The position numbers and the translations under genes were made by a program. From a virus: a stretch of DNA of 44,413 bases. Within the stretch, counting starts at the first letter, position 1; the number at the start of each line of letters is the position of its first letter. Below the pieces are notes generated by a model that saw only the letters and a list, made by a program, of their open reading frames with translations, ran no database searches and was not told where the DNA came from. This document shows, piece by piece, positions 1 to 44,413 of the stretch. The stretch spans positions 1 to 44,413 of the IMG/VR virus record IMGVR_UViG_3300045107_000290; one strand, written 5' to 3'.

Positions 1-411
1 AACCGGGCGTATGACGACGCGCCCACGGCGCTCGCGGACCGGTTCCTGAGCTTCGGCGGCGGTCGGAGCGGGAAGTTCGGGGCGGCGCTGCGCAAGACGG
101 AGCTGCAGCGGATCCGCGCGCTGAGCGACCTGGAGCCGCAGTTCGCGGCGATGACGCTGGACCGCGGAGACAAGGCGGTGAGCCTGGCGGAGCAACTCCT
201 CTCGCTGGGGCGCGGGCAGAAGTCGGAGGGCGAGCAGACGACGCCGGGAAACATGCTCGGCGGCGCGTTCACCGGGCTGGGCAGCTCGCTCGGGACGCTG
301 GCGACGCTGAACATGCTGGACCGGATGCTGAAGGGCGGCCCGGCGCCGGCGGCCGGCGGAGGCTACGGCGGCGGCTGGGCTGACGAGAGCTACGACTGGA
401 GGGAGAGCTAG
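1..411 (+). CDS. 3' part of an end-spanning internal/ejection-type virion protein
   Basis: The frame is open from base 1 and ends at TAG 409-411. The other end of the window is open in the matching frame from ATG 44201, so joining the ends gives one 207-residue protein. The Gly/Ala-rich ends (GLFGGGGGAGG near the start; a GGGYGGGW stretch near the C-terminus) and helical middle resemble small podovirus DNA-ejection (gp7/gp14-like) proteins. That role is inferred from composition and from its place just before a larger helical protein and the giant polyvalent-type protein. I recognise no enzyme motif. The next gene starts immediately at 412. Confidence 0.75.
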   Translation, partial: NRAYDDAPTALADRFLSFGGGRSGKFGAALRKTELQRIRALSDLEPQFAAMTLDRGDKAVSLAEQLLSLGRGQKSEGEQTTPGNMLGGAFTGLGSSLGTLATLNMLDRMLKGGPAPAAGGGYGGGWADESYDWRES

Positions 412-1473
412 ATGCCGGTGAAGGTGTTCAACGCGGCGGCGCCGCTGCTGGAGGGATTCGTGCAGGGGCACGCGATCGCGCAGCGCATCCGCCAGGCGGC
501 GATCGAGGAGGCGCACCTGGCGATGCAGCAGCAGCAGTTCGAGCAGCAGCGGCAGATGCAGGACCTTGGCCTGGTCGAGCGCTTCAACGCGATCGGGGCG
601 CGGCCCGTGGAGGGTGGCGCAGTGACGGAGGAGGCCGACATCCCCGGCATGGTTGGGGTGCGGGCGCCGATCACGCGGAAGGCCGATTCCTCGCGCACGG
701 TGCGGTACAAGACGCGGGCCGGCCAGGATCTGACGTACGAGTTGCCCACTCCGGAAGAGCAGGCACGGCGCGCGCGTGAGACGCACCAGGCGGACCTGGA
801 AATGGCAGAGCGCGTCAAGGATACGGCGGCGGCGGACCGCTTGCGGCGCGAGGGGCTGCTGGTGACGCCGGAAGGCTCGACGCTGCTGGGCGGCATCGTG
901 CCGGCCGGTACGCGGGTACCGCTTGCGAACGTGGACGACATTCTGCGGGCGATGGTCTACCACCATAAACTGGGGCGCGGAAAGTCCGCGCCGCTGCACC
1001 TGCAGAGCTACCCGAACTACGAGACGGGGGACGTGACTCCGACCGTGCTGAGCTTCGACGAGCAGACGGGCCGGCCGAAGCTGGTGACGGGCGAGCCGGC
1101 GCGCGGGATCGCGCGGCCGCGGCCGCGGGAGGGCCGGCCGAACGGACCGACGCCCGGGCAGGTCTCCACGCAGTTTAAGCAGTACCAGGACCAGATCGAC
1201 CGCCTGCAGGCGCAGGAGGACAAGCTGCACAACGAGCGGCTGGAGCTGGGCGCGCAGCTGAAAAGCGGTAAGGTGTCCGCGCGGGGCGGCGAAGAGCGGG
1301 ATCTGAACGCGCTGGAGCGCGCGACGAAAGAGCGGAAGATCGAGCAGAACGCGCGGGAGATCGCGCGCATCCAGGGCCAAAAGCGGCGGCTGCTGGCGGC
1401 CAAGGACGCGCTGGCCGGCGTGGCCCCGATTGCGGCCGATGCGGGCGGCGGCCTGGCGAATCCGTACCGGTAG
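412..1473 (+). CDS. Helical virion/ejection-type protein, 353 aa
   Basis: The ATG directly follows the stop of the preceding gene, with GGGAGAG seven bases upstream as ribosome binding site. The N-terminal ~60 residues are Gln-rich and helical (runs such as MQQQQFEQQRQMQ). A second coiled-coil-like stretch rich in Lys/Glu/Gln lies at residues ~255-335. The middle is a mixed domain without a motif I know. Its place between the small Gly-rich protein and the 1757-codon protein matches the middle member of podovirus ejection-protein sets. This is an inference; it could also be a tail-tip or head-inner protein. Confidence 0.75.
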   Translation: MPVKVFNAAAPLLEGFVQGHAIAQRIRQAAIEEAHLAMQQQQFEQQRQMQDLGLVERFNAIGARPVEGGAVTEEADIPGMVGVRAPITRKADSSRTVRYKTRAGQDLTYELPTPEEQARRARETHQADLEMAERVKDTAAADRLRREGLLVTPEGSTLLGGIVPAGTRVPLANVDDILRAMVYHHKLGRGKSAPLHLQSYPNYETGDVTPTVLSFDEQTGRPKLVTGEPARGIARPRPREGRPNGPTPGQVSTQFKQYQDQIDRLQAQEDKLHNERLELGAQLKSGKVSARGGEERDLNALERATKERKIEQNAREIARIQGQKRRLLAAKDALAGVAPIAADAGGGLANPYR

Positions 1474-1479
1474 GCGGTG

Positions 1480-4400
1480 ATGGCGGGGGCGGCGGAGCAA
1501 CTGCAGGGAATCCTCGATCCGCTCGACGTGTCGCAGCCGATGAAGGCGCAGGCCTGGGACCTGTTCCAGGCTGCACGCGATCCGGAAGATTTCCGGCGGC
1601 GCTTCGATCCGCTGCCGATTCCGAAGGAGGCGAAGGCGGCGCTGTGGGAGGCGAAGTTCGGCGGCGCGGCGCGGGAGCGGAGCGAGGCGCTGGTGAGGCT
1701 GAAGACGCCGGCGCCGGAGAACCTGCCGACGCAGGCGGAGTTCGACGCGGCGCACCGGGCGCACGTAGCGGGCGTCCTGGACGGGCTGACGGGGCCGCTT
1801 CCGGGGACGGAGCTGACCGGGCTTCCGGGCGTGCCGCTCACCCGGCCGACGCCAGTGGACGTGCAGCGTATGGAGCGCTCGGGCCGATCGTTCCAGCCGC
1901 TGGCGCAACGCCTGGGCGGATCCGTGCCGGGGCAGCCGAATCTGTCGGACTATTCGCAGCTGCTCGCAGCGGTCGGGCTGAATGGCCTGGCGGTGGGCGG
2001 GGCGACGGCTTCCTCTCCGCTGACGCGGCGCGCGCTGGCCGGACTGCAATCCCTGCTGGGCGCTTACTTCGGCTACGAGATGGGCCGCGGCACGCTCGAA
2101 TCCGGCAAGAAAGGCTTTGAGGCGGCGCAGGAGGGCGATTACCCGGAGGCGCTGCGCCAGCTCGGAAACGCCGGTCTGGAAGGCTTCTTCGCCTACCATG
2201 GCGGGAAATCGGCGCTGCAGCGCAGCCTCGTGTTCGAACCGTGGGAGGCATACGCCGAGCGCCAGGCCTCCGTGCAGCCGTCTGCAAGGGACGCCGGCGT
2301 GCGCGGCGCGCCCGTGGAACCCGAAGTGATGCCCGGCGGGCGGGGGGCGCGGGTGAAGCGCCCGCGGCCGGCTCCCGCCGCTCCCATAGAAACCCCCGAA
2401 GAGGTCACCCCTTCCTCTGCATCTCCCCAGGACACCTCGCGACCGTCCGCTCTACCTGCCCTGCCGACCTCGGGGCGGGCGGCCGCTGCTTCCTCCCGGA
2501 AGCTGCCGCGCGACCTGGCGGGCGCGAAGCCGCGCTACGCGATGGGCGGCGACCAGTACGACGTGACATTCGAGGACGACCTCGACCGCGCGGCGTACAT
2601 CACCACGCAGCCGAAGCCGTCGAAGCGCGACGCGGACTTCGTGCAGTTCGTGATGGACGAAACCGGGCTCGATGAGAACGACGTGCGCGCTCTCGGGGGG
2701 CTGGTGCGCACGCAACTGAAGGGCGAGGCGCGGCGCAAGAAGGGCGGCGGGCTCCTTGAAGTGGGCCCGATCCTGCGCCCGTACCTGGAGCGGCAACAGG
2801 CCGGTGCGGCGGCGCCGGCGGAACCGGAGCCGCAGCAAGTCCAGCCCGAGGCGGCGGCGCCGAAGGACGCGCAGGCTGCCATCACCGACTTCAACAAGAA
2901 AGCTTCGGCCGAACTCGCGCCGGCGGAGCAGGCGGTGGCGGACGGGCGCCGGTTGTCGGCGCGCACGATCGACCGCGTGGTGGCGAAGCTCGAAGACTCG
3001 GAAGGGACGCTGGCCGACGCGCTGCGGGGAGACAAGGGCGGCGAGATCGTGAACAGCCTGGTCGAGGACGGGGTGATCACGACGCAGGAAAAGAACGCCT
3101 ACGTCGACGAGCGGCAGCAGCTAACGACGGAGGGGAAGGCGCGGATCGCGAAGGCGCTGGTGGGCCGGATGTTCAACACTCCGGCGCAGCTCACTGGCAC
3201 GCCGCCGGAGATGCGCAACAAGCTGGAGCGGATCGCGCCGCACGTTCTGCGCGTGGAAGGTCGCGCAGGCTGGTCGATCACGCAGGCGACGCGGGAGGCG
3301 CTGGACCTGCTCGAGGACATGCGGGCGCACGGCGGCCGAAACGTGCTCGACGTGGCGCGGCAGGGAGTGATCGGCGGCGGGGGCAAGCGATATTCGCCGC
3401 AAGCGATCGAGATTGCACGGACGCTGCAGCAGGGGCCGGTGAAGGCCGCGGCGGCGTTCCGGCGGTACGCAAACGATGAGGCGCTGAGCCGGGAAGGGGC
3501 GCAAGAGGCGTTCTTCGAGCCGCCGACTCAGCAGGAGGCCTTCGCCGATGCGTTCGGGGATGGCGCGGCCGAGCCGATCAAGGGCAAGGCATTCGAGCCG
3601 GCCGAGGAGCTGCGTGTGCCGAAGCTCCGCGATCACTTGGAAGCGGGAAGCACGGAGGAGTTTTTCCACCGGATTGACGCAAAATACGAAGCACTGCTGC
3701 GCGGCGAGCCAGGCCACGTGTACGTTAATCCGCCAGCGCACGCGTTGATCGTCGCGGTCGGGCTGGAACCGTTCGAAGGTCTCACCCTTGGGGCAGAGGA
3801 GAGCCGGCGGCTGTACCACAACCTCGGCGCGATGGCGGCGGTTGAGCGGGATCCCGAGCTGGCGGCCGGCATTGAACGTCTACGGGCGGCGATGCGGGAC
3901 GCGCGCCGGGAAACCCGTGTGCTGACCTTCGTGCTGGCGGCCGGGCCTGGTGCGAGGCGTCGAACGATGCGGCAAGCGCGCCGGGAGGAGGCGTTTCACC
4001 GCCAGCAGATCCTTCGCAACCAGGGGCACGTGCTGGCCCGGCACGTCAATCCGCTCCGGATGCTGGCGGTTCCCGAAATCCGGAAGGCATATGCCGCGAC
4101 GCGCAAGCTGCGGGAAGTCGAAGGGCAGACGGCGTTCCTCGAGATGGGCGCGATCCTGGCGACGGGCCAATGGCCGGATCTGGGTCTGACGCAGGCGGAG
4201 GCCGAAACGGCGCTTTACCACTATCTGGCCGAACTGGAGCGGATGCATGGCAAGCAAGCATCGGGTATCATCGATTACGTCGAGCCAGTTTTAAGGAGGT
4301 CCCTTGCCAGTCGACGACAAGCAAGCAGAGCAATGGATCAAAGAGCGGTACGCCGGCGTGCTGCCGGCGAAGGAATCCGCCCTGGACCAGGAGGTCCGGG

Positions 4401-6750
4401 AAGCCAAGGCAAATTTCGGAGCCCTGCTCGAGGCCGCGAAGAAGGGCCGCGCGGCGTTCCACGAGAAGTTCAACGAAATCTTTCCGCCGGAGATCTCTTC
4501 GCGTCCGAAGAAGTAGCCGCAAGCCAGGAGGCTGCGGCACACGACGAGGCCCGCCTGCTGGGCGAGCGCCTGACGGCGCAATTTAAGTCCGGCATGGCGA
4601 AGCGGCCGCCGAAGCGGGGCGCGCCGGAAGAAACACAGACCAGCCTGTTCGAAGAGACGCCGGAGAAGGCGCAGCCTTCCCTGTTCGACGAGCTGCTACG
4701 CGACACGCGCGGCGGCGGGCCGCCGATCGACGTGGAGGCAGCGAAAGAACGGGTGCGCGAGGGCGCGCGCGTGGTGCGCGATTTCTTCCTCCCCGGCGGC
4801 GAGCTGCTCGCGCAGCAGGGCCAGGCCGGGCGGCAGATCAAAAAGCTGATCGACACCGCATTCGACCGCGGCGAGCTGGCGGCCGGCAAGCGCGTCGTCC
4901 GGCTCCTGGATGCGGGCGTGCACAAGCTCGACCGGGCAGAACGCTGGGATCTGCTCGATGCGCTCGAAGGCCGCACCGAGGACGCGACGGAGCGGACCTG
5001 GGCCGTGCACGACGTGGTGCGGGCCGTTCTCGACGAGATGGCGACGCGGGCGGTGGACCTGGGAGTGAAGGTCCGGTACACGCGGACGGTCTGGCCTGGC
5101 GAGGATCCGGCCGGCTTGAACCAGCTACAGCGAGCGAGGCTGGCAGCCGGGCATCCGGTTCGAGTCCAGGGGAAGCGGGCGTTTCGGCCGCGCCGCGACT
5201 ATTTCCCTCACGTGATCCCGAATCCGGCGCAGCTTGAGAAGCCGATCGCCGGAAAAAACCAGCTACGGGCCGACGTAGTGGAAAACCTGGTGCGCCAGGG
5301 CGTGCGGCCGGACCGCGCGTCCGCCGAACGGATGGTGGACGGCTACGCGGAGTGGGTGAAGGACGGCGGCCGGAACGGGGAGCTGGAGCGGTTCCTGGTG
5401 GAGTCGGGCCAGGCCGCCGATTCCGCGGAGGCTCTCTGGAAGCTGCAGCGCTACCGCCAGCGGACGCTGAAGCGGGCGGGCTCGCTGGAATTCGCGCGGG
5501 AGATCGACCTGCCCTTCTACGATCCGGACCCGGCGCGTGTATTGCCGGGATGGGTGTCGAAGCAGTCGCTGCGCCTGGCGCAAGTCGAGGTCCTGGGGCA
5601 GGACAATCAGCGGATCAACCGGCTGGTGAAGCGCGTGGAGGACACGGGCGGGGACGCGGAGCTGGCGCGCCGGGCGGTGGATCAGATCCTGGAGATGGTG
5701 AACGAACCGGCAACGCCGGGCGCGCGCCTGGCCCGGGCGCTCCGGACGCTGAACGGCTTCAAGCTGGGCCTGTCGGCCGTGGCGAACGTGACGCAGGGGG
5801 CGCTGAATTCGCTGCTGGCATCGGATCTGACGTCGACGATCGCCGGCGTGCGGGGCGCGGCGACGAAAGAGGGGCGACGGATGGCGGCGGAAGCCGGCGC
5901 GGCGCTGGAGGCGGTGATCCAGGAATCCATGCGGCACGCGGGCCAGGACGGCGTAGCGCTGGCAACATTTCTGCGGGCCACGGGGTTCAGCGGGACGGAG
6001 CGGCTGAATCGCATCGTCGCGGCGAATGCCGGCGCGAAGTACGCCGAGCGGCTGCGGAATCGTCTCCAGTCGAAGCCGGGGGATGGGCGGGCGCGGGCGA
6101 TGCTTGAGGAGCTGGGTCTGGATCCGGATCACGTACAAGGGCCGATGGGGCCGGATGAGGTATTGGTGGCCGCAAAGCGGTTCAGCGATCTGACACAGTT
6201 TCGAAGCCGGCCGCAGGATATTCCGCTGTGGGCATCGACGCCGGCGGGACAGATGTTCTTCCAGTTCAAGAGCTACCTGTACGGGCAAACGCGCCTGGTG
6301 TACCGCGAGTTGGTGGGCGAGATGCGGGCGGGACGGTTCGGGCGCGGCCTTCGAGCGCTGCTGATCCTGGCGACGGTCTTTCCGCTGACCGGAAAAGCCG
6401 TGAAGGCGGTGCGGGAGTTCATCACGGGGCGGATGTTCCGCAAGGAAAAGAAGCGCAAGGCGCCGGCGGATCCGAAGCTTGAAGCACTGAAGGAATACCT
6501 GGACAGCGCGGCGCAGGTTGGCGCGGCGGGAGTACTCGGCGACCTGATGCAGTCCGGACGCTGGAGCCGCGGCGTGGAGTTCTTCGCGGGGCCGACGCTG
6601 GGAACGCTGGGCGAGACGGTGGACGCAGCGGCGAAGGGGGATAAGCGGGCGCTTCTGCGCCAGGCGCTGACGCCGCTGCCGGTAGGGCGGGAGCTGATCC
6701 TGGACGAGCTGGCGCCGCGGAAGCCGCGGAGCAAGAAGCGGGGGAACTGA
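1480..6750 (+). CDS. Giant polyvalent-type internal virion protein (~1756 aa)
   Basis: A single open frame runs from ATG 1480 (GTG 1477 is the alternative) to TGA 6748-6750. The N-terminus carries a hydrophobic Ala/Gly segment (residues ~160-200). It is followed by a Pro/Ala-rich linker (~265-340) and long helical regions. Around residue 830 a REEAFHRQQ stretch looks like a zincin helix that has lost its first His. The last ~300 residues, with KLGLSAVANVTQG and QMFFQFKSYLYGQT, recall the C-terminal modules of phage large polyvalent proteins (LPD38-like, from memory) and gp16-like ejection proteins. Residues ~939-1000 are Arg/Gly/Pro-rich and look translated out of frame, coinciding with a frame-2 ORF. 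The gene may therefore be two genes joined by an indel, or one gene with a nested gene. Confidence 0.75.
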   Translation: MAGAAEQLQGILDPLDVSQPMKAQAWDLFQAARDPEDFRRRFDPLPIPKEAKAALWEAKFGGAARERSEALVRLKTPAPENLPTQAEFDAAHRAHVAGVLDGLTGPLPGTELTGLPGVPLTRPTPVDVQRMERSGRSFQPLAQRLGGSVPGQPNLSDYSQLLAAVGLNGLAVGGATASSPLTRRALAGLQSLLGAYFGYEMGRGTLESGKKGFEAAQEGDYPEALRQLGNAGLEGFFAYHGGKSALQRSLVFEPWEAYAERQASVQPSARDAGVRGAPVEPEVMPGGRGARVKRPRPAPAAPIETPEEVTPSSASPQDTSRPSALPALPTSGRAAAASSRKLPRDLAGAKPRYAMGGDQYDVTFEDDLDRAAYITTQPKPSKRDADFVQFVMDETGLDENDVRALGGLVRTQLKGEARRKKGGGLLEVGPILRPYLERQQAGAAAPAEPEPQQVQPEAAAPKDAQAAITDFNKKASAELAPAEQAVADGRRLSARTIDRVVAKLEDSEGTLADALRGDKGGEIVNSLVEDGVITTQEKNAYVDERQQLTTEGKARIAKALVGRMFNTPAQLTGTPPEMRNKLERIAPHVLRVEGRAGWSITQATREALDLLEDMRAHGGRNVLDVARQGVIGGGGKRYSPQAIEIARTLQQGPVKAAAAFRRYANDEALSREGAQEAFFEPPTQQEAFADAFGDGAAEPIKGKAFEPAEELRVPKLRDHLEAGSTEEFFHRIDAKYEALLRGEPGHVYVNPPAHALIVAVGLEPFEGLTLGAEESRRLYHNLGAMAAVERDPELAAGIERLRAAMRDARRETRVLTFVLAAGPGARRRTMRQARREEAFHRQQILRNQGHVLARHVNPLRMLAVPEIRKAYAATRKLREVEGQTAFLEMGAILATGQWPDLGLTQAEAETALYHYLAELERMHGKQASGIIDYVEPVLRRSLASRRQASRAMDQRAVRRRAAGEGIRPGPGGPGSQGKFRSPARGREEGPRGVPREVQRNLSAGDLFASEEVAASQEAAAHDEARLLGERLTAQFKSGMAKRPPKRGAPEETQTSLFEETPEKAQPSLFDELLRDTRGGGPPIDVEAAKERVREGARVVRDFFLPGGELLAQQGQAGRQIKKLIDTAFDRGELAAGKRVVRLLDAGVHKLDRAERWDLLDALEGRTEDATERTWAVHDVVRAVLDEMATRAVDLGVKVRYTRTVWPGEDPAGLNQLQRARLAAGHPVRVQGKRAFRPRRDYFPHVIPNPAQLEKPIAGKNQLRADVVENLVRQGVRPDRASAERMVDGYAEWVKDGGRNGELERFLVESGQAADSAEALWKLQRYRQRTLKRAGSLEFAREIDLPFYDPDPARVLPGWVSKQSLRLAQVEVLGQDNQRINRLVKRVEDTGGDAELARRAVDQILEMVNEPATPGARLARALRTLNGFKLGLSAVANVTQGALNSLLASDLTSTIAGVRGAATKEGRRMAAEAGAALEAVIQESMRHAGQDGVALATFLRATGFSGTERLNRIVAANAGAKYAERLRNRLQSKPGDGRARAMLEELGLDPDHVQGPMGPDEVLVAAKRFSDLTQFRSRPQDIPLWASTPAGQMFFQFKSYLYGQTRLVYRELVGEMRAGRFGRGLRALLILATVFPLTGKAVKAVREFITGRMFRKEKKRKAPADPKLEALKEYLDSAAQVGAAGVLGDLMQSGRWSRGVEFFAGPTLGTLGETVDAAAKGDKRALLRQALTPLPVGRELILDELAPRKPRSKKRGN
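2273..2286. repeat. Dispersed 14-bp motif, TGCAGCCGTCTGCA
   Basis: One of six sites with perfect TGCAG and CTGCA arms around NCGN. It lies inside the giant polyvalent gene (codons for VQPSA). Confidence 0.6.
4304..4516 (+). CDS. Nested or hidden small gene inside the polyvalent frame, 70 aa
   Basis: A TTG start at 4304 sits behind TTTTAAGGAGGTCCC (4289-4303), one of the best ribosome binding sites in the window. The frame-2 product (starts MPVDDKQAEQWIKERYAG, ends ISSRPKK) has ordinary Lys/Glu/Ala composition, while the overlapping frame-1 product here is Arg/Gly/Pro-rich. A frame-2 TAA lies at 4292-4294, inside the binding site. Deleting one T from the T4 run (4289-4292) would put that TAA in the main frame. 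So either this is a true nested gene, or the upstream gene ends here and an indel fuses the frames. A downstream gene could then restart at ATG 4594. Function unknown. Confidence 0.6.
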   Translation: MPVDDKQAEQWIKERYAGVLPAKESALDQEVREAKANFGALLEAAKKGRAAFHEKFNEIFPPEISSRPKK

Positions 6751-6753
6751 GGG

Positions 6754-6990
6754 GTGGGCCAATGGATGGCGTTATTGCAGACGGGGGAGCCGGGCTCGAT
6801 CGAGAAGTTCGGGATGATCGGGCTGCTGGGAATCGCGGTGGTGGTGCTGTGGCGGGCGTACGTGAAGAAAGACGAGCAAGTGACGGCGCTGACGCGGGAG
6901 CTGGCGGAAGCGGCGAAGCTGCTCGAAAGCCTGGGGCACTCCGGAGACTCCTGCAGCCCGGGCACAACCAGGAAGAGGTCGACGCGGTGA
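6754..6990 (+). CDS. Small membrane protein, holin-like (BhlA/UviB style)
   Basis: Starts at GTG 6754, with in-frame ATG 6766 as alternative, right after the stop of the giant gene. The 78-residue product has one N-terminal membrane segment (FGMIGLLGIAVVVLWRAYV, residues ~19-37). A charged coiled coil (KKDEQVTALTRELAEAAKLLESL) follows, the plan of one-segment phage holins. The last ~15 residues look out of frame, whereas frame 3 reads QPGHNQEEVDAVIGRARAVRARL up to a stop at 7040. A small frameshift near 6950 is therefore possible. It is the only lysis-type candidate at the end of the late block. Confidence 0.6.
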   Translation: MGQWMALLQTGEPGSIEKFGMIGLLGIAVVVLWRAYVKKDEQVTALTRELAEAAKLLESLGHSGDSCSPGTTRKRSTR

Positions 6991-7041
6991 TCGGCCGAGC
7001 GCGCGCGGTCAGGGCACGGCTGTCCGGCCAGGGGGCGTGAG

Positions 7042-7164
7042 ATGGCGCGAGGGCGCGCGGGGTTTTGGGAGCCGGAAGAGGAAGAGCCGGTGTGGGCTCT
7101 CTACAGTTGGACCGTGTGCGGCCGGCGGCGGCCGCCGAAACGCACGCGGCGGAGGAAAGCATGA
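7042..7164 (+). CDS. Basic 40-aa peptide of unknown function
   Basis: ATG 7042 to TGA 7162-7164, overlapping the next start in an ATGA (7161-7164). The N-terminal half is acidic and aromatic (FWEPEEEEPVWALYSW); the C-terminal half is Arg/Lys/Pro-rich with a single Cys. No family recognised. The stop-start overlap suggests it is translationally coupled to the glycosyltransferase remnant and therefore real. Confidence 0.45.
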   Translation: MARGRAGFWEPEEEEPVWALYSWTVCGRRRPPKRTRRRKA

Positions 7165-7349
7165 AGCTGGAAGGCGTGATCGTCTGCGACCGGTACCACG
7201 ATTTCCTGGCGGAGACGCTGCCGCATCACCGGTCGATGTTCGACCGGCTGGCGGTGGTGACGTCATACGAGGACAGGTTCACGTGCGACGGCCGTCCGCG
7301 GCGGGTGCCGGAGGCCTGCGGGCCTGCCGGCGCCGGCGAATACGACTAG
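7161..7349 (+). pseudogene. Truncated glycosyltransferase N-terminus (62 aa)
   Basis: ATG 7161 follows a strong GGAGGAAAGC. The start GVIVCDRYHDFLAETLPHHR and then FDRLAVVTSYEDRFT match the beginning of a glycosyltransferase group that I recall as (V/I)VVC-NY-DFLAETLPxN...FDxxVVVTxxxD. The frame stops after 62 residues, before any DxD metal-binding motif, so no activity is expected. It ends in CTAG (7346-7349) shared with the stop of the convergent minus-strand gene. The simplest reading is that insertion of the minus-strand cassette or a deletion cut the gene. It may still be translated as a short protein. Confidence 0.5.
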
Positions 7350-7600
7350 GGCCGGCGCGCGGAAGCGGCGGCGCGGGCGATCGCGGATCGCTGGTCAGGC
7401 GTCAGCTTGTTCAGTCGGGCCAGGGCGGCGGTGCGGGCGATGGCGCTGCGCTCTTTCTTCGTCAGGTTACGGCGGCGCGCGACGGCGCCGGCGCGGGCAA
7501 TCTGGCTGCGCTCTTCAGCGTTGAGCGCGGCCGCTCGGGCGTATCCGCCCATGCGCCCGATCGCGGTGTAATCGCGCTCGGGGCGCTTGTTCTTCGGCAT
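7346..7600 (-). CDS. Ala/Arg-rich tandem-repeat small protein (84 aa), paralogue of the gene at 8880-9083
   Basis: Minus-strand ATG at 7600 with AGAGAAG eight bases upstream. The protein is built of about three copies of a ~22-residue unit of the form ARxxxLTxxERSxIARxAAxAR. The Leu-(S/T/N)-x-(E/D) pairs are spaced like short helix caps. It resembles small proteins often annotated as hypothetical in soil bacteria and is loosely like KGG-repeat proteins. No catalytic residues are seen. Expected to be basic and helical, possibly nucleic-acid binding (inference). It runs against the surrounding late genes, so it likely has its own promoter and may be a lysogeny-expressed moron. Confidence 0.7.
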   Translation of the reverse strand: MPKNKRPERDYTAIGRMGGYARAAALNAEERSQIARAGAVARRRNLTKKERSAIARTAALARLNKLTPDQRSAIARAAASARRP

Positions 7601-7702
7601 TTTCGTCTTCTCTTCGGAGATGTCCGCAGGTCAGACCCCGCTTGCCAGCTTAGCATCGAAAACTCTTGGTCCACCCGAAAAAAAAGGCCGCTGGGGTGAT
7701 AT

Positions 7703-7714
7703 GCTTGCTTGCTT
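7703..7714. repeat. GCTTGCTTGCTT direct repeat near the 7756 gene start
   Basis: Three tandem GCTT units lie in the 155-bp gap between divergently read genes (7600 minus, 7756 plus). The complementary GCAAGCAAGC occurs at 11874-11883 and 12023-12032, both again in control regions, and once inside a gene (4250-4259). A shared operator is conceivable. A TATGCT box lies just left (7700-7705). Confidence 0.3.
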
Positions 7715-7755
7715 AGCTCGCACTATGCGGGTAAAGGGCAACATCCAAGGGCTCG

Positions 7756-8340
7756 ATGAGTTCGGCGTACCGAGCATGGACGCCGCAGAACGCGGCTCCC
7801 TGCAAGCCGGCCGACCTGGTGGTGGCCGGCGGGGAAGTCCGAATGCGCCTGCCGCGGACCTGCGCGCGGCGCCAGGCGCTGGCGTACGTGAAGCTGCTGA
7901 CCGCAGTGCAGACGGCTGCAACAGGCGGCTTCGCGTTCGAGGGCCGGTTCTACCGTCCGGGAACCGAGGTGCGGGCGGCGGAGCTGGGGCCGGCGCCGGT
8001 GCTGCTCGAGCTGAGCGAGGCGGCGGCCGGCAGCCTGGCGGAGCGCAAGCGGCAGGCCTGGGAGGCGCTGTACATCGTGTGGCGCTGGGACGCGGAGGGG
8101 GAGGCCTGGCGGGAGGTCGCGCGGGCGCAGGGGAACCGGGCCGATACGCTCGACGAGCTGAAGCCGGCCGCTTTGCGGGCGCTGGGCGGGGCCGGGCCGC
8201 GGCGGGTGCCGGGAGTGGCGGAGGCGGCGGCGCGGATCCGCGGGGCGCTCGAGCGGGAGCTCGACGGCCTGGCGGAAGGGGCGCGGCGCGAGGTGCTGGC
8301 GATCGTGCATGACGAGCTGGCGGCGCGGATGGCGGGCTAG
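7756..8340 (+). CDS. Unknown helical protein, 194 aa
   Basis: ATG 7756 is used because the upstream 155 bp are non-coding; ATG 7843 (MRLPRTCARRQALAYVKLL) is an alternative. The C-terminal two thirds are Ala/Glu/Arg-rich helices; a WEALYIVWRWDAEGEAW stretch near residues 97-113 is the most distinctive part. No family recognised. It is the only plus-strand gene in a zone of minus-strand cassettes, and its stop TAG shares CTAG (8337-8340) with the convergent zinc-finger gene. It carries one copy of the dispersed 14-bp motif (7907-7920). Confidence 0.6.
   Translation: MSSAYRAWTPQNAAPCKPADLVVAGGEVRMRLPRTCARRQALAYVKLLTAVQTAATGGFAFEGRFYRPGTEVRAAELGPAPVLLELSEAAAGSLAERKRQAWEALYIVWRWDAEGEAWREVARAQGNRADTLDELKPAALRALGGAGPRRVPGVAEAAARIRGALERELDGLAEGARREVLAIVHDELAARMAG
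7907..7920. repeat. Dispersed 14-bp motif, TGCAGACGGCTGCA
   Basis: Inside the gene 7756-8340 (VQTAA). Identical to the site at 40095 and the reverse complement of the site at 2273. Confidence 0.6.
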
Positions 8341-8594
8341 GCCTGGTCGCGAAGCTCGGCCAGTATCCGGACAAGGTCGCCGGCCGCGGGGCCGGGGATC
8401 GCGGCGGCGAGGGCCTCGGCCCGGCCGATCAACAGGACCCGGCCTGCTTGCTCCTGGGCAGCGGCGAAGATAACGACGCAGGACCAGCCGCAGAAGGGAT
8501 CGGAGGCGGTTTCTGTCTGAACGTGGATGGAGGCGGACGTCAGTGGCTGACCACAGGCGGCGCAGGGCGAGGGGGCGAGACCAGTCTGGCTCAT
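8337..8594 (-). CDS. Small zinc-finger-like protein, 85 aa
   Basis: Minus-strand ATG at 8594, with AAGGAG 11 bases upstream; the open frame extends further upstream but without a better start. CAACG near residues 10-14 and FCGWSC near residues 34-39 form a C-x2-C / C-x3-C pair that can bind zinc; helices follow. The function is unknown. Its leader (8595-8656) repeats part of the leader of the gene ending at 8696, so the two may share control. Convergent with the plus-strand gene, with both stops inside one CTAG. Confidence 0.6.
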   Translation of the reverse strand: MSQTGLAPSPCAACGQPLTSASIHVQTETASDPFCGWSCVVIFAAAQEQAGRVLLIGRAEALAAAIPGPAAGDLVRILAELRDQA

Positions 8595-8636
8595 CGCGGG
8601 TTGTGCTCCTTCGGAGAATAGTGCGCGGAGTGCGCG

Positions 8637-8656
8637 AAAGTTCTCAGGTTTATTTT
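8637..8656. repeat. Leader repeat, copy 1
   Basis: GAAAGTTCTCAGGTTTATTT on the + strand; copy 2 lies at 8873-8892 with one mismatch. Read on the minus strand, each copy stands 40-60 bp upstream of a ribosome binding site (AAGGAG or AAAGGAGGTGAG), so it looks like a duplicated promoter/leader. Confidence 0.5.
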
Positions 8657-8695
8657 GGGCGGGAACCGGCGAACCGCTGCCGGGCCCGCCCGCCT

Positions 8696-8836
8696 TCACG
8701 TGGATTTGCCTACCTCGCCACCGTTACCACGTCCGCGGTGCGAGTGGATCTGAGCCGTAGCGGTCGCGCACCCGAGTAGGGAGACCAGGAGCGTCAATCG
8801 GCGGCGGCTGGATCGTGTAAATGTCAGGGGCCTCAC
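8696..8836 (-). CDS. Small lipoprotein-like secreted peptide, ~46 aa
   Basis: The minus-strand binding site AAAGGAGGTGAG (8844-8833) is followed by an open frame to TGA 8698-8696. The start is uncertain: GTG 8836 lies in the binding site itself and CTG 8827 is at proper spacing. The product has an Arg-rich N-region (SSRRR), a hydrophobic core LTLLVSLL and then GC, a good lipobox. A short His/Gly/Arg-rich tail follows. It resembles Rz1-like or other small phage lipoproteins in plan only. Located between two other minus-strand genes and likely co-transcribed with them. Confidence 0.45.
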   Translation of the reverse strand: MRPLTFTRSSRRRLTLLVSLLGCATATAQIHSHRGRGNGGEVGKST

Positions 8837-8872
8837 CTCCTTTCGTGCAAGGGAAAGTGGGGCGAGGGCGGG

Positions 8873-8892
8873 AAAGTTCTCAGGTTTTTTTG
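8873..8892. repeat. Leader repeat, copy 2
   Basis: Matches 8637-8656 at 19 of 20 positions. On the minus strand it overlaps the last codons of the repeat-protein gene (stop at 8880) and leads into the small lipoprotein gene. Confidence 0.5.
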
Positions 8893-9083
8893 CGCCAGCG
8901 GGCGGCGGCCGCCTTGCGGGCGATCTCGGCGCGGCGCTTGGCGGACAGGGACTGAGCGCGGGCGGCGCCGCCGGCCAAGCCGGCAGTGCGCGAGATCTCC
9001 GCCTTCTCTTCGGCACTCAGTTTCTCCGCACGGGCGAGGCCGCCGAGGCGGCCGAGGGCGACGGCGTGAGGATTCTTGGCCAT
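8880..9083 (-). CDS. Ala/Arg-rich repeat small protein (67 aa), paralogue of the gene at 7346-7600
   Basis: ATG at 9083 (MAKNPHAVALGRLGGLARAE) is preferred over the longer frame to 9122. Two to three units of the form LARAEKLSAEEKAEISRxA end in AAARWRKK. The unit matches the one in the 84-aa protein at 7346-7600, so the two are paralogues about 1.3 kb apart. I recall similar proteins as common unannotated genes in Acidobacteriota. Basic and helical, perhaps DNA-associated; not demonstrated. It is divergent from the early operon, the position a regulator of the 9142 promoter would take. Confidence 0.7.
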   Translation of the reverse strand: MAKNPHAVALGRLGGLARAEKLSAEEKAEISRTAGLAGGAARAQSLSAKRRAEIARKAAAARWRKKT

Positions 9084-9092
9084 CCTGACCGC

Positions 9093-9122
9093 AGCATAGC
9101 ATAGCGCCTTGACAATAATCAA
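9093..9122 (-). promoter_or_regulatory. Putative minus-strand promoter for the 9083 gene
   Basis: On the minus strand TTGATT (9122-9117), an 18-base spacer and TATGCT (9098-9093) precede the ATG at 9083. The -35 is imperfect and the leader would be only about ten bases, so this is tentative. Confidence 0.35.
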
Positions 9123-9141
9123 ACCAGCATCGTCTTTGTGC

Positions 9142-9170
9142 TTGACATAACGCTACACTCGTACTATGCT
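9142..9170 (+). promoter_or_regulatory. Strong sigma-70-type early promoter
   Basis: TTGACA (9142-9147), exactly 17 bases, then TATGCT (9165-9170): a consensus -35 with a good -10. It lies in an AT-rich gap within a high-GC genome and faces the operon 9188-10880. A second TTGACA at 9109-9114 has no matching -10. Confidence 0.75.
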
Positions 9171-9187
9171 TGTCTTAGTGGTACGGT

Positions 9188-9385
9188 ATGTTCACCACAC
9201 AAACCCTGGAGGCGATGGAGATCCTGCTCACGCGGTCGCTGGTGGCGGCGGTGAAGAAGGGAGACGCGGTGCTGGCCGACGTCGGGAAGCTGCGCGAGGA
9301 AGTCGCGCGGCTGGATATGCGGGTGCGCGCGATGGAGCGGCAGCCGCAATGGAAGAGAGGAGGCAACGATGTCCGCGTGGGTTGA
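9188..9385 (+). CDS. Small coiled-coil protein, 65 aa
   Basis: First gene after the early promoter. ATG 9188 would give a very short leader without a binding site. ATG 9215 has GGAGG only two bases upstream. Neither start is certain. The body is a helix/coiled coil (DVGKLREEVARLDMRVRAMERQ) preceded by a mildly hydrophobic LLTRSLVAAV. No family recognised. Its end overlaps the next gene by 17 bases. Confidence 0.55.
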   Translation: MFTTQTLEAMEILLTRSLVAAVKKGDAVLADVGKLREEVARLDMRVRAMERQPQWKRGGNDVRVG

Positions 9386-9692
9386 GTGCAGAGAGTGCGG
9401 CGGCGCCGGGTTCTTCGGGAACGGGCCGATCGCCGAGGCCTGCTTCGCCTGTCACGGCGAGGGCGGCTGCGAGTGCAAGACGGATGACGACGATGCGATC
9501 GCGCTGCGGCTTGAAGCGGAGAAGGATGTGCTGGACCTGATCGACGTGCGGCGGCTGGCCGGCGCGGAGGTCGGGGCGGCGGTGGAGGAGCGGATTCTGG
9601 AGCGGCACTTCGCCGAACTGTTCGACGAAGGCTACCGGATCACGGCGAAGCTTGCGGCGCTCGATCGGGCGCACGATCAGGAGGCGGCGTGA
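9369..9692 (+). CDS. Zinc-binding protein with DnaJ-type CxxCxGxG motifs, 107 aa
   Basis: AGAGGAGG precedes ATG 9369. The N-terminus has CRECGGAG and CFACHGEGGCEC, two CxxCxGxG-like knuckles as in the zinc region of DnaJ. An Asp stretch and a helical C-terminus follow. In phages such proteins are usually small adaptors of unknown target. The last codons overlap the next start (GTGA at 9689). Confidence 0.65.
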   Translation: MSAWVECRECGGAGFFGNGPIAEACFACHGEGGCECKTDDDDAIALRLEAEKDVLDLIDVRRLAGAEVGAAVEERILERHFAELFDEGYRITAKLAALDRAHDQEAA

Positions 9693-9907
9693 GAAAGCCC
9701 GGAAGCGCGCCCCTGGTGCCGGTGCTGCCGGCGGAAGTTTCCGCGGCGCTGCACCGCGTGCTCGGCCTGGCCGAGGCGGAGTTTCGCGGGCTCGGGCGCT
9801 GGGAGCATTTTTGCTGGATCTCGCTGGCGATGTCGTGCGAGGTGAACGTCGGCCGGTTGCTGGCCGTGAAGAAGGAGAACAGGCATGGCGGAAGTGCTGC
9901 GGTTTGA
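9689..9907 (+). CDS. Unknown 72-aa protein
   Basis: GTG 9689 overlaps the preceding stop. The product is helical with VSAALHRVLGLAEAEF and HFCWISLAMSCEV. Two Cys are present but no metal pattern. Its tail overlaps the next gene by 23 bases and contains that gene's AAGGAG site, which fits translational coupling. Confidence 0.55.
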   Translation: MRKPGSAPLVPVLPAEVSAALHRVLGLAEAEFRGLGRWEHFCWISLAMSCEVNVGRLLAVKKENRHGGSAAV

Positions 9908-10475
9908 GACGAACGTGCCCGTAGAGATCGCGCTGGCGTATCCCTGCGGGAAGCTGGTGGAAGGGCGGTACGGCGACCAGTATTACTACTCGCTGGCGGA
10001 CGGGCGGTCGGCCTACGTCGAGCCGGTGGTGGAGCGGAAGCGGCAGGAGTTGGGGATCGGGAAGGGCGAGCCGTTTACGGTCTGCAAGAAGGAGACGCGG
10101 AACGGGAACCGGCGCTCGATCGAGTGGCAGGTTGCGCGAGTGGATCCGGCGCCGGAGACGCCGCTGGCGCGGCAGCTCGAGCAGTCGATCCGGAAGGTGG
10201 AAGAGGCGAAGAAGCCGGCGATTGCGGCGCCGGCTCCCGTGGCTTCCGGAGCTCCGGAGAACACCGGAAACAACCAACAGACCGATGGTAGCGCGCCGGC
10301 GCCGACGCTGCTGGCGATGTCGCTGCGGGCGGCGATCGACGCGGCGCGGGACGCGGAGCAATACGCGGCGCGGCAGAACTACTCGCTGCGGTTCACGTCG
10401 GAGGATCTGCGGGCGATGGCGCTATCGCTGTACATCCAGGGCGCGCGGGAAGGGGGTGCGGCATGGCGGCACTGA
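9885..10475 (+). CDS. Conserved-looking early protein, possible OB-fold ssDNA-binding type, 196 aa
   Basis: AAGGAG lies seven bases before ATG 9885. The first ~85 residues are beta-rich (LRFETNVPVEIALAYPCGKL, then EGRYGDQYYYSLADGR, FTVCKKE, IEWQVARV). An acidic/Pro/Ala linker (residues ~95-135) and a helical C-terminus (AAIDAARDAEQYAARQ) follow. A beta barrel, linker and tail plan in an early operon suggests an ssDNA-binding or recombination-annealing helper. This is inference only; no signature motif confirms it. Confidence 0.6.
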   Translation: MAEVLRFETNVPVEIALAYPCGKLVEGRYGDQYYYSLADGRSAYVEPVVERKRQELGIGKGEPFTVCKKETRNGNRRSIEWQVARVDPAPETPLARQLEQSIRKVEEAKKPAIAAPAPVASGAPENTGNNQQTDGSAPAPTLLAMSLRAAIDAARDAEQYAARQNYSLRFTSEDLRAMALSLYIQGAREGGAAWRH

Positions 10476-10621
10476 TCGCGCGGCTGTACGGGCTGCTGTT
10501 CGGCTGCCGACACTCGAGGGTGGGGCGGCCGATCACGCTCGGCGGGCGGACCTACCAGCGCTGCCTGGAGTGCGGCGCCGCGGTGGCCTGGCCGAGGAAG
10601 GGGGCGTCATGGAGCGCGTAA
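10463..10621 (+). CDS. Small zinc-ribbon-like protein, 52 aa
   Basis: ATG 10463 with AGGGGGT upstream, overlapping the previous gene. The pattern FGCRHSRVGRPIT ... YQRCLECG matches a small phage zinc-knuckle type (C-x-H then C-x2-C). The function is unknown. Confidence 0.6.
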   Translation: MAALIARLYGLLFGCRHSRVGRPITLGGRTYQRCLECGAAVAWPRKGASWSA

Positions 10622-10752
10622 ACGGACACGCGGCGCTGGCGGGCGGGGGCCACTTCGCCCCCGCGGCCGCGGCGGCGGTCGCGCTCGGTGCCGCCTGGCG
10701 CGCAATAGAGGAGCTAAAGCTGCTCCGGAAAGAGATGGGGCTGGCAAAATGA
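10609..10752 (+). CDS. Small Ala-rich protein, 47 aa
   Basis: ATG 10609, preceded by GAGGAAGGGGG, overlaps the previous stop. An Ala-rich hydrophobic stretch (PAAAAAVALGAAW) may insert in the membrane; a charged tail KLLRKEMGLAK follows. Coupled by ATGA (10749) to the next gene. Confidence 0.5.
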   Translation: MERVNGHAALAGGGHFAPAAAAAVALGAAWRAIEELKLLRKEMGLAK

Positions 10753-10880
10753 GGCAGGCCTGGGGAGAAGCGGCGGGCGGAGCGCCTTCGATCGCGGAGG
10801 CGGCGGCGCTGTGGCTACTGGTCGCGGCGGCGGCGGTTGCGCTCGCCTGGGGCATCTGGCGATTGTTTTCCATGGCGTAG
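10749..10880 (+). CDS. Small single-span membrane protein, 43 aa
   Basis: ATG 10749 overlaps the preceding stop (ATGA). One clear membrane segment (LWLLVAAAAVALAWGIW, residues ~22-38) and a short tail. Last gene before the terminator. A role in superinfection exclusion or host membrane effects is possible but not shown. Confidence 0.55.
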   Translation: MRQAWGEAAGGAPSIAEAAALWLLVAAAAVALAWGIWRLFSMA

Positions 10881-10906
10881 CTGATCTGGCTGTTCGGGGG
10901 GGAAAG

Positions 10907-10944
10907 GGGCGGCGGGCCTGGGGCGGGGCCTGGCCGCCCTTTTT
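10907..10944 (+). terminator. Rho-independent terminator closing the early operon
   Basis: GGGCGGC (10907-10913) pairs with GCCGCCC (10933-10939), and five T follow (10940-10944). It separates the 9142 operon from the integrase. Confidence 0.75.
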
Positions 10945-10959
10945 CTTTGCCAGCGGGGC

Positions 10960-10969
10960 AATTGGTCAA
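10960..10969 (+). repeat. Direct repeat AATTGGTCAA, copy 1
   Basis: The same ten bases recur at 11036-11045, where they form part of the palindrome at the integrase start. Paired sites 76 bp apart next to an integrase may be arm-type or operator sites. Confidence 0.4.
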
Positions 10970-11037
10970 TACAGTGAAAAAACCGCGGGGCGGACGGCTC
11001 GTAAGTGGTGGATTTTCAGTAAGGGGAGGGCCCTGAA

Positions 11038-11637
11038 TTGGTCAAAATACCTATTTTGACCAGTTCGGGGCGGCGGGCGGTGGATGATCGTAAGTATTTG
11101 ACACAAGAGGAGTTGGATCTACTGTTTCGGGCGGTCGAAAAGAGCGGCTCGAAGCGCGACCTGGCGATGTTTACGCTGGCCTACTGGCGCGGTCTGCGAG
11201 CGTCGGAGGTGGGGCGGCTCCAGGTTGCGGATTACCGGACGGCGGCGAACCGGCTGTATGTGCGGCGGCTGAAGCGGAGCCTGGCGGCGGAGTTCCCGCT
11301 GGGGCCGCAGGAGCAGAAGACGCTGCGGGCCTGGCTGCGCGAGCGCGGGGCGGCGGCCGGGCCGCTGTTCCCTTCCCGTCGGCGGCGCGGGATCTCCCGG
11401 CAGCAGCTCGACGTACTGATGCGCCGTTACGGCGCCGCGGCGGGAATCCCGGAACACCTGCGGCACTTCCACACACTAAAGCACTCGATCGCCACCCACC
11501 TACTCGAGAAGGGCGCCGACGTGGCGGAGGTGCGGGACTGGATCGGGCACGCCAACATCCAGAACACGATGATCTATGCGCAGCTCACTAACCCGCGGCG
11601 GGACGCGGCGGCGCGGCGGATCTACGACGCGAGGTGA
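11038..11637 (+). CDS. int: Short tyrosine recombinase / integrase, 199 aa
   Basis: TTG 11038 follows AAGGGGAGGG. The protein is essentially only the catalytic domain: R54 in RGLRASE, K79 (RLKRS), H145-x-x-K148 (HTLKH), H171 in WIGHANIQNT, and nucleophile Y180. The second catalytic Arg of the usual HxxR is Lys, as I recall for a subset of short integrases. The length fits FimB/FimE-like or SAM-domain-lacking recombinases rather than lambda-type integrases of about 350 aa. Predicted to integrate/excise the phage DNA. The start codon lies in a perfect palindrome, suggesting control by a bound protein. The 3' end overlaps a convergent gene by 16 bases. Confidence 0.85.
   Translation: MVKIPILTSSGRRAVDDRKYLTQEELDLLFRAVEKSGSKRDLAMFTLAYWRGLRASEVGRLQVADYRTAANRLYVRRLKRSLAAEFPLGPQEQKTLRAWLRERGAAAGPLFPSRRRRGISRQQLDVLMRRYGAAAGIPEHLRHFHTLKHSIATHLLEKGADVAEVRDWIGHANIQNTMIYAQLTNPRRDAAARRIYDAR
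11039..11062. repeat. Perfect 11-bp inverted repeat at the integrase start
   Basis: TGGTCAAAATA (11039-11049) and TATTTTGACCA (11052-11062) around two bases CC. It contains the TTG start codon. Candidate autorepressor operator, or part of attP. Confidence 0.65.
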
Positions 11638-11858
11638 CTTTCCGTTAACGCCTCACGGAGTTCGCGGCGGGCCACTTCGAGGTCGATGTACGCATCGAGG
11701 ATCGGCTCCTTTAGGGCGCGCAGCGCGGCGCCAAGTTCGGGCGTATTCTCGCCATCGAGCACGCGGTCCCACAGCGCCTGCTCCTCGTGGATCAGATGCT
11801 CCAGACGCGCGAAGGCCTCCAGGCGCTGGCGGGTGAGCTGGGCGAATGCAGTTGACAT
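11622..11858 (-). CDS. Small helical protein convergent with the integrase, 78 aa
   Basis: Minus-strand ATG at 11858 (MSTAFAQLTRQRLEAFARLE) is chosen over the longer frame to 11990 because the extension is low quality. The product is an acidic three-helix-like protein (HLIHEEQALWDRVLDGEN, DLEVARRELREAL). Its 3' end overlaps the integrase by 16 bases. An excisionase or integrase partner would fit the location, but no HTH is visible; function unknown. Confidence 0.6.
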   Translation of the reverse strand: MSTAFAQLTRQRLEAFARLEHLIHEEQALWDRVLDGENTPELGAALRALKEPILDAYIDLEVARRELREALTESHLAS

Positions 11859-12016
11859 CGCCCCATGATAATGGCAAGCAAGCAGGAATACCAGGGCCGT
11901 CTGTAGGTGTCTGCAAACCTCGGGCGCGGCAGAGTGCGCGGCTCCCGCGCGGCGGACTGCCGGGGACCCCCGCGCAGGGCTGCCACGCATCTATTATTCT
12001 CTTAAAGCAAGGGAGA
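11859..12016. other. Control region between the minus-strand gene and the replication block
   Basis: A lower-GC stretch of 158 bases. It holds a GCAAGCAAGC repeat (11874-11883), a degenerate copy of the dispersed motif (11902-11915, TGTAGGTGTCTGCA), and near its end ATTCTC (11995-12000), which pairs with GAGAAT (12013-12018). No convincing gene is seen here. A candidate place for attP or the lysis-lysogeny switch. Confidence 0.4.
11902..11915. repeat. Degenerate intergenic copy of the dispersed motif, TGTAGGTGTCTGCA
   Basis: Right arm CTGCA exact, left arm TGTAG has one change. The only copy in a non-coding control region. Confidence 0.4.
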
Positions 12017-12151
12017 ATGGATGCAAGCAAGCGTGCGGAAATTCCGCTTGCCTTTCGCGCGTTGTCGGGTATATACTCGGGAGCGTTTAAGCGAGCTGAC
12101 CGGAATAGGGGGCCGCCGCCGTCGCGCGAGAGACCGGCCCTCGAACAATGA
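12017..12151 (+). CDS. Putative 44-aa leader gene of the replication block
   Basis: ATG 12017 follows AAGGGAG. The product begins MDASKRAEIPLAFRALSGIY and is basic. ATG 12021 in another frame (MQASVRKFRLPFARC) shares the site, so the frame is not settled. TGA overlaps the next ATG in an ATGA (12148-12151), which supports this frame. However, the best promoter match of the region lies inside it, so it may not be expressed from there. Confidence 0.35.
   Translation: MDASKRAEIPLAFRALSGIYSGAFKRADRNRGPPPSRERPALEQ
12048..12077 (+). promoter_or_regulatory. Candidate promoter for the replication block, with adjacent operator
   Basis: TTGCCT (12048-12053), 18 bases, TATACT (12072-12077). Directly upstream is a 13-bp palindrome GCGGAA-A-TTCCGC (12035-12047) and a GCAAGCAAGC repeat (12023-12032), so a repressor could block the -35 side. 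Confidence 0.5.
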
Positions 12152-12282
12152 AACGCCGCCAGGGGTGGCTGCGAAACCATTTCCCCCAACGGCGTCCAAA
12201 CAACGATGCCAGCGTACCACTCGCCCACTCAGAAAACAAGAACCGATTTTCCCGAAGGCTCACCTTCCGAAGTCGACAGTAA
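12148..12282 (+). CDS. Putative basic 44-aa protein
   Basis: ATG 12148 overlaps the previous stop. Product MKRRQGWLRNHFPQRR... is Arg/Asn-rich and basic, ending at TAA 12280-12282. Base composition is less GC-rich than elsewhere. No family recognised. Confidence 0.35.
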   Translation: MKRRQGWLRNHFPQRRPNNDASVPLAHSENKNRFSRRLTFRSRQ

Positions 12283-12330
12283 GCGTCGGCAATATGCATT
12301 ATCGGAAGTCGCTGAGCCCAGGAGGGGCCT

Positions 12331-13800
12331 TTGAGCCCCGCGGCAGCGGCCTTCGCGCCGCCGCCTCCGCCGCCTCCGCCGCCTCCGGCAGAACCGTCGA
12401 AGCGCGTGCTGGCGCGCGGGTTCTGCCGCACTCCGCATAGCTTTTTCCTGCGCCTCCCACGCGAGCTGACGTACACCGAACTGGTCTGCGTGGGACTGAT
12501 CCTCGACGCCACGGTCGGGTGGCAGCGCGATCGCGCGTGGATTCCGATCCGCCAATTTCAGGAGGTCGCGAACAAGTCGCGGCGCGCCGTGGAAGAGGCG
12601 CTCGATCGGCTGCGCGAGCGCGACCTGGTCAAGTGGACGGGCGGCGCCGGCGAGCGGGAGTACTCGCTGGCTCCGGACCTGCTGCCGTCCCAAGAGCCCG
12701 GCGAGCGCGCCTACGGGAAGTGCCACTCCTGCGGCGCGATCGGCGACGTCGAGGTCGAGCCGGGCGGCGTAGCTCTGGTCCCTCACGCCTTCTTCCGCAA
12801 GCTCCCGAAGGCCTGTACCCACGCCGAGTGGGTGATCGTCGGCATGGTGATCGACGCCACGCTAGGGTGGCAGCGGGAATGGGCGGAGATCTCCAACGAG
12901 GAGTTCTGCGCGGCGACGGGGTTGTCGCTGCGCGCGGTCCAGCAAGCCACCGGCGCGGCCGAGGGCAAGGGCCTGATAGAGGTTGAGGAGCGCTCCGGCC
13001 GCTGCTCGCGCTACCGCGTGGTGCCAGAGAGCTTCAGCGGGCTCGAAGCGCGGGCTGCCCGAACGGTCGAGCGGCGCGACAAAAGCGAACAGGCGGCGAA
13101 GCAGGAGCCTAAGGAGTCCGCGCAAGAGGCTGAGCCGCAAGAGGCGGCCCCTGCAGTGGAGTGCCATGGGCGCAAAGTCTTCGCCCGCTGTCTCGCGTGC
13201 CGGCAAGTCGGGCTGGTGACGCTGCGGGAACAACCACCATCTACCACCGGGCCGCCGAGGGCGCGCCCGCCAGGCTCGGGGGCGGCCACGAACCCCAGTT
13301 TCCCACCCCGAGACGCGCGCAGACGGACGCAGACCGTTCCGGCATCGGCGGATGCTGCGTCCGCGCGCGTGGTCCCGGGCCTCGAAGCCTATCTGTGGCG
13401 GTGGAGCGAAGTGCTCCGCGAGCCGGTGACGGCGGCGTTCGTGGCGCGGATTTCGGCGGAGCTGGGCGACGCGGATCTGGGGGACTTCGCGGAGCGGTGT
13501 GACCGGCGAGCGGAGTACATCCAGCGTTCGGGCCAGGGGCTCGCGGTCTTACTGCCCATGGCAAGAGATGCGGCGCAGCTCGCGGCGCGGCGCGCGGCGG
13601 CGGGCGAGCGGGAGCCGGAGCCAGACGAGGAAGCCGCGCCGGCTTGTGCGGAGTGCGGCGGCGGCGGGCTGATCGGCGCGCGGCCTCGCGAGTGGATGCT
13701 CGGCGAGGTGCGCGCGGTGGTCGAGAGCGGCCGCGCCAGGTGGTGCTCCTGCGAGAGCGCCGCTTTCTGGCGCGAGCTGATGGGGCTTGAAGGGAGGTGA
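12331..13800 (+). CDS. Lambda O-like replication initiator with tandem winged helices, 489 aa
   Basis: TTG 12331 stands behind AGGAGG. After a Pro10 run, two copies of the same winged-helix domain follow: residues ~38-102 (TYTELVCVGLILDATVGWQR) and ~153-218 (THAEWVIVGMVIDATLGWQR). The (D)AT-x-GWQ core resembles the R-TxGW core of phage replication protein O N-terminal domains. A CHSCG knuckle (131-135) separates them; CLAC (~287) and CAECGGGG...WCSC near the end add further zinc-type motifs. Predicted to bind the origin and recruit the host helicase; one domain per half-site is conceivable. Iterons are not obvious inside the gene. Confidence 0.7.
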   Translation: MSPAAAAFAPPPPPPPPPPAEPSKRVLARGFCRTPHSFFLRLPRELTYTELVCVGLILDATVGWQRDRAWIPIRQFQEVANKSRRAVEEALDRLRERDLVKWTGGAGEREYSLAPDLLPSQEPGERAYGKCHSCGAIGDVEVEPGGVALVPHAFFRKLPKACTHAEWVIVGMVIDATLGWQREWAEISNEEFCAATGLSLRAVQQATGAAEGKGLIEVEERSGRCSRYRVVPESFSGLEARAARTVERRDKSEQAAKQEPKESAQEAEPQEAAPAVECHGRKVFARCLACRQVGLVTLREQPPSTTGPPRARPPGSGAATNPSFPPRDARRRTQTVPASADAASARVVPGLEAYLWRWSEVLREPVTAAFVARISAELGDADLGDFAERCDRRAEYIQRSGQGLAVLLPMARDAAQLAARRAAAGEREPEPDEEAAPACAECGGGGLIGARPREWMLGEVRAVVESGRARWCSCESAAFWRELMGLEGR

Positions 13801-13877
13801 TGCCGAATGGTCGATCCTATCGTCATCCCGCCGTTCTAGGCGGCATTCCTCGCCGGCGCGGGCCGGCGGAACCGTAG
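13800..13877 (+). CDS. Possible 25-aa peptide
   Basis: ATG 13800 overlaps the TGA of the initiator gene and follows GGGAGGTG. Product MPNGRSYRHPAVLGG... is too short to judge. The rest of the 237-base gap to 14037 holds a pyrimidine-rich run (13964-13980) and the inverted repeat at 13992-14030; nothing else is recognised. Confidence 0.25.
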   Translation: MPNGRSYRHPAVLGGIPRRRGPAEP

Positions 13878-13991
13878 CGCGTGAACCAACGGCGCCGGGG
13901 ACGGACCTCGGCATCCTGCGAGATCAGGGACGCTTTGTCGGCTCGCGGGCCCGGGCGCGGAGGTTTTTCTCCTTCTCCCTCATGCGACGGG

Positions 13992-14030
13992 CCCGCGGAA
14001 CTACTGCTTCGATGCACGGCGTTCCGCGGG
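13992..14030 (+). promoter_or_regulatory. Stem-loop that can mask the parB-like ribosome binding site
   Basis: CCCGCGGAAC (13992-14001) and GTTCCGCGGG (14021-14030) are perfect 10-bp arms with a 19-base loop. The right arm runs into GGGAGGCG, the binding site for ATG 14038. It may be an RNA control hairpin or a DNA operator. Confidence 0.55.
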
Positions 14031-14037
14031 AGGCGTT

Positions 14038-15528
14038 ATGGAACTGGGGCTGGGTGCCCGTGCTGCGAACGGCGCAACGCCCGTTGTGCTGACGGGACCC
14101 GATCAAACTCAATTGCAGGTAGTCAAGCTCGCTTCGATCCAGGAGTCGAGCACGAATCCACGCAAACATTTTGATGCCGCGAAGCTCGACGAGCTGGCGG
14201 CGACGCTGAAGACGATGGGGCTGATCCAGCCGCTGGTCGTGCGGCCTTGGCCCTGGGAGAAAGGCGCGGCGGAATACGAACTGGTGGCCGGAGCGCGGCG
14301 CTACCGCGCGGCGAAGAAGGCGGGCCTGATAGAAGTGCCCGTCATCGTGCGCGCGCTCACCGACGAGCAGGCGCTGGAGATGCAGGGCGTCGAGAACCTG
14401 CAGCGCGAGGACCTGAACGCCCTCGAAGAGGCCGAATGGCTGAAGGCGCTGCGCGAGTCCGGGCTCGCGGTGGCGAAGATCGCCGACAAGATCGGCAAGT
14501 CGGCCGAACACGTGTACGCGAGGCTGAAGGTAGCGGAGGGGCTGATCGCGGAGCCGAAGAAGGCGCTGGCGGAGGGGCGGATTACGGCGGGGCACGCGAT
14601 CCTGATCGCGCGGCTGCAGCCGCAACTGCAACTGAAGGCGCTCGAAGCGTGCTTCGACTGGCAGAAGGAACTGTGGCCGGTGCGGGTGCTCGAGGACTGG
14701 CTCGACGAACGCGTGCGGCTAGACCTCAAGGATGCACCGTTCCCGGTGAAGGACGCGGCGCTGCTGGCGGAGGCGGGCGCCTGCACTGCATGCCCGAAGC
14801 AGACCAAGGGCCGGTGCGAAGATCCGGACTGCTACCACCGGAAGGAGCGTACATTCTTCGACGCGAAGCGCGCGGCGCTGCGCAAGGGCGGCGAGTTCGT
14901 CGAGATCACGACCGGCTGGAGGAAAGCGCCGAAGGGAGCGCTGGGGCCCGGCCGCTGGCAGGAGGCGACGAAACGCGAGCCAGGCGCGAAGCCTGCGCTG
15001 GTAGTGGGCGGGCCGGAGGCGGGCTCGGTGAAGTGGGTGAAGGTCAAGCCGGAGCCGAAGAAGTTGGAGCCGCGCGACCGGCGGAAGGAGCAGGTGATCC
15101 GAGAGGCGAAGCGCGACCGGGAGCGCGCGGTGCGCGTGGCGATCCTGGACGCGGTGCTGGAGCGCGTGAAGGCGCCGCTGGTGCGCGAGGACATCGAGGT
15201 GATCGCGCTGGCGGGGTTGGACGATCGGGACGGAGAGTGGCTGCTGGAACGGCACGAGGTCAAGGACGCCAAGGAACTGGCGGCGCGGCTGCCGGAGATG
15301 AAGCCACAGGAGTTGGCGCACCTACTGGTGGAGATGGCCCTGGCGGACGAGCTCGACGCCTGGAACGTCGAGGGCAAGACGCCGCTGCTCGACGATTTGG
15401 CGAAGCGCTACAAGGTCGACGCGGCGAAAATCCGCGCGCGCGTCGGGGCGGAGCCGAAAGACGCGGCGAAGGCGGAAGCGGCGAAGCCGGTGCAGGCGTC
15501 TGCAAAGGCGGCGGGAGGTGCGCGATGA
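14038..15528 (+). CDS. ParB-like CTPase/DNA-binding protein, 496 aa
   Basis: ATG 14038 behind GGGAGGCG. It has the ParB N-domain: NPRKHF (40-45), LxELAATLKTMGLIQPLVVRP (box I), YELVAGARRYRAA (80-92) and ENLQREDLNALEEA (119-132). A HTH follows at ~143-165 (LAVAKIADKIGKSAEHVYARL). Four Cys (249, 252, 260, 265) form a zinc-type motif as in mobile-element ParB proteins. The motif normally GERR is GARR; in Caulobacter ParB the corresponding Glu is needed for CTP hydrolysis, so this protein may bind CTP as a clamp without turning it over (inference). No ParA gene is present. It could organise phage DNA, act as a plasmid-like centromere protein or regulate transcription. The 3' end carries a copy of the dispersed 14-bp motif. 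Confidence 0.85.
   Translation: MELGLGARAANGATPVVLTGPDQTQLQVVKLASIQESSTNPRKHFDAAKLDELAATLKTMGLIQPLVVRPWPWEKGAAEYELVAGARRYRAAKKAGLIEVPVIVRALTDEQALEMQGVENLQREDLNALEEAEWLKALRESGLAVAKIADKIGKSAEHVYARLKVAEGLIAEPKKALAEGRITAGHAILIARLQPQLQLKALEACFDWQKELWPVRVLEDWLDERVRLDLKDAPFPVKDAALLAEAGACTACPKQTKGRCEDPDCYHRKERTFFDAKRAALRKGGEFVEITTGWRKAPKGALGPGRWQEATKREPGAKPALVVGGPEAGSVKWVKVKPEPKKLEPRDRRKEQVIREAKRDRERAVRVAILDAVLERVKAPLVREDIEVIALAGLDDRDGEWLLERHEVKDAKELAARLPEMKPQELAHLLVEMALADELDAWNVEGKTPLLDDLAKRYKVDAAKIRARVGAEPKDAAKAEAAKPVQASAKAAGGAR
15491..15504. repeat. Dispersed 14-bp motif, TGCAGGCGTCTGCA
   Basis: In the 3' end of the parB-like gene. Identical over GTGCAGGCGTCTGCAA (16 bases) to the sites at 18269 and 21122. 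Confidence 0.65.
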
Positions 15529-15737
15529 AGGGCGGGCGTGCCAAGGGAATGCGGGCAGGGCCGATCGAGTGCGTCGTGCTGACGATCGGGCAGGCTCCGG
15601 AGGGGCTGTTCTGGGGGCGGCGGACGCACGGCGTGTATCCGCAGCGGCTGCAAGAACTCGAAGCGGCGGGGCCGGGCGCGATGCTGCGCTGCGCGTCGGT
15701 GAAGGCGGGGCCGCGCGCGCTGGGAGGTGCGGCATGA
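15525..15737 (+). CDS. Unknown 70-aa protein
   Basis: ATG 15525 overlaps the parB-like stop (ATGA). The product has ECVVLTIGQAPEGLFWGRR and ends GALGGAA-like after an Ala/Pro/Gly region. No family recognised. Ends in ATGA overlapping the next start (15734). Confidence 0.5.
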   Translation: MKGGRAKGMRAGPIECVVLTIGQAPEGLFWGRRTHGVYPQRLQELEAAGPGAMLRCASVKAGPRALGGAA

Positions 15738-15886
15738 GCGCGCGCAACTGGGACCGCGGGATGCGCTGGCGCAGGGAACGGTTGCGCCGGCGGGTGACGC
15801 GCTGGCGGCGCGCGATTCGACTGCTGCGGCGCTCCGGGCTGGTGCCGGGCGATCTGCTGAACCTGCTGAGGGAGGCCGGATGCTGA
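15734..15886 (+). CDS. Arg-rich 50-aa protein
   Basis: ATG 15734 overlaps the previous stop and is preceded by GGGAGG. About a third of the residues are Arg (RWRRERLRRRVTRWRRAIRLLRR), forming a strongly basic amphipathic helix. A short LVPGDLLNLLREAG helix follows. Likely a nucleic-acid binder; function unknown. Confidence 0.5.
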   Translation: MSARNWDRGMRWRRERLRRRVTRWRRAIRLLRRSGLVPGDLLNLLREAGC

Positions 15887-15899
15887 CCGGGCGCTCCTC

Positions 15900-16112
15900 G
15901 TGCTCCTGCCGCTGCCATGGGTCCAGGCGGTGCTCGGCGCGGTGTGGTCGCACCGGCGGTGCTTCGTGTGCGATCGCATCGGCCTGTGCGCGCACCGGGA
16001 GCCGGCGGTCGAGCTGGCGATTCAGGAGAGCGTGCTGCGGGCGGCGGAGCGGAAGCCGATGGGGCGCGCGGGCGAAGCGCTGGCGGCCGCGGCCGCGGAG
16101 AGGAGGGCGTGA
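15900..16112 (+). CDS. Small Cys-containing protein, 70 aa
   Basis: GTG 15900 is the first usable start in the coding-like frame; no clear binding site, so coupling to the previous gene is assumed. A hydrophobic N-terminus (LLPLPWVQAVLGAVW) is followed by CFVCDRIGLCAHRE and an Ala/Glu helix. The stop overlaps the next ATG (TGATG at 16110). Confidence 0.45.
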   Translation: MLLPLPWVQAVLGAVWSHRRCFVCDRIGLCAHREPAVELAIQESVLRAAERKPMGRAGEALAAAAAERRA

Positions 16113-16408
16113 TGCAGTGCTGCAAGTGCGGGGGACACGCCGACGGGGACGCGTACCGATTCGGGGACACGCCGGGCGGCGTGGCGATCGTGCCGGCTAC
16201 CTCAACGTGGAAGCCGTTCCGCGAAGGGCTTCCGGTGGACTGGCGGCACGTGTGCGGCCCAGGCTGTCTCGCGGAGGTGGTGTCGGAATGGGCGCTGACG
16301 CGGAGGGCGTTCCGAGCGGCGGCGGGGCAGAATACGATCGAGCGGGACCGCGCGGCGGTGCAGAGCCTGGTGCTGGACCCGGCGCTCGTGGACGAGCAGG
16401 ACGACTAA
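16112..16408 (+). CDS. Zinc-finger-like protein, 98 aa
   Basis: ATG 16112 behind GAGAGGAGGG. CCKCGG at the N-terminus and HVCGPGC near residue 50 make a C-x2-C / C-x3-C zinc pair with a beta-rich stretch between, like a treble-clef. An acidic tail ends at TAA 16406-16408. One of several tiny zinc proteins in this block; function unknown. Confidence 0.6.
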   Translation: MQCCKCGGHADGDAYRFGDTPGGVAIVPATSTWKPFREGLPVDWRHVCGPGCLAEVVSEWALTRRAFRAAAGQNTIERDRAAVQSLVLDPALVDEQDD

Positions 16409-16422
16409 AGGGGGCGGCGGTG

Positions 16423-16593
16423 ATGGAGGTTCACGAGATCCGGATTCAGGCCGTGCCCGGTGGCGTGTCCATCGAGTTCGCCGACGTCGCCCTGCTGTTG
16501 AAGGTGCGGGAGGCGAAAGACGTTGCCTGGGCGCTGCTGCGCGAGGCGATTCGGGTGGAAGATCGGAGCGAGGCGGTTGCCGATCGCACGTGA
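16423..16593 (+). CDS. Unknown 56-aa protein
   Basis: ATG 16423 after GGGGGCGGCGG. Short beta-beta-alpha-like product (VHEIRIQAVPGGVSIEFADV, then a Leu/Ala helix). Overlaps the HNH gene by 17 bases. Confidence 0.5.
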   Translation: MEVHEIRIQAVPGGVSIEFADVALLLKVREAKDVAWALLREAIRVEDRSEAVADRT

Positions 16594-17194
16594 GCTGCGC
16601 CACCTTTACCGCACGCCGGAGTTTCTGGCGGCGCGGGCCCGGGCCCGGGCTCGTGCTGGCGGACACTGCGAGTGGTGCCGGAAGCCCGAGGGGCATGGCG
16701 TTTGGGTGGTTCGCGACGGGACGGGGCGCTGGAGCTTCAGCGGCATCCTCTGGTATTCGGATCGCGGGCTGCCGTCGCCGCGGCCGCGGGAGTCGGCGGT
16801 GCGGATCCGCGTCAAGCTCGGGACGGCGCACCTCGACCAGAACCCGGCGAACAACGCCGACGACAACCTGGCGATGCTCTGCCAGCGGTGCCACTTGGTC
16901 TACGACGCCCCGGCGCACCGCCAGACGGCACGGCTTCGGCGCGATCGCGCGACGGGGCAGCTCCGGCTGGAACTGGCGCGGCGGCCCGCGCTCGATCCGC
17001 TCGATAAGCTGATCGCCGAGCAGCGCGAGGCGTACCGGGCGTACGCCGTGGGGTCTCCGGGCGCCCGGCTGTGGATGGCGGACCTGGTGGGCGAGGAAGT
17101 GATGCTGCGCGGGGAGGCGCAGGCGAACGGTGAAGCTGAGAAAACTGGCGTGGGCGGCGGTGCTGACCGCGGCGCTCGCGCAAACGGGGCGTGA
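16577..17194 (+). CDS. HNH endonuclease, ~205 aa
   Basis: TTG 16577 (LPIARELRHLYRTPEF) is chosen since the upstream part of the frame overlaps another gene. CEWC (31-34) and CQRCH (102-106) bind the structural zinc. The catalytic core is AHLDQNPANNADDNLAMLC with H85, the Asn pair at 92-93 and H106. Phage HNH nucleases next to terminase genes help genome packaging (HK97 gp74 type). This one lies one gene upstream of the small terminase, which fits that role. A long basic C-terminus follows; its last ~20 codons overlap the next gene and may be less constrained. Confidence 0.8.
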   Translation: MPIARELRHLYRTPEFLAARARARARAGGHCEWCRKPEGHGVWVVRDGTGRWSFSGILWYSDRGLPSPRPRESAVRIRVKLGTAHLDQNPANNADDNLAMLCQRCHLVYDAPAHRQTARLRRDRATGQLRLELARRPALDPLDKLIAEQREAYRAYAVGSPGARLWMADLVGEEVMLRGEAQANGEAEKTGVGGGADRGARANGA

Positions 17195-17393
17195 CATCCC
17201 GCCGAACGACTCACCGGACGGGACGCACCAGGGGCAGCCGCGGTGGTGCCAGAACTACGCGGATCAGCGCGGCTACCGTCCGAACTGCAAGTGCCGGCGG
17301 GATTGCGCGGAGCGGCCGCGGCGCGAAGATGTGAGCTGCCGGGTGCACTGCCGGAAGGACGCTTGCAAGTGCAATCACGGCTGCGACAGCTAG
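17130..17393 (+). CDS. Secreted cysteine-rich protein, 87 aa
   Basis: GTG 17130 lies inside the HNH gene. The N-terminus is a clean signal peptide (MKLRKLAWAAVLTAALA, cut before QTGRD). The mature ~70 residues hold nine Cys arranged C...C-x-C...C...C...C...C-x-C...C with many Arg/Lys/Asn, and no known enzyme motif. Outside the cell or in the periplasm such a protein would be disulfide-bonded or metal-binding. Unusual for a packaging region. A role in exclusion or envelope binding is speculation. Confidence 0.6.
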   Translation: MKLRKLAWAAVLTAALAQTGRDIPPNDSPDGTHQGQPRWCQNYADQRGYRPNCKCRRDCAERPRREDVSCRVHCRKDACKCNHGCDS

Positions 17394-17495
17394 GCCTTCC
17401 CCCATCTCTGCTGTAAGGCAAGTACCGCAGGTCCATAGCCGCAACAAAGTAAACCACTTCCCCGCCCCGGCGGGCTAGCCGCGCGCGGGCGTAGT

Positions 17496-17996
17496 GTGTC
17501 GATTCTTAAGAACGTGGGGCGGGTGATCTCCATGCCGAAGGCCGTATCGCGCGGCCGGCCGAAGGGCAAGCCTGGCGCGGCGAGCGGCCGTCGCGAAGGC
17601 CGGCGGCAGGCGATCGCGGCGGGCGTCGTGGCCGGGCGGCCGATCGCTGAGATTGCGCGCACGCAGGGCGTCTCGCGGTCCTGGGCGTCGCGCGAGGCGA
17701 ACGCCCCGCAGACCAAGCTGCTGATCGCGGAGCTGCTCGACGCGCGGCGCGGCCAGGTCGAGAAGCTGGTGGACCAGGCGCTGAAGGCGATGGGCGACGC
17801 GTTCGGCGCGAAGGAGCTGGGCCAGCCGGATCACCGGGTGCGGCTGCTGGCGGTGAAGCGCGTGCTGGAGCTGGCGGCGGCCGGGCGGCGCGGCGACGGG
17901 GACGAAGGGGTTCAGCAAAGGGGGGAAATCACGTGGGAGATGTTTGTGCGGCTGCGCGAGCGCGTGGTGGGCGCGGCGGGTGCTGACCGAGGCTGA
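17496..17996 (+). CDS. terS: Small terminase subunit-like HTH protein, 166 aa
   Basis: GTG 17496 or ATG 17532 (MPKAVSRGRPKGKPG) is the start. A basic tail (GRPKGKPGAASGRREG) leads to a HTH: AIAAGVVAGRPIAEIARTQGVSRSWASREA. The segment QVEKLVDQALKAMGDAF and DHRVRLLAVKRVLEL is the helical oligomerisation part seen in small terminases. Role: recognises the packaging site and brings in the large subunit. It is separated from terL by a sigma factor gene, which is odd. Its end overlaps the sigma start by 17 bases. Confidence 0.65.
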   Translation: MSILKNVGRVISMPKAVSRGRPKGKPGAASGRREGRRQAIAAGVVAGRPIAEIARTQGVSRSWASREANAPQTKLLIAELLDARRGQVEKLVDQALKAMGDAFGAKELGQPDHRVRLLAVKRVLELAAAGRRGDGDEGVQQRGEITWEMFVRLRERVVGAAGADRG

Positions 17997-18525
17997 GCGG
18001 AACCGGAACGCGCTCGTCGAAGCGTATCTGCCGCTGGCGCGGAAGCTGGCGGCGCGGGCGAAGCGGCGATTGCCTGCTTCGGTGGAGCTCGACGACCTGG
18101 TCGGCGAGGCCTGCGTGGGGCTGCTGGAGGCGGCGTCGCGCTACGACGAGACGAGCGAGGTGCGGTTCGGCGTGTACGCGGTGCGGCGGATCTGGGGCGC
18201 GATGATCGACCGGCACCGGCGGGCGCACTACCGCTTCGAGACGCATGAAGCGCTGCCGCCTAGCGGCGTGCAGGCGTCTGCAATGCCCGACCACGACGCG
18301 CGGATCGACGCGGCGCGCCGGACGGGCGTGGTCGCGGGGGTGCTGGCTGCGCTGCCGGAGCGGGAGCGGCGGGTGCTGGTGCTGCACTACCGCGACGAGC
18401 TGAGCCTGACAGAGATCGGCGCGCGCACCGGCTCCGGGAAAGACCGGGCGCGGTACGAGCGGCGGCGCGGTCTCGAAGCGGCGCGGCGGGAACTGGCGGC
18501 GCGCGGGATCCGGCGCGCGGCGTGA
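17980..18525 (+). CDS. Phage sigma-70 family factor, 181 aa
   Basis: GTG 17980 (MLTEAERNRN) fits the family N-terminus. Region 2 spans residues ~9-85: LVEAYLPLARKLAARA, ELDDLVGEACVGLLEAASRYD (core binding), FGVYAVRRIWGAMIDRHRR (-10 recognition). Region 4 is at ~122-172: LPERERRVLVLHYRDELSLTEIG, then a recognition helix GSGKDRARYERRR that departs from the usual SESRVSQIHxRA. No region 1.1 or clear region 3; size is near FliA/WhiG types. Predicted to direct host RNA polymerase to late promoters. Placed between the terminase genes with overlaps at both ends. Contains an exact dispersed-motif copy (18269-18282). Confidence 0.85.
   Translation: MLTEAERNRNALVEAYLPLARKLAARAKRRLPASVELDDLVGEACVGLLEAASRYDETSEVRFGVYAVRRIWGAMIDRHRRAHYRFETHEALPPSGVQASAMPDHDARIDAARRTGVVAGVLAALPERERRVLVLHYRDELSLTEIGARTGSGKDRARYERRRGLEAARRELAARGIRRAA
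18269..18282. repeat. Dispersed 14-bp motif, TGCAGGCGTCTGCA
   Basis: Inside the sigma factor gene, in the linker between regions 2 and 4 (VQASA). Confidence 0.65.
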
Positions 18526-20255
18526 GCGCGGAGAAGACGCCGCGGCAGGTCGTCGAAGAGATCTACAACGGCTGGCAAGACCACGCGCGGTGGTGCCGGG
18601 AGTGCCTCTCGATCCGCGACAAGCGCGGCGCGAGCGTGCCGCTGGAGCTGTGGCCGGCGCAGAAGAAGCTGCACGACGCGATCGAGCGGCAGCGCAAGGC
18701 CGGCAAGCCGGTCCGCATCTGCTTCCTGAAGGCGCGGCGCGTTTCGGTGTCGGTGGCGGCGGCGGCGGAGATCTTCCACGAGGTGCCGTTCCAGGCGGGG
18801 CAGCACGGCATGATCGTCGCGCACGACCTCGACTCCACGAAGGAGATCTTCGACTACTGCCAGCAGTTCCAGGAGAGCTACCGGCCGTTCGGCGGCATGA
18901 TCCGGCTGCCGGCGGCGGTGAAGAGCAACGAGCGGAAGCTCGAATGGGAGAACGGCAGTTGGATCAAGGTCCAGACGGCGAACAACCTCAAGGCCGGGCG
19001 CGCGTCGAGCCTGCGTTATCTCCAGCTCGACGAGTACGCGTTCTGGCGCGACGCGCGGACGCTGATGACGGGTCTGCTGAACACCGTGCCCGACGACAAG
19101 GATACGGCGGTGTTTGTCATCTCGACGGCGAACGGCGTGGGCGGACCTTTCCACGAGCTGTGGCAGCAGGCGCAGCAGGGCGACACCGAGTGGGTGGCGG
19201 TGTTCTTCGCCTGGTGGGAGCACCCGGAATATGTCCGCGACGTGGAGGGGCCCGAGGATGTATTCGAGCGGTCGCTCGGCACGATGAAGACGCGCTACGG
19301 CGACGAGCTGGCGGAGCGCGCGAAGTACAACCTGACGCTGAAGCAGCTCGCGTGGCGGCGCTGGGCGATCGACAACAAGTGCCAGAAGTCGGTGGCGCTG
19401 TTCCGGCAGGAGTACCCCGGCTCGCCGGAGGAGGCGTTCCTGACGTCGGGGCGGCCGCGGCTGAACCACGAGGCGCTGGGGCGCATGGCGATCGTGCGGG
19501 AGCCGCTGCGGGGGTTCCTGGAGTGGGTGCGCGTGGGGCTGCGGGAGCAGGTGGTGTTCACACCCGACGAGCAGGGGCCGCTGTGCGTGTACCGGCGGCC
19601 GGAGCCGCGGCGGCTGTACTGCATCGGCGCGGACACGGCGACAGGGAAGGACTCGAACGACGGCAAGGGCGGCGTCGAGGATCCGGACTGGTCGGTGGCA
19701 ACGGTGATCGACGCGCTGACCGGCGAGCAGGTTGCGAAGTACCGCGAGCGCGTGGAGGAGCCGGTCTTCGGCGAGCTGCTCGCCGCGCTGGGCCACTGGT
19801 ACAACCGTGCGTTTGTGACGCCCGAGTCGAACAGCTACGGGCGGGCGGTGATCGCACGGCTGCTGGACCTGGAGTATCCGCCGTCGCTGATCTACCAGCA
19901 GGACCGCGAGGCGCACGACCGCGAGAGCACGTCGCTGAACAAGCTCGGCTACTACACGTCGGAGGTGACGCGGCCGCAGCTCGTTTCGGCGCTCGACGCG
20001 GCGATCCGCGAATATGCCGTGCTGATCCGGGACGCGAACACGCTGTCGGAGTGCCTCACCTTCGTGGTGAAAAGCAATGGGCGGGCGGAGGCGCAGAACG
20101 GCTGCCACGACGACGAGGTCTTCGCGCTGGCGCTGGCGGTGATGGGGCTGCGGCAGATGCCGCGCACGATGCCGAAAGAAACGGCGCGCGCGCCGGCGCG
20201 AGCGCTTCCGCAGCGCTACGGGCGCGGGCGATTATCCCAGCGTGGAAGGGGTTGA
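18522..20255 (+). CDS. terL: Terminase large subunit, 577 aa
   Basis: GTG 18522 overlaps the sigma stop (GTGA). ATPase: a deviant Walker A KARRVSVS (70-77), Walker B YLQLDE (166-171) followed by YAFWRD, and coupling motif STAN (201-204). RNase H-like nuclease: Asp in IGADTATG (~371), Glu/Asn in PESNSYGR (~435) and Asp pair in CHDDEV (~530). It pumps DNA into the prohead and cuts it. The Walker A lacks the usual Gly-Lys-Ser/Thr form, as in some terminases with a KxRQxGxS variant; here Ser replaces the Gly. Start and length are typical of the family. Confidence 0.9.
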   Translation: MSAEKTPRQVVEEIYNGWQDHARWCRECLSIRDKRGASVPLELWPAQKKLHDAIERQRKAGKPVRICFLKARRVSVSVAAAAEIFHEVPFQAGQHGMIVAHDLDSTKEIFDYCQQFQESYRPFGGMIRLPAAVKSNERKLEWENGSWIKVQTANNLKAGRASSLRYLQLDEYAFWRDARTLMTGLLNTVPDDKDTAVFVISTANGVGGPFHELWQQAQQGDTEWVAVFFAWWEHPEYVRDVEGPEDVFERSLGTMKTRYGDELAERAKYNLTLKQLAWRRWAIDNKCQKSVALFRQEYPGSPEEAFLTSGRPRLNHEALGRMAIVREPLRGFLEWVRVGLREQVVFTPDEQGPLCVYRRPEPRRLYCIGADTATGKDSNDGKGGVEDPDWSVATVIDALTGEQVAKYRERVEEPVFGELLAALGHWYNRAFVTPESNSYGRAVIARLLDLEYPPSLIYQQDREAHDRESTSLNKLGYYTSEVTRPQLVSALDAAIREYAVLIRDANTLSECLTFVVKSNGRAEAQNGCHDDEVFALALAVMGLRQMPRTMPKETARAPARALPQRYGRGRLSQRGRG

Positions 20256-20868
20256 AGGGCTGAGCCGCTGGGAGACGCTGGCGCGGAGCGCGGCGGCGCC
20301 GGATTGCCATCGGTGCGAGGGCTCGGGGTTCGCCTACCACCGTTTGTGCGACTGCGCCGAGCGGGGCATCTATCGCGCCTGTCTGAAGCGATACCTGATG
20401 TGCCGCTACCGGAGCCAGCACTCGTGCTCGAAGACCTTCCTGGCGCGGGGGCAGGCGCGGAGCGGACAGGCGTCATGGTCGCGGCCGATTGAGGAATACG
20501 CAGCGGATTTCGAGCTGGTGGCGCGGCGGGTGCTGGGCGAGGCGGGCTACCGGCGCTGGCGGAGGCACGAGATCGACGGGGAGCCGTGGACGAAGTCGAC
20601 GCTGGGGCGGGTGCACTTGTACCAGTGGCTGTACCGGGCGCAGGGCGAGCTCGGGCGAGCGTTCGCGTGCATCGAACCGTATCCGCTCTATCCAGTGGAG
20701 CACTATTTCTCGGCGACGGACCGCGGGCCGAGGGAGCCGGGGCCGGGGATCGCGCTGGCGCGGCGGAGGCCCGCGCCGCTGCGGGCACCGCTGGCGCCGG
20801 CGGAAGTCGTGGAGTTGGAGGTCAAGGGCGATGACGTACCGCGAGTACTTGCAGCACGTGCGGCGTGA
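20242..20868 (+). CDS. Cys-rich putative regulator, 208 aa
   Basis: GTG 20242 overlaps terL by 14 bases. The N-terminus has CHRCEGSG ... CDCAERGIYRACLKRYLMC, a zinc-type cluster. The C-terminal half has EYAADFELVARRVL and a HTH-like run STLGRVHLYQWLYRAQGELG followed by EPYPLYPVEHYF. I recall this ending from unannotated proteins of Acidobacteriota. Zinc cluster plus HTH suggests a DNA- or RNA-polymerase-binding regulator, perhaps antiterminator-like (inference). It heads the structural block. Confidence 0.55.
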   Translation: MEGVEGLSRWETLARSAAAPDCHRCEGSGFAYHRLCDCAERGIYRACLKRYLMCRYRSQHSCSKTFLARGQARSGQASWSRPIEEYAADFELVARRVLGEAGYRRWRRHEIDGEPWTKSTLGRVHLYQWLYRAQGELGRAFACIEPYPLYPVEHYFSATDRGPREPGPGIALARRRPAPLRAPLAPAEVVELEVKGDDVPRVLAARAA

Positions 20869-20941
20869 GTTCGAAGCCAGGCGGCTGAGCGCCGGCGCGG
20901 CTCGGCTGCTGATCGAAAAGGGGCGCAAGTGGCGACGGTGA
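20831..20941 (+). CDS. Small basic 36-aa protein
   Basis: ATG 20831 lies within the end of the preceding gene behind GGTCAAGGGCG. The product MTYREYLQHVRREFEARRL ends in KGRKWRR. A basic helix; function unknown. Overlaps the next gene by 13 bases. Confidence 0.45.
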   Translation: MTYREYLQHVRREFEARRLSAGAARLLIEKGRKWRR

Positions 20942-21339
20942 AGATGAGGCCGGCGGAGCGCGTAGCGCTGCTCGACGAGCTGGGCAAGCTCGGCGAGGAC
21001 CTGGCCGGCGTGAAGGCGAAGGCAGAGCGCTTCGAGGCGCTGAAGCGCATCGTCCGCGGCTGGGCGGACGCGGAGGCGGACGCGGAAGCGGAGATCGCCT
21101 ACGAGGGGAAGCTCTACGTCGTGCAGGCGTCTGCAAAGCCCAACGAGCGGAGCGCGGATAACCGGGCGCTACTGAAGCGCATCGGCCAGGCGGCGTTCCT
21201 GAAGGTGGCGCGGGTGACGGTGAAGGCGATGGAGGCGATCCTGCCGGGCGACGAGGTGGCGCGGCTGACGATCGAGGAGCGCACGGGCTCGCGGCGCATC
21301 ACGGCAGCGCGGCGCGCGGCGCTCGGGAGGGCGGCGTGA
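20929..21339 (+). CDS. Unknown pre-portal protein, 136 aa
   Basis: GTG 20929 after AAAAGGGGCG. Helical N-terminus (LLDELGKLGEDLAGVKAKAERFEALKRIV), a beta hairpin (AYEGKLYVVQASAKPNER), then a helical tail. Lies between the terminase and portal genes, a place often taken by small head-assembly proteins. Carries the third exact copy of the dispersed motif. Ends in GTGA. Confidence 0.55.
   Translation: MATVKMRPAERVALLDELGKLGEDLAGVKAKAERFEALKRIVRGWADAEADAEAEIAYEGKLYVVQASAKPNERSADNRALLKRIGQAAFLKVARVTVKAMEAILPGDEVARLTIEERTGSRRITAARRAALGRAA
21122..21135. repeat. Dispersed 14-bp motif, TGCAGGCGTCTGCA
   Basis: Inside the gene 20929-21339 (VQASA). Same 16 bases as at 15490 and 18268. Confidence 0.65.
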
Positions 21340-21545
21340 GCGGCAAGCGGACGAAGCGGCTGCGGAAGGCGCTCGAGCTGGAGCTGGGGCGGCGGCCGTA
21401 CAAGGCGGCCTGGGAGAAGCTGGAGGACTGGCTGGCCCGGATGAACCGGGCGCTGTTCAGCCCGCGCGAGGCGATGACGCGGCGGCTCGAAGCCAGCGAC
21501 GAGTTCCGCGCCTACAAGCGGCGCTGGAAGGCGCAGGCGGCGTAG
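21336..21545 (+). CDS. Small basic protein upstream of portal, 69 aa
   Basis: GTG 21336 overlaps the previous stop. Strongly basic helices (KRTKRLRKALELELGRRPYKAAW, RRLEASDEFRAYKRRWK). Small proteins of this kind often precede portal genes; no function known. Confidence 0.55.
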   Translation: MSGKRTKRLRKALELELGRRPYKAAWEKLEDWLARMNRALFSPREAMTRRLEASDEFRAYKRRWKAQAA

Positions 21546-21548
21546 TCC

Positions 21549-23702
21549 GTGCGGGTGCCTCGCCAGCTTGTGCTGCCGGAGCGCGAGCTCCAGCGGCTCA
21601 ATACGCGCGTCGAAGAGGACGTGCTCAACGCGATCGGCGATCACCGCCGGCGCATCGAGCGCTTCCGCCGCTACTACCGCAAGTGGCGTAACCTGGTCGA
21701 CGCTCCGGCGGTGGGCGATGAGGACGCGTCCAACTTCCAGGTACCACTGATTCAGTGGCAGGGCTTCCAGAAGTGGGCGCGCGATCTCGAATCGCTGCTC
21801 GGCGACGATGCGGAGATCGTCGCGAAGCCGACGGGGCCCAGCGACGCGCGGCTGGTCGGCAAGGTCGGGCGGTACATGACCTGGCGGCTGTTCCAGTCCA
21901 TGCGCATCACGTCGGCGCTGGCGATTTTCGACTTCCGCAAGATCCTGTACGGGCGGGCGCACGCTTACCGGCCCTGGGTGCGCGAAACGTACCGCGTGCT
22001 CGAAGACGACGGTGCTGAGCAGGACGAGCTTGACTACGAGGGCCCGGGCTTCTATCCGCTCTCGCCGGGGGACTTGCTTCTGCCGGCGGAGAAGGATGCG
22101 CAGTCCATTCACGACTTCAGCTTCGTGGTGCGGCGCTACGCGGCCACGCCGGACGAGCTGCTGCGGGGCGACGGCGTGCTGTACCAGGGGATCCGCGACA
22201 ACTTCGAGCAGATCGTGACGCTGGCGCGGAACAACCGGCGCCGCGACATGGGCGAGGAAGTCGAGCGCGAGCAGGATACGGCGGAGGGCGTGGACGTCGA
22301 GGGCGGGCTCTCGGCGGCGGGGACGCTGATCGTGGAGGAGTGGTACGGGCGCTGGCGGCGGCTGCGGGGCAAGAAGGACGCCTCCGAGGTAAACCTGAAA
22401 GGGCGGGAGGACTTCGAGAGCGACCTGGTGGTGCGGCGCTGCCCCGATCTGAACCGTGTGATCGGCGTGCAGAGCCTGCTGGAGCTGTATCCGAAGATGC
22501 GGCGGCGGCGGCCGTTCGCCGAGGCCTCGCTGGTGAAGGACGGCTCCTACTGGTGCCAGGGGCTCGGCGAGCTGCTCGAAGCGATCGAGGACGAGAGCTC
22601 GGCGACGCACCGGCTGTTAACGGAGGCGGGCCAGTTCTCGGTCGGGCCGGTGATCTTCGCCAAGCCGGGGGTGGGCGTGCAGGAAGAGACGTTCCGCTAT
22701 GCGCCGTACCAGGTGGTGCTGACCGAAGATCCGGCAGGCGTGAACGCGGTGCGGATGCAGGCGGATCTCTCGCCGCTGATCGCGAAGATGCAGAACGACC
22801 TGTCGGTCGCGGAGCGGGTGACCGGGATCAGCGACCTGGCGCTGGGGCGGCAGAGCGACCGGCCGAACGCGCCGCGGACGGCGTCGGGGACGATCGCGCT
22901 GCTGGAGCAAGGCAATATCCGGGTTGCGCTCGATACGCGCATGTTTCGCGAGGACATGGCGATCATCGCCAGCGACCTGTGGGAGCTGGAGTCGCAGTTT
23001 TCGCCGGAAAGCGTGTTTTTCCGGGTGACGGAAGAGGACGCCGGCGGGCTGTTCGAGACGTCGGGCGGCGGGGCGCTGATGACATCGAGGGAGCGCGGCG
23101 GGCGGTACGACTTCGACGTGCGGTTCGCGACCAGCGTGTGGTCGCGCGAGGCAAATAAGGAGCGGCAGCTCCAGCTTTACGGGCTCGACATTCAGAACCC
23201 GCTGATCGCGACGAACCCGCGGGCGCTGTGGCTGATCACGAACCGCGTGCACAAGGCGCTGGGCGACGATGGCTTCGCGGACATCATTCCGGAGCCGCCG
23301 GACCTGGGGCAGCCGAAGACGCCGCGCGAGGAGTGGAACCTGGCGCTGCAGGGCGAAGACTTCAGCGTCAACCCGATGGATAACGACGACCTGCACCTCG
23401 TGGATCATTACCGCCGGGTGACGGAGGCGCGGCGCGATCCGGAGCAGGACCGCGACGCGGTGCAGCGGATGGCGGCGCACATCGTCGAGCATCAGGCGCA
23501 GAAGCGGCAGAAGATGCTGATGCAGGCGCTGACGCAGCAGCTCGCGCGGTCGATGGCGGGGAACACGGCGGAGACGGGCGGCCTGCTGCCGGGAGGCGTG
23601 CCGGCGCCGCTGGCGCGCGTGGGGCAGGTAGTGAACGAGCTCGGCGGCGGAGAGGCGACCGGGCAACCGACAGGAGGAAGCGGTGCCGTGGAGCGCACGT
23701 GA
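21549..23702 (+). CDS. Portal protein, 717 aa
   Basis: GTG 21549. Length and layout match P22-like portal proteins (~720 aa): N-terminal helices (EEDVLNAIGDHRRRIERFRRYYRKW), the early conserved NFQVPLIQWQGFQKWARDLESLL, a wing with mixed beta (ETYRVLEDD ... YPLSPGDLLLPAEK), a stem (RVTGISDLALGR, RTASGTIALLEQGN), and a C-terminal helical barrel-like Gln/Ala tail. Forms the dodecameric DNA channel at the capsid vertex and docks the terminase. Its size favours a podovirus. Confidence 0.85.
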   Translation: MRVPRQLVLPERELQRLNTRVEEDVLNAIGDHRRRIERFRRYYRKWRNLVDAPAVGDEDASNFQVPLIQWQGFQKWARDLESLLGDDAEIVAKPTGPSDARLVGKVGRYMTWRLFQSMRITSALAIFDFRKILYGRAHAYRPWVRETYRVLEDDGAEQDELDYEGPGFYPLSPGDLLLPAEKDAQSIHDFSFVVRRYAATPDELLRGDGVLYQGIRDNFEQIVTLARNNRRRDMGEEVEREQDTAEGVDVEGGLSAAGTLIVEEWYGRWRRLRGKKDASEVNLKGREDFESDLVVRRCPDLNRVIGVQSLLELYPKMRRRRPFAEASLVKDGSYWCQGLGELLEAIEDESSATHRLLTEAGQFSVGPVIFAKPGVGVQEETFRYAPYQVVLTEDPAGVNAVRMQADLSPLIAKMQNDLSVAERVTGISDLALGRQSDRPNAPRTASGTIALLEQGNIRVALDTRMFREDMAIIASDLWELESQFSPESVFFRVTEEDAGGLFETSGGGALMTSRERGGRYDFDVRFATSVWSREANKERQLQLYGLDIQNPLIATNPRALWLITNRVHKALGDDGFADIIPEPPDLGQPKTPREEWNLALQGEDFSVNPMDNDDLHLVDHYRRVTEARRDPEQDRDAVQRMAAHIVEHQAQKRQKMLMQALTQQLARSMAGNTAETGGLLPGGVPAPLARVGQVVNELGGGEATGQPTGGSGAVERT

Positions 23703-23706
23703 CGCG

Positions 23707-23853
23707 ATGCGTCACACCAAGAAGGCGAACACGCCGAAGAAGCAGCGGCAGTGGTCGGCGATCGCGAACCGGCTGCTGGCCGGCGGGGCGAGCGAGGGCT
23801 CGGCGATCCGCCAGGCGAACGGCGTAGTGGCGAAGCGGGGCAAGAGCAAATGA
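23707..23853 (+). CDS. Small basic virion-region protein, 48 aa
   Basis: ATG 23707. Product begins MRHTKKANTPKKQRQWSAIAN and contains GASEGSAIRQANGVVAKR. This type (Lys-rich head, EGSAIRQAN) is widespread near phage head genes, as I recall, with unknown role. The stop overlaps the next ATG. Confidence 0.6.
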   Translation: MRHTKKANTPKKQRQWSAIANRLLAGGASEGSAIRQANGVVAKRGKSK

Positions 23854-24053
23854 ACCAGGGGTTCACGCGCGACGACGCGGCGGCGCGGCTGGAGAATCTC
23901 GCGCTGTGGATCGCGTCGGCGAAGACGGAGTCGGTGCGCGTGATCCGGCTGACGGAAGCGGAGGCCGCGGCGCTGGTCGGGGACCTGGAGGCGATCGGCC
24001 GCGTGCTGGCGGATCCGGGACCGACGGCGCCGCCGGAGTCGCCGGCGGCGTGA
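23850..24053 (+). CDS. Unknown 67-aa protein
   Basis: ATG 23850 in an ATGA overlap. Two helices (AAARLENLALWIASAK, EAEAAALVGDLEAIGRVL) with a beta strand between. Function unknown. Its own stop overlaps the next GTG (24050). Confidence 0.5.
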   Translation: MNQGFTRDDAAARLENLALWIASAKTESVRVIRLTEAEAAALVGDLEAIGRVLADPGPTAPPESPAA

Positions 24054-24310
24054 AGCCCGACAAGCAGGACCTGGAGCACTTGCGCCAGGTGACGCGATCG
24101 CGCGGGCTGCAGCTCATCGTTGAGCGGCTGAGGGCGATGCGGGACGCAAAGGTGCGGGAGCTGATCCAGCCGTCGGATGCGCAGCACACGGCGGAGCTCC
24201 GGGGCTATATCGCGGGCGTGGAGGCGTGCCTGGCGGCGCCGGGGGCGCTGGAGCGCGAGCTGGCGGGCGAAGGGGGCACGTATGGCAGGAAAGCGCAAAG
24301 GGGGAACTGA
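24050..24310 (+). CDS. Unknown helical protein, 86 aa
   Basis: GTG 24050 overlaps the previous stop. Helical (LEHLRQVTRSRGLQLIVERLRAMRDAKVRELI; HTAELRGYIAGVEACLAAP), basic tail GRKAQRGN. It stands where podoviruses often place small pre-scaffold proteins; no function recognised. Confidence 0.5.
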   Translation: MKPDKQDLEHLRQVTRSRGLQLIVERLRAMRDAKVRELIQPSDAQHTAELRGYIAGVEACLAAPGALERELAGEGGTYGRKAQRGN

Positions 24311-25315
24311 ATGACGACGGTGGGCGAGCAGAGGCTGCTGGTGATTGCAGTCGGGTGCAACGGGATCGAGCCCTCGGCTTCGGTGCTGCAGCGCGGATAC
24401 GACCTGACGCTGGGCGACGCGGGGGGCTCGCTGAACGACGTATACCGCAAGCTGTCCTGGGGGCAGATGTGGTTTGCGGGCCAGGTGGTCGGCGTCGGCA
24501 TCCAAGCCGCTCTGAATTGCGACCTGGTGTTCGCGCCGGGGCATCCGATGTGGGCGATTGACGACGCGCTTCGCGCCAAGGGAATCGACCTCGCCAGCTA
24601 CACGCGGCGGCTGTACTCGATTCCGGGGTTCTGCACGTCCGCGGATCGCGGCTTCCCTTCCCTTACCGTTGGCGGCATCACTTTTTCGGCTTCGATTCTC
24701 TCGCTCGGGGACGGCTGGGGGAACATCGCGCACGAAATGGGGCACTGCCTCGGCATGACTCACGCCGGCACCTGGAATCCGCTGTCGGACCGCGGTGACA
24801 ACGGAGACCTGATGGGCTCCGGAGTGCCGATGCTGAACGCGCCGCACAAGATGCAGCTCGGGTGGTGGCGGCCGGAGCAGGTGATCGACGTCACGCAGGA
24901 AGGCGACTACACGATCTCGCACCATGTGCTGGCCAACACCGGGGTGATGGCGCTTCGCGTTGGGCCGTGGATCGTCAGCTACCAGCAGCAGCTGACGGAC
25001 GCAATCAAGGCCATCTACCCGTCGATCACGGGCGGAGCGTCGATCCATACCCTGGTCAACGGCATCGACACGCGGCTGGTCGACACGCATCCGAATGACG
25101 GCCTCGCGTTTCTCAGCGCGCCGCTGACGGACGGGAGCGTCTTCCGCGACACGGCGAACTCGATCGAGATCGAGCAGCTATCGCACACGGACAGGGAAGT
25201 CAGGCTCAGGGTGCGACTCCACCTGACGACGCCGACGCCGGATCCGACTCCGGCGCCGGCGCCCGGGCCTGGCAAACCGCATCCTCCTCATCCGAAGCGA
25301 GGGGGAATCTCGTGA
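24311..25315 (+). CDS. M11 (gametolysin-type) zinc metallopeptidase, 334 aa
   Basis: ATG 24311 directly follows the previous stop. The zinc site HEMGHCLGMTH has H141, E142, H145 and H151 (HExxHxxGxxH, metzincin). Downstream RGDNGDLMGSG supplies the Met-turn (M168) and NAPHKMQLGW is the short block typical of M11 peptidases. No signal peptide is visible, so it acts in the host cell or as a virion part. The C-terminus ends in a Pro-rich tail (residues ~310-334). Third-position GC is lower than in the neighbours, suggesting acquisition. It could process head proteins, degrade host envelope or matrix proteins, or help lysis. Confidence 0.8.
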   Translation: MTTVGEQRLLVIAVGCNGIEPSASVLQRGYDLTLGDAGGSLNDVYRKLSWGQMWFAGQVVGVGIQAALNCDLVFAPGHPMWAIDDALRAKGIDLASYTRRLYSIPGFCTSADRGFPSLTVGGITFSASILSLGDGWGNIAHEMGHCLGMTHAGTWNPLSDRGDNGDLMGSGVPMLNAPHKMQLGWWRPEQVIDVTQEGDYTISHHVLANTGVMALRVGPWIVSYQQQLTDAIKAIYPSITGGASIHTLVNGIDTRLVDTHPNDGLAFLSAPLTDGSVFRDTANSIEIEQLSHTDREVRLRVRLHLTTPTPDPTPAPAPGPGKPHPPHPKRGGIS

Positions 25316-25328
25316 AACGGGGGAAAAT

Positions 25329-25589
25329 ATGGCAAAGAAGCTGAAGAAAGTAGCTGATCTCGTGGAGACGGCGGCGGACGCGGTCGGCAAGGTCGCGGAC
25401 CTGATTCCGGGCGCGGGCGCGGTCGAGATGGCGGCCGGCCTGGTCGAGGCGGGCGCTGGCGCGATCGCGGACAAGCTGGCGGAGCCGGAGTGCGAACCGG
25501 AGCCGCGGCGCCGTATGACGGGCGACGAGCTGAAGGCGCATCTGCGCCAGCAGCGGCGCGAGCAACGGCTGGCGGATCGCGGATACTGA
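25329..25589 (+). CDS. Small amphipathic Ala/Gly-rich protein, 86 aa
   Basis: ATG 25329 with GGGGGAAAA upstream. The first 50 residues are an amphipathic helix pair (KVADLVETAADAVGKVADLI-PGAG-AVEMAAGLVEAGAGAI). A charged tail with ELKAHLRQQRREQRL follows. It could be membrane-associated or a head accessory protein; not recognised. Confidence 0.55.
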   Translation: MAKKLKKVADLVETAADAVGKVADLIPGAGAVEMAAGLVEAGAGAIADKLAEPECEPEPRRRMTGDELKAHLRQQRREQRLADRGY

Positions 25590-25593
25590 CCGG

Positions 25594-25782
25594 ATGTGCA
25601 GGGCGCGCGTTACTGCGGAGCAGCTCAAGCGGGCGCTCGGGCTGGCCGAATGCGTGAAGCTCGCCCACGTGCGGTGGGACTTTGATTATGGCCACGTCGT
25701 GCTGTACGTCGAGGGAGAGGACCTGCCGGCGGCCGCGCCAGGCGGCGCGATGCTGGAGGTTCCGCTGGAGTCGCTGCGATGA
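25594..25782 (+). CDS. Unknown 62-aa protein
   Basis: ATG 25594. A short helix (AEQLKRALGL) and a beta-rich remainder (AHVRWDFDYGHVVLYVEG). Overlaps the next gene in ATGA (25779). Function unknown. Confidence 0.5.
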   Translation: MCRARVTAEQLKRALGLAECVKLAHVRWDFDYGHVVLYVEGEDLPAAAPGGAMLEVPLESLR

Positions 25783-26132
25783 GCCACCTGATCCGGATTG
25801 CGACGACGTGCCACTACTGCTCGCGGCCGCGGTCGCCGCGCGAGATTCTGCGGATCGGCAAGGGTGGCGCGGTGATGTGCTGGCTGTGCTGGGAGTGGCA
25901 CCTCCGGGCCCTGAGGATGCTGTGCGACGGAACGCCGCCGCCGGGCTGTCAGGAATGCGGCGTCACGTTCGCGGTTTTGCGCGATGCCGCGGGCGATGGC
26001 GACATTAAGATGTACCTGCATCCGAAGGACGGGGTGTACCAGGTGCTGTGTCGGACGTGCTCCGACCGATACTTCCCGAAGCGTGTGGACCTTTACAGGC
26101 CTACCCAGTTCGGAAGCCAACTGAAAATCTGA
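25779..26132 (+). CDS. Double zinc-finger protein, 117 aa
   Basis: ATG 25779 overlaps the previous stop. Four Cys pairs: CHYC, CWLCWEWH, CQECG and CRTCSDRYF; enough for two zinc sites (treble-clef or zinc ribbon). A basic tail ends KRVDLYRPTQF. Oddly placed between the metallopeptidase and the scaffold. Possibly a regulator or an anti-host protein; unknown. Confidence 0.6.
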   Translation: MSHLIRIATTCHYCSRPRSPREILRIGKGGAVMCWLCWEWHLRALRMLCDGTPPPGCQECGVTFAVLRDAAGDGDIKMYLHPKDGVYQVLCRTCSDRYFPKRVDLYRPTQFGSQLKI

Positions 26133-26168
26133 GCGGCCCTGCGGCAACGCGCGGGGCAGGAGTGCGCG

Positions 26169-27044
26169 ATGGCAGACGATCTCGAAGTGTCGCCGGGGAC
26201 CGGCGGCCAGGGAGACCAACCGCCCGGCTCGCCTGCGGGCGGCGGTGCGAAGAAGAGCGATGCGGGCGCGGACGAGCTGAAGTCGCTGCGCGCCGAAGTG
26301 GACCGGCTCAAGAAGTCGAACGAGCAGCTCACCGAGAGCGAGCGCTACTGGGCCGGCTTGGCGCGGCGCGGCGGCGCCGGCGAAGAGGACGGCGAGGACG
26401 ATCTCGACGACGCGGAGCCGGAGGCGAAGCCGACCGCGAAGGGCAAACGGCGCGCGGAGCCGGAACCGGACGAAGACGACCTCGACGATCCGGCGAAGTT
26501 CGTGGATGCCTTGAGCGCGAAGGGGCCAAAGGTGCTGGACGCGGTGCTGCGAAAGCGCGGGTTTCTCACCGCGGAGGGCGCGGCGAAGCTGGTGCAGGAC
26601 GCGATCCAGCGGGAGCGGCACTCCATGTCGACGGACGCGGAGCTGGTGACGCGGTTTCCGGACCTGAAGGACGCGGAGTCGGAGCTGTCGCAGGAGACGG
26701 GGCGGATCTTCCGCGAGGCGGTAAAGCGGGATCCGGCGGCGAAGCGGTCGGCGGCGGCGCTGCTGATGGCGGCGGAGCTGGCGGAGTTTCGTCTGGCGCA
26801 GAAGGCGGCGAAGACGAAGGCACAGCCGGCGCGCGAGGACGACGACGAGCGCGAGACGGAGCGGAGGCGCCGGGTGGAAGCGCAGCAGGGCGCGCGCGGC
26901 ACGCGGGGGCGGGCGGAGGTCGAGGACGAGCCCGACGACGATTACCTCGGGCCGCAGGCGCAGGCGGTGATAGCGGCGCTCGGGGTGAAGCCGGAGCGGT
27001 ACCTGGACGAGCGGCGGAAGCAGCGGGAGCACGGGAGGGGATGA
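26169..27044 (+). CDS. Scaffolding protein (acidic, coiled coil), 291 aa
   Basis: ATG 26169. N-terminal disordered Gly/Pro part, a coiled coil (ADELKSLRAEVDRLKKSNEQL) and two acidic blocks (~75-105 and ~235-265). A helical C-terminus ends in RRKQREHGRG. Size and composition match podovirus scaffolding proteins (about 300 aa), and the position before decoration and capsid genes fits. The basic end would bind the capsid protein. Overlaps the next gene (ATGA 27041). Confidence 0.7.
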   Translation: MADDLEVSPGTGGQGDQPPGSPAGGGAKKSDAGADELKSLRAEVDRLKKSNEQLTESERYWAGLARRGGAGEEDGEDDLDDAEPEAKPTAKGKRRAEPEPDEDDLDDPAKFVDALSAKGPKVLDAVLRKRGFLTAEGAAKLVQDAIQRERHSMSTDAELVTRFPDLKDAESELSQETGRIFREAVKRDPAAKRSAAALLMAAELAEFRLAQKAAKTKAQPAREDDDERETERRRRVEAQQGARGTRGRAEVEDEPDDDYLGPQAQAVIAALGVKPERYLDERRKQREHGRG

Positions 27045-27715
27045 TGGCGAAGAAGAAGGCAGGCCCGAAGGTATCCCTGGCCGGTGTGCAGACGGATGCA
27101 ATCCCGGAGTCGCCAGTGTTCCGCGACGCGGCGCGGCCGCGGGAGGCGAGGCGTGTGCTGCATGTGAACGGGATTCCCGTTCCGGAGGAGCTGGCGCACG
27201 CGATCCCATACGAGAACACGGACGAAGGGGTGGCGGAGCGGCTGGACCGGCCGCACGCGATGGCGCAGGTGACGCGAGGGCCGTTCGAGAAGACGCTCGA
27301 CGCGCGCGCGGCGGCGCAGCTCGGGATCGACGACGCGGAGCCGCCGGACCCGCTGCGGGACGCGGCGGACCGCTACCTGGGACCTGGCCAGCGGCCGCGG
27401 TTTCTCTCGCAGCCGGTGATCGCGCGGCGTGGGTTGCGCGGCTTCGAGGTGGTGAAGGACGAACGCGGCGAACCGGTGAAGGTCGGGAGCATGGTGCTGG
27501 GCTGGATGCCGGAAGAGAAGGCGGCGGCCCGGAACCGGCAGTGCCAGGCGAAGGGCCAGGAGCTGCTGCTGCGCGCCCAAGAAGAACACGAGGAGCAAGT
27601 GGCCAGGGACGCGAGTGAGGCGGGATTCCGCCTCCCGCAGGCCAGGCGCGGCGGCGGCGACCGCGCCGGAGGTCTCCAGGAAGTTCGCGGCAACTCGCAG
27701 GAAATTCTTCGATAG
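27041..27715 (+). CDS. Unknown head-module protein, 224 aa
   Basis: ATG 27041 (or 27044) overlaps the scaffold stop. Basic start (MMAKKKAGPK), mixed middle (RRVLHVNGIPVPEELAHAIPYEN; a FLSQPVIARRGLRGFEVVKDERG strand region), charged C-terminus with Gln/Glu helices. May assist head assembly. It contains the near-motif TGCAGACGGATGCA (27087-27100). Confidence 0.6.
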   Translation: MMAKKKAGPKVSLAGVQTDAIPESPVFRDAARPREARRVLHVNGIPVPEELAHAIPYENTDEGVAERLDRPHAMAQVTRGPFEKTLDARAAAQLGIDDAEPPDPLRDAADRYLGPGQRPRFLSQPVIARRGLRGFEVVKDERGEPVKVGSMVLGWMPEEKAAARNRQCQAKGQELLLRAQEEHEEQVARDASEAGFRLPQARRGGGDRAGGLQEVRGNSQEILR

Positions 27716-27724
27716 GAGACCACA

Positions 27725-28252
27725 GTGGCAAACGTAGACAACCCCCACGGCTTGCGCCCGCTGATGCGGACGCTGAGCGGGGGATTCCCGGTCGTGCAAC
27801 TGATGCAGAAGGATGCAGCGGAAGGCACGGCCATCTTCCAGTGGGACGCCGTCAACCGCGAGGCGGACGGCAACATCGAGGCAAACTCAGCGACGCCGGG
27901 CACGACGCTCTTTTCGGGGGTCTCCCTCAACCACGGCGCCGCGTCGACGCTGACCGACCACCTGGTGGTGGTCAGCCCGGACGCGGTTTTCGAGGCGCAA
28001 GACAACAACGACACCGACGGCTTCACGGCCGCGGACATGGGTCTGAACGTCAACATCGAGCTGAACGCCGGCTCCAGTACCACGAAGATCAGCGGCCACG
28101 AGCTGGACGAGTCGACGGCCAATACGACCAGCACGCTCGACCTGCACATGCTGGACCTGCTGAACGTGCCGGACAATGCCGCGGGCGCGTGGTCGCGGGT
28201 CGAAGTGGTGTTCAACAAGCACCGGATGAATCCGGCCGTGGCGGGCGTGTAG
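27725..28252 (+). CDS. Capsid decoration (cement) protein, 175 aa
   Basis: GTG 27725 after AGGAGACCAC. It starts ANVDNPHGLRPLMRTLSGGF, a form I know from phage head-stabilising proteins placed just before the capsid gene. Beta-rich throughout (GTTLFSGVSLN, LVVVSPDAVFEAQ, NVNIELNAG). It would trimerise on the shell from outside and stiffen it. Confidence 0.7.
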   Translation: MANVDNPHGLRPLMRTLSGGFPVVQLMQKDAAEGTAIFQWDAVNREADGNIEANSATPGTTLFSGVSLNHGAASTLTDHLVVVSPDAVFEAQDNNDTDGFTAADMGLNVNIELNAGSSTTKISGHELDESTANTTSTLDLHMLDLLNVPDNAAGAWSRVEVVFNKHRMNPAVAGV

Positions 28253-28271
28253 GCAAGGGGGACAGGGACAC

Positions 28272-29192
28272 ATGGTCATTCGAGGCAGTTTTTCCGATTT
28301 CTACCTGAGCACGATGCTGCCGGCGATCAGCGCGCTGATCGGCGACCGGTACCGTGCCTACCCCGCGATGTTTCCGCGGATCTTTAACGTGGCTTCCAGC
28401 TCGCGGTCGATCGAGCAGTTCACGGGCGTGTCGGGCGTGGGCCTGGCGACGCAGATCGCGGAAGGCGCTCCGATCCGGCAGGACCTGCCGGTGCAGGGCT
28501 TCGACTCGACGTTCACGCACACCAAGCACGGGCTCTCCATTCCGATCACGCGCGAGATGGTGGCGGACGACAAGTTCGGGATCGTCAAAAAGTTCACGCG
28601 CAGCCTGGTGCGCTCGATTCAGGAGACGCGCGAGATCCGCGCGGCTTCGCACTTCAATAACGGTTTTTCCTCTAGCTTTCTGGGGCCGGATGGCAAGGCG
28701 CTGTTCGCGTCCGACCATCCGCTCTACAAGAGCGGCGGCACGCAGAGCAACATCCTGAGCGTGGCGGCCGACCTGGACGTGGACAGCCTGCAGCTTGCGA
28801 TCACGGACTTCTACACCATGAAGGACCCGGCCGGCCTGCTGCAGATGGTGCGCGCGAAGCGGCTGATTTACCACCCGTCGAACCATTTCAACGCGGTGGA
28901 GATCGTGAAGAGCGACGGGCGATCGGACACGGCGAACCGCGTGGATAACGCGCTGAAGGACGCGCGGGACGGGCTGCCGGAGCTGTTCATGTGGCCGTAC
29001 CTGACGGACGCCGACGCCTGGTTCCTGTCGGCGGAGCCGGAAGACACCGGCCTGGTCTGGATCGACCGCGAGAAGCCGTACTCCGACCGGGAGTTCGACA
29101 AGTTCACAGAGACGATGTACGAGATGCAGCGCTACCGTGCGTCGAGCGGCTGGAACGACTTCAACGGCGTGTACGGGACGCCGGGCGCGTAG
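28272..29192 (+). CDS. Major capsid protein (HK97 fold, Mu gpT-like), 306 aa
   Basis: ATG 28272 after GGGGGACAGGG. Key parts: FYLSTMLPAISALIGDRY at the N-terminus, HGLSIPITREMVADDKFGIVKKF (the conserved E-loop/spine area in gpT-like proteins), AASHFNNGF, and a C-terminal LVWIDREKPYSDREFDKFTETM. No long delta domain, hence the separate scaffold upstream. It builds the icosahedral shell. A GC-rich hairpin follows at 29214. Confidence 0.85.
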   Translation: MVIRGSFSDFYLSTMLPAISALIGDRYRAYPAMFPRIFNVASSSRSIEQFTGVSGVGLATQIAEGAPIRQDLPVQGFDSTFTHTKHGLSIPITREMVADDKFGIVKKFTRSLVRSIQETREIRAASHFNNGFSSSFLGPDGKALFASDHPLYKSGGTQSNILSVAADLDVDSLQLAITDFYTMKDPAGLLQMVRAKRLIYHPSNHFNAVEIVKSDGRSDTANRVDNALKDARDGLPELFMWPYLTDADAWFLSAEPEDTGLVWIDREKPYSDREFDKFTETMYEMQRYRASSGWNDFNGVYGTPGA

Positions 29193-29213
29193 GTCTTCTC
29201 CTGCCGGCGCGGA

Positions 29214-29249
29214 CAGGCCGGCGGCCGCCTTTGCGGCTGGCCGGCCCTG
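29214..29249 (+). promoter_or_regulatory. Two-tier hairpin after the major capsid gene
   Basis: CAGGCCGGC (29214-29222) against GGCCGGCCCTG (29239-29249), with an inner CCGC/GCGG stem. No T run, so more likely an mRNA-stabilising or attenuating structure than a terminator. Confidence 0.45.
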
Positions 29250-29282
29250 ATCCCGCGCTGGTGAGAGGAGGGGAGAGGGCAC

Positions 29283-29720
29283 ATGGGGCGTACAACCAAG
29301 TTCAAAGGCGACGTGACGATCACGGGCTCGCTGTCGGTGGGGAGCACGCAGGTGAGCAACGGCGCCGTGTCGGGCGATCTCGTGATGGCGGACGGCAAGC
29401 AGCTCAAGCCGGACGGATCGACGGCGACGGCGGTAGCGGGGGCGGCGACGCTTTCGAAGCAATCGGGCGTGGTGACGTCGGAGTCGCTGACGACGGCGGC
29501 CGGCGCGGCGTATACGCTGACGCTGACGAACACGCTGGTGGCGGCAACGTCGATCGTGCTGGCGAGCGTGCAGAACGGCGACAACAACCAGGGCGATCCG
29601 GCGGTCGGGCTGATTACGCCGGGGCCGGGGTCGGTGACCATCAAGATCGTCAACCGGCACGCCTCTCAGGCGCTGAACGGGACGCTGAAGATCAGCTTCC
29701 TGGTGCTGAACCCGCAGTAG
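29283..29720 (+). CDS. Beta-rich virion accessory protein, 145 aa
   Basis: ATG 29283 after GAGGAGGGGAGAGGG. Product with TKFKGDVTITGSLSVGSTQV, a short-repeat beta helix-like start, then alternating strands (AYTLTLTNTL, SVTIKIVNRHASQ). Typical of head fibre/decoration or adhesion proteins; not further identified. Confidence 0.6.
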   Translation: MGRTTKFKGDVTITGSLSVGSTQVSNGAVSGDLVMADGKQLKPDGSTATAVAGAATLSKQSGVVTSESLTTAAGAAYTLTLTNTLVAATSIVLASVQNGDNNQGDPAVGLITPGPGSVTIKIVNRHASQALNGTLKISFLVLNPQ

Positions 29721-29745
29721 CAAACCACAGTAGCGGAGGGCGCGA

Positions 29746-30096
29746 ATGGCGGCGGTGTTTAACGACCTGGCGGCGACGATCGCGAACGGCGCGAGCCTGT
29801 CCGGAGCCGTGAATCTCGGCAACGGCGGGCTCGCCGCGATCGTGATGCCGTCCGCGTGGACGGCGGCCGTGCTGACGTTCCAGGGCAGCTCCGACGGAAC
29901 GAACTTCTACAACCTGTACGACGACACCGGCAGCGAGATCACGGCGACCGTCTCCACGTCGCGGATCGTGGCGCTGCAGCCGTCGCTGTTCGCGGGGCTG
30001 CGCTACGTGAAGGTGCGCAGCGGCACGTCGGGCGCGGCGGTGAACCAGGGCGGGGAGCGCGCGCTGGTGTTGCTGACAAGGCAGGCGCCGCGATGA
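29746..30096 (+). CDS. Beta-sandwich virion protein, 116 aa
   Basis: ATG 29746 after AGCGGAGGG. VLTFQGSSDGTNFYNLYDDTG and LRYVKVRSGTSGAAV match a discoidin/jelly-roll-like strand pattern seen in many phage small head or tail proteins. Probably decorates the capsid or connector. Confidence 0.6.
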   Translation: MAAVFNDLAATIANGASLSGAVNLGNGGLAAIVMPSAWTAAVLTFQGSSDGTNFYNLYDDTGSEITATVSTSRIVALQPSLFAGLRYVKVRSGTSGAAVNQGGERALVLLTRQAPR

Positions 30097-30539
30097 TCTG
30101 GAGTCCGCCGAGGGGGAGGATCCGGCATGCGGACGTAACGGTGTCGGCGGCGGAGATGCTCGCGCTGCGTGCGACGCCCAAGGTGGTCGTGCCTGCGCCG
30201 CCGGCGGGGGTGGTCCTGTTGCCGCTGTTTTGGGCCTACACATACCGGTATGGTGGTACACCGTTCGGAAATACGAGCAACAATGGCGTTGCGATCATCT
30301 CGTCCGATGACGCGATACAGATACCCTCTGGTAACGGCCTCCCGGCCACATTTCTCACACGAACCGCTGACAGGTTCTGTGTCGAAGTAAACGAGCTCCT
30401 GCAGGCAGTGGACGTACAATTCAGCGCCTTGGCCGGCAAGGCGCTGTGCGTGGCGAACCGCGGGCTGGGAGGCACGGAGTGGACCCTCGGCAACGGGACA
30501 CTACGCGTGCAACTGGCGTATATCGCGATCACGCTGTGA
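30093..30539 (+). CDS. Unknown beta-rich protein in an AT-richer patch, 148 aa
   Basis: ATG 30093 overlaps the previous stop. The first third (residues ~1-45) has the usual GC-rich codons; from ~30230 to ~30420 codons are mixed and AT-richer (YRYGGTPFGNTSNNGVAIIS). The sequence suggests a jelly-roll or collar-type domain. The sharp change in base use hints that this part was acquired. Confidence 0.55.
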   Translation: MIWSPPRGRIRHADVTVSAAEMLALRATPKVVVPAPPAGVVLLPLFWAYTYRYGGTPFGNTSNNGVAIISSDDAIQIPSGNGLPATFLTRTADRFCVEVNELLQAVDVQFSALAGKALCVANRGLGGTEWTLGNGTLRVQLAYIAITL

Positions 30540-30545
30540 GGAGGC

Positions 30546-31418
30546 ATGGCGACGTGGGGGCAGATCCGGTTTGAGCTGGCGAAGGGGCGGGCGCTCGATC
30601 TCCAGCTACTGAATGGCTGGATCAACGCGGCCTACCGCCAGATCCTCGACCATCACTCCTGGAAGGGGCTCGAGGGCGACGCCGTTCTGCAGACGATTGC
30701 ACCTTATGCCGCGGGCACGGCGGCGGTCACCAACGGCTCGGCGGCGGTGACGGGGACGGGGACGACCTGGACGTCGGGGATGACCGGCCGCGAGTTCCGC
30801 GTGGAGGGGCGCGGGGAGCGCTACACGTTCACGTACGTGTCGGCGACGGCGGGGACGCTCGACCGCAATTACGAGGGCGACACGGAGGCCGCGGCGGGGT
30901 ATTCCATTTTCAAGCGGATCTACAATCTGCCGGCCGACGCGAAGTACGTGAAGGCGATGCAAAACCCGCGGATTGGCGCGCCAGTGCTGCGCAAAACGCG
31001 GGACGATCTGAACGAGGCGGACCCGTCGCGGGTGCGCTCGGGGCCGGCGCGGATCTTTGCTCCGCACTCGGACTCGGACGAAGCGTCTCCGCCGGTGCTG
31101 CACCGCGTGGAAATCTACCCGGTGCCGGACGCGGCGGAGGGTCTTCCGTTCAGCTACGAGAAGGCGGTGAGCGAGTTCACGGGGTCGAACACCACGGATT
31201 CGCCGCTGCCCTGGGTGAGCGAGGACGCGATCAAGGCGGGGGCGCTGGTGCGGATCTACCGCCACGTGAAGGACGCGGCCGGCGAAGCAAGCGCGCGGGC
31301 GGATTTCCGGGACTTCGTGGCGGGCATGGTGCGGGTGGAGGCGGCGCGCGTCGGGCCGGCGCGGCTCCGGATGGACCCGCGGTACACGGCTCACCGGAGG
31401 CAAAGATGGGCGCGATAA
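30546..31418 (+). CDS. Head-tail adaptor protein (P22 gp4-like position), 290 aa
   Basis: ATG 30546 after GAGGAGGC. Residues ~1-45 (WGQIRFELAKGR ... LLNGWINAAYRQILDHHSW) follow the helix layout of podovirus adaptor proteins bound under the portal. An inserted beta domain (GTAAVTNGSAAVTGTGTTW) resembles small phage Ig/OB-like modules also found in the 35898 gene. A helical tail ends in Arg-rich residues. Confidence 0.65.
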   Translation: MATWGQIRFELAKGRALDLQLLNGWINAAYRQILDHHSWKGLEGDAVLQTIAPYAAGTAAVTNGSAAVTGTGTTWTSGMTGREFRVEGRGERYTFTYVSATAGTLDRNYEGDTEAAAGYSIFKRIYNLPADAKYVKAMQNPRIGAPVLRKTRDDLNEADPSRVRSGPARIFAPHSDSDEASPPVLHRVEIYPVPDAAEGLPFSYEKAVSEFTGSNTTDSPLPWVSEDAIKAGALVRIYRHVKDAAGEASARADFRDFVAGMVRVEAARVGPARLRMDPRYTAHRRQRWAR

Positions 31419-32575
31419 TCCTGCTGCTGTTGACTCTTGGCGCGGCCGCGGCGCAGACGACGCGGCCGCCGGGGACGAGCCCGGTGCGGGTGTCGAGCGG
31501 GGTCCAGACCGTCTTCGGGCGGACGGGCAACGTGGTTGCGACGCAGGGCGACTACGACTTCACCAAAATCGCGGGCTCGGTGACGTACGGGCAGCTCCCG
31601 GCGATCGCCGGCGGCGACGTCGGCGGGACTCCGGGCGCGCTGAGCGTGATCAAGCTGCGTGGGCGAGAGGTGGCGGCGACGGCGCCGACAACGGGCCAGG
31701 CGCTGGTGTGGGACGGGCTGCAGTGGACGCCGCAGAACCAGGCGGGATCCGGAACCAACGCGACGCAGCTCCAGGGGCGAGACATGGCGGCGACGGCGCC
31801 AACGGACGGCCAGGTGCTCTCGTGGTCCACGTCGAATAACCGCTGGCAGCCTGGAGCGGGAACCGGCGCGGCCGCGGTGACCAGCGTTTTCGGCCGAACG
31901 GGCGCGATCACGGCGCTGTTCGGCGACTACAGCTTCGCGCAGATCTCGGGCGCGGTGGCGGCGGGGCAGCTTCCGGCGATCCTGGGCGGCGACGTCGGCG
32001 GCGCGCTGGGCTCGGTGTCGGTGGTCAAGATTCAGGGGCGGGCGGTAGCCACCACCGCGCCATCGGACGGCCAGGCGCTGGTGTGGAACGCAGGCGCGAG
32101 CCAGTGGGAGCCGCAGAACCAGACGGGCACGGGGACGAACGCGACGCAACTCCAGGGTCGCGACGTGGCGGCGACGGCGCCGGCGTCGGGCCAGGTGCTG
32201 GGCTGGAACGGCTCGGCCTGGGGGCCGGCGACGCCGACTTCGAACGCGACGCAGCTCCAGGGCCGCACGGTGGCGTCGACGGCGCCGGCGACGGGGCAGA
32301 TGCTCGGCTGGGACGGGTCGCAGTGGACGCCGACGAGCCAGGCGGCCGCGCCGATCTTCGTGGACGGCGAAGTGCCGGCAGGCACCGTCAACGGCACCAA
32401 TGCGGTCTTCACGCTGGCCAACACGCCCATCGGCGGCTCGGTCAAGCTCTACCGGAACGGGATCCGGCTGAGCGCCGGCGGCTACGACTACAACATCTCG
32501 GGCGGCACGATCACGTTCACTCAGTCGGCCATCCCGCAGAGCGGGGACCGGCTGCTGGCGGACTACCGGCGATGA
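31406..32575 (+). CDS. Repeat-rich fibre protein with an N-terminal signal peptide, 389 aa
   Basis: ATG 31406 lies inside the previous gene. The N-terminus MGAIILLLLTLGAAAAQTT is an export-like signal, rare in a virion protein. Then two long units beginning VFGRTGNVVATQGDYDF (~37) and VFGRTGAITALFGDYSF (~163), each followed by LPAI-GGDVGG. Four LQGRxVAxTAPxxGQxLxWxxxxWxP copies are inside and after them. A distinct C-terminal beta domain (GTVNGTNAVFTLANTPIGGS) closes the protein. Probably a trimeric tail or head fibre. Exported, it could instead coat the host cell; both are inferences. Confidence 0.65.
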   Translation: MGAIILLLLTLGAAAAQTTRPPGTSPVRVSSGVQTVFGRTGNVVATQGDYDFTKIAGSVTYGQLPAIAGGDVGGTPGALSVIKLRGREVAATAPTTGQALVWDGLQWTPQNQAGSGTNATQLQGRDMAATAPTDGQVLSWSTSNNRWQPGAGTGAAAVTSVFGRTGAITALFGDYSFAQISGAVAAGQLPAILGGDVGGALGSVSVVKIQGRAVATTAPSDGQALVWNAGASQWEPQNQTGTGTNATQLQGRDVAATAPASGQVLGWNGSAWGPATPTSNATQLQGRTVASTAPATGQMLGWDGSQWTPTSQAAAPIFVDGEVPAGTVNGTNAVFTLANTPIGGSVKLYRNGIRLSAGGYDYNISGGTITFTQSAIPQSGDRLLADYRR

Positions 32576-33279
32576 CGGCGGAGCAGCTCTCGACGCGGCT
32601 GCTCGATCGTCTGGGCGAGCGCGCGACGGCCACGCGCCACTCCTTCGCGGAGGCGCTGGCGGCATTCAACGAAGGCCAGCGGCTGTTCGTGCTGCTGACG
32701 CTCTGCCTGGAGAACACGGGCGGGTTGACGCTGCAGGCGACGCAATCGTGGTACCGCGTGCTGAGCTCGCATCCGGACTTCCTGCTTCCACTGCGGGTGC
32801 GCGTGGCAGGCACGGGCGGCGGCAAGGTGGACTTCGCGCGCCTTGAGGAGATGGACGCGCTGAATCCGGAGTGGGAGTCGGAGCCCGGGCTGCCGGAGCG
32901 GTACACGGTGCTGGGTTTCGATCTGCTGGCGGTGCATCCGCGGCCGGCGGGGCCGGGCGCTTCGCTCGATCTCACCTTTGCGCGATGCCCGGTGAAGCTG
33001 ACAGGGTCGGAATCGACGCCGGAGATTCCGGAGGAGTACCACGCGGCGCTGATCGACTACGCGATCCCGACGCTGAAGGCGAAAGACGGCGGTGCGGAAT
33101 TCACGGCGGCGCTGAAGCACCTGGACCGGTTTTTGACCGCCGCACAAAAGATGGGGGACTTCGTGCGGGCGCGCAACAAGGCCGCGCAGTACGATCGCAC
33201 GCCGTTCGAGCTGGCCTCGTTCGACCGCAGCAAGTTGGTGGCGACTTTGCAGAAGAAGGGCAAGGGGCGGAATGGCTGA
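32572..33279 (+). CDS. Head-tail connector/adaptor protein, 235 aa
   Basis: ATG 32572 overlaps the fibre stop (ATGA). Product MTAEQLSTRLLDRLGERATATRHSF..., with EALAAFNEGQRLFVLLTLCLEN. Helix/sheet mix and a C-terminal helix bundle (FTAALKHLDRFLTAAQKMGDFV). Resembles connector proteins that sit between portal and tail; its place among adaptors supports this. Overlaps the next gene by eight bases. Confidence 0.55.
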   Translation: MTAEQLSTRLLDRLGERATATRHSFAEALAAFNEGQRLFVLLTLCLENTGGLTLQATQSWYRVLSSHPDFLLPLRVRVAGTGGGKVDFARLEEMDALNPEWESEPGLPERYTVLGFDLLAVHPRPAGPGASLDLTFARCPVKLTGSESTPEIPEEYHAALIDYAIPTLKAKDGGAEFTAALKHLDRFLTAAQKMGDFVRARNKAAQYDRTPFELASFDRSKLVATLQKKGKGRNG

Positions 33280-34894
33280 CAACATCGCAGTAACGCAGGG
33301 CTCGGGGACCAACGTCGCGACGGACGACGTGGGCGGGGTGCACTTCCAGAAGGTGAAGCTGGACGTCGGGGGCGACGGCGCGAGCGTGCCGGCGACGGGG
33401 GACGGGACGAACGGGCTCGACGTGGATGTGACGCGCGTGCAGGGCGTGGTGCACGTGGACGACAACGCGGCGACCCTCTCGGTGGACGACGGCGGGGCGA
33501 CCCTGAGCGTGGACGACGGCGGCGCGTCGGTGACGGTGGACTCCGGACAACTTCCGGCCGCGCTGGTCGGCGGGCGCCTGGATGTCAATATCGGGGCGGC
33601 CGGGGCGACGGTGCCGGTGAGCGACGCGGCCGGCTCGCTGACCGTGGACTCGGCGCAGCTCCCTGCGGCGTTGGTGGGTGGCCGGATGGACGTCAACATC
33701 GGGGCGGTGCTTGCGGGCGGGGTGCCGGTTGCAGACGGCGGCAATGTCCTGTCCGTGGACGACGGCGGGGCGACGCTGAGCGTGGACGACGGCGGCGGGT
33801 CGGTGACGGTGGACGGCACGGTAACGGCGAACCAGGGGACGCCGGCGGCCGCGGCGAACGCCTGGCCGGTGAAGGTGTCGGACGGGACCGATACGGTCGG
33901 GATCTCCACGGTCAGCGCGGCGAAGGCGCTGAAGGTGGACGTGGTGCAGACCGTCTCCGCGGGCTCGCAGACGGACAAGAGTGCCTTCGTCGAGGGCACG
34001 GGCAAGTGCGACGTTGCTGGCGGCGTGTTCAACGACGCGATCGGCTCGGACCCGACCGAGGACCAGGCGGCGGCGCTGCGCATCACGGCGAAGCGCGGGC
34101 TGCACGTGAACCTGCGCAAGGCGGACGGCACGGAGCTCGGGACCGCGGGCGCGCCGGTCCGGACGGACCCGACGGGCACGACGACGCAGCCGGTGCTGGA
34201 CACGAACTCGGCGGCGGCGCTGACGGCGCTGCAGCTCATCGACGACCCGGTGGCCACCTTGGGCGCCGCGATCCCGGGCAAGGGCGATCTGCTGGCGGGC
34301 TCGGACGGCGGGACGGCGCGGGCGATCGCCTGCAACGCGAGCGGACACGTGAAGGTCGAGGACGGCGGCAATTCGCTGACGGTGGACGGCACGGTGACGG
34401 CGAACCAGGGGACGGCCAACGCGACGCCGTGGAACGAGAACCTGGCGCAGGTCGGGGGCTCGGCGGTCGGGACCGCGGCGGCCGGTATCCAGAAGGTGGG
34501 CGTGGTGGATGAGGCCGGGGCGGCGTTCGGTCACGCGAACCCGCTGCCGGTGGCGGTGGTTCCTCAAGAGGACTCGGCGCAATGGCGGGCGGCGGTGACG
34601 TATTCGGCGAGCCAGACCGATATCACCATCCGGACTCCGAGCGGCGGCAAAAAGTTCGTGGTGCTTGGAGTGATCATCGCCCCGACGGCGACCGGCATTC
34701 TGAAGATCTACGACAACACGAACGCGCCGGCGAACATGCTGTTTCAGGGGACGCCGAACGGTACCGCGCCGAATCCGCCGATCGTGATCATGTTCGCGAC
34801 GCCGTGGAAGTCATCGACCGCCAACAACGTGCTGCGCTATTCGACGGACGTCGGCGCGGCCGGAGACATCACGGCTTTCGGCTACGAGGTCTGA
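33272..34894 (+). CDS. Acidic Asp/Gly-repeat fibre protein, 540 aa
   Basis: ATG 33272 with AAGGGGCGG upstream. Many short units of the type LSVDDGGATLSVDDGG (33475-33540 and 33757-33810) and SxTVDGTVTANQGT (twice); also LPAALVGGR(L/M)DVNIGA twice. A C-terminal ~100-residue beta domain (YSASQTDITIRTPSGGKKF ... LRYSTDVGA) may be the head. Beta-helical repeats with Asp-Gly turns suggest a Ca2+-stabilised fibre. Receptor role possible. Confidence 0.65.
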   Translation: MADNIAVTQGSGTNVATDDVGGVHFQKVKLDVGGDGASVPATGDGTNGLDVDVTRVQGVVHVDDNAATLSVDDGGATLSVDDGGASVTVDSGQLPAALVGGRLDVNIGAAGATVPVSDAAGSLTVDSAQLPAALVGGRMDVNIGAVLAGGVPVADGGNVLSVDDGGATLSVDDGGGSVTVDGTVTANQGTPAAAANAWPVKVSDGTDTVGISTVSAAKALKVDVVQTVSAGSQTDKSAFVEGTGKCDVAGGVFNDAIGSDPTEDQAAALRITAKRGLHVNLRKADGTELGTAGAPVRTDPTGTTTQPVLDTNSAAALTALQLIDDPVATLGAAIPGKGDLLAGSDGGTARAIACNASGHVKVEDGGNSLTVDGTVTANQGTANATPWNENLAQVGGSAVGTAAAGIQKVGVVDEAGAAFGHANPLPVAVVPQEDSAQWRAAVTYSASQTDITIRTPSGGKKFVVLGVIIAPTATGILKIYDNTNAPANMLFQGTPNGTAPNPPIVIMFATPWKSSTANNVLRYSTDVGAAGDITAFGYEV

Positions 34895-34897
34895 GCG

Positions 34898-35557
34898 GTG
34901 ATCCTGCTGTTCTTCACCGGCGGCGTGGCGGCCGCCGGAATCGACTTCGCGGAGCTGCTCGCCGACCTCTACCCGGCGCTGAACGCGGGCGCGGCCGGCG
35001 AGTTGGTCTGGTGGACCGAGGCGGAGCTGTATGAGCACGCGGACGAGGCGGCGAAGGAGCTGGCGCGCGGCTACGGCGTGTTCGTGGAGCGGGACGACTC
35101 GACGGGAGTGCTGGCCGGGACGGCGGTGTACGAGCTGCCGGCGCGGCATCTCTCGACGATCCACGCGGCGCTGAGCGGGCGGGCGCTGTGCCCGCTGACG
35201 GTGCAGGAGCTGGAGGCGCTGGACGCGCTGTGGCCGGAGACGGATGCCACGGCCGACGAGCCGGTGAGCGGGTTCCTGGGGGACTCGGACGGGACGGAGC
35301 GGATCAGGCTGTACGGGATCCCGGACGCGACCGGCACGCTGTCCCTGGTATTTCACCGATTCCCGGCGGCCGTGAATTCGGGGAACTATCTGCTGGCGGC
35401 GCCGCCGTGCCTGGCCCCGTACTTCGCCTGGCGGGTGCTGGCGGCCGCGCGGCGGAAGGACTCGAAGGCGCGGATGCCGGAGGTGGCGGAGCACTTCGCG
35501 GCCAGGGCGGAACTGGTGGAGCAGGTGATCGAGCAGTACTGGGGGACGGCGCAATGA
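34898..35557 (+). CDS. Tail-adaptor-like protein, 219 aa
   Basis: GTG 34898 after TGAGC; start motif ILLFFTGGVAAAG. FAELLADLYPALNAGAAGELVWWTEAELYEHADEAAKELARGYGVF is helical. Then LYGIPDATGTLSLVFHRFP strands and a C-terminal RAELVEQVIEQYW helix. It is shaped like small adaptor/connector subunits of podoviruses. Overlaps the next start (ATGA 35554). Confidence 0.55.
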   Translation: MILLFFTGGVAAAGIDFAELLADLYPALNAGAAGELVWWTEAELYEHADEAAKELARGYGVFVERDDSTGVLAGTAVYELPARHLSTIHAALSGRALCPLTVQELEALDALWPETDATADEPVSGFLGDSDGTERIRLYGIPDATGTLSLVFHRFPAAVNSGNYLLAAPPCLAPYFAWRVLAAARRKDSKARMPEVAEHFAARAELVEQVIEQYWGTAQ

Positions 35558-35898
35558 GGGCGAGGACGGACCGGCACCGCAATCCGGCGGCGATCACGAC
35601 GGACCTGGCGCGACAGGCGGGCCTGGCGGAGGGCGTGGACTTCGAGCGCGGCGACGGCTTCGCGGCGGGGCCGCTGCTGACACTGTACACGGCGCGGTTC
35701 CTGGGGGATCCGCTGAAGCTGACGCTGCGGGTACTCGACGCGGTGGGGTTCTACACGCGCGGCGGGCAGCCGCGGTGGACATACATCGCGATTCCGCCGG
35801 CGGCATGGACGGCGCTCGGGCCGGCTCCGCGGAAGGCGGTGGTGGCGTTCATGTACCAGCGCGAGGGTGGCACGGAAATGAAGGGGCTCTTCGCCTGA
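35554..35898 (+). CDS. Conserved-looking small tail protein, 114 aa
   Basis: ATG 35554 overlaps the previous stop. Product RARTDRHRNPAAITTDLARQ..., ARFLGDPLKLTLRVLDAVGFYTRGGQPRW, AVVAFMYQREGGTEMKGLF. I recall close versions as unannotated proteins of many tailed phages. Role unknown; assembly of the tail or a lysozyme-like inhibitor are guesses. Stop overlaps the next ATG. Confidence 0.55.
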   Translation: MRARTDRHRNPAAITTDLARQAGLAEGVDFERGDGFAAGPLLTLYTARFLGDPLKLTLRVLDAVGFYTRGGQPRWTYIAIPPAAWTALGPAPRKAVVAFMYQREGGTEMKGLFA

Positions 35899-38800
35899 TG
35901 GCGTTCCGGAACGAAAAGCACCGCATCCTGAGCGGCTCGCTGAACCTGCTGCCGCCGGGGGACAAGATTCCGGAGGAGGACTCGCTGCTGCTGCAGAATT
36001 GGCGCGTCGACCAGGCCGGACAGTTGCGATCGCGGAAGGGGTCGGAGGATGAGTCGGGGGCGCTCTCCGGAGGACTGTGTCACTCGCTGTACCGGCGATC
36101 GCCGAATACGCGCTACGCGGGAATTGGGGCGCGGCTGTACGCGGGCGAAGGTCCGAACGCGTACGCGCAGCTCTACGACGGGTTCGACGGGCAGCCGCTG
36201 GGCCTGCAGGCATACCAGGGCTTCACCTGGGTGATGAACCAGCGCTATCAGGCGAAGCACTCACCGGGCGGCGCGCTGACGCCGTGGACGCCGGCGGCGC
36301 CGACGTCGGCGCCGGCCGTGGCGGCCGGCGCGCGGAACTCGAAGACGCTTGCAACGTTCAACCAGGGCGAGGGGTGGACCATCACGCAGCCGAACGGAAG
36401 CGCGTCCGGAACGGCCGAGGTCGGGATCACGGCGACGGGCACGGTGACGATCGCGTTCGGCGGCACCACGGTCACGGGACTCGGGACGGCGTGGGATCAG
36501 AGCCTGGTCGGGAAGTACCTGCGGGTCGCCGGCGATGCGCTGTACTACGCGATCCTGGCGGTCAACTCGGCGACGGAGCTGGTACTGGATACGCCGTACG
36601 ACGCGGTGGCCAGCGGCGCGGCCTATGTGATCTTCGACATCGTGCTGGTGTTCGACTACGACGGCAGCAACGCGATCGCGGGCGAGAGCCTGCACATCGC
36701 GTGCAACCCGCCGGGGACCTGGCAGGCGCAGCTCGCGGTCGGCCAGGATCTCGGCATCGACGGCCAGCAGCGCGACGAGGACGAGTTCCGTATCTGGATC
36801 TACGCGTCAAACCCGGCCGCGGTGGAAGAGATCTCGCTGGCGATCGACGTCGGGACCGGGAATTTCGACCGCGACTTCTACTACGTGGGGATTCCCGGCT
36901 CGCATCTCAACCCGAACGCGTTTTCGTGGACGCATGTGACGGTGCGGCGCGGGCTGAACGCGTCGGCGATCGTGGACGCGGATCCGCAATACGTGGAGAC
37001 GCTGCGCCAGTACAACGCGTCGACAGACGCGCTGCAGCGGCAGATCCTGGAGCAGGCGCTGAGCGAGCTGCGCGGGCGGCTGGTGGCGGGGACGCTGGCG
37101 TTCACGCGGCAGGGCTCGACGGCAGGGGCGGACTGGTCGACGTCGAAGGCGATTCAGGTGCAGGTGCGGGTGAGCGAGGCCTGCGACGTACACTTCGACA
37201 CGCTCGACGTGGTGGGCGGCGTGTCCGGGCCGCTCGACGGGCGGTACCGCTACTACGTGACTTTCGACACGGACGACGGCCACGAGACCAACGGCGGGCC
37301 GGCGTCGGCCTGGGTGACGCTGGATCACCAGCCGGCGGGGCTGACGGCGATCCCGGTGTCGGCCGACGCGCAGATCACGAAGCGGCACATTTACCGCGAG
37401 GGCGGCTCGCTCGACGGGATCTATCGGGTGGGCACGATCGCGGACAATGCCACCACGGCGTTCGCGGACACGGTGACGGACGAAGACGCGCAGGGGCGGC
37501 ACACGCTGATGCCCGTGGACCACGATCCGGCGCCGGCGTGCCGGGGACTGGCGCGGCTCGGAGGGCGCTTGGTGGCCTTCAACAGCGAGGCGCATCCGGG
37601 CCGCTACTGGTGGACGCCGACGGCGCAGCCGTGGTTTTTCCCGGCCTCGCAGGACGAGGACGAGGGCAACTGGCAGGACGCCGGCGATGAGACGGAGGAG
37701 CTGGTCGCGATCACGGAGCACAAGAGAGCCGGGTGGATGTACAAGGAGCACACCATCTGGCGGCTGCCGGGAGATCCGGACCGCTTCGACCCGGAGCAGA
37801 CGAATGCAAACGTCGGAGCGGTGGGTGCGGAGGCGGTGGCCAACTGCGGGAGCTTCGACTGCTTCGTGGGCCCAAGGGGGATCTACCGCTTCAACGGCGA
37901 GTTTGAGGAGGAGATCTCGCAGAAGATCCGCCCGCTGTTCTATGGCGAGTACGTGGAGCTGGCGGCGGGTGAGGTCGCGATCCCGATCAACCCGGACGCC
38001 ATCGGCACGTGCGTGCTGGAGTTCGCCAACGGGCGGCTGTACTTCTCCTACCCGGAGGCCGGCTACGCGGCTCCGACCGCGACGCTGGTGCTGAACCTGG
38101 GGACGGGGGTGTGGTCGCAGCACAGGGCGGCCGCGGCGCTGGGGCTCTACGCCTTCACGGCGCTGTACCACGAGGGGCGGGACGGCGCGCTGCTGGGCGC
38201 GATCGCAGCCGCGGACGGAGGATCGAGCCGGATCTTCGAGCTGGAGACCGGAGCGGCGGACGCCGGCGAGGCGATCGTGGTGGATTGGCAGAGCCGCTAT
38301 CACGACCAGGGGCTGCCCGACAACCCCAAGGTCTATGGGGACGTGGTGGTGGAGTACCGCACGGCGTTCGGCTCGGAAACGCCCAGCGACCTGACGCTGG
38401 CGCTGCGCTTCGACAACGGCGCGACGGCGGAGGCGATCGGGACGCTGCGGAGCTCGACGTGGGCGAAGGCGGTGTTTCCGCTGAACGGCGGCGCCGGGCG
38501 GGAGGCGCTGAACCTGGCGGTGCGGATCGACGGGAATGTGCGATCGACCTGCATCATCAAGTCCGTCTATGTGCACTGGTACGCGAAGGCGCGGCGGGCG
38601 AAGAACTACGACTCCGGGGTGACGGACTTGGGCTCGGAGCTGGTGAAGCAGCTCGACGCCATGGAGCTGGACCTGACGGCGCAGTCGGCGGGCACGCTCA
38701 CCTGGCGGTGGCTTGGCGATCTTCCAGGTGGGCTGATTGCGCAGCGGCAGACGGCGACGGCGGCGATCGCGGCGGGGCAGAAGGTTTACGAGGTGGTGCT

Positions 38801-38957
38801 GCCGGCGATGGTCGAGGCGCACAAGCTGCGGCTGCTGCTGACGGCGGACGTGGAGTTTGCGGTGAACGGGGTGCGGGCGCGGGTGCTCGAAATCGGGCAA
38901 TACGTGGACGGCACGAACGGGGAGACGTGGGAGAGCAAGGAAGTGAGCTATGGCTGA
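35898..38957 (+). CDS. Large tail nozzle/hub protein, 1019 aa
   Basis: ATG 35898 (start MAFRNEKHRIL...LNLLPPGDKIPEED) is chosen because upstream sequence belongs to the previous gene. The N-terminal half has LLLQNWRVDQAGQLRSRKG and ARLYAGEGPNAYAQLYDGF. A ~70-residue inserted beta domain GTVTIAFGGTTVTGLGTAWD follows. The second half has a propeller-like part (HKRAGWMYKEHTIWRLPGDPDRF, GSFDCFVGPRGIYRFNGEFEEEI) typical of podovirus tail-nozzle (gp12/gp10-like) proteins. The C-terminal ~100 residues (RLLLTADVEFAVNG...IGQYVDGTNGETWESKEV) recur as the next two genes. It seals the DNA below the adaptor. Confidence 0.7.
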   Translation: MAFRNEKHRILSGSLNLLPPGDKIPEEDSLLLQNWRVDQAGQLRSRKGSEDESGALSGGLCHSLYRRSPNTRYAGIGARLYAGEGPNAYAQLYDGFDGQPLGLQAYQGFTWVMNQRYQAKHSPGGALTPWTPAAPTSAPAVAAGARNSKTLATFNQGEGWTITQPNGSASGTAEVGITATGTVTIAFGGTTVTGLGTAWDQSLVGKYLRVAGDALYYAILAVNSATELVLDTPYDAVASGAAYVIFDIVLVFDYDGSNAIAGESLHIACNPPGTWQAQLAVGQDLGIDGQQRDEDEFRIWIYASNPAAVEEISLAIDVGTGNFDRDFYYVGIPGSHLNPNAFSWTHVTVRRGLNASAIVDADPQYVETLRQYNASTDALQRQILEQALSELRGRLVAGTLAFTRQGSTAGADWSTSKAIQVQVRVSEACDVHFDTLDVVGGVSGPLDGRYRYYVTFDTDDGHETNGGPASAWVTLDHQPAGLTAIPVSADAQITKRHIYREGGSLDGIYRVGTIADNATTAFADTVTDEDAQGRHTLMPVDHDPAPACRGLARLGGRLVAFNSEAHPGRYWWTPTAQPWFFPASQDEDEGNWQDAGDETEELVAITEHKRAGWMYKEHTIWRLPGDPDRFDPEQTNANVGAVGAEAVANCGSFDCFVGPRGIYRFNGEFEEEISQKIRPLFYGEYVELAAGEVAIPINPDAIGTCVLEFANGRLYFSYPEAGYAAPTATLVLNLGTGVWSQHRAAAALGLYAFTALYHEGRDGALLGAIAAADGGSSRIFELETGAADAGEAIVVDWQSRYHDQGLPDNPKVYGDVVVEYRTAFGSETPSDLTLALRFDNGATAEAIGTLRSSTWAKAVFPLNGGAGREALNLAVRIDGNVRSTCIIKSVYVHWYAKARRAKNYDSGVTDLGSELVKQLDAMELDLTAQSAGTLTWRWLGDLPGGLIAQRQTATAAIAAGQKVYEVVLPAMVEAHKLRLLLTADVEFAVNGVRARVLEIGQYVDGTNGETWESKEVSYG

Positions 38958-39285
38958 AGGCGTGTGCCAGTTTAAAGACCTGACGCTGGTGTTCGAGAAC
39001 AGCGCGGCGTGTTCTCTCAACGTGTACACGGACATGCCGGGCGGCGTGGTACAGGCGCGGCGATCGCTGACGCTGCCGGTGACGACGACGCGGACCGAGA
39101 AGACCTTCCCCTTCGACGACCAGAACCAGGGCCTGGTCGACGGCAAGCTGATCAAGTTCAAGGCGGCGCCGGCCGGCGTGCTGAAGCTGTATTCGGGCTT
39201 CGTGCGTTTTCGGCGGATAGGGGAGTACATCGACGGCACGGTGGGCGAAATCTGGGAGACACAGGAGATCAGCCTGAGCCCGTAG
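38950..39285 (+). CDS. Stand-alone copy of the nozzle C-terminal domain, 111 aa
   Basis: ATG 38950 overlaps the nozzle gene. Product (SLNVYTDMPGGVVQARRSL...LKLYSGFVRFRRIGEYIDGTVGEIWETQEISL) repeats the fold and ending of the nozzle protein C-terminus (IGQYVDGTNGETWESKEV). A duplicated beta domain; may bind the same partner or stack on the tail. Function by homology only. Confidence 0.6.
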   Translation: MAEGVCQFKDLTLVFENSAACSLNVYTDMPGGVVQARRSLTLPVTTTRTEKTFPFDDQNQGLVDGKLIKFKAAPAGVLKLYSGFVRFRRIGEYIDGTVGEIWETQEISLSP

Positions 39286-39330
39286 GGAGGCGGCTCGCGC
39301 TAAGACGCGAAGGCGCAAAGAACTCAACTT

Positions 39331-39870
39331 ATGGCCTTTGAGACGGTACACCTACTGGGGAAGGTCGAGCTGGACCTCGACACGTCGGGGCCGATGACGT
39401 TTACCCTGCTGACGGACCAGCCGGGCGACGCGATGACGGTGCGGCACTCCGAGGCGATCAACACGGAGACGACGACGGCGGGGCGGCGCACGATCGAGTT
39501 CCGGCTGCCGGGGAAAACGAAGGGGCAGCTCCTCGACGCGCGGATCTCCGGGCCCAGCGTGTGCCGGCTGTATGGCGCGCGGGTGTGGGCGTCGGCGATC
39601 GGGGGCACGGCGCCGGGCGGGTGGGGCTGGTATTCCCTGCCCTGCCGGGTGACGCCGGACGGGTTCGCCGCGGCGCCGCTGCCGATCACGCCGACTCCGG
39701 AGGCCTGGAGCAAAGCGCTGCTGCCGATCACGCCGACTCCGGAGGCCTGGAACAAAGCAGCGCTGCCGATCGACCCGACGCCGGAGACCTGGACGCGGGG
39801 GCCGCTCCCGATCCCGCAGACGCCGGCGATCCCGCGGTGGGTGGACCTGGCCGTGGACGCGGTCGAGTGA
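39331..39870 (+). CDS. Second copy of the domain with a Pro-rich repeat tail, 179 aa
   Basis: ATG 39331. Residues ~10-95 (TFTLLTDQPGDAMTVRHSEA ... CRLYGARVWASAIGG) parallel the preceding 111-aa protein. From ~117 on, four 14-residue units LPITPTPEAW(S/N)KA(L/A), LPIDPTPETWTRGP and LPIPQTP form a rod-like tail. Probably a small tail fibre or tail-associated protein. The 45-bp gap before it holds a short dispersed-repeat-like sequence (39300-39321). Confidence 0.6.
   Translation: MAFETVHLLGKVELDLDTSGPMTFTLLTDQPGDAMTVRHSEAINTETTTAGRRTIEFRLPGKTKGQLLDARISGPSVCRLYGARVWASAIGGTAPGGWGWYSLPCRVTPDGFAAAPLPITPTPEAWSKALLPITPTPEAWNKAALPIDPTPETWTRGPLPIPQTPAIPRWVDLAVDAVE
39679..39828 (+). repeat. Four 42-bp tandem units coding LPITPTPEAW-type repeats
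   Basis: Units start at 39679, 39721, 39763 and 39805 with exact 42-base spacing (14 codons). The first two are almost identical, the last two diverged, so expansion looks recent. Confidence 0.8.
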
Positions 39871-39871
39871 G

Positions 39872-40495
39872 ATGGCGGGCCGGACTGCGACGCGCGATTA
39901 CGATCTCCCGCCGGGGCTGACGCTCCAGCAGGCGGTGCTCCTGCTGAACGAGCGGCTGCGCGACCTGGCGCAGGCCGGGGCGTCGCTCGAGGTGACGGGC
40001 GATCTGGACATGCGGGGCTTCCGGATCGTGAACCTGGCGGACCCGCAGGCGGGGCAGGACGCCCTGACGCGGGCGGCGGGGGACCGGCGCTACCTGCAGA
40101 CGGCTGCAAGGACCGAGTCGGCGGTGGGCGGTGGCTCGACGCCGGCGGCGCCGGCATCGGCGGCGGCCGGGAAGCGCCAGCTCGTGCTCACGGTGCCGGG
40201 GACGCTGGGGATCGGGTCGAATCTCGCGCCGCTGGTGATGCTGGACGAGGCGCGCTCGCCGCGCGAGCTGGTGGCGCTGGTGAAGCAGGCGCCGGTGGGC
40301 GAGGACCTGAAGATCGAGATCGGGCTCGACGGGGCCAAGTGGGCGGAGCCGGTGATCCGGGATGGACAGACGCGCGGGACGCTGAGCGCGGCGGGCCTGG
40401 GCGCAATCGGGGCGGACAAGCCGCTGACGCTGAGCATCACCTCGACCGGGAGCACTTTCCCGGGTGCGGACCTGACGCTGCTGATCCGGCTGTGA
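39872..40495 (+). CDS. Fibre-like protein, 207 aa
   Basis: ATG 39872. Start with a helix (LQQAVLLLNERLRDL), then VTGDLDMRGFRIVNLADPQAGQDALTRA, a motif common in phage fibre proteins near trimer stalks. A Gly/Ala/Pro linker with one dispersed-motif copy (40095-40108) leads to a beta-rich C-terminus. Likely the foot or base of a fibre. Confidence 0.6.
   Translation: MAGRTATRDYDLPPGLTLQQAVLLLNERLRDLAQAGASLEVTGDLDMRGFRIVNLADPQAGQDALTRAAGDRRYLQTAARTESAVGGGSTPAAPASAAAGKRQLVLTVPGTLGIGSNLAPLVMLDEARSPRELVALVKQAPVGEDLKIEIGLDGAKWAEPVIRDGQTRGTLSAAGLGAIGADKPLTLSITSTGSTFPGADLTLLIRL
40095..40108. repeat. Dispersed 14-bp motif, TGCAGACGGCTGCA
   Basis: Inside gene 39872-40495 (LQTAA). Identical to the site at 7907. 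Confidence 0.6.
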
Positions 40496-40501
40496 GGCGG
40501 C

Positions 40502-40672
40502 ATGGGGCGCAAGCGGAAGCCGGAGACGCCGGAGGATCGGGCGGCGCGCCTCGCCTACATGAGCCAGTGGCGGCAGGCGATGGAGGAATGGGAGCGGGAG
40601 CTGCAGAAGCGTGAGCGAGACCGTCTACAAACTGCAACCGAACCGGACGCTGCAGCTCCGCGGCTTCGATGA
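40502..40672 (+). CDS. Small basic helical protein, 56 aa
   Basis: ATG 40502, TGA 40670-40672, overlapping the next gene by 62 bases in another frame. Product MGRKRKPETPEDRAARLAYM and SQWRQAMEEWERELQKRERD is a basic helix. The overlap lowers confidence. Confidence 0.45.
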   Translation: MGRKRKPETPEDRAARLAYMSQWRQAMEEWERELQKRERDRLQTATEPDAAAPRLR

Positions 40673-43661
40673 TCGCGGGGCCGCGGCGGCGCTGACGCGG
40701 GCGACGGAAACCGGATTCACCATTTCCGGCGTGTTCCGGGATCCGGCCGACTTCTGCGTGCTGATGCTGTGGGACGCGGACTGCTTCTTCGAGCATCCGC
40801 GGCTAAAGCACCTGCCGGATTTCGACTTCGCCGGAATGGTTCTGAGCTTCGACGCGTCGTACAGCGGGCTGCAGCCGCTCGACAGCGTCAAGTTCCCGAC
40901 GATCGACAACACGTTTCTGGATGTGGTGACGGCGGCGGGCGCGACGGTCAAGGTGCCTCTGTTCGATCACGCGACGCTGGTAGAGGGCGGCTCTTCTTCA
41001 ACAAGCTTCGGGACGGCGCGCGCGAGCTTCGACGTGGTGGATGGTGGGATGGTGGCGGGGGACTCGCTGGCGTTGTGGTACCTGAACATCGCCTGGGAGT
41101 ACTCGGTGCCGGCTCTGCCGGGCACAGCGTCCGACGTGGCGGCGGCGATCGCGGCGCTGGTGAACGGGACGAGCTGGTCTGCGATCGGGCCGTCGCTGGC
41201 GGTGCGGGCCCGGGCCGTGAACGCGGCGGTGGAAGTGACGGCGGCACGCTACGGGACGGTGGATACGGCGGGCGCGGCGGTGACGCTGGCGAGCGGCATG
41301 GGCTTCCAGGGGCTGCGGGCCGGGGATACGCTCCTGATCGCCGGCGTCGAGCGCACGGTGCTGTCGGTCGAAAGCGCGCGGAGTCTGACGCTGACGGAGG
41401 ACCCGGGGAACCTCACGGGCGCGGCGTACCTCGCGGACCGCGGCGGCGTGGACGGCAACCACATCACGCTGTACACCACTCATTCGAGTGCCCGGCTGAC
41501 GGCGAGTCGCGACGTGCTGCCGCTGGCTGGCGGATCGGGGGCGACCTGGCGGGTGGAGCTGGATTTCACGGCGCTCGGGATCGACCAGGTCCGCCAGATG
41601 TGGCTGACGTTCGCGCCTGAGCTGGCGGCGGGCGCGGCATACCCGGACACGGAGTTTGCCGCCGTCTTCAGTAACTGGTCGGTGTATGACCCGCAAGGTA
41701 AGCGCGCGCTGAAGGTGGCGGGCCCGGGCTCGGTGCGGATCGAAGAGTCGGACTCCTGGTGCACGTACGCCGGAGCGAGCTGGCGGACGATGTACTCGAA
41801 CTGGGCGCTGTTCCAGCCGGCGGACGGGTTCTTTTCCAAGGGACGCGTGCGGCGGGCTTCGACTGTTGGCGATCGAGTGGTGGTGCGCTACGCCTGCGAC
41901 CACGTGCACGACCTCTACATCGGGACCAGCCTGCAGACGGACCGCGGGGCGTGGGGCGTTTCTCTCGACGGAGACGGGGAGACACGCCTCGATATGTATC
42001 TGAACCAGGCGGCGGGCCTGGCGGCGGTGACGGCGCGGCGGCTGGTGCGATCGCAGGTCGCGGCGGGCCAGCACACGGTGACGCTGACGGTACGCGCGCC
42101 GAACGCGGCGTCGAGCGGGAGCTATTGCTACTTCGACTTCGTGGAGGCGGCAGTGGCGTCGGACGTTCCGGCGGCGCTGCCAGCGCGGCCGGAGGTGTCG
42201 CCGGCGGTGGACTACGACACGGACCACGGCTACAAGGTGCCGCCGGCCCGGCTCATGTGGTGGATGGACCAGCTCGGCTTTGCGGCGCCGCTGAACGTAT
42301 ACGTTGGCGTGTTCTGGTGGAACCAGCGGAGGCGCAGCGGGGCGGCGCTGGCGCAGCTCCGGCTCGACTTCACGGGGACCTGGCTCGCGGGGCAGCAGGT
42401 GTTCCTCGCGATAGGGGCGCCGGACCTCTCGACTTCCACGACCATCGGCAAGACGGTCTTCGCGGGCGAGACGAGCGAGGGGATCGCGCGGGCGCTGGCC
42501 TACTTCATCAACGCGACGTTTACGGGCGTGTGGGCGGCGGCCGAAGGGGCGCGGCTGACGGTGACGGTGCGATCGCCGAACGCGGCGTACCGGTTCGGGC
42601 ATGCGGTGGCGATCGAGGGGACGGCGGACCTGGCCGATCCGGGGCGGGTGATAGAGACGGGGAACCTTCTCGACAATACGGCGGGCCTGTGGGTGGTGGA
42701 TCCCGCGCAGTCGCCGGCGCTGAACCGCGCCGCGCGGGACTGGCTGGCGGACCTGTGCGCGGAGTGCGCGGCGCGCGGGCGGGAGGTGACGCTCGCGTAT
42801 TCGATGGAGCTGCTCAACCCGCCGGACGATCCGCCGGCGGGGGAAGTGTGGGCGGCTCGGTTTCCGGACGGAACCGCGGTCCAGACGGCTACGGGCTTCG
42901 CCACGAACGTCACCACGCACTGCAGCTTCGTGTCGAAGATGCTGGCGTACCAGCAGCGGGTGTTCCGCGAGACGGCGGATCTTCAGGCCGCAGCGGGGCT
43001 GCCGGTGGTGTTGCAGTGCGGCGAGTTCCTCTGGTGGTTCTTCGCCGGGGGGATGGCGCCGCGGGGGATGGCGTACTACGACGCCGAGACGCAGGCGGCC
43101 GCGGCGCTGGCCCTGGGGCGGCCGCTGTTCGTATTTTCGACGCCGAACGACGATCTGGCCGGCCACGCGGCCGACGTCTCGTTTTTGCGCTCGCGGCTGA
43201 TCGACCACCTGCGCCTGATCCGGAGCTATGTGCGGATGTTCCATCCTTCGGCAGAAATCGAAATCCTGCTGCCGCTGGACGTGAACTACCCGGAGGTGTA
43301 CGGGCCGTTCGACCTGGGCGGGCGGCTGAACTACGCCGTCAACATTCCGGACGAGTTCCGGGACCCGGCTACGGCGCCGTTCGATCGGGTCAAGATGGAA
43401 GGCCTCGACTTCGGGGCGGGCTCGCGGGATCTGAACCGGGCGCGGCGCGGGGCGCGCTTTCCGTTCGCCGAGGGGAGCTGGCCGCGGTCGAAGTGCCGGT
43501 ACCTGATTGCGGTGTTCAACGCGGGCTGCCCGCGCGAGCTCGAAGAGCTGCAGACGCGTGCACAGGGCATCGGCTACCACTTCTGGGCGCACGATCACGT
43601 GCACCTGTTCGGGTGGGATCCGCGGCTGCCGGCGATCGCGCCCGGGGCGGACCTGGAGTAA
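40611..43661 (+). CDS. Large tail protein with a possible TIM-barrel/glycosidase end, 1016 aa
   Basis: GTG 40611. The N-terminal ~580 residues are beta-rich modules (FTISGVFRDPADFCVLMLWDAD; LFQPADGFFSKGRVRR). From ~590 to ~1000 the pattern turns to alternating helices and strands. Candidate acidic residues sit in YSMELLNPP (~730) and QCGEFLWWFF (~803), the spacing of acid/base and nucleophile in barrel glycosidases. It resembles phage tail proteins described as carrying TIM-barrel domains (from memory). It may bind and cut a host surface glycan. Catalysis is unproven. The last 30 residues (HFWAHDHVHLFGWDPRLP) are well conserved-looking. Confidence 0.6.
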   Translation: MSETVYKLQPNRTLQLRGFDDRGAAAALTRATETGFTISGVFRDPADFCVLMLWDADCFFEHPRLKHLPDFDFAGMVLSFDASYSGLQPLDSVKFPTIDNTFLDVVTAAGATVKVPLFDHATLVEGGSSSTSFGTARASFDVVDGGMVAGDSLALWYLNIAWEYSVPALPGTASDVAAAIAALVNGTSWSAIGPSLAVRARAVNAAVEVTAARYGTVDTAGAAVTLASGMGFQGLRAGDTLLIAGVERTVLSVESARSLTLTEDPGNLTGAAYLADRGGVDGNHITLYTTHSSARLTASRDVLPLAGGSGATWRVELDFTALGIDQVRQMWLTFAPELAAGAAYPDTEFAAVFSNWSVYDPQGKRALKVAGPGSVRIEESDSWCTYAGASWRTMYSNWALFQPADGFFSKGRVRRASTVGDRVVVRYACDHVHDLYIGTSLQTDRGAWGVSLDGDGETRLDMYLNQAAGLAAVTARRLVRSQVAAGQHTVTLTVRAPNAASSGSYCYFDFVEAAVASDVPAALPARPEVSPAVDYDTDHGYKVPPARLMWWMDQLGFAAPLNVYVGVFWWNQRRRSGAALAQLRLDFTGTWLAGQQVFLAIGAPDLSTSTTIGKTVFAGETSEGIARALAYFINATFTGVWAAAEGARLTVTVRSPNAAYRFGHAVAIEGTADLADPGRVIETGNLLDNTAGLWVVDPAQSPALNRAARDWLADLCAECAARGREVTLAYSMELLNPPDDPPAGEVWAARFPDGTAVQTATGFATNVTTHCSFVSKMLAYQQRVFRETADLQAAAGLPVVLQCGEFLWWFFAGGMAPRGMAYYDAETQAAAALALGRPLFVFSTPNDDLAGHAADVSFLRSRLIDHLRLIRSYVRMFHPSAEIEILLPLDVNYPEVYGPFDLGGRLNYAVNIPDEFRDPATAPFDRVKMEGLDFGAGSRDLNRARRGARFPFAEGSWPRSKCRYLIAVFNAGCPRELEELQTRAQGIGYHFWAHDHVHLFGWDPRLPAIAPGADLE

Positions 43662-43712
43662 GCCCGCAATTCCCGCTTAAGTGGCGATTTTCCAGTGAAA
43701 GGGAGCGGAGTT

Positions 43713-44222
43713 TTGTCTATTCGCGTGGAAAAGCCTTTCCCGGCCGCGGCGCTGCCGCGCGTGTGGCAGTGGATGAGCGACTTCCGGAGCCGCGTCGCGG
43801 ACGACTACGCGCCGCAGACGCTGGACGACTTCGTGGAGTGGAACCTGGCGCGGGCCCGGAAGGAGCACCAGTTCGCGGTCTATAACGGCGAGGAACTGTG
43901 CGGCCTAGTGACGGTAGAGCCGCAATCGCCGGTGGCGGCGGTGACGCACGCGCTGTTCCGCAAGGATTTCTGGGGTCGGGATACGACGGCGGCGGCGCTG
44001 CGCCTGGTGTACGCGGAGGCATTCGGGCCGCTGGGACTGCGGAAACTGGTCGGGCCGGTGCTGCGGGATAACCACTCGATCATTGCCCTGGCCATGATGC
44101 TCGGCGCGAAGAGAGAGGGGATGCTGCGGCAGCAGACCACGCGCGGCGGAAAGCCTGCGGACATGGTGCTGCTGGGGCTGTTGAAGGAGGACTTCGAACG
44201 ATGCAATTCGCAAGCGGCTTGA
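43713..44222 (+). CDS. GNAT-family N-acetyltransferase, ~169 aa
   Basis: TTG 43713 with AAAGGGAG seven bases upstream is preferred; GTG 43695 is the longer option. The GNAT core is visible: beta4 CGLVTVEPQ, then ALFRKDFWGRDTTAAALRLVYAEAF in the acetyl-CoA (Q/RxxGxG/A-type) position, and NHSIIALAMMLGAKREGML, the usual motif B end. It would move an acetyl group from acetyl-CoA to an amine of a host or virion protein or small molecule. Sits at the end of the tail operon; overlaps the start of the next gene by 22 bases. Confidence 0.75.
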   Translation: MSIRVEKPFPAAALPRVWQWMSDFRSRVADDYAPQTLDDFVEWNLARARKEHQFAVYNGEELCGLVTVEPQSPVAAVTHALFRKDFWGRDTTAAALRLVYAEAFGPLGLRKLVGPVLRDNHSIIALAMMLGAKREGMLRQQTTRGGKPADMVLLGLLKEDFERCNSQAA

Positions 44223-44413
44223 TGGGACTGTTCGGGGGCGGCGGGGGGGCAGGCGGGCTGCTGGCCGGCCTCAGCACGCTGGGCGGCGCGTTCGCCAACC
44301 GCGGCGGGAAGAGCACCTACAACAGAACGGTGACGCCGACGTTCGCTCCGGAAGTGGCGCCGGTTCTGGGCGACGTGGTGGGCCAGATACGGGAGCGGCT
44401 CACGAATCCGGGC
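44201..44413 (+). CDS. 5' part of the end-spanning internal/ejection-type virion protein
   Basis: ATG 44201 lies inside the GNAT gene behind AAGGAGG. The frame runs to the last base on a whole codon (71 codons) and joins in frame to 1-411. N-terminal Gly/Ala segment LMGLFGGGGGAGGLLAGL is membrane-active-like, as in small podovirus DNA-ejection proteins. See the entry at 1-411. Confidence 0.75.
   Translation, partial: MQFASGLMGLFGGGGGAGGLLAGLSTLGGAFANRGGKSTYNRTVTPTFAPEVAPVLGDVVGQIRERLTNPG

Follow-up and report, generated by a model that had tools for sequence, protein, structure and literature searches.

A putative small gene nested out of frame within the linker of a giant phage gene of probable polyvalent type

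Results

A small reading frame enclosed in a giant gene

The window, i.e. the whole stretch of 44,413 nucleotides analysed here, is a virus record with terminase, portal-like, head and tail genes. The giant gene stands at the record start and tail/internal-virion-like genes lie towards the end (stretches concerned, 1-411 and 40611-44222); judged from these gene positions, the record would probably be a late region that is cut or circularly permuted. Two small ORFs on the minus strand (7346-7600 and 8880-9122) have in common a repeated motif of the LSAEERSEIARKAAAARW kind. The subject of this work is a small ORF that lies entirely within the 1757-aa giant ORF, on the same strand and at an offset of +1 (Table 1). 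The parts of the giant before, within and after the nested ORF are called A (1477-4293), B and C, respectively, and B also denotes the nested gene.

Table 1. Positions of the nested gene, of landmarks in the giant gene and of additional +1 ORFs (window coordinates unless a locus is named)
Feature	Position	Strand	Evidence
Giant polyvalent-type gene (putative assignment), 1757 aa, frame 1, host of B	1477..6750	+	single ORF; homologous giants in six phages
EEAFH of the conserved [HE]ExxHxxQ motif, giant frame, upstream of linker	3985..3999	+	seven-giant alignment
T4 run	4289-4292	+	sequence
TAA in nested frame; overlaps the ribosome binding site	4292..4294	+	sequence
AAGGAGGT, putative Shine-Dalgarno (SD) sequence of nested gene	4293..4300	+	single + strand copy; SD rank 1/37
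Giant-frame linker over nested gene, Gly/Pro/Arg/Ser/Ala-rich, sequence unconserved, kept open	4294..4515	+	
Nested gene B (predicted), 70 aa, TTG start, frame +1 relative to giant	4304..4516	+	codon score; homologues in relatives
TTG start codon of B	4304-4306	+	sequence
EQWIKERY in nested protein; G021 counterpart QQWLRERY	4328..4351	+	pairwise alignment; list of starts
Conserved core of nested protein, NFGALLEAAKKGRAAFHEKFNEIFPPE	4412..4492	+	family alignments
TAG stop of B	4514-4516	+	sequence
Giant frame resumes, DEARLLGERLTAQF, conserved block	4543..4584	+	alignment with relatives' DxAKLxxERLTAEF; codon scores
Extra +1 ORFs in relatives' giants	L044 reverse complement 5753-6091; L230 12180-12347; L223 reverse complement 739-933		codon scores

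Start site and codon signal of the nested frame

The sequence TAAGGAGGT at 4292-4300, followed by TTG 4304 and a 70-aa frame running to 4516, was found exactly where the original prediction had placed it. The strong ribosome binding site claimed there was also borne out, as the 4304 start came first in anti-SD pairing among the giant gene's 37 out-of-frame starts; AAGGAGGT occurs only once on the plus strand of the 44.4 kb window. B thus has initiation signals of its own, against which it must be counted that the gap between AAGGAGGT and the start is short (3 nt) and that the start codon is TTG. If B is translated, its start must be 4304, because the shared EQWIKERY precedes GTG 4358, the one further start listed.

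For scoring the three frames, the giant gene and the gene upstream of it served to train a codon model. Over the bases of B the log-odds were +46.2 for the nested frame, -43.0 for the giant frame and -62.3 for the third frame, in agreement with the earlier description of a coding-like small frame set against noise in the main frame. The best frame switch points were 4285 and 4495/4525, near both ends of B, and the codon score was 206.1 with two frame switches vs 106.5 without any.

The same architecture in related phages

Records of six uncultured phages (G011, G019, G021, G022, G023 and G027) were reached via relatives of the terminase. All six have a giant gene akin to that of the window, with a +1-frame ORF of 68-100 aa in the corresponding linker. 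The giants align partially, with one another or with that of the window, mostly at 20-57% identity.

A common rule was applied to 475 ORFs of at least 300 aa from the window and the fetched loci, with nested ORFs of at least 40 aa considered and near-identical ones counted once. Ten of the 1772 internal nested ORFs were coding-like by thresholds (nested score >5, main frame <2) that had been chosen, and slightly loosened, after the first hits were known. All ten were in the +1 frame, to which 1283 of the 1772 belong as background, and all ten were within the seven giants; seven of them are the gene at issue. The remaining three are coding-like +1 ORFs that sit in different linkers of the G011, G021 and G022 giants; the B profile did not match them.

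The SD of the nested start ranked 1/37 in the window, 1/62 in G027, 2/90 in G021, 2/48 in G019, 9/200 in G011, 12/135 in G022 and 68/79 in G023 among the out-of-frame starts of the respective giant, ranks that are biased upward in that the start-choosing scan favoured SD-preceded starts, with little choice in the window. In G023 no SD was recognisable before the nested ORF. Giants of other lineages that carry the C domain had no nested ORF above threshold (long ORFs at the 52 loci examined out of 85, and the ORFs of the common-rule scan). In G024, of the same terminase group, the upstream gene is shared and is followed by a 481-aa gene where the giant would stand (L218 13003-14448), and no giant was seen in the fetched parts of the G020 and G028 records.

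Conservation of the nested protein and of the giant frame

Local alignments were compared with alignments of shuffled sequences for all 21 pairs of the seven phages. In the nested stretch the nested frame gave similarity at p<=0.01 for 14/21 pairs, as opposed to 1/21 in the giant frame and 1/21 in the third frame. The comparison with relatives, proposed as a check along with the original prediction, thus gave a conserved nested frame and an unconserved giant frame over the same bases. The result named there as speaking against a nested gene was that relatives conserve the frame-1 residues rather than the frame-2 protein, and the opposite was found. These counts argue that the nested protein is under selection.

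The similarity of B to its counterparts in G021, G022 and G019 was unequalled in 3000 shuffles (1 in 3001), the values for G027 and G011 were p=0.001 and 0.007, and the G023 protein was unlike B (p=0.17). When profiles were built with one member left out, 6 of the 7 nested proteins were recovered with E values from 8e-6 to 0.074, the weakest being that of G011 (0.074), and every recovered member outranked the non-members among 36,092 open frames (best non-member E 1.6). The G023 protein was not recovered by its leave-one-out profile. In a core alignment made by eye, mean identity was 0.28 in the nested, 0.14 in the giant and 0.19 in the third frame; this alignment was built on the nested frame, which it favours by construction. 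The match by eye of B with G011 N2 is by itself weakly supported (p=0.012) and became credible only once the other relatives were added.

Searches of viral contigs with A, B or C as single proteins returned no relatives. In the phage records searched, B and G011 N2 had no match at E<=1, and G011 N1 had one weak match (E 0.9). Over 48 records the nested-family profile gave six matches, all of them to sequences from which the profile was built, with no stand-alone or new member.

Could the nested frame be a relic, i.e. could the linker once have been a +1 part of the giant, displaced by two compensating indels, with no product made now? The same picture of a coding-like nested frame and a noisy giant frame would be expected. 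Against it stands sequence conservation, in most cases along with SD, start and stop, across the seven phages, the giants of which have diverged as described above; we regard a relic as very unlikely.

The giant frame across and around the linker

The giant frame is open over the nested ORF in all seven giants. Its linker has a Gly/Pro/Arg/Ser/Ala fraction of 0.65 in the window and 0.46-0.59 in the other giants, and is basic in four of the seven. From random synonymous versions of each nested ORF, the chance of an open giant frame given the nested protein was 0.088 for the window, 0.036 for G011, 0.090 for G027, 0.004 for G022, 0.011 for G023, 0.099 for G021 and 0.041 for G019. The product of the seven, about 5e-11, is overstated, since the candidates were sought inside giants that were already open. 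Conserved giant-frame blocks stop just before the nested ORF and restart just after it in the seven giants. Taking the flanking blocks together with the chances, read with this ascertainment in mind, we conclude that the outer frame appears to be under selection to stay open.

The motif upstream of the linker reads HExxH in two giants (HELIH, HEVHH) and EExxH in five, and the [HE]ExxHxxQ module may be zincin-peptidase-like. The block after the linker reads DxAxLxxERLTAxF in most giants. In the window, the giant frame has no ATG, GTG or TTG between the nested stop and 4594.

Neither piece of the window giant had a Pfam match above cut-off. The Pfam scan of relatives' giants covered G011, G019, G021, G022 and G027. 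It gave ddrB-ParB domains in G021 (1.1e-21), G027 (7.4e-21) and G022 (4.6e-17), PBECR1 in G021 just under the cut-off (1e-5), and strawberry-notch helicase domains in G011, with a methyltransferase domain below cut-off; G019 had no Pfam match. Relatives of the helicase were found on plasmids. According to passages of Iyer et al. (2017, PMC5512222), ddrB-ParB, PBECR1, methyltransferase and strawberry-notch helicase domains occur in polyvalent proteins, and zincin-like peptidases are thought to process the polyvalent chain. Judged by the domains of its relatives, the host gene would be a giant of the polyvalent type.

One gene or three?

The original prediction had left two readings side by side, that the gene is truly nested or that a frameshift has joined two genes. 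It had also noted that the TAA overlapping the SD would enter the giant frame if one T of the T4 run were removed, and the sequence agrees. In the form considered here, the fusion would mean that A, B and C are separate genes joined in the record by an extra T in that run, through a sequencing or a mutational frameshift. The position of the TAA, which overlaps the SD in the nested frame, fits this, as does Roseobacter phage CRP-810, in which the C domain is annotated as a gene of its own, gp34. On the other hand, a single ORF spans the linker in all seven related giants, and the block after B is conserved though it is without a start codon for about 80 bases.

Profiles of C found 10 viral loci and subsequently another 73 viral loci as well as 2 genome loci. 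C lies in a long ORF at the 52 of these 85 loci that were examined; among 38 ORFs uncut at the 5' side, with C at their end, 37 were of 2852-3381 aa and one of 1577 aa. As to CRP-810, its gp35 ends SALMSMLRGRKLDD... and its gp34 begins MLRGRKLDVKEEQ (L002 10684-10800), a repeat in another frame. Since relatives read through in one ORF, what separates the two seems to be a frameshift, either in the phage or in its record, and this pair itself resembles one giant gene broken in two. With the CRP-810 giant apparently broken and 37/38 uncut ORFs of at least 2852 aa, it is the rule that the C domain ends one very long ORF. A fusion is thus largely refuted already, and we consider it highly improbable; of the two original readings, that of a nested gene stands.

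Searches for a function of the nested protein

The nested family matched no Pfam or PHROGs family and no solved structure (best E 0.071, 0.12 and 0.23). Assignment of B as a SUKH-3 or Phd/YefM antitoxin was rejected, the matches (0.07-0.09) being below the curated cut-offs and about at chance level. A single-sequence AlphaFold model of B has three helices and is poor (mean pLDDT 72.9, pTM 0.37).

Discussion

In relatives, conservation is seen in the nested frame and in the giant-frame flanks, and the giant frame stays open, which argues for a real nested gene rather than an assembly error or a frameshift fusion. As far as sequence comparison can tell, 4304-4516 is very probably a genuine small protein gene, nested in the +1 frame within the linker of a giant phage gene of probable polyvalent type, from which a 70-aa product would be made. 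Within the giant mRNA, some ribosomes would initiate on their own at the strong SD (AAGGAGGT-CCC-TTG) and terminate at 4516, and other ribosomes would continue in the giant frame through the same bases. There the giant frame would yield a basic, Gly/Pro/Arg-rich flexible linker joining two conserved modules.

The start region can be read in two other ways. In a programmed double frameshift, ribosomes would pass from A to B (+1) and then from B to C (-1) to make one composite protein, and AGG AGG TCC CTT is indeed similar in spacing to the prfB +1 site. Programmed frameshifting was rejected on inspection: the target-frame stop, TAA 4292, blocks shifts before the SD, and no -1 slippery heptamer was seen by eye at the 3' switch, near 4495-4516. 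The start codons and differing spacings in relatives also speak against it, as does the open giant frame, which a composite would not need; such a shift seems extremely improbable. The SD, which sits at a module boundary, could alternatively be a pause site that assists folding of the giant at a domain border, with no separate protein. We give this hardly any credence, because it leaves the amino acid conservation and codon bias of the nested frame unexplained.

Returning to the nested gene, its fixed position beside the conserved upstream module favours a role as partner or regulator. The product may perhaps be a small helical protein that partners or regulates the giant, e.g. the zincin-like module just upstream; since both would come from the same mRNA, the two would then come together. 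We consider this assignment rather doubtful. It is a tentative possibility that the giant polyvalent genes of this lineage systematically house small +1 genes in their linkers, the products of which regulate, inhibit or chaperone the neighbouring module; this reading draws on ten candidates in seven giants, three of them unmatched by the B profile. If it is true, effector and partner would be locked on the same bases and inseparable by recombination.

Fully nested out-of-frame genes are known in phages, e.g. phiX174 E in D and lambda Rz1 in Rz. As in these pairs, B is a small gene on the same strand as a larger one, in another frame and with its own ribosome binding site. Unlike in these pairs, the outer gene is a giant of probable polyvalent type and is overlapped in a linker that is not conserved, and the nested frame has normal codon usage and a product that belongs to no family found. 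A second parallel is iddB of phage P1 (NC_005856), an annotated small gene of unknown function within a DdrB-type polyvalent gene; iddB is antisense to ddrB, whereas B is on the same strand as the giant. A relationship of B to IddB was rejected, as a profile search of the P1 stretch gave nothing better than E 2.8. In PMC9024508, iddB is named as left out of a figure.

The outer genes of the relatives resemble the polyvalent proteins described in passages of PMC5512222 in their ddrB-ParB, PBECR1, methyltransferase and strawberry-notch helicase domains and in the zincin-like motif. A term search of the main text of that paper gave no 'overlapping' and two instances of 'nested', at least one of them about a hairpin structure, and within the accessible parts of the open-licence literature we came across no account of polyvalent genes with other genes nested in them. 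As a rule, gene callers discard an ORF that is enclosed in a longer one, and the nested family would therefore be missed.

A conserved nested gene with normal codon usage, under an outer frame that is open but variable, would be a clean natural case in which to ask how one sequence can serve two frames. Such a gene also suggests that extra genes can be housed in the linkers of multidomain phage proteins.

Follow-up and report, generated by a model that had tools for sequence, protein, structure and literature searches.

A sigma-70 family factor encoded between the terminase genes of a probable Acidobacteriota phage, a candidate switch for late transcription

The window, meaning the whole stretch of DNA analysed here, comprises 44,413 bases (positions 1 to 44,413 of IMG/VR virus record IMGVR_UViG_3300045107_000290). 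Its terminase region lies on the + strand, where a putative terminase small subunit gene (terS, 17496-17996) is followed by a gene for a sigma-70 family factor of 181 amino acids (17980-18525), the terminase large subunit gene (terL, 18522-20255; PHROG 2, E 5e-30), and a gene for a conserved protein combining a zinc motif (CxxCxGxG...CxC) with a sigma4-like helix-turn-helix (HTH) (20242-20868). The sigma gene overlaps terS by 17 nt (17980-17996) and terL by 4 nt (GTGA, 18522-18525), in agreement with an earlier note on this DNA, which had placed a sigma factor between the two terminase genes with overlaps on both sides. Its reading frame starts at GTG 17980, giving the 181 residues, or alternatively at TTG 17944, and stops at 18525; no Shine-Dalgarno sequence was clear enough to choose between the two starts. 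The assignment of the upstream gene as terS is putative and rests on its position, its syntenic relatives (families A3/A5), a model with an HTH and a helical hairpin, and weak fold matches; no terminase profile from Pfam or PHROG was found in it. In this model an HTH is joined to long helices, and the structures whose matches reach beyond the HTH are the phage small terminases 2ao9, 7uxe, and 6w7t, with Z scores of only 5.1-6.6.

Both conserved regions of the sigma factor are clear, as the earlier note had claimed, and both score above the curated Pfam cut-offs. Region 2 (sigma2 domain; 18013-18225, + strand), which is nearest to FliA/WhiG by FliA alignment, matches Sigma70_r2 over residues 12-82 (E 2.4e-15, 56.5 bits against a cut-off of 24), and region 4 (18340-18477, + strand), with a diverged recognition helix, GSGKDRARYERRRG, matches Sigma70_r4 over residues 121-166 (E 7.3e-8, 32.2 bits against a cut-off of 24.1). 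Between them lies a linker without region 3 (18226-18339, + strand), where the predicted model shows a dip to low pLDDT. The protein also matches PHROG 351, "RNA polymerase sigma factor" (E 1.5e-18), and its closest solved structure by sequence in a PDB search is FliA (E 8e-22). An AlphaFold model, built on an alignment of 17 sequences, has a pLDDT of 90.5 and consists of two compact helical domains joined by a flexible linker. The modelled sigma2 superposes on the N-terminal domain of SigE (Z 12.6, 1.2 A, 77 residues), and the modelled sigma4 superposes on known structures at 0.9-1.8 A, with 0.9 A over 57 residues for SigF region 4. On profile and model evidence, the gene encodes a genuine sigma-70 family factor with the layout sigma2-linker-sigma4; these profile scores and the conserved synteny described below exclude a chance resemblance. 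Such a protein would be expected to bind core RNA polymerase and direct initiation.

The kind of sigma factor is less simply described, since the nearest kin by sequence are group 3 factors and the layout is that of group 4. FliA/WhiG models, including TIGR02479, and general sigma-70 models were matched by all 17 sampled family members. The window sigma scores highest on FliA/WhiG, yet at 94.3 bits it reaches about half the cut-off of 189.6 bits, and it passes the superfamily model (81 against 42.9 bits). Region 3, expected of a group 3 factor, is absent from the window protein, and Sigma70_r3 was matched by only one of the 17 members, weakly (E 0.007); across the family, regions 2 and 4 are separated by a linker of only 37-60 amino acids. 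FliA and WhiG are the best sequence match for region 2 as well as for the profile of the whole family, and some relatives share the SRxxQL helix, but the window protein differs in the missing region 3, the low score, the unlike helix, and its phage encoding within a terminase operon. Compared with ECF factors (group 4), it shares the size and the two-domain sigma2-sigma4 layout, but its sequence is nearer to FliA/WhiG than to ECF-specific models, and the helix of a host ECF factor, SEEAAKNCLFR, is unlike its own. The protein most likely descends from, or is closest to, the FliA/WhiG branch. A tree with FliA, ECF, and RpoD factors from host MAGs was poorly resolved and placed the phage sigmas inside no host FliA or ECF clade; this tree was dropped as a source on their origin for want of resolution. 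Within the family, mean pairwise identity is 34% in region 2 and 21% in region 4.2; conservation is highest in region 2, which contains the DDL core-binding stretch.

Direct searches with the window sigma found no relative in viral contigs or, by tblastn, in the INPHARED phage collection, and relatives were instead reached through TerL, after which a sigma profile was run on the TerL loci. TerL relatives, 42-53% identical, occur in viral contigs and also in MAGs whose annotation is Acidobacteria, Bryobacterales, or Terriglobia. Besides the window, 12 distinct loci have a sigma gene placed immediately between terS and terL, at a distance of about 260 bp or less (L002, L004, L005, L006, L007, L012, L051, which is the same as L138, L052, L080, L131, L132, and L136), making 13 with the window. 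Locus L003 starts within a sigma gene immediately before terL, the spacing between sigma and terL is about 600 bp in L011 and L053, and the sigma lies 2.4-4 kb upstream of terL in L008 and L019. In the TerL tree, every sigma carrier falls inside one Acidobacteriota clade of 30 rows with support 100/100. Other TerL relatives (L010, L013-L017, and L054) have no sigma; six sigma-less loci form one nested subclade together with L011 and L053, a placement that fits loss or replacement of the sigma better than repeated gain. The terS-sigma-terL order is conserved and probably ancestral across the whole phage clade. The earlier note had suggested that the gene is timed with packaging, for which "second gene of the late operon" is the better wording.

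The sigma ORFs stay open at 16-38% identity to the window protein and are full-length in nearly all members, and region 4 is poorly recognisable in L007. In L006 (1358-1889) a frame break, either real or a sequencing error, splits the gene. Purifying selection on the sigma is modest, with pN/pS of 0.53-0.80 compared with 0.26-0.37 in terL. The phage in contig L052 has bacterial genes at either flank, with a protein kinase gene to one side and GH92 and cytochrome c oxidase genes to the other, and is therefore an integrated prophage; contig L080 carries a GGDEF/EAL gene near one end. Since the window carries an integrase gene (11038-11637), its phage is probably temperate like L052. The relatives lie in Acidobacteriota, and the window is taken to come from a virus that infects Acidobacteria of soil and water.

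The recognition helix of the window protein, GSGKDRARYERRRG, is unlike those of all host sigma factors sampled, which include the FliA types NESR(I/V)SQIHK and LHESRISQLKS, the ECF helix SEEAAKNCLFR, and the RpoD helix TRERIRQIEAK. The claim that this helix departs from host types thus stands for the window protein but does not extend to the family, because several relatives (L002, L011, L053, L131, and L051) retain an SRxxQL-like core as in FliA. Variation in this part is also seen between L008 and L019, which are 98.4-99.9% identical in DNA over most of their shared stretch. Their sigma genes (1243-1866 in L008 and 3381-3926 in L019) encode proteins whose first 82 residues, through the end of region 2, are the same but for one, followed by diverged versions of the linker and region 4. 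The surrounding DNA also switches at this point, and 99.75% identity resumes about 2 kb before terL. The pair is a natural domain swap in which linker and sigma4 have been replaced on a constant sigma2. Because the late DNA is 99.75% identical despite the change of sigma4, reading of the -35 element may not need sigma4, or the promoter may lie within the swapped part. Separately, the TerL gene of L019 (7950-10736) carries an insertion of 355 amino acids with intein-like ends (starting CLTAETRV... and ending ...ILTHN), which is absent from the near-identical L008.

In a codon-based gene map of the window, the + strand genes from terS onwards form a single block with hardly any gaps, which reaches the record's end and runs on from base 1 to 6750 if the record ends join. 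One reading frame spans the end and the start of the record (44222-44413 and 1-411), joining in frame, and there is no end repeat; the record probably represents a genome that is either closed and circular or permuted. Sizeable gaps in the late block are few (17394-17495, 29193-29282, 40496-40610, and 43662-43724), and the first of these, the non-coding gap before terS, is a candidate late promoter site on the + strand, in which no host-type promoter was found. The scan for host-type promoters was crude, and those of Acidobacteriota may differ; it found four on the early + strand (6700-17600) against 0.5 expected, among them TTGACA-17-TATGCT (9142-9170) and TTGCCT-18-TATACT (12048-12077), whereas the + strand of the late block holds none and its - strand two, at 25.7 and 27.7 kb. 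Among the other phages, a comparable contrast is seen in L051, whose early promoters are strong; no such promoters at all occur in L131, and L136 is mixed. The contrast between early and late regions supports a non-host late promoter.

The promoter itself was sought in several ways. A FliA-type box, TAAA-N15-GCCGATAA, has no match in the window, and the gap before terS holds only sites with three mismatches. The shared box upstream of late genes that would go with the earlier note's account was found neither among the seven late gaps of the window, where shared words and gapped pairs did not exceed shuffled sequence, nor upstream of terS in 13 phages, where an EM motif search gave likelihoods about equal to those of dinucleotide shuffles. 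Two candidates were set aside: an 8-base EM motif, AAAnGAAA, which rose slightly above six shuffles and looks like plain A-richness, and a GC-rich 3+4 gapped pair in the late gaps, which was matched by one of 20 shuffles. As a separate observation, kept as a lead, the related phages L051 and L131 share a conserved ATCATTATTNATA at 190-235 bp before terS; it is single-copy in each and has no match beyond chance in the window. The negative result on a shared late box is weak evidence, since standard motif searches also failed for phages phiEco32 and 7-11 (PMC4331800). The private late promoter set proposed in the earlier note is therefore plausible for a + strand late unit lacking host-type promoters, although no shared box was found; and because promoter-sized gaps in the late block are few, the "set" may amount to a single promoter or a few.

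Taken together with the gene order, these features make it probable that the protein is a phage sigma factor, encoded second in a long late operon, that redirects host polymerase to late transcription. Early genes would be transcribed from host-type promoters, and read-through or a weak promoter would start the late unit, with terS and the sigma among its first genes. The sigma would then bind host core RNA polymerase and lead it to one or more phage-specific promoters of the late unit, comprising terS, sigma, terL, head, and tail genes (the part of the record beyond about 17.5 kb and, if it is circular, 1-6.75 kb as well), possibly boosting its own synthesis through feedback. The integrase and the integrated relative L052 indicate a temperate phage, which would need a late switch. 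This role is favoured because all sigma carriers fall in one fully supported TerL clade, because their sigma ORFs stay open despite low identity, and because the late unit is near gapless and one-directional; it is weakened because no box was found, the promoter scan is crude, some relatives have no sigma, selection is modest, the contrast in L136 is not clean, and the late DNA of L008 and L019 is nearly the same although their linkers and sigma4 domains differ.

Most of the phage sigma factors known to drive late genes come from T4-like, SPO1-like, and phiEco32-like phages. In Bacillus subtilis, Xpf acts on the late operon of PBSX, and its gene lies just before the PBSX terminase genes, compared with a position between terS and terL for the window sigma. 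Xpf, the PBSX positive control factor, resembles the window protein in general features, being small, linked to a prophage, and built of sigma2 and sigma4 (PMC10141391), and belongs to another host phylum. In phiEco32 and 7-11, structural genes use phage-sigma promoters with host core polymerase and early genes use host promoters (PMC4331800), which is the likeness proposed here; the window sigma matches no phage record in INPHARED by tblastn, and the phiEco32 box is of the TAATGTATA type, whereas the window was searched for the FliA type and for shared motifs. Phage T4 cannot do without gp55, nor SPO1 without gp28/gp34 (PMC9429907); T4 gp33 is a sigma4 mimic that serves as coactivator for gp55 (PMC2988020). 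These T4 proteins are likewise phage-specific late factors, but the window sigma carries sigma2 and sigma4 on one chain, and the zinc/HTH protein encoded after terL may be the counterpart of gp33.

The zinc/HTH protein belongs to family A6, which has invariant Cys and Gly residues, is present in 13 distinct loci, the window among them, and has no Pfam match and no significant PHROG match. It is rather unlikely that this protein, as a Q antiterminator-like factor or a sigma4-type coactivator, mainly controls the late genes and leaves the sigma a minor or helper part. Its gene directly follows terL in ten sigma-carrying loci and lies between terS and terL in the sigma-less L017, its C-terminal HTH aligns with region 4 of the sigma family (hhalign probability 69%, E 4e-5), and two members weakly match an antitermination Q PHROG (E 0.24). 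However, the match to known antiterminators is nowhere significant, no member was found in the sigma carriers L002, L132, L136, L011, and L053, and both domains of the sigma are complete. The protein may be a partner regulator of the sigma; a role as sigma4-type coactivator, like that of gp33, or a Q-like role is a lead. A fuller version, which we regard as tentative and doubtful, is a two-part Acidobacteriota late switch around terL, in which a FliA-derived sigma without region 3 and a zinc sigma4-like coactivator would feed back on their own operon, with specificity diversifying fast as linker and sigma4 are exchanged while sigma2 stays constant, the pattern seen in L008 and L019.

There is little likelihood that the sigma steers host polymerase to host genes, or to early or middle phage genes, instead of the late operon. 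Such targets would fit the lack of a late box, and sporulation-like sigmas of phages do act on host programmes (PMC9429907), but the location inside the packaging operon is conserved and the early region is already served by host-type promoters. Least probable of all is a degenerate sigma with no role in transcription, whether decaying or kept as a DNA-binding helper in packaging: its fast evolution, the hardly recognisable region 4 of L007, and the broken frame of L006 point that way, but region 2 with its DDL stretch is the best-conserved part of the family and the ORFs are full-length in nearly all members.

A conserved sigma inside the terminase operon of temperate Acidobacteriota phages, acting as the proposed late switch, would add to the known kinds of late sigma factor and offer a late-transcription system open to experiment in a phylum that has been little studied, along with possible orthogonal sigma/promoter pairs; the sigma4 swap between L008 and L019 is natural material for how specificity evolves. 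A literature search that covered few subscription papers found no earlier report of such a sigma. Elsewhere in the window, a small ORF rich in cysteine (17130-17393), which may encode a signal peptide, overlaps the end of an HNH gene, and a gametolysin-type (M11) peptidase is encoded downstream of the portal gene (24311-25315). A protein of the non-contractile tail sheath TIM-barrel family is encoded at 40611-43661 (Pfam E 1.4e-17), and a protein of 1757 amino acids at 1477-6750 has no Pfam or PHROG match. Two small proteins encoded on the - strand (7350-7600 and 8880-9083) carry GRxGGxARAxxLxAEER repeats and are apparent paralogues, and the non-coding DNA near their genes contains two copies of a direct repeat, GAAAGTTCTCAGGTTT.
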